In this document: piece by piece, positions 1-64,000 of the stretch
Numbering within the stretch: the first letter of the stretch is position 1
How the letters are laid out: every line of letters starts with the position of its first letter
NCBI RefSeq assembly: GCF_039555335.1
Contig: NC_092642.1
Span: forward strand, 12,560,743-12,624,742
Origin: Amphiura filiformis
Taxonomy: Eukaryota > Echinodermata > Ophiuroidea > Amphilepidida > Amphiuridae
Length of the DNA stretch: 64,000 bases
Reading direction: 5' to 3'
The notes under the pieces: model-generated
What the model was told of the DNA's origin: nothing
What the model saw: only the letters and a program-made list of their open reading frames with translations
Database searches by the model: none
Translations under genes and position numbers: made by a program

Positions 1-853
1 GTGACAAGACAGATAAAAATCCTTGTGACAAGACAATAATGTAAGCGTTTTTCATCATTGACCCATGGATTTACCCCCTTCTTTTGGAAGGTACATAGGA
101 GCTTATTTTATTCTAATTTTCACAAAGAACCGATATCAGCCCTCACTCCTTCCTTTGCTCTCACGGTCACAAAAACCTAACAATCTACTCCCTATTCCAG
201 AAAAATACAGAACTAATTTTTTGGGATTAAAAAATCATCCTGTTTTGCCAAATGAAATATAGCTAAATCCTAGTCCTTTAGTTAGTCCTAACTGGCAATA
301 AAAGTCAAATTTTAATATTTGGCCAATTTTTTGAAATAAGGGCCAAAACATGCGTTTTTAGGGTGTTTTTCGTATGCTGTGACAATCAAGCCCAAAGTCT
401 TGTACTAAGACTAATTTCAGCTTATGCATTCTGATTTTTGGAAAAGACATGTTTCATTCTTATATAACCAACCACTTAATTAAAGTAACACAAAATAGTG
501 AAAATTAGAGCAAAATTTCGGCATATACTCAAAGTCTGTGATTTTTGTGACTCGATTGTCAGAAAACATGCCGAAAATGCATGGTGTTGGCTTTTTTTTT
601 GAAGAAATGAGTTAAATAGTGAACTTTTTCTTTTATCTCCAGTTAGGACTAAATGATTGATCAGGATTGAGCTATCTTTCATTTGACAGAACTTGATAAT
701 ATTTTTTTAATCCCAAAAAATTAGTGCTGTATTTTTGTGGAAAGGGGAGTATTCTTACAAAAAATGAGTGTTCACATCTGTCTGACTACCATATTCTCTC
801 CCTGTATTATCAAACAAAAAATACAAGTGAACTTGTTATCATTTCCATAACAG
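1..853. other. Upstream non-coding DNA, mostly a fold-back MITE
   Basis: No convincing coding exon is visible before 854. The initiator-methionine exon expected a few codons upstream of the first POT1-like exon was not found here. Most of the stretch is taken by the fold-back element listed separately. Confidence 0.5.
184..753. mobile_element. Fold-back MITE with about 100-bp inverted arms
   Basis: Positions 197-295 and 639-740 are inverted copies of each other with scattered mismatches and small gaps. Matching continues weakly outward for another dozen bases. No coding capacity lies between the arms. This is the structure of a non-autonomous TIR element. The family is not recognised. Confidence 0.75.
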
Positions 854-959
854 AGAAGTTACTTATATACCAAACTGGTGGATGTGAAAGAGACCAATTC
901 AGTGAATATCTATGGTGTTGTCAAGTTCTTCAAACCACCAAAGATGACCAGCGGGGCAG
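854..959 (+). CDS. POT1-like exon A1
   Basis: Preceded by acceptor CAG at 851-853 and followed by donor GTACAG. Reads YLYTKLVDV...YGVVKFFKPP, the start of POT1 OB1. It leaves one base over (phase 1), which joins exon A2 to give a D-Y-Y junction. Confidence 0.78.
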
Positions 960-3662
960 GTACAGTATAGTCTGGTCAATCTATCTAAACAGACAGTAAA
1001 TTCTACCTCATTATAGAAGTAAGAATACTGCTGTGATATGGCTTAACTCAAATTCCCCTTGACGAACTGGCCAATTAACAGCCCTCTTGGCTTACAAGAC
1101 CAATGATCACTGACCGGTCATGTTGTATACACATAATATAGCTATGCAGAACATGGAGAGGGGATCAGTGGCATTTGATTTACACAGACAGAGATTATAC
1201 CCAGCTGTGAATATGGCCTGGAGGGCTATTATCAATTAGTGAGCAATGACAGTTTCGTGCTAAGACTTAGCACTTTCTCAAATTGACTGACCAATTCCTG
1301 CACATCGTCGGCAGAGACGAGGGGAACTACTTTCTTCCGCCTATTTACGACCAAGTCCTAACAGCGCCATCTACGCCAGCTCTATCCAGAAGCAGCCGAC
1401 GATATGCAGGAATTGGTCAGTCAATTTGAGAAAGTGCTAAGTTTTAGCACGAAATTGTCATTGAGGTACGTAACATCAACCCAAATTTTTGGATTTGTAC
1501 AAAGAAACTCTCAAATATCTGGGTTGCTAGGTATTTTCATTGTTGACAAAATCAAAGTTGAAAAGTAACAATGAGGTTCTCGTGTATGCATATGCAATTT
1601 GATTTGAAGCATGTTGAATTCGGCAGTCTCTCTATTAAGTTGACACATACCAAGTATACATGAAAAAAAACCCCACAATTTTAGCAGCCAATATGCTTAG
1701 GTGTGGACAATCTTTTTTGACTTGCATCTGGTGCCACATTCGTAATTTAAATTCTTTTTCAGTCAGTTTTTCAACAAACTTTTTCAATTTTTAGAAAGTA
1801 TTATTTGAAATTGGGTTAAGTTTCATATGGACCACCCTGTATATTAAATCAATTATTTGTGTTATATTTTACAGATTATTACATGATGATGACTCTGATA
1901 GATCCCAGCTTAATATCTGATGCTTCTGATCTGGATGGGATAGACAATTCAAAGGGATTAAAATGCAACTTGTTCAGAAAAGAGATAAAGTTGTTGCCGC
2001 AGGTCCTCAGAGTCGGTGACATTGTAAGACTCCATCGTGTCAAGGTGAGATTACATCCAGGACATAGTTCAGGGCATTGGGGGGTGTTCCATAAGACTGC
2101 CCAGGAAGGATGTGATGTAGCACATCAAAAGGTGGGGGGGTACTTTGCAGGTGAAGTCAATTTTGAGTTCAGTATTACTGCTTTGAGAGCATTTTGCAAG
2201 CTTTAAAATGACACCTCATTTGCTAAAATTGATCAAAGCATTTTATATTTTCTAAGTGAAAAAGCATCCCAAAAATTATTTTCCTTTTTTTTTCTATATT
2301 AATTTATATCTTGAAAAGCACTTTGCTGCAAACGGAATCATTTAGGCTGTGCAATTGTCTATTGAGTATAGTGTCATATTCAGTGTTTCTATATTACAGA
2401 TAACATGTACTTTTTATTCTGTAAAGATTTATATCAGATTAAAATTGCAACCCCTCACTGGTGTAGTGCTAGGAGATTTTGCTTTGGGTTCAGTTCCCAG
2501 TCCTATTGGAATTTTGTAAATCATGCATGTTTTGTTTTTTTGTAAGTAGAGAAAGCTGAAGTCCAAGATAGATCATAAGTGCTCATGAATGAAGTTGGCA
2601 CCTTGGTTAGCTGATTGGTTCCCATGATTAGGCACAGAATGACCCTCCTAGTGGAACAACTTTGAAGAAATTGGGTTGTATTTCAAAATTAGATCCAAGA
2701 ACCCTTGGTATAGTGACACAATAGGTCAGGTTCCATCAGCCAAACTGTGCTCAGTTACTTCATACTCTTCATGTGTCTTGGTTATCTGTGTATCTGTGAC
2801 ATTTACAGACCTCACAATTTTCTCAACAGGTGCAGCTATACAACAATGAGCTACAGGCTGTGTGTAACCCTGGATTTGCTTCACTAGTATTTGATGGTCG
2901 CATGGGAACACCACTGAAACCCAGGTCTAGTTCAGCTGAGTACACAGTAACACAGCAAGATAAAGATAAGGTAACAAACCCCTTGCAAGATGGCAGATTT
3001 ATCATAGCTTTATATAGACAAAATCCTTTGTCTTGTTCACTGCGCATATTTTGTATTAAGCTTGGAGTGACGACTGTATAACTTACCGTGCGTATGGCGT
3101 CAGATTCATGAAAATATTTTTCTTGTGGTAAATCTGGAACTTTTTTAATATATAAGTTCCTCAGTTATCAACCCAGAAAGTTGGTGAATGAGGGCATCAG
3201 TCTAAACATACACCAGGCAATGCCGAGTCAGTACTCTTGGTCTAATCGCTATGGTTGAGAGAAAATCACATGTTGACAAATCAACGTACAGGCCTTGCCA
3301 TTTTTTTATCACATTTTCCAGCAAATTTGTCAGTTTAAAATTTTGGAAAATACAAGCAATAAATCTTTTAAATGTTTCAATTTTGGTAGGTGAGAGAGCT
3401 TCAGCGATGGGCAAACACCGTCCAGCTTGTAAGAGATTCAAGTCATCAACAAAGAGAACAGGCCCCAAGACAAAGAACACAGAGTGAACACACAAATACG
3501 CAGGAGGTGGCAGGTGGCAGCTCAAGTGGTAATTTGGGACCACCAGTAGTGTCTACTATCCAGCACCAAGATGGTACAGGTACACCGGCTCCAAGAACAC
3601 CAGACAGGCAGACAGCTGCAACTACGCAGAGCACATCTCAGAACATGGTACAAAGAATATAA
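854..3662 (+). CDS. Upstream partial POT1-like copy (first OB fold only), exons A1-A4
   Basis: Four exons (854-959, 1875-2044, 2830-2970, 3390-3662) with canonical AG/GT borders join in frame and encode the first OB fold of a POT1-type telomere protein. Visible landmarks are YGVVKFFKPP, a CNLF strand, GDIVRLHR, GFASLVFDG and LQRWANT; these match the ssDNA-binding OB1 of vertebrate POT1. After RWANTV the frame continues into about 80 residues rich in Q, T, S and P and stops with TAA. The second and third OB folds are therefore absent. The same four exons recur at 4735-8025 and the introns are also partly alike, so this is a tandem duplication. It could be a separate short POT1 paralogue, a set of alternative 5' exons of the downstream gene, or a decaying copy. 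All four exons are open. No initiator ATG exon was identified. Confidence 0.7.
1233..1475 (+). mobile_element. Penelope-like element termini in inverted orientation (solo remnant)
   Basis: Positions 1244-1312 and 1395-1463 are near-perfect inverted copies (69 bp). Between and through the right arm, + strand 1322-1429 reads GNYFLPPIYDQVLTAPST and ends in TGA. This matches the C-terminus of the Penelope-like protein at 48.6-51.3 kb (GNYFLPHIYDQLLTAPPT). The element has been reduced to its terminal repeats and the last 35 codons. It lies in the first intron of the upstream POT1-like copy. Confidence 0.72.
1398..1459 (+). ncRNA. Hammerhead-ribozyme-like motif in a Penelope terminus
   Basis: Stem III GACGA (1398-1402) can pair with TTGTC (1455-1459), with one G-U. 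U1403-A1404 stands at the expected cleavage position. Stem I is AATTG (1411-1415) with CAATT (1422-1426). The core TTGAGAA follows. Stem II is GTGCTAA (1434-1440) with TTAGCAC (1444-1450), then GAAA (1451-1454). Compared with the canonical CUGANGA core, C3 and G8 are replaced by U and A, which can still pair, and one extra A precedes stem II. Activity is uncertain. Confidence 0.38.
1875..2044 (+). CDS. POT1-like exon A2
   Basis: Acceptor TTTACAG, donor GTGAGA. Encodes the MTLIDPS strand, CNLFRKE and GDIVRLHRVK of OB1. Compared with its downstream twin it carries about eleven extra residues (around SDASDLDGIDNS) in a surface loop. Confidence 0.78.
2445..2510 (+). repeat. Possible tRNA-derived SINE fragment
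   Basis: The stretch has an A-box-like TGGTGTAGTGCTAGG and a B-box-like GGTTCAGTTCC about 35 bp apart. There is no tRNA cloverleaf. It lies in the intron between exons A2 and A3. Confidence 0.3.
2830..2970 (+). CDS. POT1-like exon A3
   Basis: Phase-0 exon reading VQLYNNELQAV, then GFASLVFDGRMGTP and PRSSSAEYTVTQQDKDK. It matches the human POT1 GFASLTFEG region. It is identical base for base to exon B3 at 7302-7442. Confidence 0.8.
3390..3662 (+). CDS. POT1-like exon A4 with low-complexity tail and stop
   Basis: Acceptor TTGGTAG. The first 32 bases match exon B4 with one mismatch (VRELQRWANTV). Similarity then ends abruptly and the frame runs through a Q/T/S/P-rich tail to TAA at 3660-3662. 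An internal donor is possible but none is clearly better. Confidence 0.55.
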   Translation: MRELQRWANTVQLVRDSSHQQREQAPRQRTQSEHTNTQEVAGGSSSGNLGPPVVSTIQHQDGTGTPAPRTPDRQTAATTQSTSQNMVQRI

Positions 3663-4734
3663 GATGAAATATGTGTGTAATTTTTTTAAGAGATAAGTCT
3701 TGGTGGGGATAATAATTGTAAGTGTGCTTAGAACTAACAACCTGTCCCAAAATGTGAAATATCCTAGATTGATATGATAAGAGTGGGTGCAGAACCTGCA
3801 ACCAACTGCTCTTTGCCTAGTTTACAACTATTGTTGAGACATTAATTAATGATATGCACATGAATGAAAGGAAATGATTTTCACCAATAATTTGTGGAAC
3901 AAATTAATAGTTCAGGGACTGTCAAAACAACAATAGCAAAAGTCAACGGCATGAGAATATAATATCATTGTGGAGGTTTCATAGTATAGAATTTCAGATT
4001 ATTAATACTAAAATGGCTCCTGTATATTGCGCCGGACAAAGATGGTGATGCAATGACATTTTTTTGTAGGGCAAAGCTCCTTTTGCCATGTGACGCTGTC
4101 ATCTCACATGCACTTCACATGTATTGGAGTGAATAGTTACCCGTTATTTGTCTTTTGGAAAAAACATATGGTGCAATCAAACTAAATAAGTCTGATGTCG
4201 ATCAAAATCAAATTTCAGTTTCAATTTCATTATATGAGCCACTCTTAGAGCTTTCTTTTGCTGAAAACCACATAATAATTATACTTAGGGTTCCAGAGAT
4301 ATGACCATTTTAGTGTTGATCAGAACAATAAAATGCAAAGGAAGTTGAATACTATTATTGGCTATATCTTAAAATTAATATTCCCGACATCCAACTTATT
4401 TTGCTTGATCGTATCACATGTATCGTTGTTTCATTTCACATAACAATATATCAATAAATTATGTGTATAGCATTATGATACGTTGTTATATGAAACAGAC
4501 AACGATATAACTAAAGATGGTTAGCAACTTTGTCAATTGAAGCAAGATATAAATTTACAACAAGAACCAAAAGGAAGAAATGGGTAATGTTTTAAGATTT
4601 CCTGGAGTTCAAAATTTGTGTCATTATGCTTGCATATGTGTGTTTGCCTATCTGTGTGTATGTTCCCAACTGTCTACCATATTATATGTCGAAAAATACT
4701 GGCTTTAAATGAAGTTGTTATCATTTTATTACAG

Positions 4735-4840
4735 AGAAGTTTCTTATATACTAAACTGGTAGATGTGAAAGAGACCAATTCAGTGAATATATATGGTGTT
4801 GTCAAGTTCTTCAAACCACCAAGGAAGACCAATGGAACAG
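4735..4840 (+). CDS. POT1: POT1 exon B1
   Basis: Acceptor TTACAG, donor GTACAG. Encodes YTKLVDV...YGVVKFFKPP, the first strands of OB1. An in-frame ATG exists upstream, but it precedes the acceptor by about 90 bases and lies in a Cys-rich unlikely reading. A separate start exon is more probable. Confidence 0.85.
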
Positions 4841-7800
4841 GTACAGTGACTAATTGGGCAATCAAGGGTTGCTAACTCACTCATGAATAATCATTGGAAG
4901 ATGCAAGATGAAAATATATCTTGGGATTTTTTTAAATTCATTACTGTCTTTTTTAAGAAAATGGTATATTGAGAAAATGAAACTTACAAAAAGTATGACC
5001 GTACTTATAAAAGAATTAAAGTAAATGTGTTGTAGACATAATTTGTTATTTAAATGTATGATATCCACTGGAATTAAGACATATCAGAAAGTTTTGGTCA
5101 CAACCTTTGACTTCATAAGAAGACGGGCAACTCAGGTTTAGGGGATCAGTGCATTTTGTACACTTGACCTTAATGTTGGGTCATGCACTCTTGGTATCTT
5201 ACATTGGCCACAAAATCTGGATATAAGTACTTTTTAGGAGGTAATATAAAACGGAGTCATCCCATCACTCAATTACACCTAGACGTTCGCTTTTCGTATC
5301 TCTTTCCTTGTTGGAAAGGTATAATGTTGAGGAGATAGGAACATGTACCGAAGATCCGGGACCTACTCTGCCATGTTTGGCTGAGTAATGGTACATGAAC
5401 ACGGTCTTTTGTGCCTATGTAAATTAGTCAATGTTAAAAGCTGTGTTTATACCCATGGGTTACTCATCATCAGACTGAATCATTGTCGCTAACTACATAA
5501 GTTATGTGTACAATTTTAGAGAACGTTGACCGACAGAGGGTGTCAATATAGGCATACGTGTCGCTTTTGAAAAACAGCGAATCATGCGCATGCTCAGCAG
5601 GCAAATACGACGGCGATTTAGTACACTGATCATGCGTGCGATTCAGATTTCTGCAAAAGCGATTGAGTATAAATGCATCTTTAGAAATGACCGGCGATTG
5701 TGTATTCTCAAGTGGGTTTTATCATGTTAATTAGTGACCTGACACACATTTGTATTGGTTCGATCAAGCATTGAAATGCTGTCATTTTTTGTACTGGATC
5801 GTTCAAGCATCTCCAACAAATTTTTCAATGTAAGTGCCTCTGGCCCTAGAAGTAAAAAACGGATACTATGGCCAGAGTTCTAGGGCTAATTACACCAGAA
5901 CATACAAATGATGATGATTATAGTTATGATAAAAAAATTGAAACAATACTCTAAAAGTGGAAATTTTTGCAGTACATTAAATTTTGTGCTTTTCACGCTC
6001 AATACAGCTACCATGAAAATAAAAACTTGCGAATATGTTCTATGAACATCTGAAGTGGTTCAAAATCGGCAAGGCGCAAAAACTTACATGAAAATAACCA
6101 CAGTATCTTATAGGGCTCTATGATCAACTATTTCACTTCTACTTCTATGACATCCATGTGTTGTATTTTACAGATTATTTCATGGCATTGACACTGATTG
6201 ATCCCAGCTTGACATCTGATAGAGGATTAAAATGCAACTTGTTCAGAAGAGAGTTGAAGTCATTGCCAAAGGTCCTCAGAGTTGGTGATATTGTTAGGCT
6301 ACATTGCATCAAGGTAAGATTCCATCAAGGGCATGGTGCAAGCGATCCCAACCCAGTGGATGAGCTAACAACTTCCCATAATCCAATGTAAATGTATTAT
6401 TACTAGGGTTTCAACTGCTAGTTGAGCTAGCAAATAAGAGGTTCCCAGTTCAATTCCTGTTGGAGACACAATAGAAAAAGAGAATCTCCATCAGGGATGT
6501 AGCTATGGACGGTGGTGGGTGGCAGAGCCCACCACTCAGTTTTGGAGCCAAAAACTCAGCTGCAACTTTGGCACTGGAGCCCACCAAAAATGCACAATTT
6601 TATTGGATTAGTCAAGAATTTGGTCCATTTTGGCAAAAAATTGCCAAATATGCAAGATGTTCATTAAATGCCGCCCACCACAAAAACTATCTTAGCTACA
6701 ATCCTGATCTTCATTACTGCATTTGAATTGTGGTGCAGATGCAGTGATTAACAAAAATATCACAGCCAGTTCCGATCAGGATAACACCTGGCTGACTAGA
6801 CTATCTACCCTGAGGGATTATGAGAGAACAGTGCCTGACATTGACTGATTCAACCAGGTTAAATACAAAATAACAAAAATAAAAACGAAACAAAAAACCC
6901 TGAACACACAGCCAAAGTGGGTTCCCTGCATGCATTGATTCTGGTTTATTTATAGGCTGTTGATAGGCTTCCAAATTGAGATTTGATGGTAAATGCACAA
7001 GTGATATAATGAAAGACTGAGATAAAAAGACTAGTTTGCGTGTGATGTCATCTGTCAATCAAACTCGAGCATAGTTTGTTTACAAGTGTCGTGATTATAT
7101 GAGTTGCTGAACGGGGCGGTAAAACCGGGCGCCTTATTGTTAATTTTGCACCTTCAAACATACAAACCATCTCAAAAGTTAGGCCTTTATAGTAGGAAAC
7201 TTTCTTTTGCCAAGGCACCATGTCAACAATGCCTGTAGAAAAGTTGTGTTTTGCCTTGTAAAAGTACATAATTTTTTTGAATTGTACAATTTCCTCAACA
7301 GGTGCAGCTATACAACAATGAGCTACAGGCTGTGTGTAACCCTGGATTTGCTTCACTAGTATTTGATGGTCGCATGGGAACACCACTGAAACCCAGGTCT
7401 AGTTCAGCTGAGTACACAGTAACACAGCAAGATAAAGATAAGGTATACATTGCAAACCTATTAGAAATTGTCAACATTTCATCATGAAAAGATTATAGAT
7501 TAAAAACTTGCGTATTAGGTTGAAAAACACAGAGTTTGTTTCTGGTAGGTGGCCTAAAAACCAAAATGCTTTAATTATGTTTCAAGTTGGAGTTATGATG
7601 ACATGCCTCAGATTGCCAATGTTAATATCAGTAAGATATCAGTTCATTTATTTATGCTGCCAAAAATTGATGCATGTCGCCTAATGTTTTTTAGACTTGT
7701 CTGTTGAGAAAGTAATTACTGGCAGACAAATCAATGCCCAGGCCCTGACGTTTTTTGCTATTTTTCCATCAAAATTGTCACTGTAAATTTAGGAAAATAT

Positions 7801-10800
7801 TAGAAAAATGTTTTTTATTTTCAATTTTGAGCAGGTGAGAGGGCTTCAGCGATGGGCAAACACCGTAATGCGCAGTAGTGAAGGTCTGAGCAATCCTAGT
7901 CGGACGTTATCTGATGTGTTCATCGGCCAGTATTTTGATCTGACATGTCAGGTAGTGGCCAAAGCATTGCTTCCCTCAGAGTCAGCTGTGTTGTTAAAAG
8001 TGTGGGATGGAACCAAATGTTCATGGTGAGTAAAGTAGTGGGCTATTTCAGTTGAAAGCCATACCAGGTACACCTTCTATGGTCTCTTTGATGCCTTGTG
8101 AAAAGCCCCAAGATACAGTGGCGATGCTGGTGGGCTTTGACTGATCATGATAGCAAGGTACAGGTTTGACCCTTGATGGTGGTATGATTTGTCTGGATTT
8201 TTCCAGATTTTCTGGATTTTTTTGTTGCCAAAATTTACATGATTTTATAGATTTTCAGCCCATTTTAGGGTATTTTTGACCAATTACATGCTGTTCTTCT
8301 GGATTTTTTTTACTATTTTCTGGATATTTCACAAGCTTTGAATCACACTCCTGATTCAGTGTGGTCTTTGATAAGTACCATGGGGGAGGAGGTTGAAATT
8401 GTCAATAAAGGGGTCAATAATTTGAAAAAAACCCCACAAAACCATGGGCAAATTTAGGGTTGGAGGCTTTTATGGGGTGAGGATTGGAAGCTTAAATTTG
8501 AACTAATTTGGAGGTTGAACCCCTACTACCCCTCAAAAAATGGTTACAAAGACCACACTTGTGCCATTGTGCTGTGCACTTAGGCAAGGCACTTTATCTA
8601 CGAGTTGTTTTACGCCTATTCTTTAAACACTTCTATTCAATTAAATATATCATAAGTATACCAAATTTTGATCAAATAAAATCATACATTATTACATTTT
8701 ACAAGGAATTACCTAGGGCTTAAAATTGATCAGTCCTGTTGTTGCTATGCACCTCTGATTGGCTCTAATATCAAGTATGCGTATTGCATCGATGCACACA
8801 TGCTGAATCGTGTTATATTGTGTCATATCACATGGTTAGAACCAATAAGATTGCAGGAATGTTCTCAAGTGTTTAAGAATTGCTTTTACATTCAGGGTTT
8901 AGCATTTCACATTATATTCATTATAATAAGCAACCTCAATCACTGTTTAACCTGCATTTAAAATTGCACCCATGAGAAGGAATTGCACCACAACTTATTT
9001 GCACCTCAAGGAAGAAAATGAATATCAGGGCTATCCTTGATTTTGTCACATATTTGAATATTTGATTGCAGGCCTGTACGAGACATTGATGCTGGTAATC
9101 GACCCATAGAGTGGGATGATACGGCTGCTTTCAGAGCAGAGGGGTTAACAGTAGATGTGTGCCTCTATGATGATCATGTTCCAGCAGGAGAAAAAATTCA
9201 GGTGAGAATAAAAGCACTTTGAGCTTGAATGCCAGTCGGTAATAGTGCACTGAATGATTTTGTAATGTAACATGTTGTCTTGGAACATTAACATTTAATT
9301 TGATTTGTAGTATGTACCAAAATCTGATTCATGCTGTTATGGGAATCTTTGCAAAAATCAATCTCACAGAATTTTAAAACTTAGTTTTGAGGTACGTACC
9401 ACTTTTTAGTTGCACCCTAAATCACAATTCAGATTTGGACATCTTTGGAACAAGCATTTGATGTGTTCATTTAAATTGAAGACTTCAGAACTAAAAGGGA
9501 GGTTAGGTCACATTGAGTGCATTTCAAGATCAATGGTAAAGGTGGTGGTTTTGTCCTTGCAGTTTCAATGCTCTACAACATTATTTAACTATGAAATTTG
9601 CACATGGGCATAGAGAACCTCCTTGTAGCTGAAACTACAGGGCAGTTTTCAAGATTTTGTGACTTAACCCCTTTTAAGATCTAGGTTCCTCATTGTGCAT
9701 CTACAATGTATTTCAGCAATCTTATAAAGCCAAAGTCTGAATTTATCACGAAGTTAGAAAGTATGTATATACATATATGTTCTTTTATTTCCATGTGAGT
9801 GTGATATGGCAGGTAAATTTGGAAGCCATAACTTAGTGCCAGTTGTCGGTGCTTAGCCATCAATGTTATGCATAAGGAGTTTCTTGCAACTTTTATGGAA
9901 AATGCCTAGCAATTGTAGTGTTACCAAACTCTGGTAGCATTTGCACAATTGCTACCAGAGTTCTGTCGTAGCTGTTGATGTAGTGACAAAGTTGCCTTCA
10001 AGTCAACTGGTTGCAATTTGATGCAGGGTATTGTTGGGTTTTATTGATCAGATCTTGGCAATCTAATTTTCAATAAGCGACTGAAGTCACATCACAAAAA
10101 AAATGCTATGCTCCTTGCGATTTCTTAGTACAATTTTTCGGTAAATCTCATAAGCCTATGCGGATAGACCTGTGATGTTGTCTTGCTGATGCACATATCT
10201 TTATTGTGCACTTCACAGCTTTTAAATGCGCAGTAACTATGTTCGCTAAATGATGCGCAAATTGGCGTGAGATCAGCCGGAAAGCCTTATGGGATTTACC
10301 AAAAAGATCAATTTGCTATGATCAATTGGATCGATTTAGTTATGCTAATTTATCAATTTGTGGAGTATTTAAGACAAAATATTTTGCACTGCTGAATTGG
10401 GCTTTGATTGTTTTTGTTCATTGTATGTGATCTTTAGTTTCAAATAAATCTGTCTCACATTCATTTCAGCCTGGAAATTACATATGTCTTTACAACCTTC
10501 ATGCACTCAAGTATTCTCCTCCAGGGGAGGTGGAAGATCACCCTGTGTCTATGGGAGAATTCTGCTTACACAGAGGGACATCATATGGGAGGGGTGTTAC
10601 TGTCATGCCCCAGTATGACCCTGATATCCAAGAACTTATCAGGTGAGTTTCCAGGCCAGGGGAGGTTGAAGATCACCCTGATCTAGAGTTCTGCTTACAC
10701 AGGGGGACATGGTATGGGAGGGGTGTTAATGTTATGCCCCATTATGACCCAGATATCCAAGAATGTGAGTTACCATGAGATGCGATAGATCACCTTGTGT

Positions 10801-13800
10801 CAATGGGAGAGTTGTACTTACACAGGCGGACATCATATGGAGGGATGTTACTGTCAAGTCAAAGTATGACCCTTATTTTTCAGAACTTATCGGATCAGTC
10901 AAATATATACAGTAATATCATATGGTAGGAAGTTAGAATGCAGTTAGAATGTATAAAATGGGATGCTTTGCTTAAGAACTTTAGGCCTGACCTGTTTGTG
11001 AAATTTGCAGCAGAAAGGGTTATTCGAATGATTGTATTTGTTTATTCATGAATTACCTTTGACCAGTACACTTTCATCATAGGTCATGTAAACCATAGGT
11101 AAGGCATTTGATAAGTAAGTTGATTGTCTAAATATTATTATTAGGACTAGAAGTAGTAGCTGGCAATATTTTGTGATATTTGGAAAGAAAATGGGGGCAT
11201 TCATACAGATGTTTATCAGTTATTGTAACTTTTATAAAATGTGGAATACTAACTTTCAAATTTGTGGGTGAGTTGTGTAAGAAAAGCAACTAGTTGAAAG
11301 TTTGTAATAAATATTCATCTTTTTATTTCAAAATTCCACACTAGAAAATTGGACAATGTAAATCGTACTGGCGTACCAGCAAATTCATCCTCAACCAATC
11401 ACAGACCATCACCTCAACAGACAAATAATATTGACCAATCATCAGCGTCCGTAGCATCCAATGATCAGGGGTCAAGATCATCACAAGCAGCACCTGCAAC
11501 TCGTAGATTATTTTCTAAATCTCCCAATAGAACAGCAGCTACTGGAAGCGTATCCAGGCAAGAGGAAGTGGGTAGAGGACAGAGTAACCAAGCAACAAGC
11601 AGCCATTGCATGCAGCGATCAGCCAGTAGTAAGTTGCCACCAGCAAACATAGAATTCTTGAAATTTTATGCCCTTATCATATTAGCAATCACAGTGTGCA
11701 ATTAAAAAATTGCTCATGATCAAAATTTTTTTGTAGCTATCAGCTTTTCCAATAAATGTCATAAATATGCTATGCTTCTTGCGATTACTTAGTATAATAC
11801 AGGCATTATGGATGGAGTAGTGCCAATGTTCTTAGGAACTAACTCGGTCACTAGCAGACTAATTAGACCATGATTTGGTGTGGTTAAGAGATTGAAATTG
11901 TTTGTTAGTACACATAAATGTGGTGATTTTGCACCACCTGAACTTCCCTTTCATAGTTTTCACCCCTTAAGTCCATTGTGATCTGCTAGTGGCTAAATAC
12001 ATGACTAATCCCCAAGTTTTAAAAATTAGGATTAAAGTAATTACATCAAAAGAAAGGTGAATTGATTGAAGGAGCACTTATTGGAAGGATCTCCACAGTG
12101 GTGGCTCTAGTCTAAAGTCGGTATACCTTTCTGGAGTCAGTAATTTAGATATTATTTTTTATTATATCTTTAAATGTAATGATGAGAAGTACATGTATAT
12201 AAAAGTATACATTTTCAGGAAGTAAATGATGCAAGGAATCCAGCTAGCATAACAGATTCCTTCAAAAATGAAACACTTTCTGAGAAAATCTCAAAATTTG
12301 ATTTTACTTTACTGACTGGAGGAAGATATATTTCTTGCCTTTTCCATCCTAATTTTTCCCTTTGTCTACATGTTTTAATGTCTCTTGTTTCAGTTATTAC
12401 AGATCATGTCCATATCAAAACATCCAGCATAGCAGAGGTCAAGGCCTATAAGGAGCCGTACCTGTTTCGTGTTCGTGCACAAGTGTCAGATTTTGTGCCC
12501 AATGATGTTGCAGACTTTGTGATATTATTTTGTCCAAAGTGTCAACTAAGGTAATTAAAATATTTGCTCAAAACAGATTTCACCAAGAAATCCAAAATGG
12601 TCAAAGTATTAAAAAAACTGTAATATTGTCTTAATTTTGTCAAAACAAATATAAGTTTGTTTCTAGTAGTAGCTTTAAAAAGTGCAATGCGCAATGAGTT
12701 TTTTTAAAATTTTGATTTTGAATACAAAATGCGCAATGCGCAACAGGACCCACTTCACAATATGTTTGTTGCTGCCATGTTAGTTAACCCTTTGATTATA
12801 AACATTTTCTTTGTTTCCTGGTTGCTTCTTTTCTCTTTTTTTCTGATTTGAATGATTTTTGAGCACAAGTGTGAAAAACAAAATGCAATGCGCAAAAAAT
12901 GGCCTCCAGAATGTAACATGGGCGACTAATAGAAACAAACTTGTTTCTGTTTTTGGCCTGTTTCTTTTGAGTATAGCCATTTCCAGCAAATGATGTGGTA
13001 ATCAAAAAGGTTATTTTTAATGTAATTTGTTTGTTTGGAATAGTAAATTTCCATGTAAAATCTTGGCACCATGTCGTCAGTACTAGCAAGTAATAGATAG
13101 CTGCTGTTAATGCCTTAATTAGCCTTGACATAAAGAAATAATAAGAAATAATAAATTTGTATGTGAGATTGCTCCAGAGTTTGAGAATGAGAACATAAAA
13201 ACATCATAAGCAGTTGATACTAGCATAGTGTTTTTGAGGACATTTTTTGCATAAACAAACATCTGGTCACAGCAACTGAAATTCTGATTATTTCTGCACA
13301 ATAATATTATTGTAACCAGTGTTTGATTACCAGTGATTTGTTTCTTGATCACTGCAACTGCTATTATGATACAGGCATATAAGCATGATATTAAAGTGAG
13401 CAGAATGATAAATGTTTCTGTAATTTTGTGCGTAAAAGTGTACTGATGTCATTTGGGTTTTTTTTTATACATTTACAGGTGCAAAGTGCCGCATCCACCC
13501 AGATCTTCATCAGATGAGGCTGCCGATGCACAGGATCCACATGATGTGTCAGGTGTACAGACAAGAAGCAGGAGGAAAAGAGACGGTGCAAGTACTAGTG
13601 GCACATCAGGAGATGAGGCATTAATGAGAAGATCGACAAGGAACAAAGCTGCAGCCACTAGTGATACCTCTGACAATGACTCGTTGAGAAAAGTAAAAAG
13701 AAAGAAACTTGCAAATACTGCCAGGCAGCAAGGGATTGAACACATGGACAAATCAATTCGTAAAATTGCTGTTGTGCGTCCGTCAAACATGAAGAGAAAG

Positions 13801-16800
13801 ACTGCAAAACGAACTGTAAAGGGTCATAAAACTACAGCGGAATTAGAAGATAATCGACTGCAATCAGATGAGCTTGCCGCTACTGTTAGACTTACTGTTG
13901 AGGGTAAGTGATCTGTTTTAATTATATCAGTCCTGGGGTCCATTTCACTCAACTTTACGAAGCTTCGTAAGTCTCAAAATCATTCATAACTTACGACGAG
14001 TCGTAAGTTCCATTTCACGTAACTTACTTACAAACGGTACCCTTCGTAAGTAATAGGGATTTATTGCAGGGACTCTTCGTAAAGTTACATCTAGTATTGG
14101 GTATTCGTAATTTTTCGAACAGTTAATTGAGTTATGAAGGGTTAAAAGTTTAGTGAAATGGACCCTTGATGAACTTATTCGAAGAGGAAAATGGTGAGTG
14201 AATTATTGTTATTAAGCAGGAGATTTTGTCAGATTTAAACTGAGGTGTAGTTTATTAAAATGTTAAACATTTTTACTTTATGGGCAAGCTCATGCTGTTT
14301 TAAAGCTGTATTTTCTTGCCATGAATGCATCCTGTATAATGTGCATAGAAGGATTAAACATTTTAAGTGCAAAAAATGTGTTATCTTTGGTCATTCGGTC
14401 TTTGTGTAAAATGATATTTGACAAAACCTATATGAATGCTAGCTACTCAGTTAAATTTGTAGCTGCATACTAGTAAGTGATCAGTTATGGGCATCAGGAG
14501 GGAGGTTGTTTTGGAACTACCTTTCTCATACACTTGATCAGATTTGAATACAATTACATACATACAATAGATGAATACAATTTTGACTATATCACCCTGC
14601 ACCAGGGTTGTTGCTAGAGAATTTTTAGTGCCGGGTGGTATTTGAGGGAAATTGAAAATTTGATTGAAAATTGCCTAAATTTGGCCAAATTCTATGTGAT
14701 TTTTCAATTTTTGACACTTGAGTGCTGGGTGCCAGAGCTTAAATTGTTTATCAGTGGTGGGCTCTAAATCTGAGTGCTGGGCTCTGCCGCCCACCACCGC
14801 CCACCGTAGCTACATCCCTGCCCTGCAATACAACGTTCACACGGTACCTATGGATTGAACCATATCATGCTGATTATTCACACCTGTAAGATTAGTATCT
14901 TTGAAAAGAGCGGTATTGCATTCTATCTATGATTGCGGACATACACAGGTGATGAGTTCAACCTGTTTGTAGTGCAGGGCGATATAGTCAAAAATGGTAT
15001 TCATCATTATGACGTTACTTCTACAACGAATAGCTACTACTAGCTCATCAAAGTGTCAAGGGAAACCCAACCCATCAAATGACTTTGTACTTTTTCTGGC
15101 AGATCTAAGTGTACAAGATGCTCTACTTCTGGCACATCAAGGTGTCAAGTTACAAGGCTACCCACATAATGTAGACTCTAGGAGTACCCAAGGTGACCCT
15201 TCAACTCCGAGATATTATGTGTGTCCAAGATGTTCACCTGATGATAGGAGCACAACAGGAGAAGATACAAGTGGTAAGAACAATCTGACATTTGTTCCTA
15301 TTTGAATAGTGAGTCCTGAACTGATGATTTCTTATCCAACTCTGATGTAAAGATGTGTAAATAATAGGGCTGGTGTTGACAAGGCTGTTGTCGACAATAT
15401 TGACGACAAAGCAATTTTCCAGCTTGTCGACAAGCAAGGATATATTGTTGACAAAAATTAATCATTAAAAAAATTAGAGAAATGCTCAAGATATGCCTAA
15501 CATCGCTATTATTTGCCATGAAATAACTGTGTCAGTCTTCTATTTCATTTGTAAGTGGTGTAGATTATCTTTCCATTATAAATTCCAATATTCTGATGAT
15601 GCATAATTGCATAATATGGTGTATATGGTAATATTTTGATAAAAAACCCCGCATGATATGGTAGCGAACTTAATATTTTGACTTAAATGATGTATTGTTT
15701 TGTCGACAACTTGTCGACAATGTAAATTCTACTAGACAACAGCCCTAGTATATAATGGTACTTATTTATTCTAAAGTAAGAAAAACAAAAGGAAACATTC
15801 TTATTCAGTCGGTGTGACGTATAAAGAATCCACATAATTTGATTGGTTTTCAGCTGCATAATATGAGATGATGTTAGACAGTAACATCCCCAACTTGATA
15901 TTTTACTTGCCCTACCCTTTGCACACATTTTTTCACCATAAATCTTGCAAAGTTACGATACTGTAGTCATCAGACAAGACGTAGAATGCAGTGTGGGTAT
16001 TTCTTTTTGATGGGCACCTTATAGAGATATCAGTTTGTATAATTATATTCATATCTGTCATTATAAATCTAGTTGCCCACTGCCTTAACATGTCAGTGCT
16101 TTTTGGTTGCCCGATGTCAAATTTTTATTGTCCCTGGCTGCTAGCAATACAGGGAATACTGCTAGGCCTGATCTATATAGTGATGATTTAAAATTGGTCA
16201 AATTTCAAAAACTCCACAATATTTAGCATTTCATTTTCTGGGTAAAACAATGTTGAGTAAAAAGTTCTATGTTGTCCATTGATGTATTTATTCTTCTATC
16301 ATACCATCAGATGACACAGCCAGCTTACTTCAGTACGAGTATTGTATCAAGTTGTTCCTACGAGATGACAGTGGCACAATACCAGTGGTTGTCAAGAGCA
16401 AACATGCTGTAAGTACATCCACAAGATTGCTACAAATGTGCAGGGACATGTTTCTGGGGAAAATGTCATATACATGTACTGTTACATTTGGTACAGATTT
16501 ATAGCTATGGGTCTCCTCTATCCAGTGATACCAATATACGTATACAAACATTAATTCTAAATCTTGTGATTGCCCACATAATGTTGTTATTACATCATAA
16601 TGTGGGCATGCCCTTACAAAATTATAGGAAATTATGGCTATGCACAAAAGTATAGGCAAACTGATGAACATAATATGCATGCAATTGGCGAACATACGAT
16701 TTTCACAGCATTTTCTCCTACATATGACAGGAAATAAATATTTCAACCAACAAGAAGTCAATATCTCTTGCAATAATTTTACATGGATTTTACTGTATGT

Positions 16801-18074
16801 AGAAACCTATGGTGGGCCTCACCAACCCCCCATGATAATTTTTGATGGTCGAACCTACCCCGGTCCCCGGGTAAGGTGCTTGGGTCAACATTTTATCACT
16901 GAACTAAGCACAAAAAAGATGGATCTACGATTAGCTAAGTCCTTTTATCGTAAATATACACATTTTTATGCCGGATGAAAAACATTGGGGGTGTTTCATG
17001 CCCTTAGTAGGGCTAGGGTTAAAACATGATTGATTACCTTCTCCAGTGTCCCAATCCCCTCTTCTCTTCCACATCTTAGGGGATAAATGTTGTTAGTTTT
17101 CAAAGTGTAAAGTACCTTCTTCAACTGGCCCTCCTTTCCACTAGTTGTGTGTGATCACTCCATCTTGTTAGTAGAATCACACAATCTATAGGCCTACATC
17201 TCTTGATGTGTGAGTTTTCTTGATTCATATATCAAAAATGGTAGTTCACGTTTCATTGAACATTGTTCAGAGTTTTCCTTTAAATTTTTTTGTTAGTTTT
17301 AATTGTCCCATGTGATACAAATGTTGATCAAAATTCCAAAAATTTGAAAATTAGATGGCCAAGGTTTTAAAACTGGCCCATGTGATACAAATGTTGGTGA
17401 TCAAATTTCCAAAAATTTGAATATTAGATGCCCATGGTTGTAAAATTGGGAAACAAAACAGTGTGTTAGACCAAAAAAGGTGTCTCCGAATAAAGTTGAA
17501 AATCAGCAAAGCAGTTGGCATTGTTTTTTTTACAAAATGTGAGCGAGCAATGTGCTAATTTTTTATCCTTTCCTCTGTCAACTAAAACCAAGCAACCAAA
17601 CAAAAAATAATCCTCTAAACCAAAACATGTAAAAAAAAACCCTGAATGTGCAAAAATCTACGACTGAGACAAACCCCATTTTTTGCATTATGTATACTTA
17701 AATTAAAATTGACATTCAAGATATCTTAGACTGATTTTTAGAGTGGTTCCAGCCAAAAAATACGAGACTGGGATGTTGATTTGATCACTTATCTATTTAT
17801 GTTTATTTGTTCCTTTTAATTGCAGGAGACTTTCTTCGAAGACATACCTCCAGTGAATCTCCATGACAACGTAGAGAGTAAACTAAACTTGGAGGAGTAC
17901 ATGCGTAAACTTTGTCCATATCCCCTTGAGCAGCCATCAATGTCACCTAATGAAACGGACAATTCTCATCCGTGGCTAGATGCATGCATCATGTCATATC
18001 CAGGTCAGGTCAGAGGTCAGCACATGTACAAGTACCATTTGTTTCATACAGCATTAGCACTGGATGTGGAGTGA
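4735..18074 (+). CDS. POT1: Protection of telomeres 1 (POT1) homologue, exons B1-B12
   Basis: Twelve exons with canonical splice borders and consistent phases (106, 140, 141, 191, 130, 173, 284, 157, 425, 171, 98, 249 nt) join to 2265 nt, 754 codons plus TGA; the short N-terminal methionine exon is missing. POT1 binds the single-stranded telomeric G-overhang through OB1 and OB2 and binds TPP1 through its C-terminal OB3, in the nuclear shelterin complex. Landmarks: VVKFFKPP, CNLF, GFASLVFDG, RWANT (OB1); QYFDLTCQ, LLKVWDGT, LHRGTSYGRG (OB2); TDH, LFCPKCQL, YYVCPRC, YEYCIKLFLRDDSGT and HPWLDACIMSY (OB3). The protein is longer than the 634-residue human one. The extra length is a Ser-rich linker (exon B7) and a basic segment (exon B9). 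Introns carry several MITEs and repeats. Confidence 0.9.
6174..6313 (+). CDS. POT1: POT1 exon B2
   Basis: Acceptor TTTACAG, donor GTAAGA. Encodes DYFMALTLIDPS, CNLFRRE and GDIVRLHCIK of OB1. It lacks the insertion seen in exon A2. Confidence 0.87.
6395..6460 (+). repeat. Possible tRNA-derived SINE fragment
   Basis: A-box-like GTTGAGCTAGC followed by B-box-like GTTCAATTCC. No full tRNA fold is visible. A comparable fragment lies in the matching intron of the upstream copy, so it may predate the duplication. Confidence 0.25.
6492..6690 (+). repeat. Dispersed repeat beginning GGGATGTAGCTA
   Basis: Starts GGGATGTAGCTATGG and runs through a GGTGG-rich segment with AGAGCCCACCACTCAG. The same repeat occurs inverted at 14740-14822, and its first bases recur at 35584. 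It is intronic and non-coding. Confidence 0.55.
7015..7065 (+). repeat. Terminal fragment of the 51.6-kb TIR family
   Basis: AAAAAGACTAGTTTGCGTGT and the bases that follow resemble the left end of the TIR element at 51654. Only the terminal part is recognisable here. Confidence 0.4.
7302..7442 (+). CDS. POT1: POT1 exon B3
   Basis: Phase-0 exon encoding VQLYNNELQAV...GFASLVFDG...QDKDK. It is identical over all 141 bases to exon A3 at 2830-2970, while the flanking introns differ. Confidence 0.88.
7835..8025 (+). CDS. POT1: POT1 exon B4
   Basis: Acceptor GAGCAG, donor GTGAGT. Encodes VRGLQRWANTV, then QYFDLTCQVVAKA and LLKVWDGTKCSW. It closes OB1 and begins OB2. It ends in phase 2; the next exon restores the Trp codon. 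Confidence 0.88.
9072..9201 (+). CDS. POT1: POT1 exon B5
   Basis: Acceptor GATTGCAG, donor GTGAGA. Encodes PVRDIDAGNRPIEW and VDVCLYDDHVPAGEKIQ, matching the human LTIDILVYDNHV stretch of OB2. Confidence 0.85.
10133..10311. repeat. Small fold-back repeat in a POT1 intron
   Basis: GGTAAATCTCATAAGCC near 10140 is matched in inverted orientation by GCCTTATGGGATTTACC near 10285. No coding content. Confidence 0.5.
10470..10642 (+). CDS. POT1: POT1 exon B6
   Basis: Acceptor CATTTCAG, donor GTGAGT. Encodes PGNYICLYNLHALKY and LHRGTSYGRGVTVMPQYD, matching human LRIYSLH and LHGGTSYGRG. Two decayed tandem copies follow directly. Confidence 0.88.
10653..10900 (+). pseudogene. Two decayed tandem copies of POT1 exon B6
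   Basis: Copy 2 (about 10653-10770) repeats the CAGGGGAGGT...GACCCAGATATCCAAGAA segment of exon B6 and even a GTGAGTT end, but it carries an in-frame stop and small deletions. Copy 3 (about 10772-10900) is more diverged and ends in CAGAACTTATCGGATCAG. With the real exon this is a triplication with a unit of about 120 bp. Confidence 0.8.
11345..11628 (+). CDS. POT1: POT1 exon B7 (Ser/Gln-rich linker)
   Basis: Acceptor CACACTAG, donor GTAAGT at 11629. Encodes a linker rich in S, N, Q and T between OB2 and OB3, probably disordered. The phases (2 in, 1 out) fit both neighbours. Confidence 0.78.
12394..12550 (+). CDS. POT1: POT1 exon B8
   Basis: Acceptor TTGTTTCAG, donor GTAATT. Encodes ITDHVHIKTSSIAEV, YLFRVRAQVSDF and LFCPKCQLR. 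This is the start of OB3 with the first CPxC pair of the expected zinc site. Confidence 0.88.
13479..13903 (+). CDS. POT1: POT1 exon B9 (basic Ser/Thr-rich insertion)
   Basis: Acceptor TTTACAG, donor GTAAGT. The 142 codons hold basic clusters (RSRRKR, KVKRKK, KRKTAKR) and repeated S/T-G/D motifs such as TSGTSGDE and TSDTSDND. It occupies the place of the Holliday-junction-resolvase-like insertion of human OB3 but shows no clear similarity to it. The basic clusters could act in nuclear import or nucleic-acid contact (inference). Confidence 0.8.
13936..14165. mobile_element. Fold-back MITE in a POT1 intron
   Basis: Starts GGGTCCATTTCACT and ends AGTGAAATGGACCC. The interior has several smaller palindromes built on CTTCGTAAG. 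It is non-coding. Confidence 0.65.
14740..14822 (-). repeat. Inverted copy of the GGGATGTAGCTA dispersed repeat
   Basis: Reads as the reverse complement of the repeat at 6492: AGTGCTGGGCTCTGCC followed by a CCACC-rich run and TAGCTACATCCC. It lies in a POT1 intron. Confidence 0.55.
15103..15273 (+). CDS. POT1: POT1 exon B10
   Basis: Acceptor CTGGCAG, donor GTAAGA. Encodes DLSVQDALLLAHQGVKLQG and YYVCPRCSPDD. The second CPxC pair corresponds to GCKQC of human POT1 and should complete the four-cysteine zinc site. Confidence 0.82.
15365..15750. repeat. Possible MITE rich in TTGTCGAC
   Basis: TAGGGCTG near 15366 and CAGCCCTA near 15742 are inverted. TTGTCGACAA-type words cluster inside both ends. 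Boundaries are uncertain. Confidence 0.4.
16311..16408 (+). CDS. POT1: POT1 exon B11
   Basis: Acceptor ACCATCAG, donor GTAAGT. Encodes DDTASLLQYEYCIKLFLRD and DSGTIPVVVKSKHA, matching human [22 protein letters not shown] of OB3. Confidence 0.87.
17300..17450 (+). repeat. Tandem duplication, unit about 75 bp
   Basis: CCATGTGATACAAATGTTG and the sequence after it occur twice in direct order with minor changes. It is intronic. Confidence 0.6.
17826..18074 (+). CDS. POT1: POT1 terminal exon B12
   Basis: Acceptor AATTGCAG; stop TGA at 18072-18074. Encodes TFFEDIPPVNL, MRKLCPYP, HPWLDACIMSYPG and TALALDVE. These match the human C-terminus (FFQIPASEV, MFCPPG, YPWLECFIKSY, TTVAEDVI), which contacts TPP1. 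Confidence 0.9.
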   Translation, partial: ETFFEDIPPVNLHDNVESKLNLEEYMRKLCPYPLEQPSMSPNETDNSHPWLDACIMSYPGQVRGQHMYKYHLFHTALALDVE

Positions 18075-19611
18075 AATGCTTGTAGCAACTTTAAGAGGAA
18101 GTGTGCTACTGTGTTTGCATGATGTGCAATCACTACACTAACTTGCATCTAGCGAAGACGTTTTTTTATTGCATGGACACTATAAACCCACAAGTGAGGT
18201 TTTGGTTGTTGGCTTGAATCACATCATAAGCTATGAACCATGGACACCTCATTTTGCTAAAAATTGCTAAGCAAGTCACATAGTATTGTACGATCCTGGT
18301 GTGACCTTGTTGTTTTTACATGATAAACAGGGTGTTGGCCAGTGCTGTTCTTCTGTCCTATCAACTGAGGTGGTGTTGCATCAAGAAGCATTGGAGAGGG
18401 GTGATGCATGTGCACCCTTTGGAAGTGAAAAATTTAAAACTCTTTAAAATATCTGAAATACAGCTGGTGCTCTCTCATTCTGGTGCTGTGCCTCCCTCTT
18501 GTAACAATTTGAAATCAACCAGGCTCAGTGTGCCCCAATGGCAGCAACTTGAATGGAGTGACCCGGTTGAACATGAGCTTTGACCAGGAAGTTGCCATCC
18601 ATGTATCTGTATTTTATGTTCTTGTGCCTTCCAGTTGGGCCAAAATAAGTTGTTGTGTTGCCCTCAAGTGGGATCAATGGGAATGTTGGGTCGGTTGGTG
18701 GATTTTTTTTTATCTTCAGTTTTGAAAAATCCCCACAAATATTAAATAATGCTGCTTTCATTAGGGACATTTGTCAATTTTGACTACTGGATCAGGCCTT
18801 GCCGTTTGAGGCGAGCGATCTCGCCACTGCTCGCCCAAACTCAATTTCTAGCGAGCGATTTTCAACTCGCCAAAGACACCGTGACTAAATATCACTCGCT
18901 GCGAATCGCCCAAAATTGAATCCAATATCAATTTACATGCAAGTTTCAGTACTTCAGTGTATCCTGTATCCGATCTACCGTAATAAGTTAGCCTTAAACC
19001 TGGATACGAAAGAAAGGTTTTGAAGCTTTGTGAACAAGTGTGTAATATTGTTTCATATTAGTATATGAATGATTTTTCAGACCTAGCGAGTGATTTGATT
19101 AAAATGAAGAGAGTGATTCGACCACTCGCCTCGCCCTTAAAATCTAGACGACATGGCCTGCTGGATGCTTGTTATATATAATCAGTTAAAGACTAATCTT
19201 TCAATTCAAATATTAATTTAAAAACATTGATTTTTTACATATGTGTAAAAATCGTTATTAAAAAAAAATGCGACACTGATTTTTCAGGATTTATGGCTGG
19301 TCGTTGAGGGCAACACGACAATTGTTTTTGCCTTATTTTCATACAGTTATTTTCCTTACAGTTACAAAAGAATTCTGAACTATATAGTCATCCTCGATAT
19401 ATTTATTTATGATTTATACAGCATGTAACTTTTACAATATATATAACTCATACAAAGATTCTTATCATTTGATTGGTCAATTACTATTGAATATTTTTGC
19501 TATTTATAGAAAAAGACTATTGCACTCTGCACCAGTGCAATAGTCCATTTTCCATTGCACTCACACACGCAGGTACCATGGCAATGCTGACAAGCGCGAG
19601 CGTATATCGCA

Positions 19612-19711
19612 CAAAGCCGTGTTGAATGGAACAGTCCATATTTCACCTCATGAAAATTTTGCAAAGCCTTGTTGAACGGAACAGTCTATATTTCACCTCA
19701 TAAAAATTTTC
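19612..19711 (+). repeat. Tandem repeat, 2 x 50 bp
   Basis: CAAAGCC[G/T]TGTTGAA... through CTCAT[G/A]AAAATTTT occurs twice in direct order with four mismatches. Confidence 0.8.
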
Positions 19712-20109
19712 TTACCATTGTACTCATAAACATTCAATATTTGTATAATATGATGCAATTAAGCAAAAGGAGTGGGATAGTGAAACCAAATTTTTAGCCA
19801 CATCCACAATATGCATTGGAAACTACAAAGTATAATAGATACAGTGCTGTTATTTTCCACAAATACAGTGTAACCAGAATGGAAGTAATTAATATTAACA
19901 CAGGCGTGTGCATCCTTTTTATGGTGTGTTTTCCTTTTCATGGTGGCCAACCTTGATTCATATTATCATACTGTTATATTAAAGGCCTAGTCAGTGATTC
20001 CAGTGAAAGTGTAACAAAAATTAAAACTTATGTATAAATTGCTTAAAAATGAAGAGTAAATAATTGAAATTGGTATTTCTGAAATGAAAAAAATTGACAA
20101 AATTAAGGA

Positions 20110-20540
20110 AAATAGCAGTATTGACAAACCTGAAGCCCCCATTTAAATACATGTAGCTATGTAGTGATATTACAGTTTCATGTAATCAATGTCCTATTTT
20201 GTTTTTAGGGGGGTCCCAAATTTACAAAATGTCAGCATCAATAAAATTGCAACCCCCCTATTTTGGCAACAAAAAATTTATGACCCCCACCACTGATACA
20301 CCTTACCCCAGGCTAAAATTGTATTGAATTCAGTCTTTTTGAATAAAATAAACACACTATCTGTGGTCATCATATGACCCCCGGTATAATGGACCCCCCC
20401 TTCCGAAGAAAATGATAGCCCCTTAATACACAGGTTTCTGACTTAATCAACAAGCAGGCTATGTTAGCACATCTATGCTACTAACAAGATGCAAAAAACT
20501 GCATTTTGATGATTTTCTGAATGAGCAAATTGGTGAACAG
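20110..20540 (+). repeat. Dispersed repeat, copy 1 (interrupted)
   Basis: Shares AGCAGTATTGACAAA, TCCTATTTTGT, TAGCACATCTATGCTACTA and GATTTTCTGAA in the same order with 21550-21795. About 220 bp of C-rich sequence (20208-20428) is inserted in this copy only. Confidence 0.6.
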
Positions 20541-21549
20541 GCAAGGGCTTAGGCAGCCAGCCGTGTAGGGAGTGTTTTACACACCCAAATTTGTGAATAC
20601 TCACCCAGTTTTTGCCCACATGGCCTATATTTTGTACACAAATCTTAAATTTACACACCCAGTTTTTTGAATTTACACACCCAAACCTTTGAATCCTGCC
20701 TAAGACCCTGTGAACAGGTCTATAATTGTTTGAAGTCAAGGTGTTCTGCATAATAGAGTAAAGGACCACATGTTGTCCACCAGGCATGGATTCACTGCTT
20801 GGCCTCTCATGCTCTAACACATTGTTGGCCTCAAACTTCAAAGTAAATTGATACATATTGAATTTACTGAGATGGTAGACCCAAGGAGTACTGACTCAGA
20901 ATTGCCTTGTGTGTGTCTGTATAAAGCATGGAGAGCAAAGCCAGAAATCAGACAATGATTTAGCTTGTAAGCTTGAGGGTTACAAAAGTCTGTGCACATA
21001 GTACTTAGGGCACATTAAATGGCCAGAATGCAAACAAGCAGTCACCATCAATTGAAGTGTACCGGATGCATGGAGAAATAATGCGGAGGTACACTATTTT
21101 GCCCTGCATGAGCAACACACAAACATGCTGGAGTCGGTAATTCTTTGGGTCAACTCTCTCCAATTAAATTGCAGTACTGGCAAAGCTATCATCTGTGCAG
21201 CTTTATGTATACCTAATATCTGGAATACATAGCAATGTTTTATATGAAAGTGTGGCAACTGTGCAGATAGCTTCATAAACGGATTTAATTATAACCACAA
21301 GTCAAGACTAGGAGCGTCCCAACCGTCTGTCATGTTTGCTTCTTTGTGTATTTGCGTGTTGATCATGTAGGATCAACTATTATATCATTCATATATAAAT
21401 TCTAGACAGTTCATTGGTTGATTGCCAATTATCATTTTTACCATCAGCCTCCCTGTGTGATAGTTTTTACCGGCACAGTGCTGCGCTGTACTTGTAGCGA
21501 TTTAGTTATTGGGAAGTTTTTAAATCAAAATTTGGAAAAAAAAAAAGCG

Positions 21550-21795
21550 ATGAAAACAGCAGTATTGACAAATGTGAAGCCCCATTCAAATATGCGTAGC
21601 TAATTTCTCTACTAAGTAGAGAAATTTCACTTTCATGCAAAATATCCTATTTTGTCTTTAATACACAGTTTTTGGCTTCACCACTTGCAGGCTATATTAG
21701 CACATCTATGCTACTATTAAAGAAAGGTGCAAAAAACTGAATATTTATGATTTTTATGATTTTCTGAAAGAGCAAATTACTGAATAGGCCTTTAT
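21550..21795 (+). repeat. Dispersed repeat, copy 2 (uninterrupted)
   Basis: This is the shorter partner of 20110-20540. Comparing the two marks an insertion or deletion at about 20208-20428. Confidence 0.6.
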
Positions 21796-22549
21796 TATAT
21801 AAACTTGTAGATTTTACTTCAAATCCATATACCCCCTATAAAAGGCAAGACCATAATCTTTCACACCAGGGTGTATACTTCAAATTGAGTTCATTCAGGT
21901 ATCTCAATTTGAAATACATACTCCTTGTGTGAAAGATTAAGATGGAAAAGTCAAACGTTGTCTGTGATTTTGTGCTGGTTTTTACATCAATTTTTGCTTG
22001 AGAGCTTAACTCTTGTCAACTGGACACATTTAAAAAAATTTTTTAACAAGTGGAGGGGGGTGGTTGTAACCCCATCTGAATTTTCTATACTAAACGTCTC
22101 ATGCTTTTGATCTTGTTTGATACCAATGTATTTCTATCCAGGCCAGTAGTACACAGGTTTTCAAAATGGGGGGGGCACTGCTCTTTGGTTTTCGACTGAA
22201 ATATTTCTGACCCGAATTTGTTTTCAAATTTGTATTTTTAAACTAAATTTTTAACCGAATGGCTATTGTATCACAACATTGGACTCTAATAACAACTCAT
22301 TTACCACATTCAACATACTATGTAAATTTTAATTTGAAGGGTGCATTTTCCCTGACTGAGCAAAGTGGGGCCCCCTTTGCATATGCCACTGAGCCAGTAA
22401 TACCAAAATAAGTACCAACATGCTGTGTGTTTTATTTGATAGCAATGTATAACTATGTGTCCTATTCAGTGATACCAAATAAGTATCAATGTCGTTAACT
22501 CGCTGTGACGTCATAAATGTAAGTGTGCCTTCTCAAAATCGGGGAATCC

Positions 22550-22723
22550 TAAGGCTGAGTTCACATAGGAGTAACTGTATACGTTTTTCTGTATACGATA
22601 TACATTGTATGCTCATTCGATCAGACTGGGTTTACATAGGAGTATACTATGTGAACTCAGCATGATCGAATGAGCGTGTAGCGAATGCAGTATACAGTAT
22701 GCTCCTATGTGAACTCAGCCTTA
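22550..22723. mobile_element. Palindromic MITE with 22-bp TIRs
   Basis: The ends 22550-22571 and 22702-22723 are perfect inverted repeats starting TAAGGCTGAG. A second inverted pair (GCTCATTCGATCA / TGATCGAATGAGC) lies inside. The terminal TA would fit a TA target duplication as in Tc1/mariner-type MITEs. Confidence 0.8.
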
Positions 22724-23060
22724 TGATCTACAAAAAGTAATTTTTATCTTTGGCTGAAAAGGTATTAATGCTAATAATATGTACAATCAGTTCACATGTT
22801 TTAACAGTGATGGTGAATAAAAGAAAGATTCATATTCATAGATGTTTTCCTGCGTGTAGTTTATGTGCTGTGCAAAGGGTTTCCAATTTCAAAAGATAAG
22901 ATGATGATGATGATAAACTTTGATAAAAAAAATGTCTGCTAAGTTGACTTTCACTTGGTGTTTTGTAAATTAATTTTGCCTGTTAACGTTATACTGATAA
23001 ATCTGTAAGGCACTTGTCCTTGGGATCATGTAAAAAAACAAATTAATACGGGAACTCGAG

Positions 23061-23160
23061 GCACCATGGATGAAGATCTTCAGATGATAGCAGACTGGGC
23101 TAATAACTAACTTGTACTCTCCGGCTAGCTCCAGCACCAAAAAACCCACAGCACTTACCA
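23061..23160 (+). pseudogene. LINE reverse-transcriptase fragment
   Basis: Reads DEDLQMIADWANN-stop-LVLSG, the motif found C-terminal to the catalytic box in non-LTR reverse transcriptases (DLxxIAxWAxxW). Two in-frame stops. Only about 35 codons remain. Confidence 0.5.
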
Positions 23161-23389
23161 TATAGCTGGGCAAGAAAAGGCACTACCGGCCACTCAGCCT
23201 TCACTTTTTTGGATCACACTAGTAGGAGTTACAAAATTTATTAATTTGTGTCAAATTTGCCAAAAATGCTCTTAACCCTAGACCAAACAAACTTGAATAC
23301 CTCCCTGTCGTGTTTATTTTGCACAACCATAATGGGCACCAACAAACTTATAGGTCACGAAATTATATTAGGCACTATAAAAGACAACC

Positions 23390-24890
23390 ACATGGGCCAA
23401 TCAGTGGTTCACTGCAGCTTAGGAACAACAAGAGTGAAGGGATACAGTAAAGCATGCACTCTGCTCTTGAAGGATGGTGTGCCGTTGTCAGATATGTCTC
23501 TGAATCCAACTGGTTGGCTATTCCAAACGTAAACTGCAGTGTGGATGAAGGTCCTGCCAGTAGATACGGTTCTATAGAAACTGGTACTCTGAGAGCATGG
23601 CAAGGCATGGACAAACTGGTGTGGGTAGCTCTTCTGACTACAAATGGTAGCAGTGTTTTCAGATCTGGTGGGCACAACTGGTGTGCATTTTGTAGAGGAC
23701 CGTTGCTGCAGCCACTTGACGTCTTTGGTAGAGAGATGTGATGTTTAGCATTGTGCTTGCTTCCTTTTCGCTCACCCCTATGATTAGAAGGACCTGCCTC
23801 TGGATAGAGGCTAATAATCCTAGAGTGGTGGTGCTGGCACTCATCCAAGACAGTGAGGCGTATTCCATCACCAATGCGAGCTTGTGCATTGTAAACGGTT
23901 GCTCTGCTTGTGACATCAAGTTTATTTGCAACTCTCCTCGGAGCGCCCAGCTTCTGTCCTGCTCAGGATGAGATGTTAGAAATGTGCTTTGTTCATGTCA
24001 GCTTGCTGTCGACTGTGACTCCCAGGATCTCCAGCTCCTTCTCAGCCAGTTTGGTGGTACCAAACTTAACGATCTAGCTTGTTTGGTTTCCTCTTCCTTG
24101 ATTTTATCACTGCCCTACGTACATTTCGATAGAGAACAAAAGTGGGCCTAGTATTGACCACTGGGGAACAGATGCATTGATGGAGGAAGTGCTTGATGAC
24201 TGGCCAGATAAGACAATTTTATGGAACGATCTGTCAGTTGGGTTTCCAAAGAGGTATTTCTGAAGTTGGTTCTGTACAACAGCCCCCATGACCTTGCCGA
24301 TGATGCAGAGCAGAGAGATGGGGCGGTACGTAGATGGATTAGACTTCGAATCTCTCTTGTGAATAGGGATGACAGATGCAGTCTTCCATTGGCTTGGGAA
24401 AACTCATTTGGAGAAGCAAAGCTCAAACAGCAGGCTGAGTGGTCTTGCAAGTTCTGCGCTGCACTCCTGATGATTCCTGAGAAGCTTTCTAACATCTTTG
24501 ACCTTGAAGGCTATTTTTCCATCGAGCACGTTGCTAGACGCTGAACTTCAGGGCCAGATACATCTGTACTGGCAAGAGTATTTTCTGTGACTTAGAGCCA
24601 CATCAGCTCCACATCCTCTGGATCAAGATCACTGTCATGAAATTGTCTAGACAATAGATGGCGATCCCGCCATTGTTGGATGTAGGTCTGTCTCTACGAC
24701 AGCTGAGGGAGTATCCTGGTATAGTTATGCAGTCAGCATCATCATTCACAGTAGCTTCCAAGAAGCTTTCCACGATGACAATAATGGGTGACTTTATTTC
24801 ATGGTACAGATTGAACAGCTCACCTATGTTTGAACGTAGTCTGATGTTCACTTCTAGTAAAGTCAGGTCCGTTTCACGTATTCGTTGCAC
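23390..24890 (-). pseudogene. Decayed CR1/Jockey-type LINE
   Basis: On the minus strand, 24890-24603 reads an endonuclease N-terminus (LTLLEVNIRLRSN, IVIVESFLEATV, IPGYSLSCRRDR, NNGGIAIYCLD). Around 24170 there is PQWSILGPLLFSI of the reverse transcriptase. From 23931 to 23409 comes its C-terminal region (MEYASLSWMSAS, LLIIG, RRQVAAATVLYKMH, YVWNSQPVGF). Frameshifts, stops and internal deletions leave no intact ORF. The order of parts and orientation are those of a non-LTR element. The clade is assigned only by motif style. Confidence 0.75.
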
Positions 24891-24946
24891 GGTTGTTTGA
24901 TGGCATGTATAATGTAAAACTCTGCCATTTTAAAGTAAAGTTGAAC

Positions 24947-24958
24947 AATGATGGCGCT
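24947..24958 (+). repeat. 12-bp target-site duplication, left
   Basis: AATGATGGCGCT occurs here and at 26038-26049, immediately flanking the LINE. Confidence 0.8.
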
Positions 24959-26037
24959 TGACTTACTTGACTTATATGCGCAGGCCGGTGTGGCCCTTTG
25001 CGCTCTGCCGAGTAAGCCTCCTCCATTCAGTTCTGTATGTTGCTTGTGTCTTTGCTTCATGTAGGGTCATTCCCAAGTCCCTCTGAATTTGGTCCTTCCA
25101 TCTGGTTGGTGGACGACCTGGTGGTCTTTTCTTGCTGAAGCCCATTTCAAACGTCTCCGGCAGATAACATCATTGATGGAGCTAGTGATGTTGAGACTCT
25201 GTCTGATGGAGTTGTTGCGGATTTTGTCAAGTAGGGAAACTCCAAGCATTGCCCTAAGGCATCGCATTTCAAAGACATCCAGTCTGTGTCGATCGGATTC
25301 ACGTAGCGCCCATGATTCTGACCCATAGGTGGCAATAGGGAGGATGAGGGACTGGTAGATCCTTACTTTCAGCGATCTGGTGATGTCATGGTTAGACCAG
25401 ATGGTATTTTTCAATCTACCAAATGCCCAGGCTGCCAACTTTGTGCGACGTTTAATATCCTCTTCTACTGAGGGCACACTGCTACCCAGAAAGACAAAGT
25501 TATTTACTTTGTCAGTGGGCATTTGGTTCAGCATGATATCTCTTGGATCGTCAGGCATGATCTTGCATTTTGTTGGGTTAATTTTCATTCCTCAGCTGCT
25601 GCATGCTTTTTCCAATTCATTAGTGGAGATTTGCAGGTTCTCAAAGTCCATATCCATGAGTGTGGTGTCATCTGCATATCGGATGTTGTTAATGCACATG
25701 TCACTCATCTGCACACCTGAGCCTAGATTTTGGATGTCCTTCATGACAAACTCCAGATATAGATTGAAGAGGCATGGTGAGAGAAGACATCCCTGTCTAC
25801 CACCAACTAGGACTTCAAACCAATCGGTGATCTTTCCATTTACCACAACTGAGCATTTGGTTTGCTCATACATTTTTGCAATGAGGTTCACCAGTTTGGT
25901 GTCTACTCCTACTGATCGCAGACATTTCCAAAGGGCCTCCCTCCATATGGTGTCAAATGCTGCTTTGAAGTCTACAAAGTTCCAGTGTATTGGAATGCGT
26001 CTTTCTTTAGCCTTTTCATAGATTTGGCGTACTGTAA
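24959..26037 (-). mobile_element. 5'-truncated RTE-like LINE
   Basis: The minus strand from 26037 reads RQIYEKAKERRIP, FVDFKAAFDTIW (motif A), GGRQGCLLSPCLFN (motif B), IRYADDTTLM (catalytic motif C), then FLGSSV and YGSESWALRESD. A TGA interrupts between ACSS and MKINPTKC (near 25590), and the 3' end is frameshifted near 25070. It ends in short AAGTCAAGTAAGTCAA-type repeats, as RTE-type tails do. The exact 12-bp flanking duplication and truncation inside the RT domain indicate a single target-primed insertion. Confidence 0.85.
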
Positions 26038-26049
26038 AATGATGGCGCT
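26038..26049 (+). repeat. 12-bp target-site duplication, right
   Basis: AATGATGGCGCT, the partner of 24947-24958. Confidence 0.8.
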
Positions 26050-27623
26050 ATTTACCTTAAATCTTGTTTGCATCTTTACAAGGGGTAGATACTTGTATAA
26101 TGGTATTAGAAAATGAGAAACAAACAAATAGGAAGGAAATTTTCAAAAAACTTTATCATGAAATGTAAGGAATAACTCAAGTAATTGGCTAATTTAAATT
26201 AAAAAGATATATGTAAATACCTCCCTCAATTTGAACACAAAACGTCCAGTTTATATAATAAAAATTACAAAAAAAGAGCAGAATATAAAAGATGAATAAT
26301 TTGATATAGATACGAAAATCTATGTTAAAAATGGCTAAACATATTATGTGAATATTAGTGTGATAGCTCTTGGTATTGTCCAGATCTAGAATTGAACATT
26401 ATATAATGTTTTATTAGTAAAATTAATAAATGATCACATCAAACAACCGTGGTTGGGCAGGCATTGATCGTTTCCGTTTTTATCACGTCCATTCGAGGCT
26501 TATATAACTTGTAGCGAGAGAATTTGAAGAGTTGGGGGGGCTACTGGCCCTCACCTCAGATACACACCTAGGCGGTGCGGTGGGGGTGTGCACTGTACAT
26601 GACCTAAACTGAAATCATCCTGAGATTCAGAACTGTTCGGGCATCCAGATAGCTAACGATACCTCTCTGTCAAGGATGGGGTGGTCAGTGCTTTAGGTTA
26701 CACTACTCACTACCCTGTCTTGTTCCGGAGGTGACGCGTATGTAGGCCTGTTAATTAAGACCCGCCCTTTTTTCATCACTAGGACTATATCACCCAAAGA
26801 CCGAGTTGGTTTCCGAAGTTGGTTTGTCATCCAAAGCCCCGTATAATTTCCATTCGATCTATCATTCCGATCATGATGCCTTTAGTTTTTCATTTCAGGT
26901 TGGTATAACTTCAAAATTGTTGGTCTAAAGTATGTAAATGTATACATATTTAGAATGGCAAATCCATCTGTGAGGTCAATTTTGGGCAAAAATATTGTTT
27001 TGGAGAAAATCCCCCAAATAATTAACATGGTGATGAAATAGATTACGTAACGCATTGTTCCTATTATGCCGATTTGATTTGCCGACACGGTATTATTCAT
27101 ACCCAACGCACTACAGGGTTTATTTTTCTATTGTCTCCGATTTGAGCGCTGACATTTGGAAAATGTTGCCAATCAATATTCATGAGAATGTACATTCAAC
27201 GGCCAGTATATCTGACTGGGTGTTTTAATTACGTAAGGCATAACAGTTTTGGCAACATTGAATGGCTGCCTAGTGCCGTTATATACTTAGTTTCTATAAT
27301 AATGATAATTATTTTCTTTATTCTTTCTTTTCCTTTCACTGCACGTATTCTTTTTTTTATTCCTACACTTTTGGGGCCTGTCACTCCCGGCCCTACTTCT
27401 CCTTTTCTCTCCTCCCCCTTCCTTTCTTTTACTTTTTGTCTTACTCCCCTCCCCTCCAATCTCGATTACCCATCCGCTTCTCCTCTTTTCACCCCTCGAC
27501 CCCCCCTTCACCCCCTCACATGCCCCTGGCTTTTAAAATAGATATTCGTGATATTAAGAAACCCATTTGACTTTATTGAATAGGCCTCTAACCATGATAA
27601 CAGCATATGCTGCGAAGTCTGCG

Positions 27624-27777
27624 ATATCTGGCAGCCATGGCACGTTGTTACGGGTAATCGATCAGCAACTCTATTGTATCTATTTAAATGAGGCGCCTAA
27701 ATATCTGGCAGCCATGGCACGTTGTTACGGGTAATCGATCAGCAACTCTATTGTATCTATTTAAATGAGGCGCCTAA
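27624..27777 (+). repeat. Exact tandem duplication, 2 x 77 bp
   Basis: ATATCTGGCAGCCATGGC through GAGGCGCCTAA is repeated without a mismatch, indicating a recent event. Confidence 0.9.
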
Positions 27778-27780
27778 AGA

Positions 27781-27858
27781 CCGGTTTAGTGTGTAGGACC
27801 TATATTCGAAGGCGAATATTCGGCTTCGAATAATTATACACACTGAACCGACCTTAAA
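27781..27858. repeat. Small hairpin element
   Basis: GACCGGTTTAGTGTGTA and TACACACTGAACCGACCT are inverted across a centre full of TTCGAA and GAATATTC words. It may be a very short MITE. Confidence 0.6.
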
Positions 27859-28070
27859 TTAAGATGGGTGGTAAATAATAGTACATCGACGGTAAAGTGT
27901 GCTTTTATGTGCTGTCGAAGACTTAGTAACACCTGTGGGTTGTATGAGAACAAAAGTTACCTCTCACTCAAGTGGGCGCTTTCACATGACATTCTTTTAA
28001 TCACTTATTGATAGTAGCCTGCCTGGTAAAGCAGTAATACGCTGTCAGGTTAGTTACTGATTTAATGGCG

Positions 28071-28246
28071 GAACCCTTTTGTCCTTAACAAAAGGTACCT
28101 CTGGATGAATAGCTTGTCGGTAAATCAAATCGGCACAAAGGAAAAATGCGTTACGTAATTTATTGCGCCTCCACGGATATGATAGCTCCATGTTCATACT
28201 TAATGATCCAGTGGTACCTTTTGTTTAAATTCGGACAAAAGGGTAC
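28071..28246. mobile_element. Fold-back MITE
   Basis: The left end ACCCTTTTGTCC...ACAAAAGGTACC is matched in inverted order by GGTACCTTTTGT...GGACAAAAGGGT at 28211-28246. Confidence 0.65.
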
Positions 28247-28354
28247 ATCAAATTGGTAATTAATGCGGCCTATACACGATCAATTTGATTGATCAATATC
28301 AATGACCCGAAATATAAGTGGTTACAAAATTGAGCTTTTCTGCAGCCTTATTCG

Positions 28355-29263
28355 CAGATCATGAAAAGGACCCTTAATTCGCGATTTTTGATCACTCTGA
28401 AACTTAAGTGGCCACCGGGATTGTTTTTGAGTCCGGTTCATGTTTGATGTAATAGCCTATATATATATTATTCAATTATTCTTTATCAATCGCATCATAA
28501 ACATAAAAAATATATCAAAATTAACAAAAGAATATACAAAGGACACGCTGAAAACCTTCTTTGGCAGGCCATCAAGCAGGCAGGAGGGCCTAAACAGGCA
28601 GCACAAAATACAATGTATAAAATACAACTAATGAGTGGAAGAGTGCCATTCGTTATTGTGTATCCGGGAGGTCGGCAAAAATAATACAATTGTCTTTGAT
28701 GATTTTAGCCAGCACGTTAATAATACCTGCTTTGCTGGAGAGACACAGAGCAATTGTTCAAAACTTGGAGGAGGATTTGAGTGTTGTGACATAATGTGCA
28801 AATAATAAACTAAACTGGTAAAAACCTTTCGATATGGAAGTAAAACCACAATCGGAATTGCGATCGGGATTCCCCGATATTTTGATCACGACTTTAAAAA
28901 TCACGCAAGTTGTTCATGATATTTTCTAGAATAGTTTACATTCGACTGTCAAAAGGCTCGACTGGAAATGTTGAGCAGTTAGTTGAGTAGTTGTTATTGG
29001 CACAGCCCTACGTGTTGGTTACTTACACATCTCTCCACCTTAAGAAACATCATAATTGACCATGGCCATGATCAGACCAAGTGTCATACAAAACGTTTCT
29101 TCAAAAATATTGAGATTGTATCCAATTGTGCCAATTCTTGGACGAAAATGCCTCTTGAATCATTCCATGCCGAGATATACTCACATTTCTGCTTCACTTT
29201 ATTGTCCAAAGAAATCCTACATACAACCCAGTCTATCCAAGATATCACAGCAAAGGGACGACC
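28355..29263 (+). repeat. Region paralogous to 60640-62520 (5' end of the second dioxygenase gene)
   Basis: Islands match in the same order: ACCCTTAATTCGCG and CATGTTTGATGTAATA (28370-28455 versus 60657-60755), CACGCAAGTTGTT (28913 versus 61935), and CAGCCCTACGT.TTGGTTAC just before the first exon. This suggests a segmental duplication that included upstream sequence. Confidence 0.6.
29062..29263 (+). pseudogene. First-exon copy of a BBOX1-like dioxygenase (leader segment)
   Basis: From ATG at 29062 it reads AMIRPSVIQNVSSKILRL, then LNHSMPRYTHISASLY and SYIQPSLSKISQQRDD. It is closely similar to the start of the second gene at 62320. The residues are basic and hydroxylated with almost no acidic ones until QQRDD, like a mitochondrial targeting peptide. 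Similarity stops after GGGACGAC at about 29263. The next available GT (29270) cannot be joined in frame to the matching exon part at 41.95 kb. It is either a detached leader exon with an unusual splice or a relic. Confidence 0.55.
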
Positions 29264-29299
29264 ACCTTGGTCGCTTAACCACTGGCGTATAGGACTTTT

Positions 29300-31130
29300 A
29301 TTAAAAAATAGAGGGCAGCATTCCACACCTCAACGTTTCTATTATTAAAAATCGCATCCACGCAAATTGTAATTTCAAACACTATAAAATATTTTATGAT
29401 ATTAGTGCATACGAAAATGTTACATGTAGTTCTAATAAAATGCAAATAAAATAAATAACAGACATGATTTTTACTCCTTTTGTTGTGGTTTAATTCGTGT
29501 GTGATCATTAGCTGAAATATTTGAGACATAATTTAACGAGTTTAGGGAAATTTTTATAGCCCGGAAAGCTTACCTAAATGTTGACCTGTGGTAAATTACG
29601 TGGGTGGACGATGGCCATTTACAGAAAACGGACTCGTTATTTTTTGGAGTGACTCATGTCATGTTTAAGTTACATTAAGGGCTACCTCAAGATGTTTGTA
29701 TTTTATCTGCTCTCCTCTTAGAAATCTGGATTTACTGATTGTAAACTGTGCCTACCGGCACTCTGACTGAACTCACAACTCGTAACATTAAAACACCGTC
29801 TAGTTGATGCACAAACTCAGTGTTAATTTATAACTGCACTGAAAGTTAATTTTTGGTATTTCTATCGTATTAATTCCATAAAATTGTAGCTACTTATCAT
29901 GTATATTTAATTTATACTAGATAAATTATAGATTTACAGTAGGTAACACACAATATGAATAAAATATCGAATTTATGAGCATCACTCATGAAAAAATCAT
30001 GGCCCGTGCGGTGAATTGCCAGGGTGCATTGCCAGGGATTTTATTAGCTTTTATTCCCAGATTGGGGATAGGCCTATTATAAGAGTAGGCCTAGGAAAGA
30101 AAATGCGATTGCTTAGGTAAAAAGGCAAGCGATGTAGTTTCCCTAAGGACTTTAATGAACAATAATCTCGACCTGGAGTGACTTTTTAATAAGGTAACTT
30201 TGTCAAAATGGTTCACTTTTTATGACTTTCTTTTTCCATGTCAAGTTCAGAAAATCAAACTATGACCCCGGACTAAAACGCATACATAGGGCCTACATAG
30301 GCCTAAATCAAAAGTATCCTTTCCAAAATTGTGATTTTTCAAGATTGTGATTTGATCAATTCTGGGACGAAAATAATTTGACTGGCACAGCTTTCACTTT
30401 TCCAAATTTGACAAAATATTTAGTATCGGAACATGATAGGCCTACCTGTAATAATATAATTCTTTTTTCTGTGTTTCAAGTTTCATTTCAAAATTTGGAC
30501 CATTGACACCTTGTTCCTTTTAACAACAATATTTTAATTTAATTGATTTTTTTTTTCTCTTTCAACATACGACAGACCTGGATTATGATGAATGTTTTTT
30601 TTTTTAAATAGCGTGTGAATACGAGCTTTGTTTCTAATATTTTGGTATGATTTTCTGTTTTGTCCTTTTTTGTTTTGTTGTTTACATCGAAAAGTGTAAT
30701 TATAAAAAAAAAAAAAAATATAGGCCTAAAGTAAATAAATGAATAATAGAAGAAGCATAAGGTAACGGGAAAACTCCGTTTTATAGGCCCGACTGGCCAG
30801 ATCTTGTGTTTTGGGGATTAAATTTTTTTTTTTACTTGTTGCTAGAATTATATAAAATCAACCGTTTAGGGGCCAAAATTGATGATTCCGGAATTTTTTT
30901 AAAAATATTCAGAGCATCCCACAGCCACAGGGAGGGGGGGCAAGACTTCTCACAAGGGGACTGGCATGGCCCCTGGCTGGGGGAAGCTCCCCCCCGCTCA
31001 CGGGGGGTGGAAGCTTCCCCCTCTCCACCCACCCCCTGTCTACACCACTGTTTAACTGTCATTTTGGCCTCCATAAAACCAAATTTAAACCAAATAAAAA
31101 ATCCTGACCGACTGACCCTACTTAAGGTTG
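29300..31130. other. Intergenic or intronic DNA, nothing recognised
   Basis: AT-rich sequence with several TAGGCCTA words near 30070-30090, 30290, 30440 and 30720, and homopolymer runs. A C/G-rich repeat with CTACACCACTG lies at about 30930-31060. No exon was recognised. Confidence 0.4.
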
Positions 31131-31131
31131 G

Positions 31132-31645
31132 TCTGAACCCTGGAATTATGGAAACTTTCGGGCCTCATAACTTTTAAATTGTTGGTCTAAAGTATATAAT
31201 AGTATACATATTTAGAATGGCAAAGACTTGACCAATTTCACCAAAAATATTTGAAATTTGGGCCAAAATCGGGCTTTTTTATGATTTTTTTTGAAATATC
31301 AGCGTTTTTTGACATTTTTTGGCGCAAATTTCTCAAAGTTGGTCGAAATTCAAAAAAATGAAAAAACGGGTCCTTGATATTTTAATCTAGTTTTAAAAAA
31401 TAATAAAAAAAAAAATTTGGCCCAAGAATTTTTTTGTTATGATGCACGAAAAAGAAGTGGGCCAAAACCGTTATTTTTGGGATTTGGGGCCAAAAGTGCC
31501 ATTTTGGCCCAAATTTGACCTCACAGATGAACTTACCAAGTCTTTGCCATTCTAAATATGTATACTTTTATACACTTTAGACCAACAATTTAAAAGTTAT
31601 GAGGCTCGAAAGTTTCCATATTTCCAGGGTTCAGACCAACCTTAA
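31132..31645. mobile_element. MITE with about 130-bp TIRs and TTAA ends
   Basis: TTAA at 31132-31135 and 31642-31645 flanks inverted arms starting GGTTGGTCTGAACCCTGG. The arms contain TTGTTGGTCTAAAGTAT and CATATTTAGAATGGCAAAGA. A TTAA target is typical of piggyBac-type transposition. There is no transposase inside. Confidence 0.8.
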
Positions 31646-31991
31646 AAAATCCATCCGCCCGTAAAACAGTGTTTTTCCTCGCCTAATCAAGAAGTTGTGT
31701 ACCTCAAAGAAATAATTAATAAAAGCCAGAAGTCATTTTCTAGTCAAGTAATAAATGTAAGTCCTGTATTACAAGTAGGCCCTCTATTAATATTTTAATG
31801 GTTACATTGCGTTTATTAAAAGGACAACATCAACAAATCACAGAATGTTTTTTTTTAAATTTTTTTTTTATTGAACAAATAATAGCAAAATACAAAAGAA
31901 ATGTGGTGAATTACATAATCATACAAGTAAATCGTCAGGCTTTTGATGTAAATATATATGATAAAATGTATAATGGGCTATCCCAGAAAAT

Positions 31992-32046
31992 CCGGGGGCA
32001 CTGTTCATTGACAAGGGGGGGGGGGCACTGTTCATTGACAAGGGGG
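31992..32046 (+). repeat. Short tandem repeat
   Basis: GGGGGCACTGTTCATTGACAA is present twice, separated by a G run. Confidence 0.7.
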
Positions 32047-32487
32047 TATCATGCGTGGCCACGAAGTTTCAAATAGCACCCTAAACAAGTATTTATGAGG
32101 TCTGAAAATGCACCCCTTAAACAAGTATGACAAGTGCAATTTCATACCCTAAATAAGTATTGATATTATTTTTGCCCCCATTAGAAGCAAGTAAATCAGT
32201 CATATTTTGACTCTAAAACCCTTCATGATAACTGGGAAAACACAAATTCAAAAGTTCATAACTTTTAACCTTTATTACATACTACATTTGTCTCAAAGGA
32301 CCCTAAACAATGATTTATTGTACAAGGTATACCCTTTTTCTCAAATTTCCTTGTTTTAGATACTCTATTCACGAAACGTAAGTACAGTGCCTGATCATGA
32401 AAAAAGACCCTTTTTACTTGAATCTTTGGCCACGACCCCACCCCTGGTCAATGACCAGTAGCCCCCCTGTGCAGAAAATAAGTGCAC

Positions 32488-32780
32488 ACCCCCTATAGAG
32501 GAGTAACTTTTCAATCAAAGAAATGTCCGGATTTCCAAGTCTGCTTTCTGAAAACGGCTTTAATTCCAGTTGCCAATGTTACTTGAAAAATCCTGGAAAT
32601 CCAATTAAATGTAAGAAAAATCACGGCAATGTCCCAAATGAAGTCTCAAATTGAAGATTTCTGACTTTGAAGCATTTTTCTGTTAGATTTTTTGCTTTTA
32701 GACACTTTTAAAAACTCTGGATTTCCAACAGTCACAACTGGACAGAAAGTCTGGAAATCTGAACTCCTCTATAAGGGGCA
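32488..32780. mobile_element. Fold-back MITE
   Basis: CCCTATAGAGGAGT at the left is matched by ACTCCTCTATAAGGGG at the right. GGATTTCCA and TGGAAATC words inside extend the inverted similarity. Confidence 0.6.
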
Positions 32781-35700
32781 GGCAGGATCACTCAGTGAGA
32801 AATTTAATAGACATTGTTTTGCATTGTATCTTTAAAAGTACCATAAGCAGTGGCGCATCGTGGCGCTCCTACCCCGGGGCTGAAGAAAATTCAATTTTGC
32901 CGCCCTTCCTCAACAACCCAAAAAGGTTGACCCAATTTTTTTTTTCGGTGGTTTGAAAAAGAAAAAAAAAAAAAAAAAGGATTATAAGCGCTGGTGCCCT
33001 AAGAGCAACATATTTTCACATAGTAGAATTTTTTCAAAATTTTTTATACTTTTCTAATTTTTTCTACTTTTTCTACTTTACTAATTCTTTTTGCCGCCCC
33101 TTCTTTTTCCGCCGCCCCTTCGTTTTGGCCGCCCCCTGCTTTTACCCCGGGGGGCTGGCGCCCCCAAAGCCCCCCAAAAAAATATGCGCATGATAAGTGC
33201 ATAAAACTAAAAGTATACATAAAGTTGTGTTTAACATGTGTACATAACATTAAAAGAAAGAAATTTATTTTTGGAAAGGAAATGATGCAAGCAACCAACA
33301 CTGGACATTTCTACAAAAAATGAGCAATTGTTGAGAAAAGCACCAAAATTGATTTTTTATGCCAATTTGTTTTTGGTATGTCATAACAACTTACCCTAAA
33401 TATCCAAATCGGTGAATTTCTCAAATTTTTGTCATCATTCTAAAACTATACCTTAAAAGTCCAAAAGTAGTCAAAAAAAAAAAAAAAATCATATTTTGAT
33501 CCTTTTTGACCCATATTTTTAACCCAAAGAAAAAATTAAAAAATTCGAGAAAACTCTTTCAGGAACTCCTCAGTCCTATACCTTTGTATAGGAGCCACCC
33601 ATTGTTAATCCGTGATGAATCCACACTTTTACTGTAACGTATACGTGAACGTTAAGCGCGACTACGCATTACGCGAGAGTGTAAAATTTGTCATGCCTTG
33701 AACATGTACATTGTATGCATGCTTACAGCTTGAATTCATTATTTTGCAGGTAGCGGCCTAGCGGCTAAACATTGCCGTCTTATTCTGTAGTTTTTGCTGA
33801 TTTTAACTGACAAATCACTGAAGTTTTTGTAAGGCTGAGTAGCAATGATTAAAAGGGCATTTTGTGATCCACAGCCTCATCCCCTACTTTTCTCAAAATA
33901 AGTTGAGATTTTTATACCACTTGAAACCTCTAGCTACATAATGTTTCTTAATTTCCACCCGGCACTCAAGTTAATTTTGAGCCCAAATACCCGGCACTCC
34001 AGTCTCAAATGTTTCAAAATTGCTGAACAATCAAAATTTCAATTGTTTTACCATTTCATATAAATGTCATGAACAACGAGGAAACATAATTGAATCCCTA
34101 ATTCTAGTTTTGTCTTTAGAACACAAATATGCACTTTTTGTCAATTTGGGCATTTTTCTCACAAACTGCTCATTTTTGTAGAAATCTGCTGTGCTAGTTG
34201 GATTCCTTGCATCATTTCCTTTCTGAACTTGTATGTACTTTTATGTATTTAGCATCATTACTTTTCAAGATACAATGCAAAACAATGTCTAAAATTTTCT
34301 ACTTGAGTGACCTTGCATGCCACCTTAAGATCTTGTTATCTGCCCACTGAGAGATAATATTGAGGAGTACTTTAGTCTTATCAGCATGACATGATGTAAA
34401 AATTCTACAGAATTACAATGATCAGGGATGTAAGTTTGTAGGATTAATCCTGAATTCAGGGTTTTTTTCTGTCCAAGTTTTCAGACTTTATTATCAGCCT
34501 GTTTTGGGGTTATTTAACCCAAATTCATGCCCTTTTTCAGGATTTTTTCCAGAATTTCTTCTTCAGGCCTACTTACATCCCTGGGTCAATCCAGTTATGT
34601 ATCCCTCTTCTTTGCATGTCGAGGAATGATGTAACGTATAGTGCAGGGCAATACATTGAAAAATAGTGTAAACATATTATTGCTATGGTAAATGGTAATT
34701 TTAAATCCTGTGTTACATCCAGTTGCGTACTAGACATTTTCATTGGAGGGGGGGACAAGCAGGGGCAAACATATTGGGGGCAGGCATCCTTCATGCTGTT
34801 TGGGTTTATAAGCGCATCAACACCATCATCGCACTGGGTGACACAGGAAGGGGGTTCTGAGGAGTCTTGGGATCTGCTTGGAATGTGTCCCCGAACAGTG
34901 GTGCAGATTTCTTTTTACATGGGAGGGGGTGGAATTGGAAAAATTGTCTTGAAGTATAGTGAATTCAAATACTTTTTGCGACAAGTTTATGGTAAAAATG
35001 TGCGCAAAGCGCGCAATCATTTTTGGCATATTGAAGCTAAACTAGTGACATATGGTACAAAAGTGGACTAAATGCAAGGGTTCAAATCAGGCACCTTTGT
35101 TCCATAACCATTAAGGTATAGGATTTTTTTTGTATACTTAAGTAGCCCCGAATGAAATGTATTTAATTAATCCGAACTAAGTGTTATTCTCTTTTTGGTC
35201 ATTTTAGTATCTAAAATGGCCCAAAATGAGGTTTTTCAATATTGCCGTCCAATTCTAATAGTCACCCCCATAGACTTTACATATAGCACTTAGTTCTGAT
35301 GTAAAAAATTTCACACAAAATGCTTTTTGAGTGATTACAAAGATAATGATATACTTTTCATTCAGGGGCTATGTGGACTTTTTTATTGTATTGCTTGTAC
35401 AATGACATATCGGTCCTTTTTTTTTTTTTTTTTTCAATCTGAAACAAAGGTGTATCGCATGGTGTGGCTCCTTCCCCCTGCTAGTTACACCACTGGTTAC
35501 ATGACTACTTATACAGCAAATTGTTTGTGCTTCTTTACATGTCACACATTGCAATGCCAATTCTTAGTCAGTGGCCGTGGCCAGGGATGTAGCTACAGCA
35601 TCCACCACTGACATGACTGAGAAACAAGTTAAGCTCAAGTGTCAAAACTTTCAAAATAACATCAAATTTGGCCAAATTTAGGCCATTTTCAATAAAATTG

Positions 35701-36400
35701 TCAATTTCAAATGGGGATGATGTTTCCGGTATAGAGTTAGCTACATATTATAAAACAACTGATGAAGAAATTATTCATCTACAATACTTGTCTAATTTGC
35801 AAAAACCTAATCACAACCTGTCTAGCTCACACAGCAGTTCCATCACACATGTAATCTACTGTTCTGCATGTAATGAAAATGTTTCATTTGACTAAAAGTA
35901 GCTGAAGTTCCAAGATTCTTAATGAGTACACCTACAGAGAGTTATGGGTCAGATGCAAGAACATGCTCTGCACTGGCTTCCAAGTTGAAAACATGATCAA
36001 GGCCCACACTACTTGCATCACATCACAGGAGGAGTTACATCACCACCCGCTGAGCACCTAACACAAATGGCAAGTGAAAACTCGTCTGGTGAACAAGCTG
36101 TTGGTGTCATATGGGTGAGCTGTAAGATCATTGATAGCTTCTTCCTATTAAAAAAATGGCAGGCGATCACTAGTCTGGTGAACAAGCTGTTGGTGTCATA
36201 TGGGTGAGCTGTAAGATCACTGATAGCTTCTTCCTATAAAAAAAATCAAATACAATATGCTGACATTTTGCATAATGAACCAAACTTACAAGCTTGCATG
36301 ATCAAATTAGTTTACTCATTTTGCAATTGGGTAGACAAAATGATACGGTCTACAGTATTTATTTGGGAGTGTTCACACTATCATGCCTAATTTGCCCGGT
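32780..36400. other. Intergenic DNA with G/C-rich repeat fragments
   Basis: About 32850-33190 is a repeat with GTGGCG and CCGCCCC runs, similar in style to 39980-40140. About 34430-34580 is a fold-back beginning GGGATGTAAGT. About 35580-35620 is a fragment of the GGGATGTAGCTA repeat. No gene recognised. Confidence 0.4.
36085..36240 (+). repeat. Tandem duplication, unit 89 bp
   Basis: TCTGGTGAACAAGCTGTTGG through TTCTTCCTAT occurs twice with few differences. Confidence 0.8.
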
Positions 36401-36404
36401 ACAG

Positions 36405-36952
36405 GGTGTTAGTCCAACACACGCTACATGTAGTCCAAATCTGAAATGCACTGCACCAGTCCGACACACCGCTAGTCCGAATCTAAAATACACTGCGCTA
36501 GTCCGAAACTGAAAACCATTGCGCTAGTCCGAATTTGAAAACCATCGCGCTAGTCCGAATTTGAATTGGGGAAACACTGCGCTAGTCTGATATTCGGACT
36601 AGCGCAGTGTTTATCAGATTCTGACTAGCGCTGTAGTTTTCAGTTTCGGACTAGCGCCATGGTTTTCAGTTTCGGACAAGCGCAGTGTTGGACTAAAGAA
36701 GTGTTTTCCAAATTCGGACAAGCGCAATGTATTTCGGACCCGGGATTTCGGATTCGGACTAGCGGTGTGTGGGACTGAAAAATGTGATTTCAGATTCGAA
36801 CTAGCGATGTGTCGGACTGTTGCAGTGGTTTTCATTTTCGGACTAGCGCATGCTTTTTCGGACTAGCGCCGTGCTTTTCATTTTCGGACTGACACACCTC
36901 TAAGTATAGGGAATTTGTGTTGTCGGACTAGCGGTGTGTCAGACTGAGCGGT
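36405..36952. repeat. Fold-back array of CTAGTCCGAA repeats
   Basis: Left arm 36405-36590 repeats GCGCTAGTCCGAA at spacings of roughly 25-30 bp. Right arm 36591-36952 repeats the reverse, TTCGGACTAGCGC. The arms meet almost directly at TCTGATATTCGGAC. There is no ORF of note. The transcript would fold into a long hairpin. Confidence 0.85.
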
Positions 36953-37974
36953 GAACCCCGATTTGCCATGAGTCCCGGTTAGACCCGGGTTGATAATTAG
37001 TGGGAACAGAAAAAAACCTCAAAAAAATTGACCCAGGTCATTTTTTTCCAACCTCGGAAAGAACAGGTTACAACAGAAATTCACGGTTTGACCCACATTA
37101 CTGGAAGTAAACACTACCATTATCACTCTCTTTCTATTGTTTCTGTATGCACAGCAAATCAGGCCACCATATCTAATCACTGTACTAAGTTTGAAGTTGA
37201 TCAGTTATTGCATTGGAGCTGCACAGTGGATTAATGAATTTGCTTCCGCCCCGGACAGCCAGGCAGCCAAACAGCCAAACAAACAAAGAAACAATCGGGC
37301 AACCATCTGGATGATAACATAAGCCCCACAAATATGTGGAGGACAAAAATGAGCATAATTAGGCTGCAAGCATGTTATAGTCAATGGCAGAATATGTACA
37401 CGCCTGCAATTTTTAGTAGGTTTAGCCAAAATAATCAACCAGGGTCAATTTTCTTCATGAGAACAGAATTTTTTCAACCTGGATTAACTTTGGTACCGGT
37501 AAATAATTTATATGTGAACATGACCTTTATCATGTTTATCAGAGTGTATATGAAATTAATTAAAATGGAAGTGAGAGGAGCTGCACTACTAGTACTGTTA
37601 CTGTACTTACATTTCACTCCATTGTATGGCCATTCTCTTTTAATACATCAGGAAGAAACACACACAAATTGCATCTAGAAGAAAACACACACAAATATTA
37701 TATTATGGTTATTACTACAATATTCATCAAAGTATACAAATTACATACCCTTACCTGCCATGTACTTGTTCCATTTTTAATGGGACATAAAAAAAAAAAA
37801 AATGTCAATATTAGCAGGGACTGTCTTTTGGAATTTGCAGGAGAGCATGAAATAGCTCTTCTGGAGCCTTCAAGTTCAAGGAAAGCTGTTTAGAGCATTT
37901 ATAATAGAATGTAAGGAGAGAATGGTCAACTAAGGAGAGCTAAAATCACTCTCCTATATCAGATTTAAGAGTAC

Positions 37975-38323
37975 TACACCCCTGCCCAATTTGTGCCCAT
38001 TTTGCATTTTTCTCAAAATTATAGTGCTCACATTGGTGACAAGTAAGATATGTATATTATAGGGGCAAGGACTTCAACTACTGTACTGAAAATTCAGCAA
38101 CTCAAAGCAAGTAGTTATTGATTTATTGATCAAATATTGGCTTTCCCTCATTTTTGAATGTAACTCCACAACTGTTGTCTGTGCTGAAATAAAATTTTCA
38201 GTCCAGTAGTTGTAGTCCTTGCCCCTATAATATACATATCTTACTTGTCACCAATGCGCTATAATTTTTGAGAAAAATGCAAAAAAATAGGCACAAAATT
38301 GGGCAGGGGTATAGTATTCTTAA
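37975..38323. mobile_element. MITE with about 110-bp TIRs and TTAA ends
   Basis: TTAA at 37975-37978 and 38320-38323 flanks inverted arms starting GA(G/A)TACTA(C/T)ACCCCTGCCC. The arms contain TATGTATATTATAGGGGCAAG. It is a second family with a TTAA target, different from 31132-31645. Confidence 0.8.
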
Positions 38324-41300
38324 GGAGAGCAGTAGAGAGCAATTGCTCTCGCTCTCCTCAAATGGCAATCCCTGTTTTAGGCTGTTTTGGTTTTTTTTTT
38401 TTTTTTGGTTTTTTGCTTCAGGATTAATTTTGGTACCGTATTTAGTTTTTACACCACTACCCCCCCCTTTCAATAGTAAAAAATTGCCCCTTTTCATACA
38501 CCCAAAACTTCATAACCCACCCTTTAGAACTCTAAAAGTGTATGACCCCCTACATATTTTCTACCCCCACCAAGGTATTTCTGAACACTCCCTTACCATT
38601 TCAGGGTTCAAGTGACATACTTGTCAACTACAGAATGTCTTTTGCTTGTTGCTGTTATACTGTACAATGTATGTAGCCTACTTACATTTCACTCAATTGT
38701 ATGGTCAGTCTCTGATTTATACATCTGGAAGAAACATACACAATATTAAACTATTTATTAAAATATTCATGTAGTCACATTATAATACTTTGTAAGGCCA
38801 AAAACATTTGTTTGCCCTAAGAGTAAAAAATGTGGAGGGTCGGTAGGTCAATATTTTTTCCATGGGCACTTCCACTATTTCAGGGTCAGAAATTCGCAAC
38901 CAAGTGGGAGAATCCTTTTGAATTCTCTCAGTGGAATTTTGGAAGAATACATGGATTCTTGCCATATAACTTTGTTCATGATTAATTGCATTACCAGAAT
39001 CCATTTAAGATTCTTGCAATTTTGTTGACGAGAATCTTTGCGAGAATGGATTCTCACTGAATTTCTGACCCTGCTATATTTTGAAGTGAAACCAGTGAAA
39101 GGTTGGAACCTCAGACATCAAAATTCATGGATCCCCTATTAAAGGGTGGATTTTCTTTGATCCCTTTTTATAAAATGGTTTAAGAATGTTGTACAGTCAA
39201 CAGTGTTACACCCAAGTTGTAAATGCACAATTTTTTGTATTTTAAGCTTGAGTTGAGAGTACACACTTGAAACACTTAAAGGAGTATTTCATGATCCTAA
39301 CATCATCTTAATTTTATGACATTCTTCAGGATATATATATCCATGAAAAATATTATTCCCAAAATTTAAGTTGATTCCGATTTTGCATTTTGAGTTATGA
39401 TTTAAAAAATGGTAAATGTAAAAATGTGCACGAAGCGGGCATCGTGTCACGCTTATGGGGTGGGGATGTTCCCCCTCAGAGTCAGAAACTTTTGCAAAAT
39501 GAAGACCTAATTGAAACGATTTGGTGGACCATTTTGTCACTATTAGTGTGTAAAATTTCAGATTGAAAAGGCCGAAAATTCAAGAAATGACAGGGCATGA
39601 AGCCGTTCGTGAACAAGTTTTCCCTATTGTTGTAGGCCTATGAATTGTTTTAAACATAAATTGGCAAATGTTGAAAGCAGAAGCGAAAATGGCCACTCGC
39701 TTATGCACTATGCAGGGGGTGTCTAGTTGGAAGTTGGAAATTTTGAGAAATGTAAATCTACTTGAAGCGATTTGGTGGACCATTTTGTCACTATTTAATA
39801 GCGTGTAAAATTTGTGAATTACGGCCCGTCCATGAAGCCTTTCGTGAACAAGTTTTCCCTATTATTGTTGTCTAGTGACTTTGATGATATTGTGTAATAG
39901 GCCCTGCATATCGGCAGGCCCGCAGTAATTTTCACAAGCTTTGCACGCTGGACCGCCTTCAAGCAATGCCTAAAATAATTACAGTGGCGGCGCTACGGGG
40001 CATTTGCCCCCCATATTTTTTCTTTTGCGCCCCCCTCCCACTTTTGAGGGAAACAACCCAAATTATCATAAATTTCCACTTTTACGGCAATTTTGCACAA
40101 AATTGTGTCAATTTTGCCCCCCCCCCCTACGCTGACGCAGAAGGTACATCCTCTCATGATCGAGAATTTATTATTTTGGCTATAGGCCTACAATGTAATG
40201 GCCAAGCCCAAGGCAATACAGTAGATAGGTATGCTAGGTGAATTCAAATTTGCCATCAAACTGCATCATTTTATATATCAAATTAAAGCCCTTGACTGAG
40301 TAAACAAAGCCAAAACTGAAAACCATTTTTTCATAGCACTTTCCGTAGCAAAGTTACATCTTGTCAAAGATTGACTTTCATCAAAAAGTTTCAGCTAGCA
40401 AAATTCCCCAAATCGGCATTTCGGGGGTGTTTCTAGATCTTAGTCTCATTATGATAGCAGCTTTTTTAATGGAACTGTTATCCAAATCCCTCTCACATTC
40501 CATGTGCGAAAGTGACTTATCACCATAAAAAATCATATATTTGGGTCAAGTGAAGTATAGAAAACATATTTATGTAGGTTTCCTTCTTCGCCAGTTGTTT
40601 TAAATTTCTATGTAAATTTGCATTGACATTGTCGGCGAATTTGACTGACTAGCAAATGTGTTAAGGTTTGCCTGGGTTACCTACAGTACTAGACTGAGTA
40701 GTCAGTACTGAATCTGAGAGTCTGAGACTGAGTACAACTACATGGCCCTGACCTGGCATGATGCCAGGTGCAGGCATGGACCCATCAAATGGCATCATGT
40801 CCATGATCGTGAGAAATTGAGAATGAATGCCAAACAATGCTGGACATGAGTAAAAGCTTACACTTACATGCATAATCAATACTACTCATGTACTGCCATG
40901 CATGCATGCACGGTGCACACATGTTACTATCATAATGCATGCGTTGCGTTGTTGCGCTATTCAGTCACTGTCAGTCTGGACATACATCCCGCACGTCATC
41001 CGCCGTCATATGTATGCATGACATCAAACATTTCCTCTGTTTCTCAATGTTAACCTCGTAAAAAAAGATACTTTACAACATTATAGGAAGCATACAATAC
41101 CGTTTCATGTAAAAATTCCGCACGCCAAGCTGATGTGTTGAACTTTTGAACGTTGACCTTCATTCGAAGGGTGACCCCGTATTAAACATTATAAACTTCA
41201 ATATTTACAATCTTCAATGACCACGAGACAAACTTTATAAAGTAAAATTAATTCAATTAAAAAAAAAAATATTATAATACGGCATTAAATAATAAATATG

Positions 41301-41339
41301 ATAAAAAAAAAGAGATTTAGTACGGCTTATCATTTTGGT
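38324..41339. other. Intergenic or intronic DNA, no gene recognised
   Basis: Contains pyrimidine runs, repeat fragments (GTGGCGGCGCTACGGGGC at 39985, with a long C run near 40125) and two related stretches around GCGATTTGGTGGACCATTTTG (39518 and 39768). No coding exon was found. Confidence 0.4.
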
Positions 41340-41500
41340 GCATGTAAATCAGTGTACTAGTCCCAGCGAAGGTTCGGCGCGGCCGGTGCAATATCGTCGA
41401 TTTCGGACAGTCTTCAACTGAAATGTTTCGCGTTTTCGTGCAGAAAATAGCGAGAAAATCATTTTTGTGATTTTCATAGCTTAAAAAATTAGAAGAGCAG
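41340..41500 (+). promoter_or_regulatory. CpG-rich segment, possible 5' exon of the dioxygenase gene
   Basis: It stands out from AT-rich surroundings by GGCGCGGCCGG, TCGTCGATTTCG and TTTCGCGTTTTCG. It is followed by a good donor, GAGCAG|GTAAGA at 41501, about 450 bp before the first conserved coding exon. A non-coding first exon or promoter is a guess from position and composition. Confidence 0.3.
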
Positions 41501-41898
41501 GTAAGAAAACCTGACTATCGATTTACATTACATTTGAAAAACTATCTGAAGTAATATTAGAGAAAAACATCGAGTCCATTTTTTTAAATGGTTGAATGAA
41601 CTACTACGGGCATGATCGTTCAAACAATAATTTCAAACTTTCAATTTTCGTTTTTTTGTTATAACCGCTACCACAGGGCTTCACATGAACCATTGGGAAA
41701 ATATTTACACGTATCTACTACTGTTTTTGTTGATTTTAACTAAATTAGTACGATCAAGTAACCCTTTTTTCATCGGAATAAAAAATATTTTGGGACTTGC
41801 ATCAAATTTATTGACAGCTAACTGATGAAAGGACACACAATTTTTAGCCGATATACGCATTTGGCGCCAATTTGTGCGACGGAGAAATCCCTTAGTGA

Positions 41899-41916
41899 TA
41901 GCGCCCCCTGTTGATG
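41899..41916 (+). promoter_or_regulatory. CTCF-like word
   Basis: TAGCGCCCCCTGTTGATG resembles the reverse of the bilaterian CTCF core (GCGCCCCCT). A single match by eye is weak evidence. Confidence 0.25.
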
Positions 41917-41956
41917 AATATATGTCAGTGGAAAATTTTAAAAAAGTCGCGGCGAC

Positions 41957-42057
41957 ACACTTGATTATGATATCAAATTAAATGACGATAGCTTGGAAAT
42001 GAGAGTTGATACTGAACGAATGGAATTCAACTACATCTGGCTACGGGATCATTGCAG
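41957..42057 (+). CDS. BBOX1-like exon: DYDIK...WLRDHC
   Basis: Encodes DYDIKLNDDSLEMRV and FNYIWLRDHC and ends with donor GTAAGC in phase 2. The 3' border and downstream intron match the second copy at 62621. The 5' border is unclear: the nearest AG (41945-41946, after an A run) is a poor acceptor. The start given is where similarity to the second copy fades. Confidence 0.75.
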
Positions 42058-45000
42058 GTAAGCTCTCAGATGATTCAATCATATTTTCTCGACAGATATA
42101 GCTATTATGAACTATCCATATTACATTTCCTCATCAATATATCTTTTTAACCGAAGGTATTGAAACGAATGCCAAGTTCGAATTTCCTGTATGACATTTA
42201 TTTAGTGGCGTATACTGTAGAATGCTGACCACCCTGATATTCAGGCTTTTTTGTACTTACTGCATGTATATAGCCGATTTTGACAATTTTCGTCAAAATT
42301 TGCCTGCTAGAAAGTAATTGGCCTTGCCGCCCTTTGCCGCGGCAGCCAACTCTGAAGAAAGTCCTGCTACACCACTGCCTTGATCTAACTCGATATCAGC
42401 TGTGTACTTCGCGATAGAGATACAAAAATTACAATTAAATGGATTGAAATTTTTAATGAAAATTTATCTTTCTAAAAAAACCCAAAGATTTTATTTTTTG
42501 ATTAACATTTTACAGAGATTGTAATTTTATGAAATAGTAGGCAACTTTGCAGAGTTTTCATTCTGATTATGCTTATTGTAATATTATGAAATTGTAGGCA
42601 ACTGTGCAGAGTTTTCATTCTGATTATGGATATTGTAATTTTATGAAATTGTAGGCAACTGTGCAGAGTTTTCATTCCTTTTTTGCATTCTGTAACATTT
42701 TACAGAGATTGTAATTTTTTGAAATTGTAGGCAACTTTGCAGAGTTTGCATTCCTTCATTGCATTTTTATTTAACATTTTTTAATCGTTCACTTGGCATT
42801 AGTGGACAAGGTGTGTATTTTTCATCAAACAGTATCTAAGTAAAAATAATGACAGGTCAATTAAAGGGATTCACATTTTAAAGAAAACATACCGTTCTAA
42901 ATAACGTTTTCTTTTCTGATTAACATTTTTATAGAGATTGCAATTTTATGAAATTGTAGGCACCTGTGTGCATTTTGTTCAACTTTGCAGAGATTTTATC
43001 CGTTCTTGCATTCTGATTAACATTTTTTAATCGTTAACTTGGCATTGGTGAAGCAGGTGTACTCTTTCATCAAGGTCTAGCTATAGGTTCAAAAAATGAA
43101 AAAAAAAAATGCATTCAAAAAAATAAAATAAACGAGCCGCTTGGTTAATATATTTATTATTTGAAATAATCTTAATCGTGTAACCAATCGTGGAAAATAT
43201 TCTTAGAAACAACAAGTTGTTCTTACGATGATATTACGCGAACATTTGGTAAAATTGTAAATGATAATGATTATGTTAATTTTAAAGTTTAAATTATAGA
43301 ATATAAATTATGGTGTACCCAAGGGTAAATTCTTAGATCCCTATTATTTATATTAAATAGAAACGATAATACATGAACAATATTATACTCAAATAAGAAT
43401 ATAATTAGAATAATTATCACTATACAATTTTTCACCTTGGTGTGGCAATGACGTCAACGCCTTGAAGCAACTGTTTCACTCGCGCATTCATGCGGCGCTT
43501 CGAGCGAACGTTAGCGATTTGAAGCTGCGCCCAAAGAAATGCGCACTATCACATCGAGGTGAAAAATGGCATAATAAGGTATTTTTTAAATAAGCATTAG
43601 AGTTATGCAGCGTGAACTTGAACTAGAACAAACACAATGGGCATCAATTTATTGATACCAAAGGAAACGGAATATAAACGTAACAAGATACATGTAGGAC
43701 AGTTTTCCAGGGAAGGGTTTAGGCGCAAATACAGTACGTTAGTTTGATTCAGGAATAGTATTCATATATGGTCATTTATAGTGATTACCTGCATTTGGGG
43801 GGTCATTTTGGACGCTATCTTGGAAAAACCCACTTGGGGCCAGTTTATATTTTTGGGAACATCCTGATTGTGTTTTGGGGTCATCTCAGGAACCTAAAAA
43901 GGTTGGTTTGGTTTAGTCCTGGGGGATGCACAGGACGTGCCTCTAGCTCCCCGAGTAATAGCTATATATATCCAATTTCAGGAATCAGTGTTAAGTTTCT
44001 TATAATTCAACCACTGTGTATCAATCTGAAGGCAAATCAAAAGTTGCCGGTTGTTCATATTCACATTGAAAGCATGACTATTTGAACAAAACATTCGTAT
44101 AATATCAAATTGGTAGAGCACCAAATTTAATGAGATTCACTCAAACTTTAGAAACGGGTGAGCGAGTATGAAAAAACTGAGGGCCAGTGTTGATCAAACT
44201 TGTCTATATTTATAAATACGCTTTTATAAATACGCACGTGACCACCTCCGCGCTGCCATAGCAGCTTGTAGAGAGTAAGCCTCGAAGTGACCTTCTTAAT
44301 ACTAAAGGCGGAACAACATGAGACTGCTGTGCAGCAGAATTGTCTATTTTGTACAACTTTGTGGTTTTATTGTGAACTTTTCCGTCGTTGAATATTTTTT
44401 CCGTCGGCAAATACTTTCAAAATATTGTTTTTGATAACATATTACATATTCGGAATACCGGTTCGGAATCCCAACAGGTGTCATAATTTCAATTAATATT
44501 CAATTAATACTTAAATTTGATGATATCTTTTCTGTAAGTGGTCAAGGCATGAGGATTTGGTCACGCCTGCTGGTCTTGGCATGTCGTGCCCACGGTCACG
44601 TGCGTATTTATAAATATATATAGCCAAAGCATAATGAGCCAAAATATACGCTGTTATCATTGATGGTTATACGGTGATCAGGCAAACAAAAATTATTTAC
44701 GTCATTATCTCAGTACGTGATTGGATGGCTAATCATGAATATTCACATTATTTGGCTAATGGCATCTCATTATTCTCTATATTTGGTATTCTGTAAACAC
44801 CAGAATCGCGTGATTGTGACAGATCCTGTCATCAAATATGCTGCACGTATCCACCTAAACTAAATTGTTTTTTATTTGTCTTCAGAAAAATAACACCAAA
44901 TAAAAACCAATGTTCATCTCAAAGCTCTAATAATTATTATTGTGGTAGTATTGTTTACATAGCTCATATAAAAATGTACTTTGCAAGTGTTTCAATATTT

Positions 45001-48000
45001 GTTCATTTTTTTGAGCATGACGTATAACCCGGACGGATAACTTGAATCAATGTTAGGAAATGGCTAGTTATTTTCCCAGAATTGTTTCGCAATATCTGTA
45101 GTCACGAGCAGTTTATGTTGTGCCTCAAGTTTCGGTTGAAACAAAACCAATGTGTCAAGTTAAATATTTGTCTATATACGGTAATGTTAAAAGTTGTTGC
45201 AACATAATTAAGTCACGTACAGTTTGTCCCATAGATAATATAGTTGGTCGGTGAGAGGAGGTGTAAAAACCTCCTCGAAACAATGTTGTAGGAGACATAA
45301 TAAATTTGTGTAAAAAATAGAATGAACTTGTATTAGCATCTTTTACTTCTTGATCGCTCCTATTTATTATTATATAGTTGCGCACTATTTTTGAAGAAAA
45401 TTCGATATAAAGTAGTAGTATATATATGTGTGTATCTCAAAGCTAATACTTATTAATTATTATTGTGGTAGTATTGTTTATATAGCTCATATAAAAATGT
45501 ACTTTTTAAGTGTTTCAATATATACATATATCGCATATATATACCGTAAAACCTCGTCTACAAGCATATATAGTGTTTCTGATGAAAGCTAAATTAATAC
45601 GAAACAAGCGTGAATATGCCAATACAAGAGATTGGTCTTACAATAGTACTTGTTTGTATATGCTCGGATCTGTAATTTATTTGCTCAAACTCCATAATAG
45701 CTTTCATCATAAGCGCTCTATATGCTTGTAGACGAGGTTTTACGGTATTGCTCGTCATATTTATCTGAATTCCTTTCCAATGATGTATTATGTTCCCACC
45801 CGTACGCTTCGATCTGGAAACATGCAACTTCAAAAAGAAAAAAATCCAACCGCACATGGGGTGACAGATTATTTGCAATAAATTGCAGCTCCATATATTA
45901 GAACTGCTAAAATGTAACTGTGTTTAAAAAATTGTTAAAATTCATCTTATGTCAAAGGCATTCTGTAATATTCTAAAGTTATTTTCCTTAATTTACTTCT
46001 AGTTTTCTTTGTCTATTGTTATGTTTTTGTGTTTGTTTTAGTGCCATGAGCACTCTTGAGTGGATATGTGCCTTGTCGCTATTATTTAATTTTTTATTTT
46101 TATTAAACGTTTATACCCCTTTTCACTCATCCTGAACACTTATTGAATCCATACGTTAGTTTCACCTACCCCTTCACCCCTTGACCTCCATGAGATGATA
46201 AAACAACTGTAAGAAATATTTCAATTTTCAAAATGTCCAAGTTTGGTCAAAGCAATTGATAGTGAAGGAAACCTTGTGAAATAATTAAATGCCCGCTCTA
46301 GTCAAATGTCTATGGTCAGAGTGGATCAGTTCAGATTGTAGCGACTACTTATTGCTAAATAAAATTCTCTTAAAAGCAAGGCTCCCAGCATATGTTGAGA
46401 GGTATTATAGATTTACTACTACATGTAAGTTTTTGTAAAATAAATAAACATATGAGTCAGCTTAGTTTTACTGTAGTATAAAAATATTGCTGAGCTTGTC
46501 ATAATCTGAGAGCACTAATAAAATACACTTACAATCATAAACCAAGCCTCCATAATTATATTGAAATTATTATTTTGAGATGCGCTCCGCGATATTTGAT
46601 TGTTGGAATATACATGGTTATTCCAAGCCAAAATAAATTACCAGCATTCCATGTCTTGTCAATGTAAAACTGAAAAATATGATCTTTATCTGTCGCTTTG
46701 TTCTTGTTTTAAAGACAATTCTTGTTTAATTAGTCCAGTCAAAGTATAAAATCACCCACCACGAATTGCAACAGAATCCATTTAATCACCATTCATTTCA
46801 GAAAATAGACGCTTATGCAGGGGGAGAAATTTCAATACCAATGTATTTCTCTAGTTTCCACAAAGGAAAACAATTTAAGAATAATCTGACTTTGATAAAA
46901 AATGGTCTCAGATGAATCCACTTGCAAGAACAGTTTGCCATATCTTTGATGGTTTATTACCTTGGTAGCACAGCAAAAAAGATCAAAATCCATTGAGCCC
47001 TGTTGACATTGACTTATTTTGTGACGTTACCTATGTAACAAAACATCCTGTAATTCAACTTTTCCCAATGTGATTTATTTTTGCCAAAGGAACAATATGA
47101 TATCAGTTTGATTAAAATTTGAGTATTTTAAAACTGTAGACGGCTGTGGACCCCAAAATTTGACCTTTGACCTTTTTGCCTATAACTCGAGGACTGTATG
47201 TCAGAGGTACGTCAAACTATTATACTTTTTCCGAATCCTTATGATGAGAGCAATACATTGGTATGGTTTGTTTTTAAAAGATTTGACCAACTTTAAAATT
47301 TAACCCCTGCATAAGCGGTCATTTCGTATTGATGCAAATTAAGCACTCTTCCACATCTTGGATTTTCGGGGACTTTTGATGCGTTTCTGAAATGAATGGT
47401 GATAAATGTGTTCTGTTGCAATTAGTGGTGAGTTAACCGCTTATTTTTCTTAATTTGACTAGCCTTAATCTTATTTATCATGTTTTGTCTCCTTGTGTAC
47501 ATGATACAGGTGTGATGCTTGTTTGAGAAGCAGCAATATGCAGCGTTTGATTAATCCAATTGATATTGATCCCAACATAGCTCCTGATCAAGTGTCTATC
47601 ACCGATGATAAGAGGGAACTACAAATCACTTGTAAGTATTATAGCCTCATCGCTCATCTTATACGTCTAATCCTAAGAGCGTATAGAAAAACATAATTAT
47701 CAGGGTGTTTGGCTAATCATTCGTTATGAATTCGGCAGAGTGACGAATCGAGAGAATTTTGAGCAAATTGAGTTTTTGTATGCTTAAGTTATCTTTTATT
47801 TCCACCAAAAATTAATGATAAATCTTACTCCCCGACGTAGATATTGAAATCTTGATTTGGATGAATCGCACCTTAGTATATATTTATACTGTACAATTTT
47901 CGTCAAATTTCCCCCCTTCTCATGAAAGTCACATTATCTACTCTTTGTCCCATTGACCCTCTGTGAACTAAACCCTGGCTTCGCCAATGCATGATGCCAT

Positions 48001-51000
48001 TGGACGCTTTTTGCAGTCAGTTATTAGCTACCGGGGTACACACAGCTCGCGCAATATTAGTTTCGGAAATGTGTACTTTTCCATGATGCAACATTGATAT
48101 TGATCCTTATTTTTAAGGGCCCGATGGACATAGCACATCCTATCAGATAGATTGGCTGGGTAAATCCTACAGACGAAGTACCCAACGTCAAGAAGACAAG
48201 AACAGAATATTCTGGGATCGTCACACTCTAGAAGCTTCTCTGCCACCTGCCGTTGAATTTGAGAAATACATGGAGTCTGAAGAAGGTGTGGAACGTCTGT
48301 TACAAAACCTCCACAAGTTTGGCATCGCCTTTATGAGCGGTGTTCCGAAAACGAGAGCCGTGACGCGGGTAAGTCTACTTCTCATTAGAAGAGTCTTCTA
48401 AAATCTCGCGTTTGCATAGTTGTCCGATAAATTAGTATTTTGTTACCAAGTCAGTCTGGTTATTTTCGTGTGATACACGAATATATTGCACTTGATACAA
48501 AAATATTCTTATCACACTCAAGCCCGTCCATATCTAATCCGCAAATAGATTCATCAGGGTTGTCCATTGAAAATTATTTACATTGTTCTAAAACAAATCC
48601 AGTAAAATAGGCGATGTTAACATACTTCAGCACTTTCTCAAATTGAATGACCAGCTTTGACCTTAGACGTCTGTTGCTTCCTGTTGGTAGCTGACGTAGG
48701 TGGCGCTGTTAGTAGCTGATCATAAATGTGCGGAAGGAAGTAGTTTCCACAATCCCTGTTGAGAGTGTTAGCCTGCCCCCTCTTTCGTATCCAAATTGAC
48801 TCATTTATATGCCTTCTTTTTCTGTTGGTTTCAATGTCTTTTATCTTGGCTTCGTCCCAACCGATCACGTGATTGTCTTCAGCGACATGGTCCGTGAGAG
48901 CGGATTTTCTAGGGCGCTTTCAACCGATGTTTTTTCTTTGTGTCCTGGTGTAGGGTTTTTCCGAAGCTGCGTCTGATTCAGATTTGTGCTCTTTCATTCT
49001 CGTACCAAAGAGTCTTGAAGTTTCACCGATGTAAGATTTTGGGCAACCTAAGCATGGGATTTCATAAACACAATCAGCTGTAGTTTTGACGTCCCGTTTA
49101 TCTTTGGGGTGAACTAGATGGTTTCTGAGTATTTTGTGTGGCTTGAAATTTGCTTGGTAACCGTGCTTCTTAAAGATTCTCTTTGTCTTTTCCGAAAGAC
49201 CCTGTTTGTATGGGAGACACACAAAGCCGCGGCTTTTTGTTTGCGACTGATCTTTAACTACTGGTTTGCTCGGTTATTGAACAGATTTAAATGCCCACTC
49301 CGGGTATCCACAGCGAGACAGCGCTTCCTTTATTCTCGTTTCCTCCAACTCTCTATCTTTCTCCTCTTTATCTTTCCTGTCCATAAGTGTCCGGATTACA
49401 CTGAGTTTGTGTTGTAGGGGGTGGTGCGATTGGAAATGCAGATATTGATCTGTATTTGTCGCTTTTCTGTAAACTAAGAGCTTGATTGAACCGTTGGGTT
49501 TTTTGACTATTAGTGTATCCAAAAAAGGAATTTGCTTGTTTACTTCCGTTTCATAGGTGAACTTTATATTGCCGGTTTTGTCTATTTGATTTAGATGCTC
49601 TGTGAGAGGTTCTGCGGATCCTTTGTTAACAATTTCCAACACGTCATCCACGTAACGTTTCCATAGCCTAGGTTTTATGTCAAGGGGGGCTGTGACGAGC
49701 GCTTCTTGTTCAAGCCACTCCATGTACAAGTTCGCTACAATCGGGCTGACCGGCGAACCCATAGCTGTACCAAAACGTTGTTGATATATTTGGCCCCGGA
49801 AGGAAAAGTAAGTGGTGGTGAGTGCAAACTCGAGAACTTCCATGATGTCATCTATGGAAAGCTTAGTCCTTTCATTCAGCCTGTTGTCATCTTCCAGTCG
49901 CTTCCTAATGATCTTTAAAGAATCGCTGACCGGGGTGTTGGTGAAGAGTGAAACTACATCGTGAGACATAAACTCTTCTCCTTCATCAAATAGAATCTCC
50001 GCTAGACCCTCCGCTAGGTCTTTAGAATTGAATACATGAATACAAAAGCCACCTAAGTCCATAGGAAGTGATTTTGAGAGAAAAACCTGTGTATCATTTT
50101 AATTCCTTCAGTTAGATTTACCTGGTCAATATGGTAAGTTTTACGTGCAAATGAGTGGATTAACCTGTATTAGGTATGACGATTAGCATTTCAGGGACTT
50201 CGTGGGGTTCATTTTAAATTTTGGACTTAGGTGGTTTTTTTGAATCATATACAAAGACTACAATGTTAGAATGAGATTACCACTAGTAAGATAATACAAA
50301 ATAAAGCACACAGGTATGTATAATGTTGATAAGCATTCTGCCATGTAATATAAACCACACACTTTCCTTTATTAAACCCATTTTTTGTTCAAAAGTCACT
50401 CTCTAGCAATGAATGTGTTACAAGAGGACTTTTATACATAATGGATTTCAATCAATGTGTTACAAGACTCAAATCATGGAGTTGGGTGATTCTTTCATAC
50501 ATGCTATTTTTCACATGCTTAATAGACACAGAGAATGAATTTGAGTTGTTCTTTCATACATATGACAGGCCTATGTATAGCAACAATTTCCCATGCTTAA
50601 CTCAATTTGGCCAAAGTATGGACTTAGGTGGCTTTTGTATTCATATATTCAATTGACTACATGGTGTTGGGTCTGACCTACCAAAGGACCTAAAATACGA
50701 GCCAGTTCTTTTGAGGTCTCGTACATGATGGAACCACAATAATCGACAATAGGTCGTAACGGGGTACCAGGTTTATGTATTTTAGGTGTACAATACATAC
50801 GCGGCGTGTTCTCTGCAGTGGGGTACAGTTTCCAGTACTCGCTAACCGTGATCTTTTCCTCCTTTTTCCATTTCTTTAACATAACAAGAAGCTTATCCTT
50901 ATATTTAGATGTTGGGTCAGATTTCAGTTTTTGATATGTTTTTTCATTTTTCATTCTCTTTGGTACGAGAATGAAAGAGCACAAATCTGAATCAGACGCA

Positions 51001-54000
51001 GCTTCGGAAAAACCCTACACCAGGGCACAAAGAAAAACATCGGTTGAAAGCGCCCCTAGAAAACCCGCTCTCACGGACCATGTCGCTGAAGACAATCACG
51101 TGATCGTTTGGGACGAAGCCAAGATAAACGACATTGAAACCAACAGAAAAAGAAGGCATATAAAGGAGTCAATTTGGATACGAAAGAGGGGGCAGGCTAA
51201 CACTCTCAACAGGGATTGTGGAAACTACTTCCTTCCGCACATTTATGATCAGCTACTAACAGCGCCACCTACGGCAGCTACCAACAGGAAGTAACAGACG
51301 TCTAAGGTCAAAGCTGGTCATTCAATTTGAGAAAGTGCTGTGATACAGCACGAAACGTCATTGAGGTATGTTAACATCGCCTATTTTACTGGATTTGTTT
51401 TAGAACAATGTAAATAACCATCCATATCTAGCTTTGGAAGAAACGTATGACGTTTTGCGTTCCATTTTGAGAAAGATGGGAAACCTCCACGATGATCTAA
51501 GGGTTATCTACTTTTAGCGTTATCGTCATGGCTCTTCATATTACACCACTGATTTTCATTAACACATCAACAACAAAGCTTCATCTGGACAAGTGTTCTT
51601 CGAGATTAAGTTAGCGAGCACGATTTGATTGGTATACTGTCTACGCCACTATAATTGAAGACCGAATTAAGAAGACTAGTTTGCGTATGACGTCCTGTCA
51701 ACCAGACTAAAATTGCCGTACTGCGCAGGTCAACAACCAATCACGCCACGCCTTTGCCCTGACATCAGACGCAAACCACGGTTGTTTGATGTAATCATTT
51801 ATTAATTTTTTGAACAAAACATATATAATATTCAATTCTAGACCTGAATAATACCAAGAGCTAACGCACTAATAAACTGTATGTAGACATATATTTGTAG
51901 CAATTTTTACCACATACTTTCGTTTCTTTATCAAATTATTCATCTTTTCCTTCTTTTTTGGTAAATTTTATTCTATAAATTGTTCATTTGTGTGAAAATT
52001 GAGGGCGCTATTTACCTATATTTTTAAATTTAAATGTGCCAAATAATATAAGTTGTAAATCTTTTTTTGAACATTCCCTTGTAATTTGTAAGTCCTTTTG
52101 CTGATGTTCTAATACCACTATACAAGTGTTTACCCCTTGTAAAGATGCAAACCAGACGATGGTGGACTACATTATTCACTGTGGCAACAGCCAATATCGT
52201 ATAAAACAAAACAGACAATATGACGGCAACACTGCCTGGACATTGGACGCCCCGTGCTGAGTTGTGTTTTTAGCTCTATTGGCCCCGTTACAGAAAAAAA
52301 ATGCACAAAATATATTTCTCAGTGAATGTATAAATTTTCACATAAAAATAAATATTTTTGGATTCAAAATAAATGTGAAGAAAAAAAAAATCATAGCCGG
52401 GAGTGAGCGGGACTCGATCTCGGGACCCTATGCACCGCAGGCGAGACCCGTTATCATTAGACCAAGCGAACCGCGATACACAATGGGGGAAATTTTAGGT
52501 ATATATCATAAACATACCGTGCGTTATTCATACAAAACATTCAAAAAACAGTACTTACAATGAGGTTCACTGGCGAACCTCAACGGATTTAGACTGATAA
52601 AATAGTGCTTAATAACATACGTACAGTTTTGGAATAATTTGAGACATTTTTGTGTTTACGTGTAAAACCAATGACAACGTCAAAATTCAGCCAATCTTGG
52701 CCGGCCCCCCCTGATGCAAACCAGATTTAAGATAAATAGCGCCATCATTGTTCTTAAAAAATGACTCTGTTTTACATGCCATCAAATAACTGTGAAACTA
52801 GTCTTTTTAATTCGGTCTTCAATAATATCAAACTTGAGGTGAAGTTTTTTTTAAATCCATAAGTTGCTGTAATGAAAGCATCATAAATGAAAGTATCTGA
52901 AATGATTTCAATTACGATGATGAAATGCAAAATGTTGATTAATATCCGGTATATTATATTACAGGCAATAGGTGAACGAATAAATGCCCCAATGAAGGAT
53001 ACCATATATGGTGAGATTGAATTCTTTCCTGAATTAGCCAAGAAGCTGGATGACCATGGCTTTTCAAATGGATATCTCCCATTCCATACGGACTTCCCCT
53101 CTCATTATGACCCACCAGGGTGAGTATAATTATAGTTGGTGAGAGTGAGGTGGGTGGGACAAACACGGTGGTTGGGGTGTCTGTGCAGGTGGCAAATGAT
53201 TAAGTAGCTTCCCAAATATTTCAGACTGTTCAACAGTTTTTTGTCTTGATTTTGAAAATATCTACTCAAGAACCACATGGCCCATTAAACATGTTGAATT
53301 TGTTTGTGAAATGAATAAACGCTACTCATTAATTGGGATAACTTATACATTTGATGGGTTTACAACAAAAAAACCCAGTTCTCTATACTTCAATGTGTAA
53401 AATGGTAACTATTTGCTGCTGTTTGCATCTCTGAATGATCTCTTAAGACCGATGTTTTGGGTAGTCATGAGGGATGAAAATATATATATAGTCAAGGATA
53501 AAGTTTAGAGATACAACCCGTCAAAAGGAATGTTTGAAATCGGCCAGACCCAAGTATACATTCTATATTTTAGACCAAATGGGTAGCTGTAATTCTTCCG
53601 GAAATGACACAAAGAAGATCATTTCTACTGAATGAATAAGCATGTGGTGTTTGTTCTATAGAAAACAAGTAAATGGAGTAAAAGATATTTTATTAATAAT
53701 TATTATTTTTGATTTACAAAATTAATTTCCCAAACTGTTTTCATGTTCCAGCTATTTGACGCTGCATTACCTTAAACAGTCTGAGGTAGGAGGGGAAACC
53801 ATATTCAGTGATGCTTTGAGAGCAGCCAGAATACTACGGGAATCGCATCCAGAGCATTACGAGGCACTCGCCACTCTACCAGTAGCATTTCACAAGATAG
53901 AGAAAGGAATATTTGTACGGAGTGTCACCACTGTTTTTGATGTTCGTGACCCTAACCAAGATCCTGTTATCATTAGGTTTGTATAAGGTTATTTGCACAG

Positions 54001-55160
54001 CCAACATTTTCTTAATTATAAGTACAAATAATGCAAATATAAATGGAAGTAAGACCCTACATAATGTTAATCATCCCTAGAACTATGAAGGGAGGGGGCG
54101 GGGATTGTACCAACCTACCTATTTTTTTCCACCACACAAAATCGCGCGTGTTTACGCTCTAACGACCTAAGCTAATCGTAGATCCATCCTTTGCGATAAA
54201 ATTTAACCCCAGCTCCTTACCCGGGGGTAGGAACGATCATTGGTTTCTACAGTAAAATCCATGCTTTTCATTTCGCTGTTGTGAAATTATTCAAATAGCA
54301 ACTGACTTTTTACTTGTTATCTGGGTTGAAATAGTTATTCACTTTTATATTTAGGAGAAAATTCGGCGAAAATCGCATGTTCGTAATGTTGCCTATACTT
54401 TTGTATATAGCCAGAATTTCCCTCACATTTTGACGTCATAGCGGCGTTTTTATGTGGGGAATGTTGGTACTTATTTTGGTATCACTGGATGGTATTCATT
54501 GGTAGCAAATATAACGACAGATGGCGTTTATAATAATTTGAAAGTACGGAGGGAGTTGCAACAACGACTCCCCTATTCGTAGTGCATGTTACAAAATATG
54601 GCTCAGTAGTTCGAGGGTTATACATTATCAATATAAATACTCCCAACTACATGGCCCTGCACCTTCAGATTTGACAATACTTGCCTAGTATAGCATTAGG
54701 TTTTTGGGTCAACTATCTCTAAATTCCACTCACTGATAGTCTTTCAAACTCTTACTTTCGTCACGTGTTTACTTAACTTAACAAAACCACGCACTTCTAT
54801 GGACCGATTAATATAAAATATACCATTGTTTAACATACGGTATGTATTTTACATTTAATAATTCAATACAGGTCTTCAAATGATGACCGATCTGTCCTCA
54901 CTCTTCCTGCACCTAACGCTAAGCGATGGTACGCGGCGTGGCGCCAATTCCGGCAAATCGTTACTGATCCCAACAATATTTACACCGTGAAGGGCATGCC
55001 GGGAACAATGATATTCGTTGACAACTGGAGGTTGGCGCATGGTCGGCTTGCTTACGAGGGAACACGAGAATTAGAAATGTTCTTCTGGAGTAAGGATCGT
55101 ATTCGCAGTAAACTGCGTACAACGGTCGGCAATGTTGACGACTTCGCAGGAGAATATTGA
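41957..55160 (+). CDS. BBOX1-like Fe(II)/2-oxoglutarate dioxygenase (carnitine synthesis)
   Basis: Six exons (to 42057, 47510-47631, 48118-48368, 52965-53119, 53752-53976, 54872-55160) join in phase to about 378 codons from DYDIK to TGA. This is the gamma-butyrobetaine/trimethyllysine dioxygenase family, which hydroxylates gamma-butyrobetaine or trimethyllysine using iron, 2-oxoglutarate and O2. Visible features: N-terminal WLRDHC-R-CDAC with a later WPDGH (CxCxxC...H zinc site as in BBOX1; TMLHE lacks the middle Cys), HTD of the iron facial triad in LPFHTDFPSHY, and the distal His in WRLAHGR. DPPG after HTD and LKQSEVGGET also resemble BBOX1 more than TMLHE. The start exon is unresolved. A Penelope-like element and a TIR element fill one intron. 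Confidence 0.88.
42511..43068 (+). repeat. Intronic tandem repeat, units of about 57-65 bp
   Basis: Blocks containing TTGTAATTTTATGAAATTG, GTAGGCAACTGTGCAGAG and TTTTCATTCTGATTA recur at least four times, with a partial block around 42910-43050. The matching intron of the second gene (63505-63650) holds only about one unit, so the array expanded after duplication. Confidence 0.8.
44207..44623. mobile_element. Fold-back MITE
   Basis: TATTTATAAATACGC and CACGTGACC at the left are matched by GGTCACGTGCGTATTTATAA at the right. The left arm has a short internal duplication. Confidence 0.6.
44913..45000 (+). repeat. Direct repeat, copy 1
   Basis: ATTGTGGTAGTATTGTTTA, then TAGCTCATATAAAAATGTAC, recurs at about 45430-45520 in the same order. 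Confidence 0.65.
45430..45520 (+). repeat. Direct repeat, copy 2
   Basis: Partner of 44913-45000. About 430 bp separates the two copies. Confidence 0.65.
45541..45748. mobile_element. MITE with perfect 30-bp TIRs
   Basis: 45541-45570 and 45719-45748 are perfect inverted repeats starting ATACCGTAAAACCTCG. A relative with the same end structure lies at 57652-57911. Confidence 0.85.
46733..47462. mobile_element. Degenerate fold-back element
   Basis: ATTGCAACAGAA and ATCACCATTCATTTCAGAAA at the left are matched in inverted order by TTTCTGAAATGAATGGTGAT and TTCTGTTGCAATTAGTGG near 47385-47435. Confidence 0.6.
47510..47631 (+). CDS. BBOX1-like exon: CDACLRSS
   Basis: Acceptor GATACAG, donor GTAAGT. 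Encodes RCDACLRSSNMQRL and INPIDIDPNIAPDQV. It supplies two of the three zinc-site cysteines. It ends in phase 1; the next exon completes the Trp of WPDGH. Confidence 0.88.
48118..48368 (+). CDS. BBOX1-like exon: WPDGH...GIAFMSGVP
   Basis: Acceptor TTTTTAAG, donor GTAAGT. Encodes PDGHSTSYQIDWLGKSY, RIFWDRHTLEASLP and LHKFGIAFMSGVPKTRA. The His of PDGH is the expected fourth zinc ligand. Confidence 0.88.
48640..50984 (-). pseudogene. Penelope-like RT/GIY-YIG ORF, disrupted
   Basis: Minus strand: 50984-50655 reads MYCTPKIHKPGTPLRPIVD and GPLVGQTQHHVVN. After the MITE, 50025-49274 reads MSHDVVSLFTNTPVSD, YQQRFGTAMGSPVSPIVAN, the catalytic WKRYVDDVLE, and FLDTLIVKKPNGS. One in-frame TAA at 49274-49276 separates it from 49273-48920: CVYEIPCLGCPKSYIGETSR and RMKEHK of the GIY-YIG nuclease. 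A frameshift at an A run near 48930 precedes RDCGNYFLPHIYDQLLTAPP and the end GHSI-stop. Breaks: insertion, nonsense codon, frameshift. Confidence 0.88.
50030..50650. mobile_element. MITE nested in the Penelope-like RT
   Basis: 34-bp inverted ends (50030-50063 and 50617-50650; one mismatch) start GAATA.ATGAATACAAAAG. AATT at 50026-50029 and 50651-50654 looks like a 4-bp target duplication. Removing the element rejoins the RT frame between HHVVN and SKDLAEGL. An extra TGGACTTAGGTGG word lies inside at 50221. Confidence 0.88.
50957..51417 (+). mobile_element. Inverted 3' copy of the Penelope-like element
   Basis: The + strand reads RMKEHKSESDAASEKPYTR, RDCGNYFLPHIYDQLLTAPP, then TAA at the position where the body copy has CAA. 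It starts within the GIY-YIG domain and is fused head to head with the truncated 5' end of the body. Confidence 0.85.
51297..51359 (+). ncRNA. Hammerhead-ribozyme-like motif at the Penelope terminus
   Basis: Stem III GACG (51297-51300) pairs with CGTC (51356-51359). U51301-C51302 would be the cleavage site. A weaker stem I (AAGCTG with CAATTT) follows, then core TTGAGAA, one extra A, stem II GTGCTG (51335-51340) with CAGCAC (51346-51351), then GAAA (51352-51355). The stem II and III differences from the copy at 1398 keep pairing. The core departs from CUGANGA at the 3-8 pair. Confidence 0.4.
52157..52712 (-). mobile_element. Insertion with 13-bp target duplication inside the TIR element
   Basis: GATGCAAACCAGA flanks it at 52144-52156 and 52713-52725. 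The related element at 26.06 kb has one such word and no insert. It contains a tRNA-like segment on the minus strand, so a SINE or SINE-containing composite is likely. Confidence 0.7.
52396..52480 (-). tRNA. tRNA-like sequence (SINE head or tRNA pseudogene)
   Basis: Minus strand: TTGGTCTAATGATAACGGGT resembles a D-arm/A box, CTCGCCTGCGG an anticodon arm, and GAGATCGAGTCCCG a B box. The T-stem does not pair well and no clear acceptor stem is visible, so it is not called as a working tRNA. Confidence 0.35.
52965..53119 (+). CDS. BBOX1-like exon with the HxD iron ligands
   Basis: Acceptor TATTACAG, donor GTGAGT. Encodes INAPMKDTIYGEIEFF and GYLPFHTDFPSHYDPPG. HTD gives two of the three iron ligands. 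Confidence 0.9.
53752..53976 (+). CDS. BBOX1-like exon: LTLHYLKQSEVGGET
   Basis: Acceptor GTTCCAG, donor GTTTGT. Encodes YLTLHYLKQSEVGGETIF, SDALRAARILRESHP and LPVAFHKIEKG. Phase 2 on both sides. Confidence 0.9.
53977..54871. other. Last BBOX1-like intron
   Basis: About 0.9 kb with no further exon or clear mobile element seen. Confidence 0.5.
54872..55160 (+). CDS. BBOX1-like terminal exon with the distal iron His
   Basis: Acceptor AATACAG; stop TGA at 55158-55160. Encodes SVLTLPAPNAKRWYAAWRQF, YTVKGMPGTMIFVDNWRLAH and GRLAYEGTRELEMFFW. The His in LAHGR is the third iron ligand. Confidence 0.9.
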
Positions 55161-55289
55161 AAACATAACAACGTTTCTAGATAAAACAAATAATATATTG
55201 TATAAGCAGGTTTTAACTTACGTCTCACGACTATTATATTCAGAGCTGTGGTAGCCTGCGGCTTGCATCCACAAGCCTTCGGAGCCACT

Positions 55290-55636
55290 GGTTTATTCTG
55301 TGGTCGTCACGTGACCGCTGGTGTTTCTCGGGTCACATGACTTGATGATGTTGTCAAAGCTGAGTGGGAGGATGTGCCGGCCCTCGTCCCTGTTCAGGTT
55401 GCATTCTCGCCTCTTGATGTGAATGGCTTCGCGCACTCCCCTACGGTACCAGTCACTTTCGCGGTCCAACACGCGGACATTGTCCTAACCAATGCGGTGC
55501 TTAGCTCTCATAGCGTGCTCTCCAACCGGAGAGCTAGGTCTTTCGTGTTCCCTGAGTCTATTTCTTAGAGGGAGGGCACTCTCACCAACATAGGTGGATT
55601 TACAGTCAGCACATTGGAGGCCGTACACTGCACCTG
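55290..55636 (-). pseudogene. 3' fragment of a second Penelope-like family (GIY-YIG nuclease)
   Basis: Minus strand reads VYGLQCADCKSTYVGESA, RLREHERPSSPVGEHAM, then an in-frame TAG, VLDRESDWYRRGVREAIHIK, CNLNRDEGRHILPLSFD and a stop. This is a GIY-YIG nuclease C-terminus of a kind clearly different from the 48.6-kb element. It lies about 130 bp past the dioxygenase stop codon, antisense, probably in its 3' untranslated region or just beyond. Confidence 0.75.
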
Positions 55637-57466
55637 AAATAATATATTGGCGTGTTTAATAAAATTAATTATGCTCAACTGTTATTTATTCCAGTACTAG
55701 CTAAGATTTTATCTTTATCATAAATTTATATATGAATGGCTTAGTTGCATGTATGCAAAAGCCCTTACATCTACTTTTTTTTTTTTTTTTAAAAGCAGCG
55801 GTTTTTGGTTGTGCAATTATTATTTGTTTGATTTGATTCATTTTGGTTTTGAATAAAGTGTTGATGAATAGAAACTAAAAGATCAGGTTTGGAACAAATT
55901 TTCAAGCCTCTTATTTATTTTATCATTTCTTTTATATCGCGCCTTTTGTGGATGTAAGGGTTTTTACAACTAAATAAATTGCAACTTTTCTTAAACAACC
56001 TTTGCAATCAAATTCGAGCCCATATTTTGTACTAAAATCTGCACAAAAAGTAACCCAGCTGTTATAAATACGCCTATTGAATAATAACTAATAATTGTTT
56101 TCACAATATTTCAACATAGCGAGAAGGATGATTTATTTACACGCATTTTGATACCCCATTCGTCAAAATGTCGTTCAATATTAACAACACAGTAGTGCTT
56201 TTACAGAAAAATACCCTAATTTAAAAATTGCAGTTTACAGCGATCAATGGTTGTAATGCCAGCACTGTAAACACGCATCTGGTAAACACGCAAAGCCCGC
56301 CATTATCCTCGCGCTTACTTCAAATCAATACAAATAACTGCAACTTTTAAATTGCGGTATTTTTCTTTCAAAACACTGCTGTATTGTCAATATATTGAGC
56401 AAAATTGGACAAATGGGGTATCAAAAATATGCGCGTAAATAAATCATCCTTCTTTTTATGTTGAAATATTGTAATTATTAGTTCTGAAGCTATAGGCGTA
56501 TTTGTAACAGCTGAGTTACTTTTTGTGCAGACTTTACTTTATGTAACTTGAATAATGCTTTCATAATAAAAAAGAAAAATTTAAATATCTCATTTATTTT
56601 TGTAATTATGAATTTTTAATTATAAATTCGACAAAATGACATTTTTGAATATTTCCGAAGCTACAACATTGGTTAATTAAAATGATTTTTTTCAAACATG
56701 GTGACTCAAAAACAGTTCCTCTTGGTTTTAATAGGCAAAGAACATTCAAAGCTACTATTATACATCAAAAATTAAAACAAAATTATTTTATATACATTTT
56801 AAGTTCAGATTTACGGAAATGTCCTAAGATTTCCCAAACGGAAAATATACGATATCTCTGGAAGGGAAGTGTTATGAAGGTCAAATAACCACCGAAATGT
56901 CATTTGTACCCATACTATAATTACAGGCCAATAACTCAATTTCATCCAGAGGTGGATGTAAGGGCTTTTGCAACTAAACTCTTTATATTGAAGATGTGAC
57001 TGATCCTCGGCAAATTCACCGTGAACTTTTCAGCCATAAACCCGCTTAGTGAAGATTAAACCGAAATATGCAGTACTAAACCATTATAGTGATCGATTGT
57101 CCAATGCAAATTTCTTACCACGTGATAATATTAATCCAATGAGCGATCGAATTGTCCGCTACGGTCGACTAATCCAATCGATAATGATGCTATTGACATG
57201 TACGGGCGGAGCTCCACTGACTGAGTTTTTGGGTATTTTTCACTGGTTTGCTATCATTTACTTATCAAGGCGGTCCCCCGTTATTATAAGGATAATAATT
57301 TAAAGATTGACATTTAGAGAATAAACCATACTTGATTGATAGAAAGTACTAAATTTGTACCTATTACGGTTTCGTGGCACCCATCTTCCAAATGCGACCA
57401 AGTGAGGGCGGCCCGGTGAAGCCAAATGTGCATTGGATTAACACGGGAGTTTGGATAAGATGTAGA
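55637..57466. other. Intergenic DNA, nothing recognised
   Basis: AATAAA occurs at 55658 and near 55852 and could serve the dioxygenase gene. A fold-back pair around TGATTTATTTACACGC and GCGTAAATAAATCATCCTTC (about 56140-56460) suggests another MITE. Confidence 0.4.
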
Positions 57467-57566
57467 TTTCCTTACTCATACAAATATATGGTCCCCCGTT
57501 ATTAAAGCTTGTACCGTTTCCTTACTCATACAAATATATGGTCCCCCGTTATTAAAGCTTGTACCG
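57467..57566 (+). repeat. Exact tandem duplication, 2 x 50 bp
   Basis: TTTCCTTACTCATACAAATA through AAAGCTTGTACCG is repeated with no mismatch. Confidence 0.88.
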
Positions 57567-57651
57567 GGTTAAAAATTCAGATATTTTGAACAGAATAAGT
57601 CATTGAAACATAGAGCAAGTACTATAAATCATAGTTCTTATACTTTTTGAT

Positions 57652-57911
57652 ATACCGTAGAATTCCGTCTAGAAGCATATATGCCTCTAAACGAGTTTTT
57701 TTTTAAACGAAAGATATGAAAGGCCAATACCATTTCTCAAAAACATTGCAATAGATTGGTCTTACAAATATACATGTTTGTACAGCCGTCTTTATCAGTA
57801 ATATAGTTGTTCAAACTCCAAATAACGTTTTTGTTAAGAGTGTCTGCCTCTTGTCTCTTGTGTCAAAAAACCTCGTTTAGAGGCATGCTTGTAGACGGAA
57901 TTTTACGGTAT
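57652..57911. mobile_element. MITE related to 45541-45748
   Basis: Ends ATACCGTA(G)AATTCCGTCTA and TAGACGGAATTTTACGGTAT are inverted. The arms then carry CTCTAAACGAG / CTCGTTTAGAG. The same ATACCGTA start and TCTA-AAGCAT order as the 45.5-kb element indicate one family. Confidence 0.78.
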
Positions 57912-58090
57912 GACGCTAACTAGTTCATCTCCTATATCTACAACACAGCGCTACCAGTACGGGTCAATTGCTTATTGTGAGTGCCTCTGTGTTGTGTGAA
58001 CACATGTAGTTAACAATAACTGCATGATGAGCTGTATTGACTTGTTAATAAGCACCTTTATGGTGTCTCTACCGGATGTCAATTCGTACC

Positions 58091-58207
58091 GAAATTCCTT
58101 CCCAGAATACCATATGCGTATTACATAACAAAGGAGATGGGTTAACCTCTGAACTGTATCTATTGTTATGGAATATGCCTATTACCTTGTGGGAAGGAAT
58201 TTAGGTA
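58091..58207. repeat. Small fold-back repeat
   Basis: ACCGAAATTCCTTCCCAGAA and TGGGAAGGAATTTAGGT are inverted about 80 bp apart. Confidence 0.5.
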
Positions 58208-58632
58208 AAAATCAACACCCTAAAAGTCCGTCATGATGCAGTCATGTCTACAGTAGAATTCATCTCGACCTTTGCAGGACTTAAACCCCATTAAAAGCTA
58301 TTAAACCAAGATAACACTCATTGAAACAGCTCAACTGATTAAATCGGATCTTCTCTGGCTGTGCACAAGTGTCTGTTTTCATGTGCGATATCGCAATAAA
58401 GCTGGTATTATAGCTTCAGTTGGGTAACCGATTATAAAGGAAACGAAAGGACACAATGGCATGTGTACCTTTGTTCACGAAATGAGACAATGGCCTGCTT
58501 TTGTAAACCAACATTCTTGAAAATGAGCAACATAATGATTTTTGACTTAACACGGTTTGGAAATAATTTCTTCATATTTTTGGTGTTATCTGTCGTTTAC
58601 ATATCCTTCCTAAAACACAAAAGTGCGACCTC

Positions 58633-58755
58633 TCCAAACACCTAAATTAGCTAAAATTTTGGACATGTTACAAAACTATATTGTCTAGAATTTTAGAAGA
58701 GTACTTTTAATATTGGCCGGTTATTTTTCACACAGCGACGTTAACTAGGCAATGT
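58633..58755 (+). repeat. Direct repeat flanking the fold-back array, left
   Basis: TCCAAACACCTAAATTAGC through CAGCGACGTTAACTAG is about 90% alike to 60347-60468, in the same orientation. Confidence 0.85.
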
Positions 58756-58809
58756 ACTATTACCTATAACATTAACTAAAACACCAAAGTACGAATATTT
58801 CCAGGGACT

Positions 58810-60330
58810 GCTCTATAATCCGAAGGTTCTATAATCCGAAGGTTCTTTAGTCCGAAGGTTCGCTAGTCCGAACACGTGTTCATAGCATTCGTTAGTCCGA
58901 ATTTTAAAAGAGGTTCTCTAGTCCGAAAAAAATTGAAAAGAGGTTCTTTATTCCGACGGTTCTTTATTTCGAAGGTTCTATAGTCCGAATTTTAAAAACG
59001 GTTCTCTAGTCCGAATATGAAAGTAGTCTCTATAGTCCGAATTTAAAAAGGGGTTCTATAGTCCGAATATAAAAATAGGCTCTATAGTCCGAATTTTAAA
59101 AAGGGTTCTATAGTCCGAATATAGAAATAGGCTCTATAATAAGAAAAAAAAAAAGGGTTCTCTAGTCCGAAATTGTAAAACGGTTCTATAGTCCGAAACG
59201 GATACCGTGTTCTTTAGTCCGAATCAGTAAAAAGGTTCTATAGTCCGAATTTTTAAAACATTAACATATACTGCGCCCTCTAGCTAGATAATACTAAAGC
59301 AGAGTCTATGGCAAACGGGATGACGCTACTGCTATTAAAAGGGCCCACACCACCAAATCACGATGTAATGACGATATAATGTACTGATTCCGGTAAAAAC
59401 AAAAATCTTTTTAGAGATATTTTGGCCTTTCTGTGGAAAAAAGAGATTCATGTTATAGCTTAAATAAATATTTGAGACCAAAAAGTTGCATAACACAATT
59501 TTTGAATAAAGTAGGCCCTCGGATTGAAAAATGGGCATAAACGGGTTTTCAGGGTAGAGAACGGGTCGAAAATGATGATCGTTTAATCACAAGACTACCC
59601 GTACATTGAAACATTTTACACCCCGGGCACCCCCCCCCAATCTCAAGATAAAACCATACTTTAACTATTCTGTAAACTAATTTGTTTAAATAACTAAAAT
59701 TTGTTTAAATGAAACAGCCGCAGCATTTACATGGCGGGATGGCGCTATGAAAATTTGAACTCTACAATGCCCGAATACATCGTAGAGTATTACTAGTAAA
59801 TATTATTATAATGGAATGAAAAACGTATAAAAATGAAGAAAATATCACCAGAATAAAGGTGAACGGCAATGTATGCTACGAAAAATATCCAGAGAAACCA
59901 ACCATGTTTAACTTCAGCGGATTTGTATTTAACAAGTGATGATTTGACACTGAAACAAATGATAAAAATAAAATTCGGACAAAAGAACCCGTTTACCAAT
60001 TCGGACTAAAGAACACGGTATCCGTTTCTGACTATAGAACCGTTTTGCAATTTCGGACTAGAGAACCTTTTTTCAAATTCGGATTAGAGAACCTATTTCT
60101 ATATTCGGACTAGAGAACCTTTTTTTAAGTTCGGACTATAGAGCCTATTTTCATATTCGGACTAGAGAACTGTTTTTAAAATTCGGATTAAAGAACCTCT
60201 TTTAATATTCGGATTAGGGAACCTTTTTTTAAAATTCGGACTATAGAACCTTCGAAATAAAGAACCGTCGGAATAAAGAACCTTCGTAATAAAGAACCGT
60301 CGGATTAAAGAACCGTCGGACTATAGAGCT
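58810..60330. mobile_element. Large fold-back element with minisatellite arms
   Basis: Left arm 58810-59250 has about 18 repeats of GGTTCTATAGTCCGAA plus an A/T-rich filler at 24-27 bp spacing. Right arm 59968-60330 has about 16 copies of the reverse. The outer ends match as inverted repeats (GCTCTATA[A/G]TCCGA). The 0.7-kb centre has no ORF of note. The architecture resembles fold-back elements of Drosophila and the TU elements of sea urchin (from memory). No transposase is present. Confidence 0.8.
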
Positions 60331-60346
60331 TCCACCATATTTCCAA

Positions 60347-60468
60347 ACATCTAAATTAGCTAAAAATTTAGGACATGTTAAAAAACTATATTTTCTAGAA
60401 CTTTAGAAGAGTACTTTTAATATTGGCCGCTTATTTTTCACACAGCGACGTTAACTAGTCATATCCCC
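60347..60468 (+). repeat. Direct repeat flanking the fold-back array, right
   Basis: Partner of 58633-58755. Confidence 0.85.
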
Positions 60469-60469
60469 A

Positions 60470-62319
60470 TACTTTTAACGTAGGGCTATTTGTAGAGGTC
60501 ACGCGTCAATGGGAAAGAGCACTGTGTATTGTGTATAGGAAAACGTACAGTAACTGCAGTATGTATTGAATCGTAAGTGTATTCATTAAAATGACATCTA
60601 AACGCACCAACTATAAGTTTAAAAACAACCCTTTCGCGTTCACTCTGTGAAAAGTACCCTTAATTCGCGTATTTCTGGTCACGCATGTGTACACTCTGAA
60701 ACTTGAGTGCCCTCGGGATGAATTGGGTTTTTTGACATGTTTGATGTAATACAGGGTGTCCCATACAAAATTACCGAGTGAATAAGATTGAGCGTAAGTC
60801 GAGAAGTAGACATCAGAATCAACTGTAGTGTATAGCCTATTTTATTTTGCATCATGTACGAAAATTTGATTTGGTTGACTGGTTGCGAAGAGATTAACGA
60901 ATGCGCGAATCAATGCAGTTCATTCCAAGTTTGATCACAGGCGCTTTTTTCATACTCGCTCACCGCTTCCTATAGTTTGTGTATCTCAATAAATTTAGTC
61001 CACATTATCTATTTTATAATCCGACGGTTTTATGTTATTCATTCAGGGAAGAGGGCTGCACATGTAAATCAATGATAGCTGATGTTAAATGCGTCTAATG
61101 CACTCCCTCTTCGTGGCTCGTGGACAAGACCCATCAACATCAGCGCGCATGTATTATTTTGTCTAATTTTCTCCCAACAAGTAATGCGCGCCCATTAACC
61201 TATAAGTATGCAATATTGTTTGCAAAGAAAACAGTATTTACCATGATAAATCATTCACATGCAAATGTATTTAATTTTACAGCAAAATGTGAAATATCTA
61301 TTTTTCTTTTAATCTGTTTTAAGTGGGAAAAGAGAATCATATAATACCTGTATCATGATAGAACAGTAAAAACAGTAAAAACTATGTTATTGTTGTATAA
61401 TTGATGCGTTCTTTTGATTTCACGAAGGAACTCTTGATAAACTTGATGCTATCATTGATTTACATGTACAGTCCTCTTGATTTTCCCTAGTAAAAGTGGC
61501 ACAATTGTGATTTTACCCTTTCGTTGTTAACTAAACATACCTCGAGATAAAAACAAGCAAATTGAACAGAACAAACGGTATTTGTGAGCTAAGACTACGC
61601 CCTTGACGTTGATGTAAGCATCATGTCACAACGGTATTTTCTAATTGCCATAGAGGGCGCTTTTCACTTGCACAATTTTTTTGAGACATGCTGTATATGT
61701 ATAATATATTGTGCAAATAAGGTAATAAACTGATATGTTATTATAATAGTTCAGACTTCAAATTAATACACTCTAATTGTAACTTTAGTAGAGCTCTGTA
61801 ACTTTATATCTTAAAGATGGCGGCTTGCCTAGTAACAACAATCTTTGACGTATCATCATGTGAGGGCGGCATTTACCTTATTACTTATTATCAGCCCGGG
61901 TTAGGCCTGATTACGCAACAACGCCTTTAAAAACCACGCAAGTTGTTTTAAAGGAAGGTTTTATTTCAAACTCTAATTGCTAGAATTGTACATCAAACAC
62001 ACCTAAATAATGCAATTTGCAGGCAACAGCTTGATCAGCGCCAATATTGCAACATTGAAACTAACAACCAACTATACAAGTACTGAGCATGCGCAAATCG
62101 TAAAAACGTGTAGAATAGGAAAAGAATGGTATCTCATATCATATCACGTAAAATGGTATGCTTAGCCTGAGTCGCTCGGCCTATCTCGAACAAAATCGCC
62201 ATGCGTAGCTGATGAAAAACGAGAGGATTCGCCGTACTATCACGGCAATTTTAGAGATGATGACGCTGTGTGGGTATTAGCGCAGCCCTACGTATTGGTT
62301 ACTTACACATCTCTCCGCT
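60470..62319. other. Upstream region of the second dioxygenase gene
   Basis: Holds islands of similarity to 28355-29061. No additional exon seen. TACAGGGTGTCCCATAC (60752) resembles a transposon end. The promoter is expected just before 62320, but no TATA-type element can be fixed. Confidence 0.45.
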
Positions 62320-62621
62320 ATGACTATGATTAGGCCAAGTGTCATGCAAAACGTTTCTTCAAAAATATTGAGATTTTGGCCTCGTGTGCCAATTCTTGGA
62401 CGAAAATGCTTCTTGAATCTTTCCATGCCGAGATCTACTCATATTTCTGCTTCACTTTACCGTCCAAAGAAATCCTATATACAACCCAGTCTATCCAAGA
62501 TATCACAGCAAAGGGACGACACAGTTGATTATGATATCAAATTAACTGACGATAGCTTGGAAATGAGAGTTGATACTGAACGAATGGAATTCAACTACAT
62601 CTGGCTGCGAGATCATTGCAG
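62320..62621 (+). CDS. Second BBOX1-like dioxygenase, first coding exon (gene continues beyond window)
   Basis: From ATG at 62320 the exon runs 302 nt to donor GTAAGC (phase 2). It encodes MTMIRPSVMQNVSSKILRF, RKCFLNLSMPRSTHISASLY, SKISQQRDDTVDYDIKL and FNYIWLRDHC. The first about 65 residues are basic and free of acidic residues, like a mitochondrial targeting peptide; vertebrate BBOX1 is cytosolic while TMLHE is mitochondrial. From DYDIK on it matches the exon at 41.95 kb. The intron that follows is also homologous. The catalytic exons would lie beyond 64000. Confidence 0.82.
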
Positions 62622-62827
62622 GTAAGCTCTCATATGATTAAATCATATTTTCTCGGCAAGTATGATATTATGTTTCCTCTTTAATATATATTTAGTTTTA
62701 ACCGGAGGTATTGAAACAATGGCCAAGTTCGAATGCTGTATGGCCTTTATTTAGTGGCGTTGCCCCTACTGTAGAACGATGACCGCCCTGATATTCCTTT
62801 TTTGTACTTACTACACACATATAACCG

Positions 62828-63463
62828 AATTCAATCTGATTTGGAACTCATTATACTTGGTGACTTGCCTTATTTTTTGTCCAAAATGAAACATGTGTTG
62901 CAAATGTTTGATTGTAAACAAGTTATTGATTCCCCAACTAGAGTGTGTAAAACAAGATCTTCTATTCTGGACCATGTCATCTGTAATAACCTTGACAATA
63001 TCACCCAGTCAGGTACAGTCGGCGCAGGCCTCAGTGATCATCAGTGATCATCAGTTTATTATCTATTGCACTAGAAAGAACAAGAAATTGACGTTTTATA
63101 AACACAATGTAAAAATGTGGTGAATGTGCGTTCTCTTAAGAATTAGAGTAAAGATGATCTGCTGGCTGCACTGACGGATACTGATTGGTCACATGTTTAT
63201 TGCAGTGATATATATTCTGCTTGGTATGTATTTAAAATGAACTTGTTGAGTGTCATTGACAAAATAGCTCCTGTCAACGAGGTTCGCATAAAAAAATTAA
63301 AGCAAACCATGGATGAATAATGACATCTTGGATAATTTCCGTACAAGAGATAAACTTTTACACAATTTTAAACATGATAACAATCCTGCGGTTGTAAAAT
63401 ATAATATCATTTAGCTCAATAACAGTAAACCAGCAGTATACTTTTATCGCGATGCAGCTAGGT
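62828..63463 (+). pseudogene. Non-LTR retrotransposon endonuclease fragment
   Basis: The + strand reads SDLELIILGDLPYFLSK, QVIDSPTRVCKTRSSILDHV and GLSDHQ, the GDxN...LDHV...SDH order of apurinic-type LINE endonucleases. A 10-bp duplication (ATCATCAGTG) shifts the frame at SDHQ. It interrupts sequence that is continuous in the homologous intron of the first gene near 42285-42420. Confidence 0.72.
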
Positions 63464-64000
63464 ACAAAAATTACAATTCAATTATATGGATTGAAATTTT
63501 AAATTTTACAGAGATTGTAATTTTATGAAAATGTAGTAGGCCCCTGTGTGGATTGTGTGAAACTTTTCACAGTTTTTAACATTTTTTGCATTCTGGTTAA
63601 CATTTTTTAATCATTGACTTGGCATTAGTGAACCAGGTGTGTAATTTCATGAAGTTCATAGCTCACTCAAGACGATCACCTTTCTTACGAATGTGATACA
63701 CTTAGTAAATCGTCTTGAGTGATAATAAAAGGGATCATCTTGAGTGAGGGCGGCAGATACGCAACGTCTTATAGCCTCCAGAATGGTCGACTGCATATCC
63801 ATCGGATAACGCTTTTTCAATGGGAAATGAACTTTGCTGCTTGGATGATGTCACGATGAGGTTAGCATTTATTCCGTATTAAAAAGCATGTTCCGACGGA
63901 TCTGCACTCGACCGGCCTCTATAAGACGCCGTATTTGCTCACTTTGTAACACCGCAAGCATTGAAAATGAGTATCATTTTATTATGTCATGTCCGTTTTT
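63464..64000. other. Intron of the second dioxygenase gene
   Basis: 63466-63650 matches the intron of the first gene (single unit of the repeat found at 42511). The rest shows a short inverted pair (CTCAAGACGATCACC near 63666 and the reverse near 63710) and no exon. Confidence 0.5.

Follow-up and report, generated by a model that had tools for sequence, protein, structure and literature searches.

A tandem second set of POT1 OB1 exons in Amphiura filiformis and its possible short POT1 product

Judged from its sequence, the window analysed here, a stretch of 64,000 nucleotides from Amphiura filiformis (assembly GCF_039555335.1, contig NC_092642.1, positions 12,560,743 to 12,624,742 of the forward strand), begins in or just before a + strand POT1 gene, and its first exon set (set A) is an extra upstream OB1. 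In the best explanation, an old internal tandem duplication would have copied the OB1 exons of POT1, with its right end in exon 4 just past the closure of the OB1 fold. The upstream copy would close with its own terminal exon, A4, and yield a short POT1 of about 237 residues, consisting of one OB fold and a basic, probably disordered tail and lacking both OB2 and the TPP1-binding OB3/HJRL part. Most likely, this short POT1 would use only OB1 to bind telomeric ssDNA, would act apart from TPP1-tethered shelterin, and would modulate access to the 3' overhang, as reported for truncated POT1 isoforms in humans and for nematode POT proteins with a single OB fold; the downstream set (set B) would make full-length POT1. 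We put the probability that set A gives a functional OB1-plus-tail product beside full-length POT1 at roughly 0.55; the transcription of the short POT1, the use of A4, the start exon, the DNA binding and the role are all things that we infer. Set A may be a separate gene or a group of alternative exons with one start exon, and either is possible.

POT1 determines whether the cell reads a chromosome end as broken and how much telomerase lengthens that end. If set A is selected, it would provide a natural case for OB1 binding apart from OB2 and TPP1. It would also show a route by which internal exon duplication turns a POT1 with two OB folds into single-OB POT proteins like those of nematodes.

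Layout and domain content of the locus

Sets A1-A4 (854-3662) and B1-B4 (4735-8025) lie in tandem, with AG at all eight acceptors and GT at all seven donors (Table 1). Both match the Pfam family POT1 (PF02765, gathering cut-off 29), set A at 112.7 bits (1.6e-32) and set B at 111.6 bits (3.3e-32), which bears out the claim of an earlier note on this DNA that the POT1 OB1 exons occur twice in series with canonical splice sites. The same note described exons 1-4 as doubled; this holds for exons 1-3, and exon 4 is common to the two sets only as far as 3421/7866. Its statement that the upstream set stops after a Q/T/S/P-rich tail agrees with the TAA that ends A4. Set A covers positions 1-139 of the 140 in PF02765 and matches human POT1 (1xjv) at E 1.6e-30; all other Pfam matches of the A protein were below their cut-offs.

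Table 1. Positions of POT1 exons and neighbouring elements in the window
Feature	Position	Strand	Remarks
Exon A1	854..959	+	OB1 first part; Ala at human T41 position
Exon A2	1875..2044	+	10-codon insertion ASDLDGIDNS relative to B2; Arg kept at human R83 position
Exon A3	2830..2970	+	141/141 bases same as B3
Exon A4	3390..3662	+	32 bp in common with B4, then 79-codon Q/T/S/R/P-rich tail, stop TAA
Exon B1	4735..4840	+	Thr at human T41 position; upstream frame open to 4588
Exon B2	6174..6313	+	Cys at human R83 position
Exon B3	7302..7442	+	
Exon B4	7835..8025	+	OB1 end and OB2 start
Exon B5	9072..9201	+	OB2
Exon B6	10470..10642	+	OB2 end; POT1PC match
Probable OB3 exon, full-length POT1	12403..12550	+	Best E 0.0014 to C-terminal structures of human POT1, with unrelated chains starting at E 0.06
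Probable last exon, full-length POT1	17826..18074	+	Ends in stop; assigned by position and presumed likeness to the human C-terminus
Candidate start exon	65..90	+	MDLPPSFG and 2 bases; donor AAG|gtacat; weak
Inverted-repeat element	186..751		Arms 186-234/703-751, 92% complementary
Fold-back element, intron 1 of A copy	1244..1463		Arms 96% complementary

Over 135 positions, A has 60 matches and B has 59 matches to human POT1, and with this equal closeness neither copy is an obvious loser. Of two positions that we take to be DNA-facing, T41 and R83, the second is retained in A (with T41A) and the first in B (with R83C); Y36, K39, K90, G95, and R137 of human POT1 are retained in neither. F31, F62, and Y89, the DNA-stacking residues of human POT1 after Lei et al. 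(PMC4598567, excerpt), are retained in both copies, likewise K33, D42, R80, H82, Q87, Q94, and R117. OB1 is described as contacting ssDNA more than OB2 does (PMC7072152, excerpt). An intact OB1 matters, since telomeric ssDNA is no longer bound by POT1A when its first 48 residues are missing (PMC3834821, excerpt).

By homology, set B is the beginning of a full-length POT1, of which the C-terminal half is partly verified, with putative joins. The OB2 of set B reaches 98.3 bits against POT1PC (gathering cut-off 27.2). The ORF at 12186-12551, which spans the OB3 exon, gave no Pfam match by itself, nor did the segments 13447-13908, 17820-18071, 11346-11621, and 15030-15269, each tested singly. For the probable last exon, which presumably resembles the human POT1 C-terminus, there was no PDB match up to E 1 and no Pfam match when it was searched by itself. 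Directly after the exon that ends OB2, two partial tandem copies of its 3' part occupy 10521-10899. The second copy of this sequence is open in its own frame, with two codons missing, and has a donor-like GTGAGT at its end, whereas the third carries a frameshift. From its sequence, the POT1 gene seems prone to internal duplication.

Elsewhere in the window, downstream of POT1 at 53726-55157, there are exons of a gene for a TauD-family dioxygenase (PF02668); this enzyme is probably a gamma-butyrobetaine or trimethyllysine dioxygenase. Reverse transcriptase fragments were found on the - strand at 48923-50098, with a weak GIY-YIG match below the cut-off adjoining, and at 24110-26047; we take the former to be a Penelope-like element and the latter a broken LINE. 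A 26-bp type unit is repeated in arrays at 58893-60320, where TTCGGACTA and AGAACC motifs occur in either orientation, and related-looking 26-bp arrays are present in the vicinity of 36470-36953. A search of Rfam gave no match at the gathering score.

Divergence, exchange and maintenance of the upstream copy

Chance is excluded as the source of the likeness between A and B by three BLASTN blocks, 2814-3421 against 7286-7866 (69.7%, E 3e-79), 764-981 against 4636-4863 (77.9%, E 4e-43), and 1858-2071 against 6157-6340 (71.5%, E 2e-31). In the coding alignment, 382 of 419 columns are identical and 37 are mismatches. Identity is 90.5% over the 105 nt of exon 1, 81.2% over 138 nt of exon 2 (the 30-nt in-frame insertion in A being left out), and 29/30 in the first 30 nt of exon 4. 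The introns had also been called partly alike. This is true of intron 3, with a whole-length identity of 0.56 against 0.45 in shuffles (sd 0.020) that comes mostly from its last ~125 bp (72% against 47% shuffled), but introns 1 (0.42 against 0.43, sd 0.015) and 2 (0.45 against 0.43, sd 0.018) are as wholes about equal to shuffled sequence. Three of the four 100-bp ends of introns 1 and 2 exceed shuffles by approximately 0.08-0.11; for the fourth, at the 3' side of intron 2, the excess is just 0.05. Because introns 1 and 2 are hardly above shuffles, the duplication must be old, and the likeness of the exons reflects constraint, exchange, or both.

At the right limit, the copies diverge at 3421/7866 within exon 4, just past the end of the human OB1 match. 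At the left limit, homology reaches upstream of exon 1 to 764/4636, and the right end of the inverted-repeat element at 186-751, which we label MITE-like, is 12 bp away. As the homology adjoins this element, the original duplicated unit may have been longer than is now seen. Apart from the self-complementary repeats at 4164-4421 and 4421-4507, nothing else in the window matches 3422-4706 at E 1e-3. Inverted-repeat, MITE-like elements gather near the duplicated exons (186-751, 1244-1463, 4164-4421, and 4421-4507), and ATGs at 4636 and 764 coincide with the start of homology between the copies.

Exon 3 is completely identical in the two copies while the neighbouring exons have diverged. The identity extends by 16 bp into the upstream intron (15/16) and by 3 bp downstream, so that 159 of 160 bases agree between 2814-2973 and 7286-7445 within diverged flanking introns. 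The other exons, pooled, diverge enough that exon 3 should show about 10 synonymous differences; it shows none, an outcome with a probability of 6e-6 if sites are independent, or 3e-4 from exon 1 alone. Permutation of the spliced coding alignment (20,000 times) gave a 99th percentile of 80 columns for the longest identical run and never reached the 153 columns observed. A recent exon-sized gene conversion, halted where the introns had become too diverged, is the likely cause of this pattern; alternatively, strong constraint on synonymous sites may account for it.

No stop or frameshift interrupts the A copy, whose compared exons differ in length from those of B by an in-frame 30 nt. Over 91 codons (exons 1 and 2 with 30 nt from exon 4), dS was 0.39 and dN 0.094, a ratio of 0.24 (bootstrap 0.12-0.44) that pools both lineages and in which gene conversion from B could slow or hide decay. 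Evolution of a neutral A copy was simulated in 2000 pairs for each of two B omega values, 0.1 and 0.2, with an assumed 0.2 changes per site and branch. The median pooled ratio was 0.54 (B omega 0.1) or 0.57 (0.2), and a ratio as low as that observed arose in 0.5% and 0.05% of the pairs, respectively; a neutral A copy is disfavoured by this rarity. A stop codon was escaped by 12.6% (B omega 0.1) and 11.5% (0.2) of the simulated neutral copies. A decay control taken from the OB2 exon copies was mixed, in that one copy is frameshifted and the other has lost two codons yet is open. On these sequence comparisons, the A copy looks preserved by selection.

Terminal exon, start exons and rival readings

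Beyond the part shared with B4, the A4 tail runs for 79 codons to its TAA and is rich in Q (16%), T (14%), S (11%), and R (9%), with no F, W, Y, C, or K. GC content is 0.49 in the tail and falls to 0.33 right after the stop, and T occupies codon position 1 in 6% of codons. With a codon log-odds score trained on 597 codons of the B gene, the tail's own frame reached 0.44; the other two + frames came out near 0 and the opposite strand below 0. The null had a mean of -0.21 (sd 0.145), and 0.44 was reached by none of 9,076 overlapping 79-codon windows, 188 of them open. By the same measure, A1 scored 0.03, A2 0.03, and A3 0.20. The range for eight POT1 exons, each left out in turn, was -0.10 to 0.22, and three of these fell between -0.10 and -0.07, less than one sd from the null mean. 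The score therefore separates poorly, and since the tail tops every real exon tested, its value is inflated by odd composition. Openness by itself, with a chance of 2-2.6%, is modest evidence: 2.6% of background positions begin an open run as long as this, and no stop arose in 404 of 20,000 shuffled versions of the tail.

The composition of the tail is coding-like, and from the same composition it is probably disordered. No likeness above shuffles was found between the tail and the POT1 linker exon (protein score 35.0 against a shuffled mean of 37.6, fraction 0.66; DNA fraction 0.095), any of five further segments of POT1 (fractions 0.22-0.89), B intron 4 (0.135), or the 763 bp lying upstream (0.985), and the tail had no PDB match up to E 1. 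The earlier proposal of a one-OB protein with a disordered tail thus stands as a reading of the sequence, in view of the nearly end-to-end OB1, the coding-like tail, and the constraint; its disorder is a reading of composition.

Set A requires an upstream start exon, because an in-frame TAA lies two codons before A1. The candidate at 65-90, which we take to resemble the start of human POT1, would give MDLPPSFG-RSYLYT via the second AG of a tandem acceptor, the following exon then beginning at 856 (A1) or 4737 (B1). Two candidates were found in 1-850 against 1.59 expected in shuffles, which is weak. The candidate at 764-826 was rejected, as it leaves a 27-nt intron. Comparison of 1-763 with 3422-4735 gave weak matches only, the best five on the minus strand and the best with E 0.001. 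Between A4 and B1 there are two AATAAA motifs (4327 and 4453), both more than 660 bp beyond the stop and within palindromic repeats. For A, neither a secure start exon nor a close polyadenylation signal was found.

Ahead of B1, seven spliced start candidates were found against 3.24 expected. Two of these (4013-4044 and 3671-3702) were rejected because they give a stop at the junction, and the five in-frame candidates code for 1-4 residues and have weak donors. None of the seven makes a good spliced start, though a very small start exon before B1 is possible. The frame of B1 is itself open for 49 codons upstream (4588-4734), with ATGs at 4636 and 4660, and B might start from either of these without a splice. 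This open run scores -0.44 against a null mean of -0.20, with 87% of 1,392 open null windows equal or higher, and the homologous stretch of A carries a stop and frame-breaking gaps; from its sequence, the run is probably intron. A start exon common to A and B is possible and is not strongly favoured.

In both copies, each of exons 1-3 has phase 0 at its two ends, provided that splicing to exon 1 uses the first AG of its acceptor; use of the second AG would put the start in phase 2. Joins are open from the start exon through A1-A4 (237 residues, pI 9.3), from A1-A3 to B4, and from B1-B3 to B4. Also open are A1-A3 to B1 (with the first AG; the second gives stops) and A1-A3 plus 39 nt of A4 to B1. 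Such openness follows from the phases and is no evidence of use.

These frames bear on the suggestion that the two sets are alternative 5' halves of one gene, which is possible in that the block junctions keep frame and which stays at the level of frames. In its fullest form, a shared start exon would be spliced to A1-A3 or B1-B3 and either block to B4, with or without the short A4 form. The phase 0 ends of exons 1-3, the open A3-to-B4 join, the candidate start exon upstream of A, the weakness of the seven candidates before B1, and the differences at positions 41 and 83 all suit this swap of OB1. We nevertheless consider it unlikely, as three or four exons would have to be skipped as a block, A4 has kept an acceptor, a coding-like tail, and a stop that the swapped form does not need, and B1 could start itself from the ATG at 4636 or 4660, though the run there scores below the null mean. 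The same open joins would allow a protein with three OB folds (OB1-OB1-OB2) and a longer DNA footprint, made by splicing A1-A3, alone or with 39 nt of A4, to B1. Here the A3-to-B1 and A4(3428)-to-B1 joins are in frame without a stop, and the donor at 3429 scores 1.48 against 0.28 for the exon 1 donors. The fit of frame is automatic from the phases, however, the product depends on the first AG before B1, and the coding-like tail and stop of A4 point to a terminal exon, which makes this form highly improbable. A wider arrangement, itself rather unlikely, is a single POT1 gene with two OB1 modules differing at 41/83 that could give, by splicing, a one-OB binder not tethered to TPP1 and full-length proteins with either or both OB1. 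If true, such a gene could tune the length of overhang covered per POT1 molecule.

Other explanations deny set A any product. It might be an unexpressed and undecayed duplicate fragment, refreshed by gene conversion from B, as the identity of exon 3 makes sequence exchange probable and as the start exon and polyadenylation signal of A are insecure or distant. The dN/dS of 0.24 and the neutral simulation speak against such a remnant, as do splice sites that are intact despite strong intron divergence and a coding-like A4 tail for which no counterpart that could have served as a conversion source was found in the window; we regard it as doubtful, and more so than an OB1 swap. Genomes of outbred invertebrates often contain falsely doubled haplotypes, and an assembly artefact, with two haplotypes or a misjoin set in series, would also explain an identical exon 3. 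Haplotypes would be expected to have near-identical introns, but introns 1 and 2 are unalignable as wholes and intron 3 is at 56%; exon 2, at 81% identity, has a dS of 0.69, and the two copies of exon 4 are unrelated in their 3' parts. Alleles would hardly be so different. The window also contains no N, and an artefact is the least probable of all these explanations. The short OB1-plus-tail form is favoured since A4 keeps both its acceptor and its coding-like tail.

Comparison with known POT proteins

Human POT1 (1xjv, 7qxb) has the order OB1-OB2-OB3/HJRL; the B gene matches it in OB1, OB2, and one OB3 segment, and set A matches OB1. We take human POT1 to have one set of OB1 exons. In contrast, there are two sets here, with A ending after OB1. 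Tandem mutually exclusive exons usually arise by duplication of single exons. Sets A and B are like these in forming tandem, phase-symmetric, and potentially interchangeable blocks, and unlike them in comprising three exons and part of a fourth and in that the upstream block has its own terminal exon. In the literature, searched by titles and the starts of abstracts, no duplication of POT1 OB1 exons was found, which is no proof of absence. Searches with the spliced A protein gave 26 pattern stretches in prokaryote genomes and three in viruses, none confirmed by tblastn; these collections are without eukaryotes, and the result says little.

The earlier note saw in the locus new biology for shelterin, which is overstated, as truncated human isoforms (PMC7598640, excerpt) and single-OB POT proteins of C. 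elegans (PMC9881156, excerpt) are known. The truncated human POT1 splice isoforms V2, V3, and V5 are known at telomeres and, as far as the excerpt of PMC7598640 goes, come from one exon set by alternative splicing, whereas here a diverged duplicate set has its own coding tail. According to the excerpt of PMC9881156, C. elegans POT-1, POT-2, and POT-3 have one OB fold each, POT-2 and POT-3 bind telomeric ssDNA as monomers, and the monomeric POT-3 has 215 residues. The predicted short form is like these in being a single-OB POT, with a length of 237 residues near that of POT-3. It differs in that all three C. elegans proteins are single-OB and the short form here would stand in tandem beside a full-length POT1. 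Mouse Pot1a and Pot1b are a duplicated POT1 pair with diverged functions; both keep two N-terminal OB folds (PMC9881156, excerpt), whereas here the OB1 part alone was duplicated. A one-OB POT protein is already a known kind; the novelty lies in an exon block that has been duplicated next to an apparently intact POT1 and has a terminal exon of its own.
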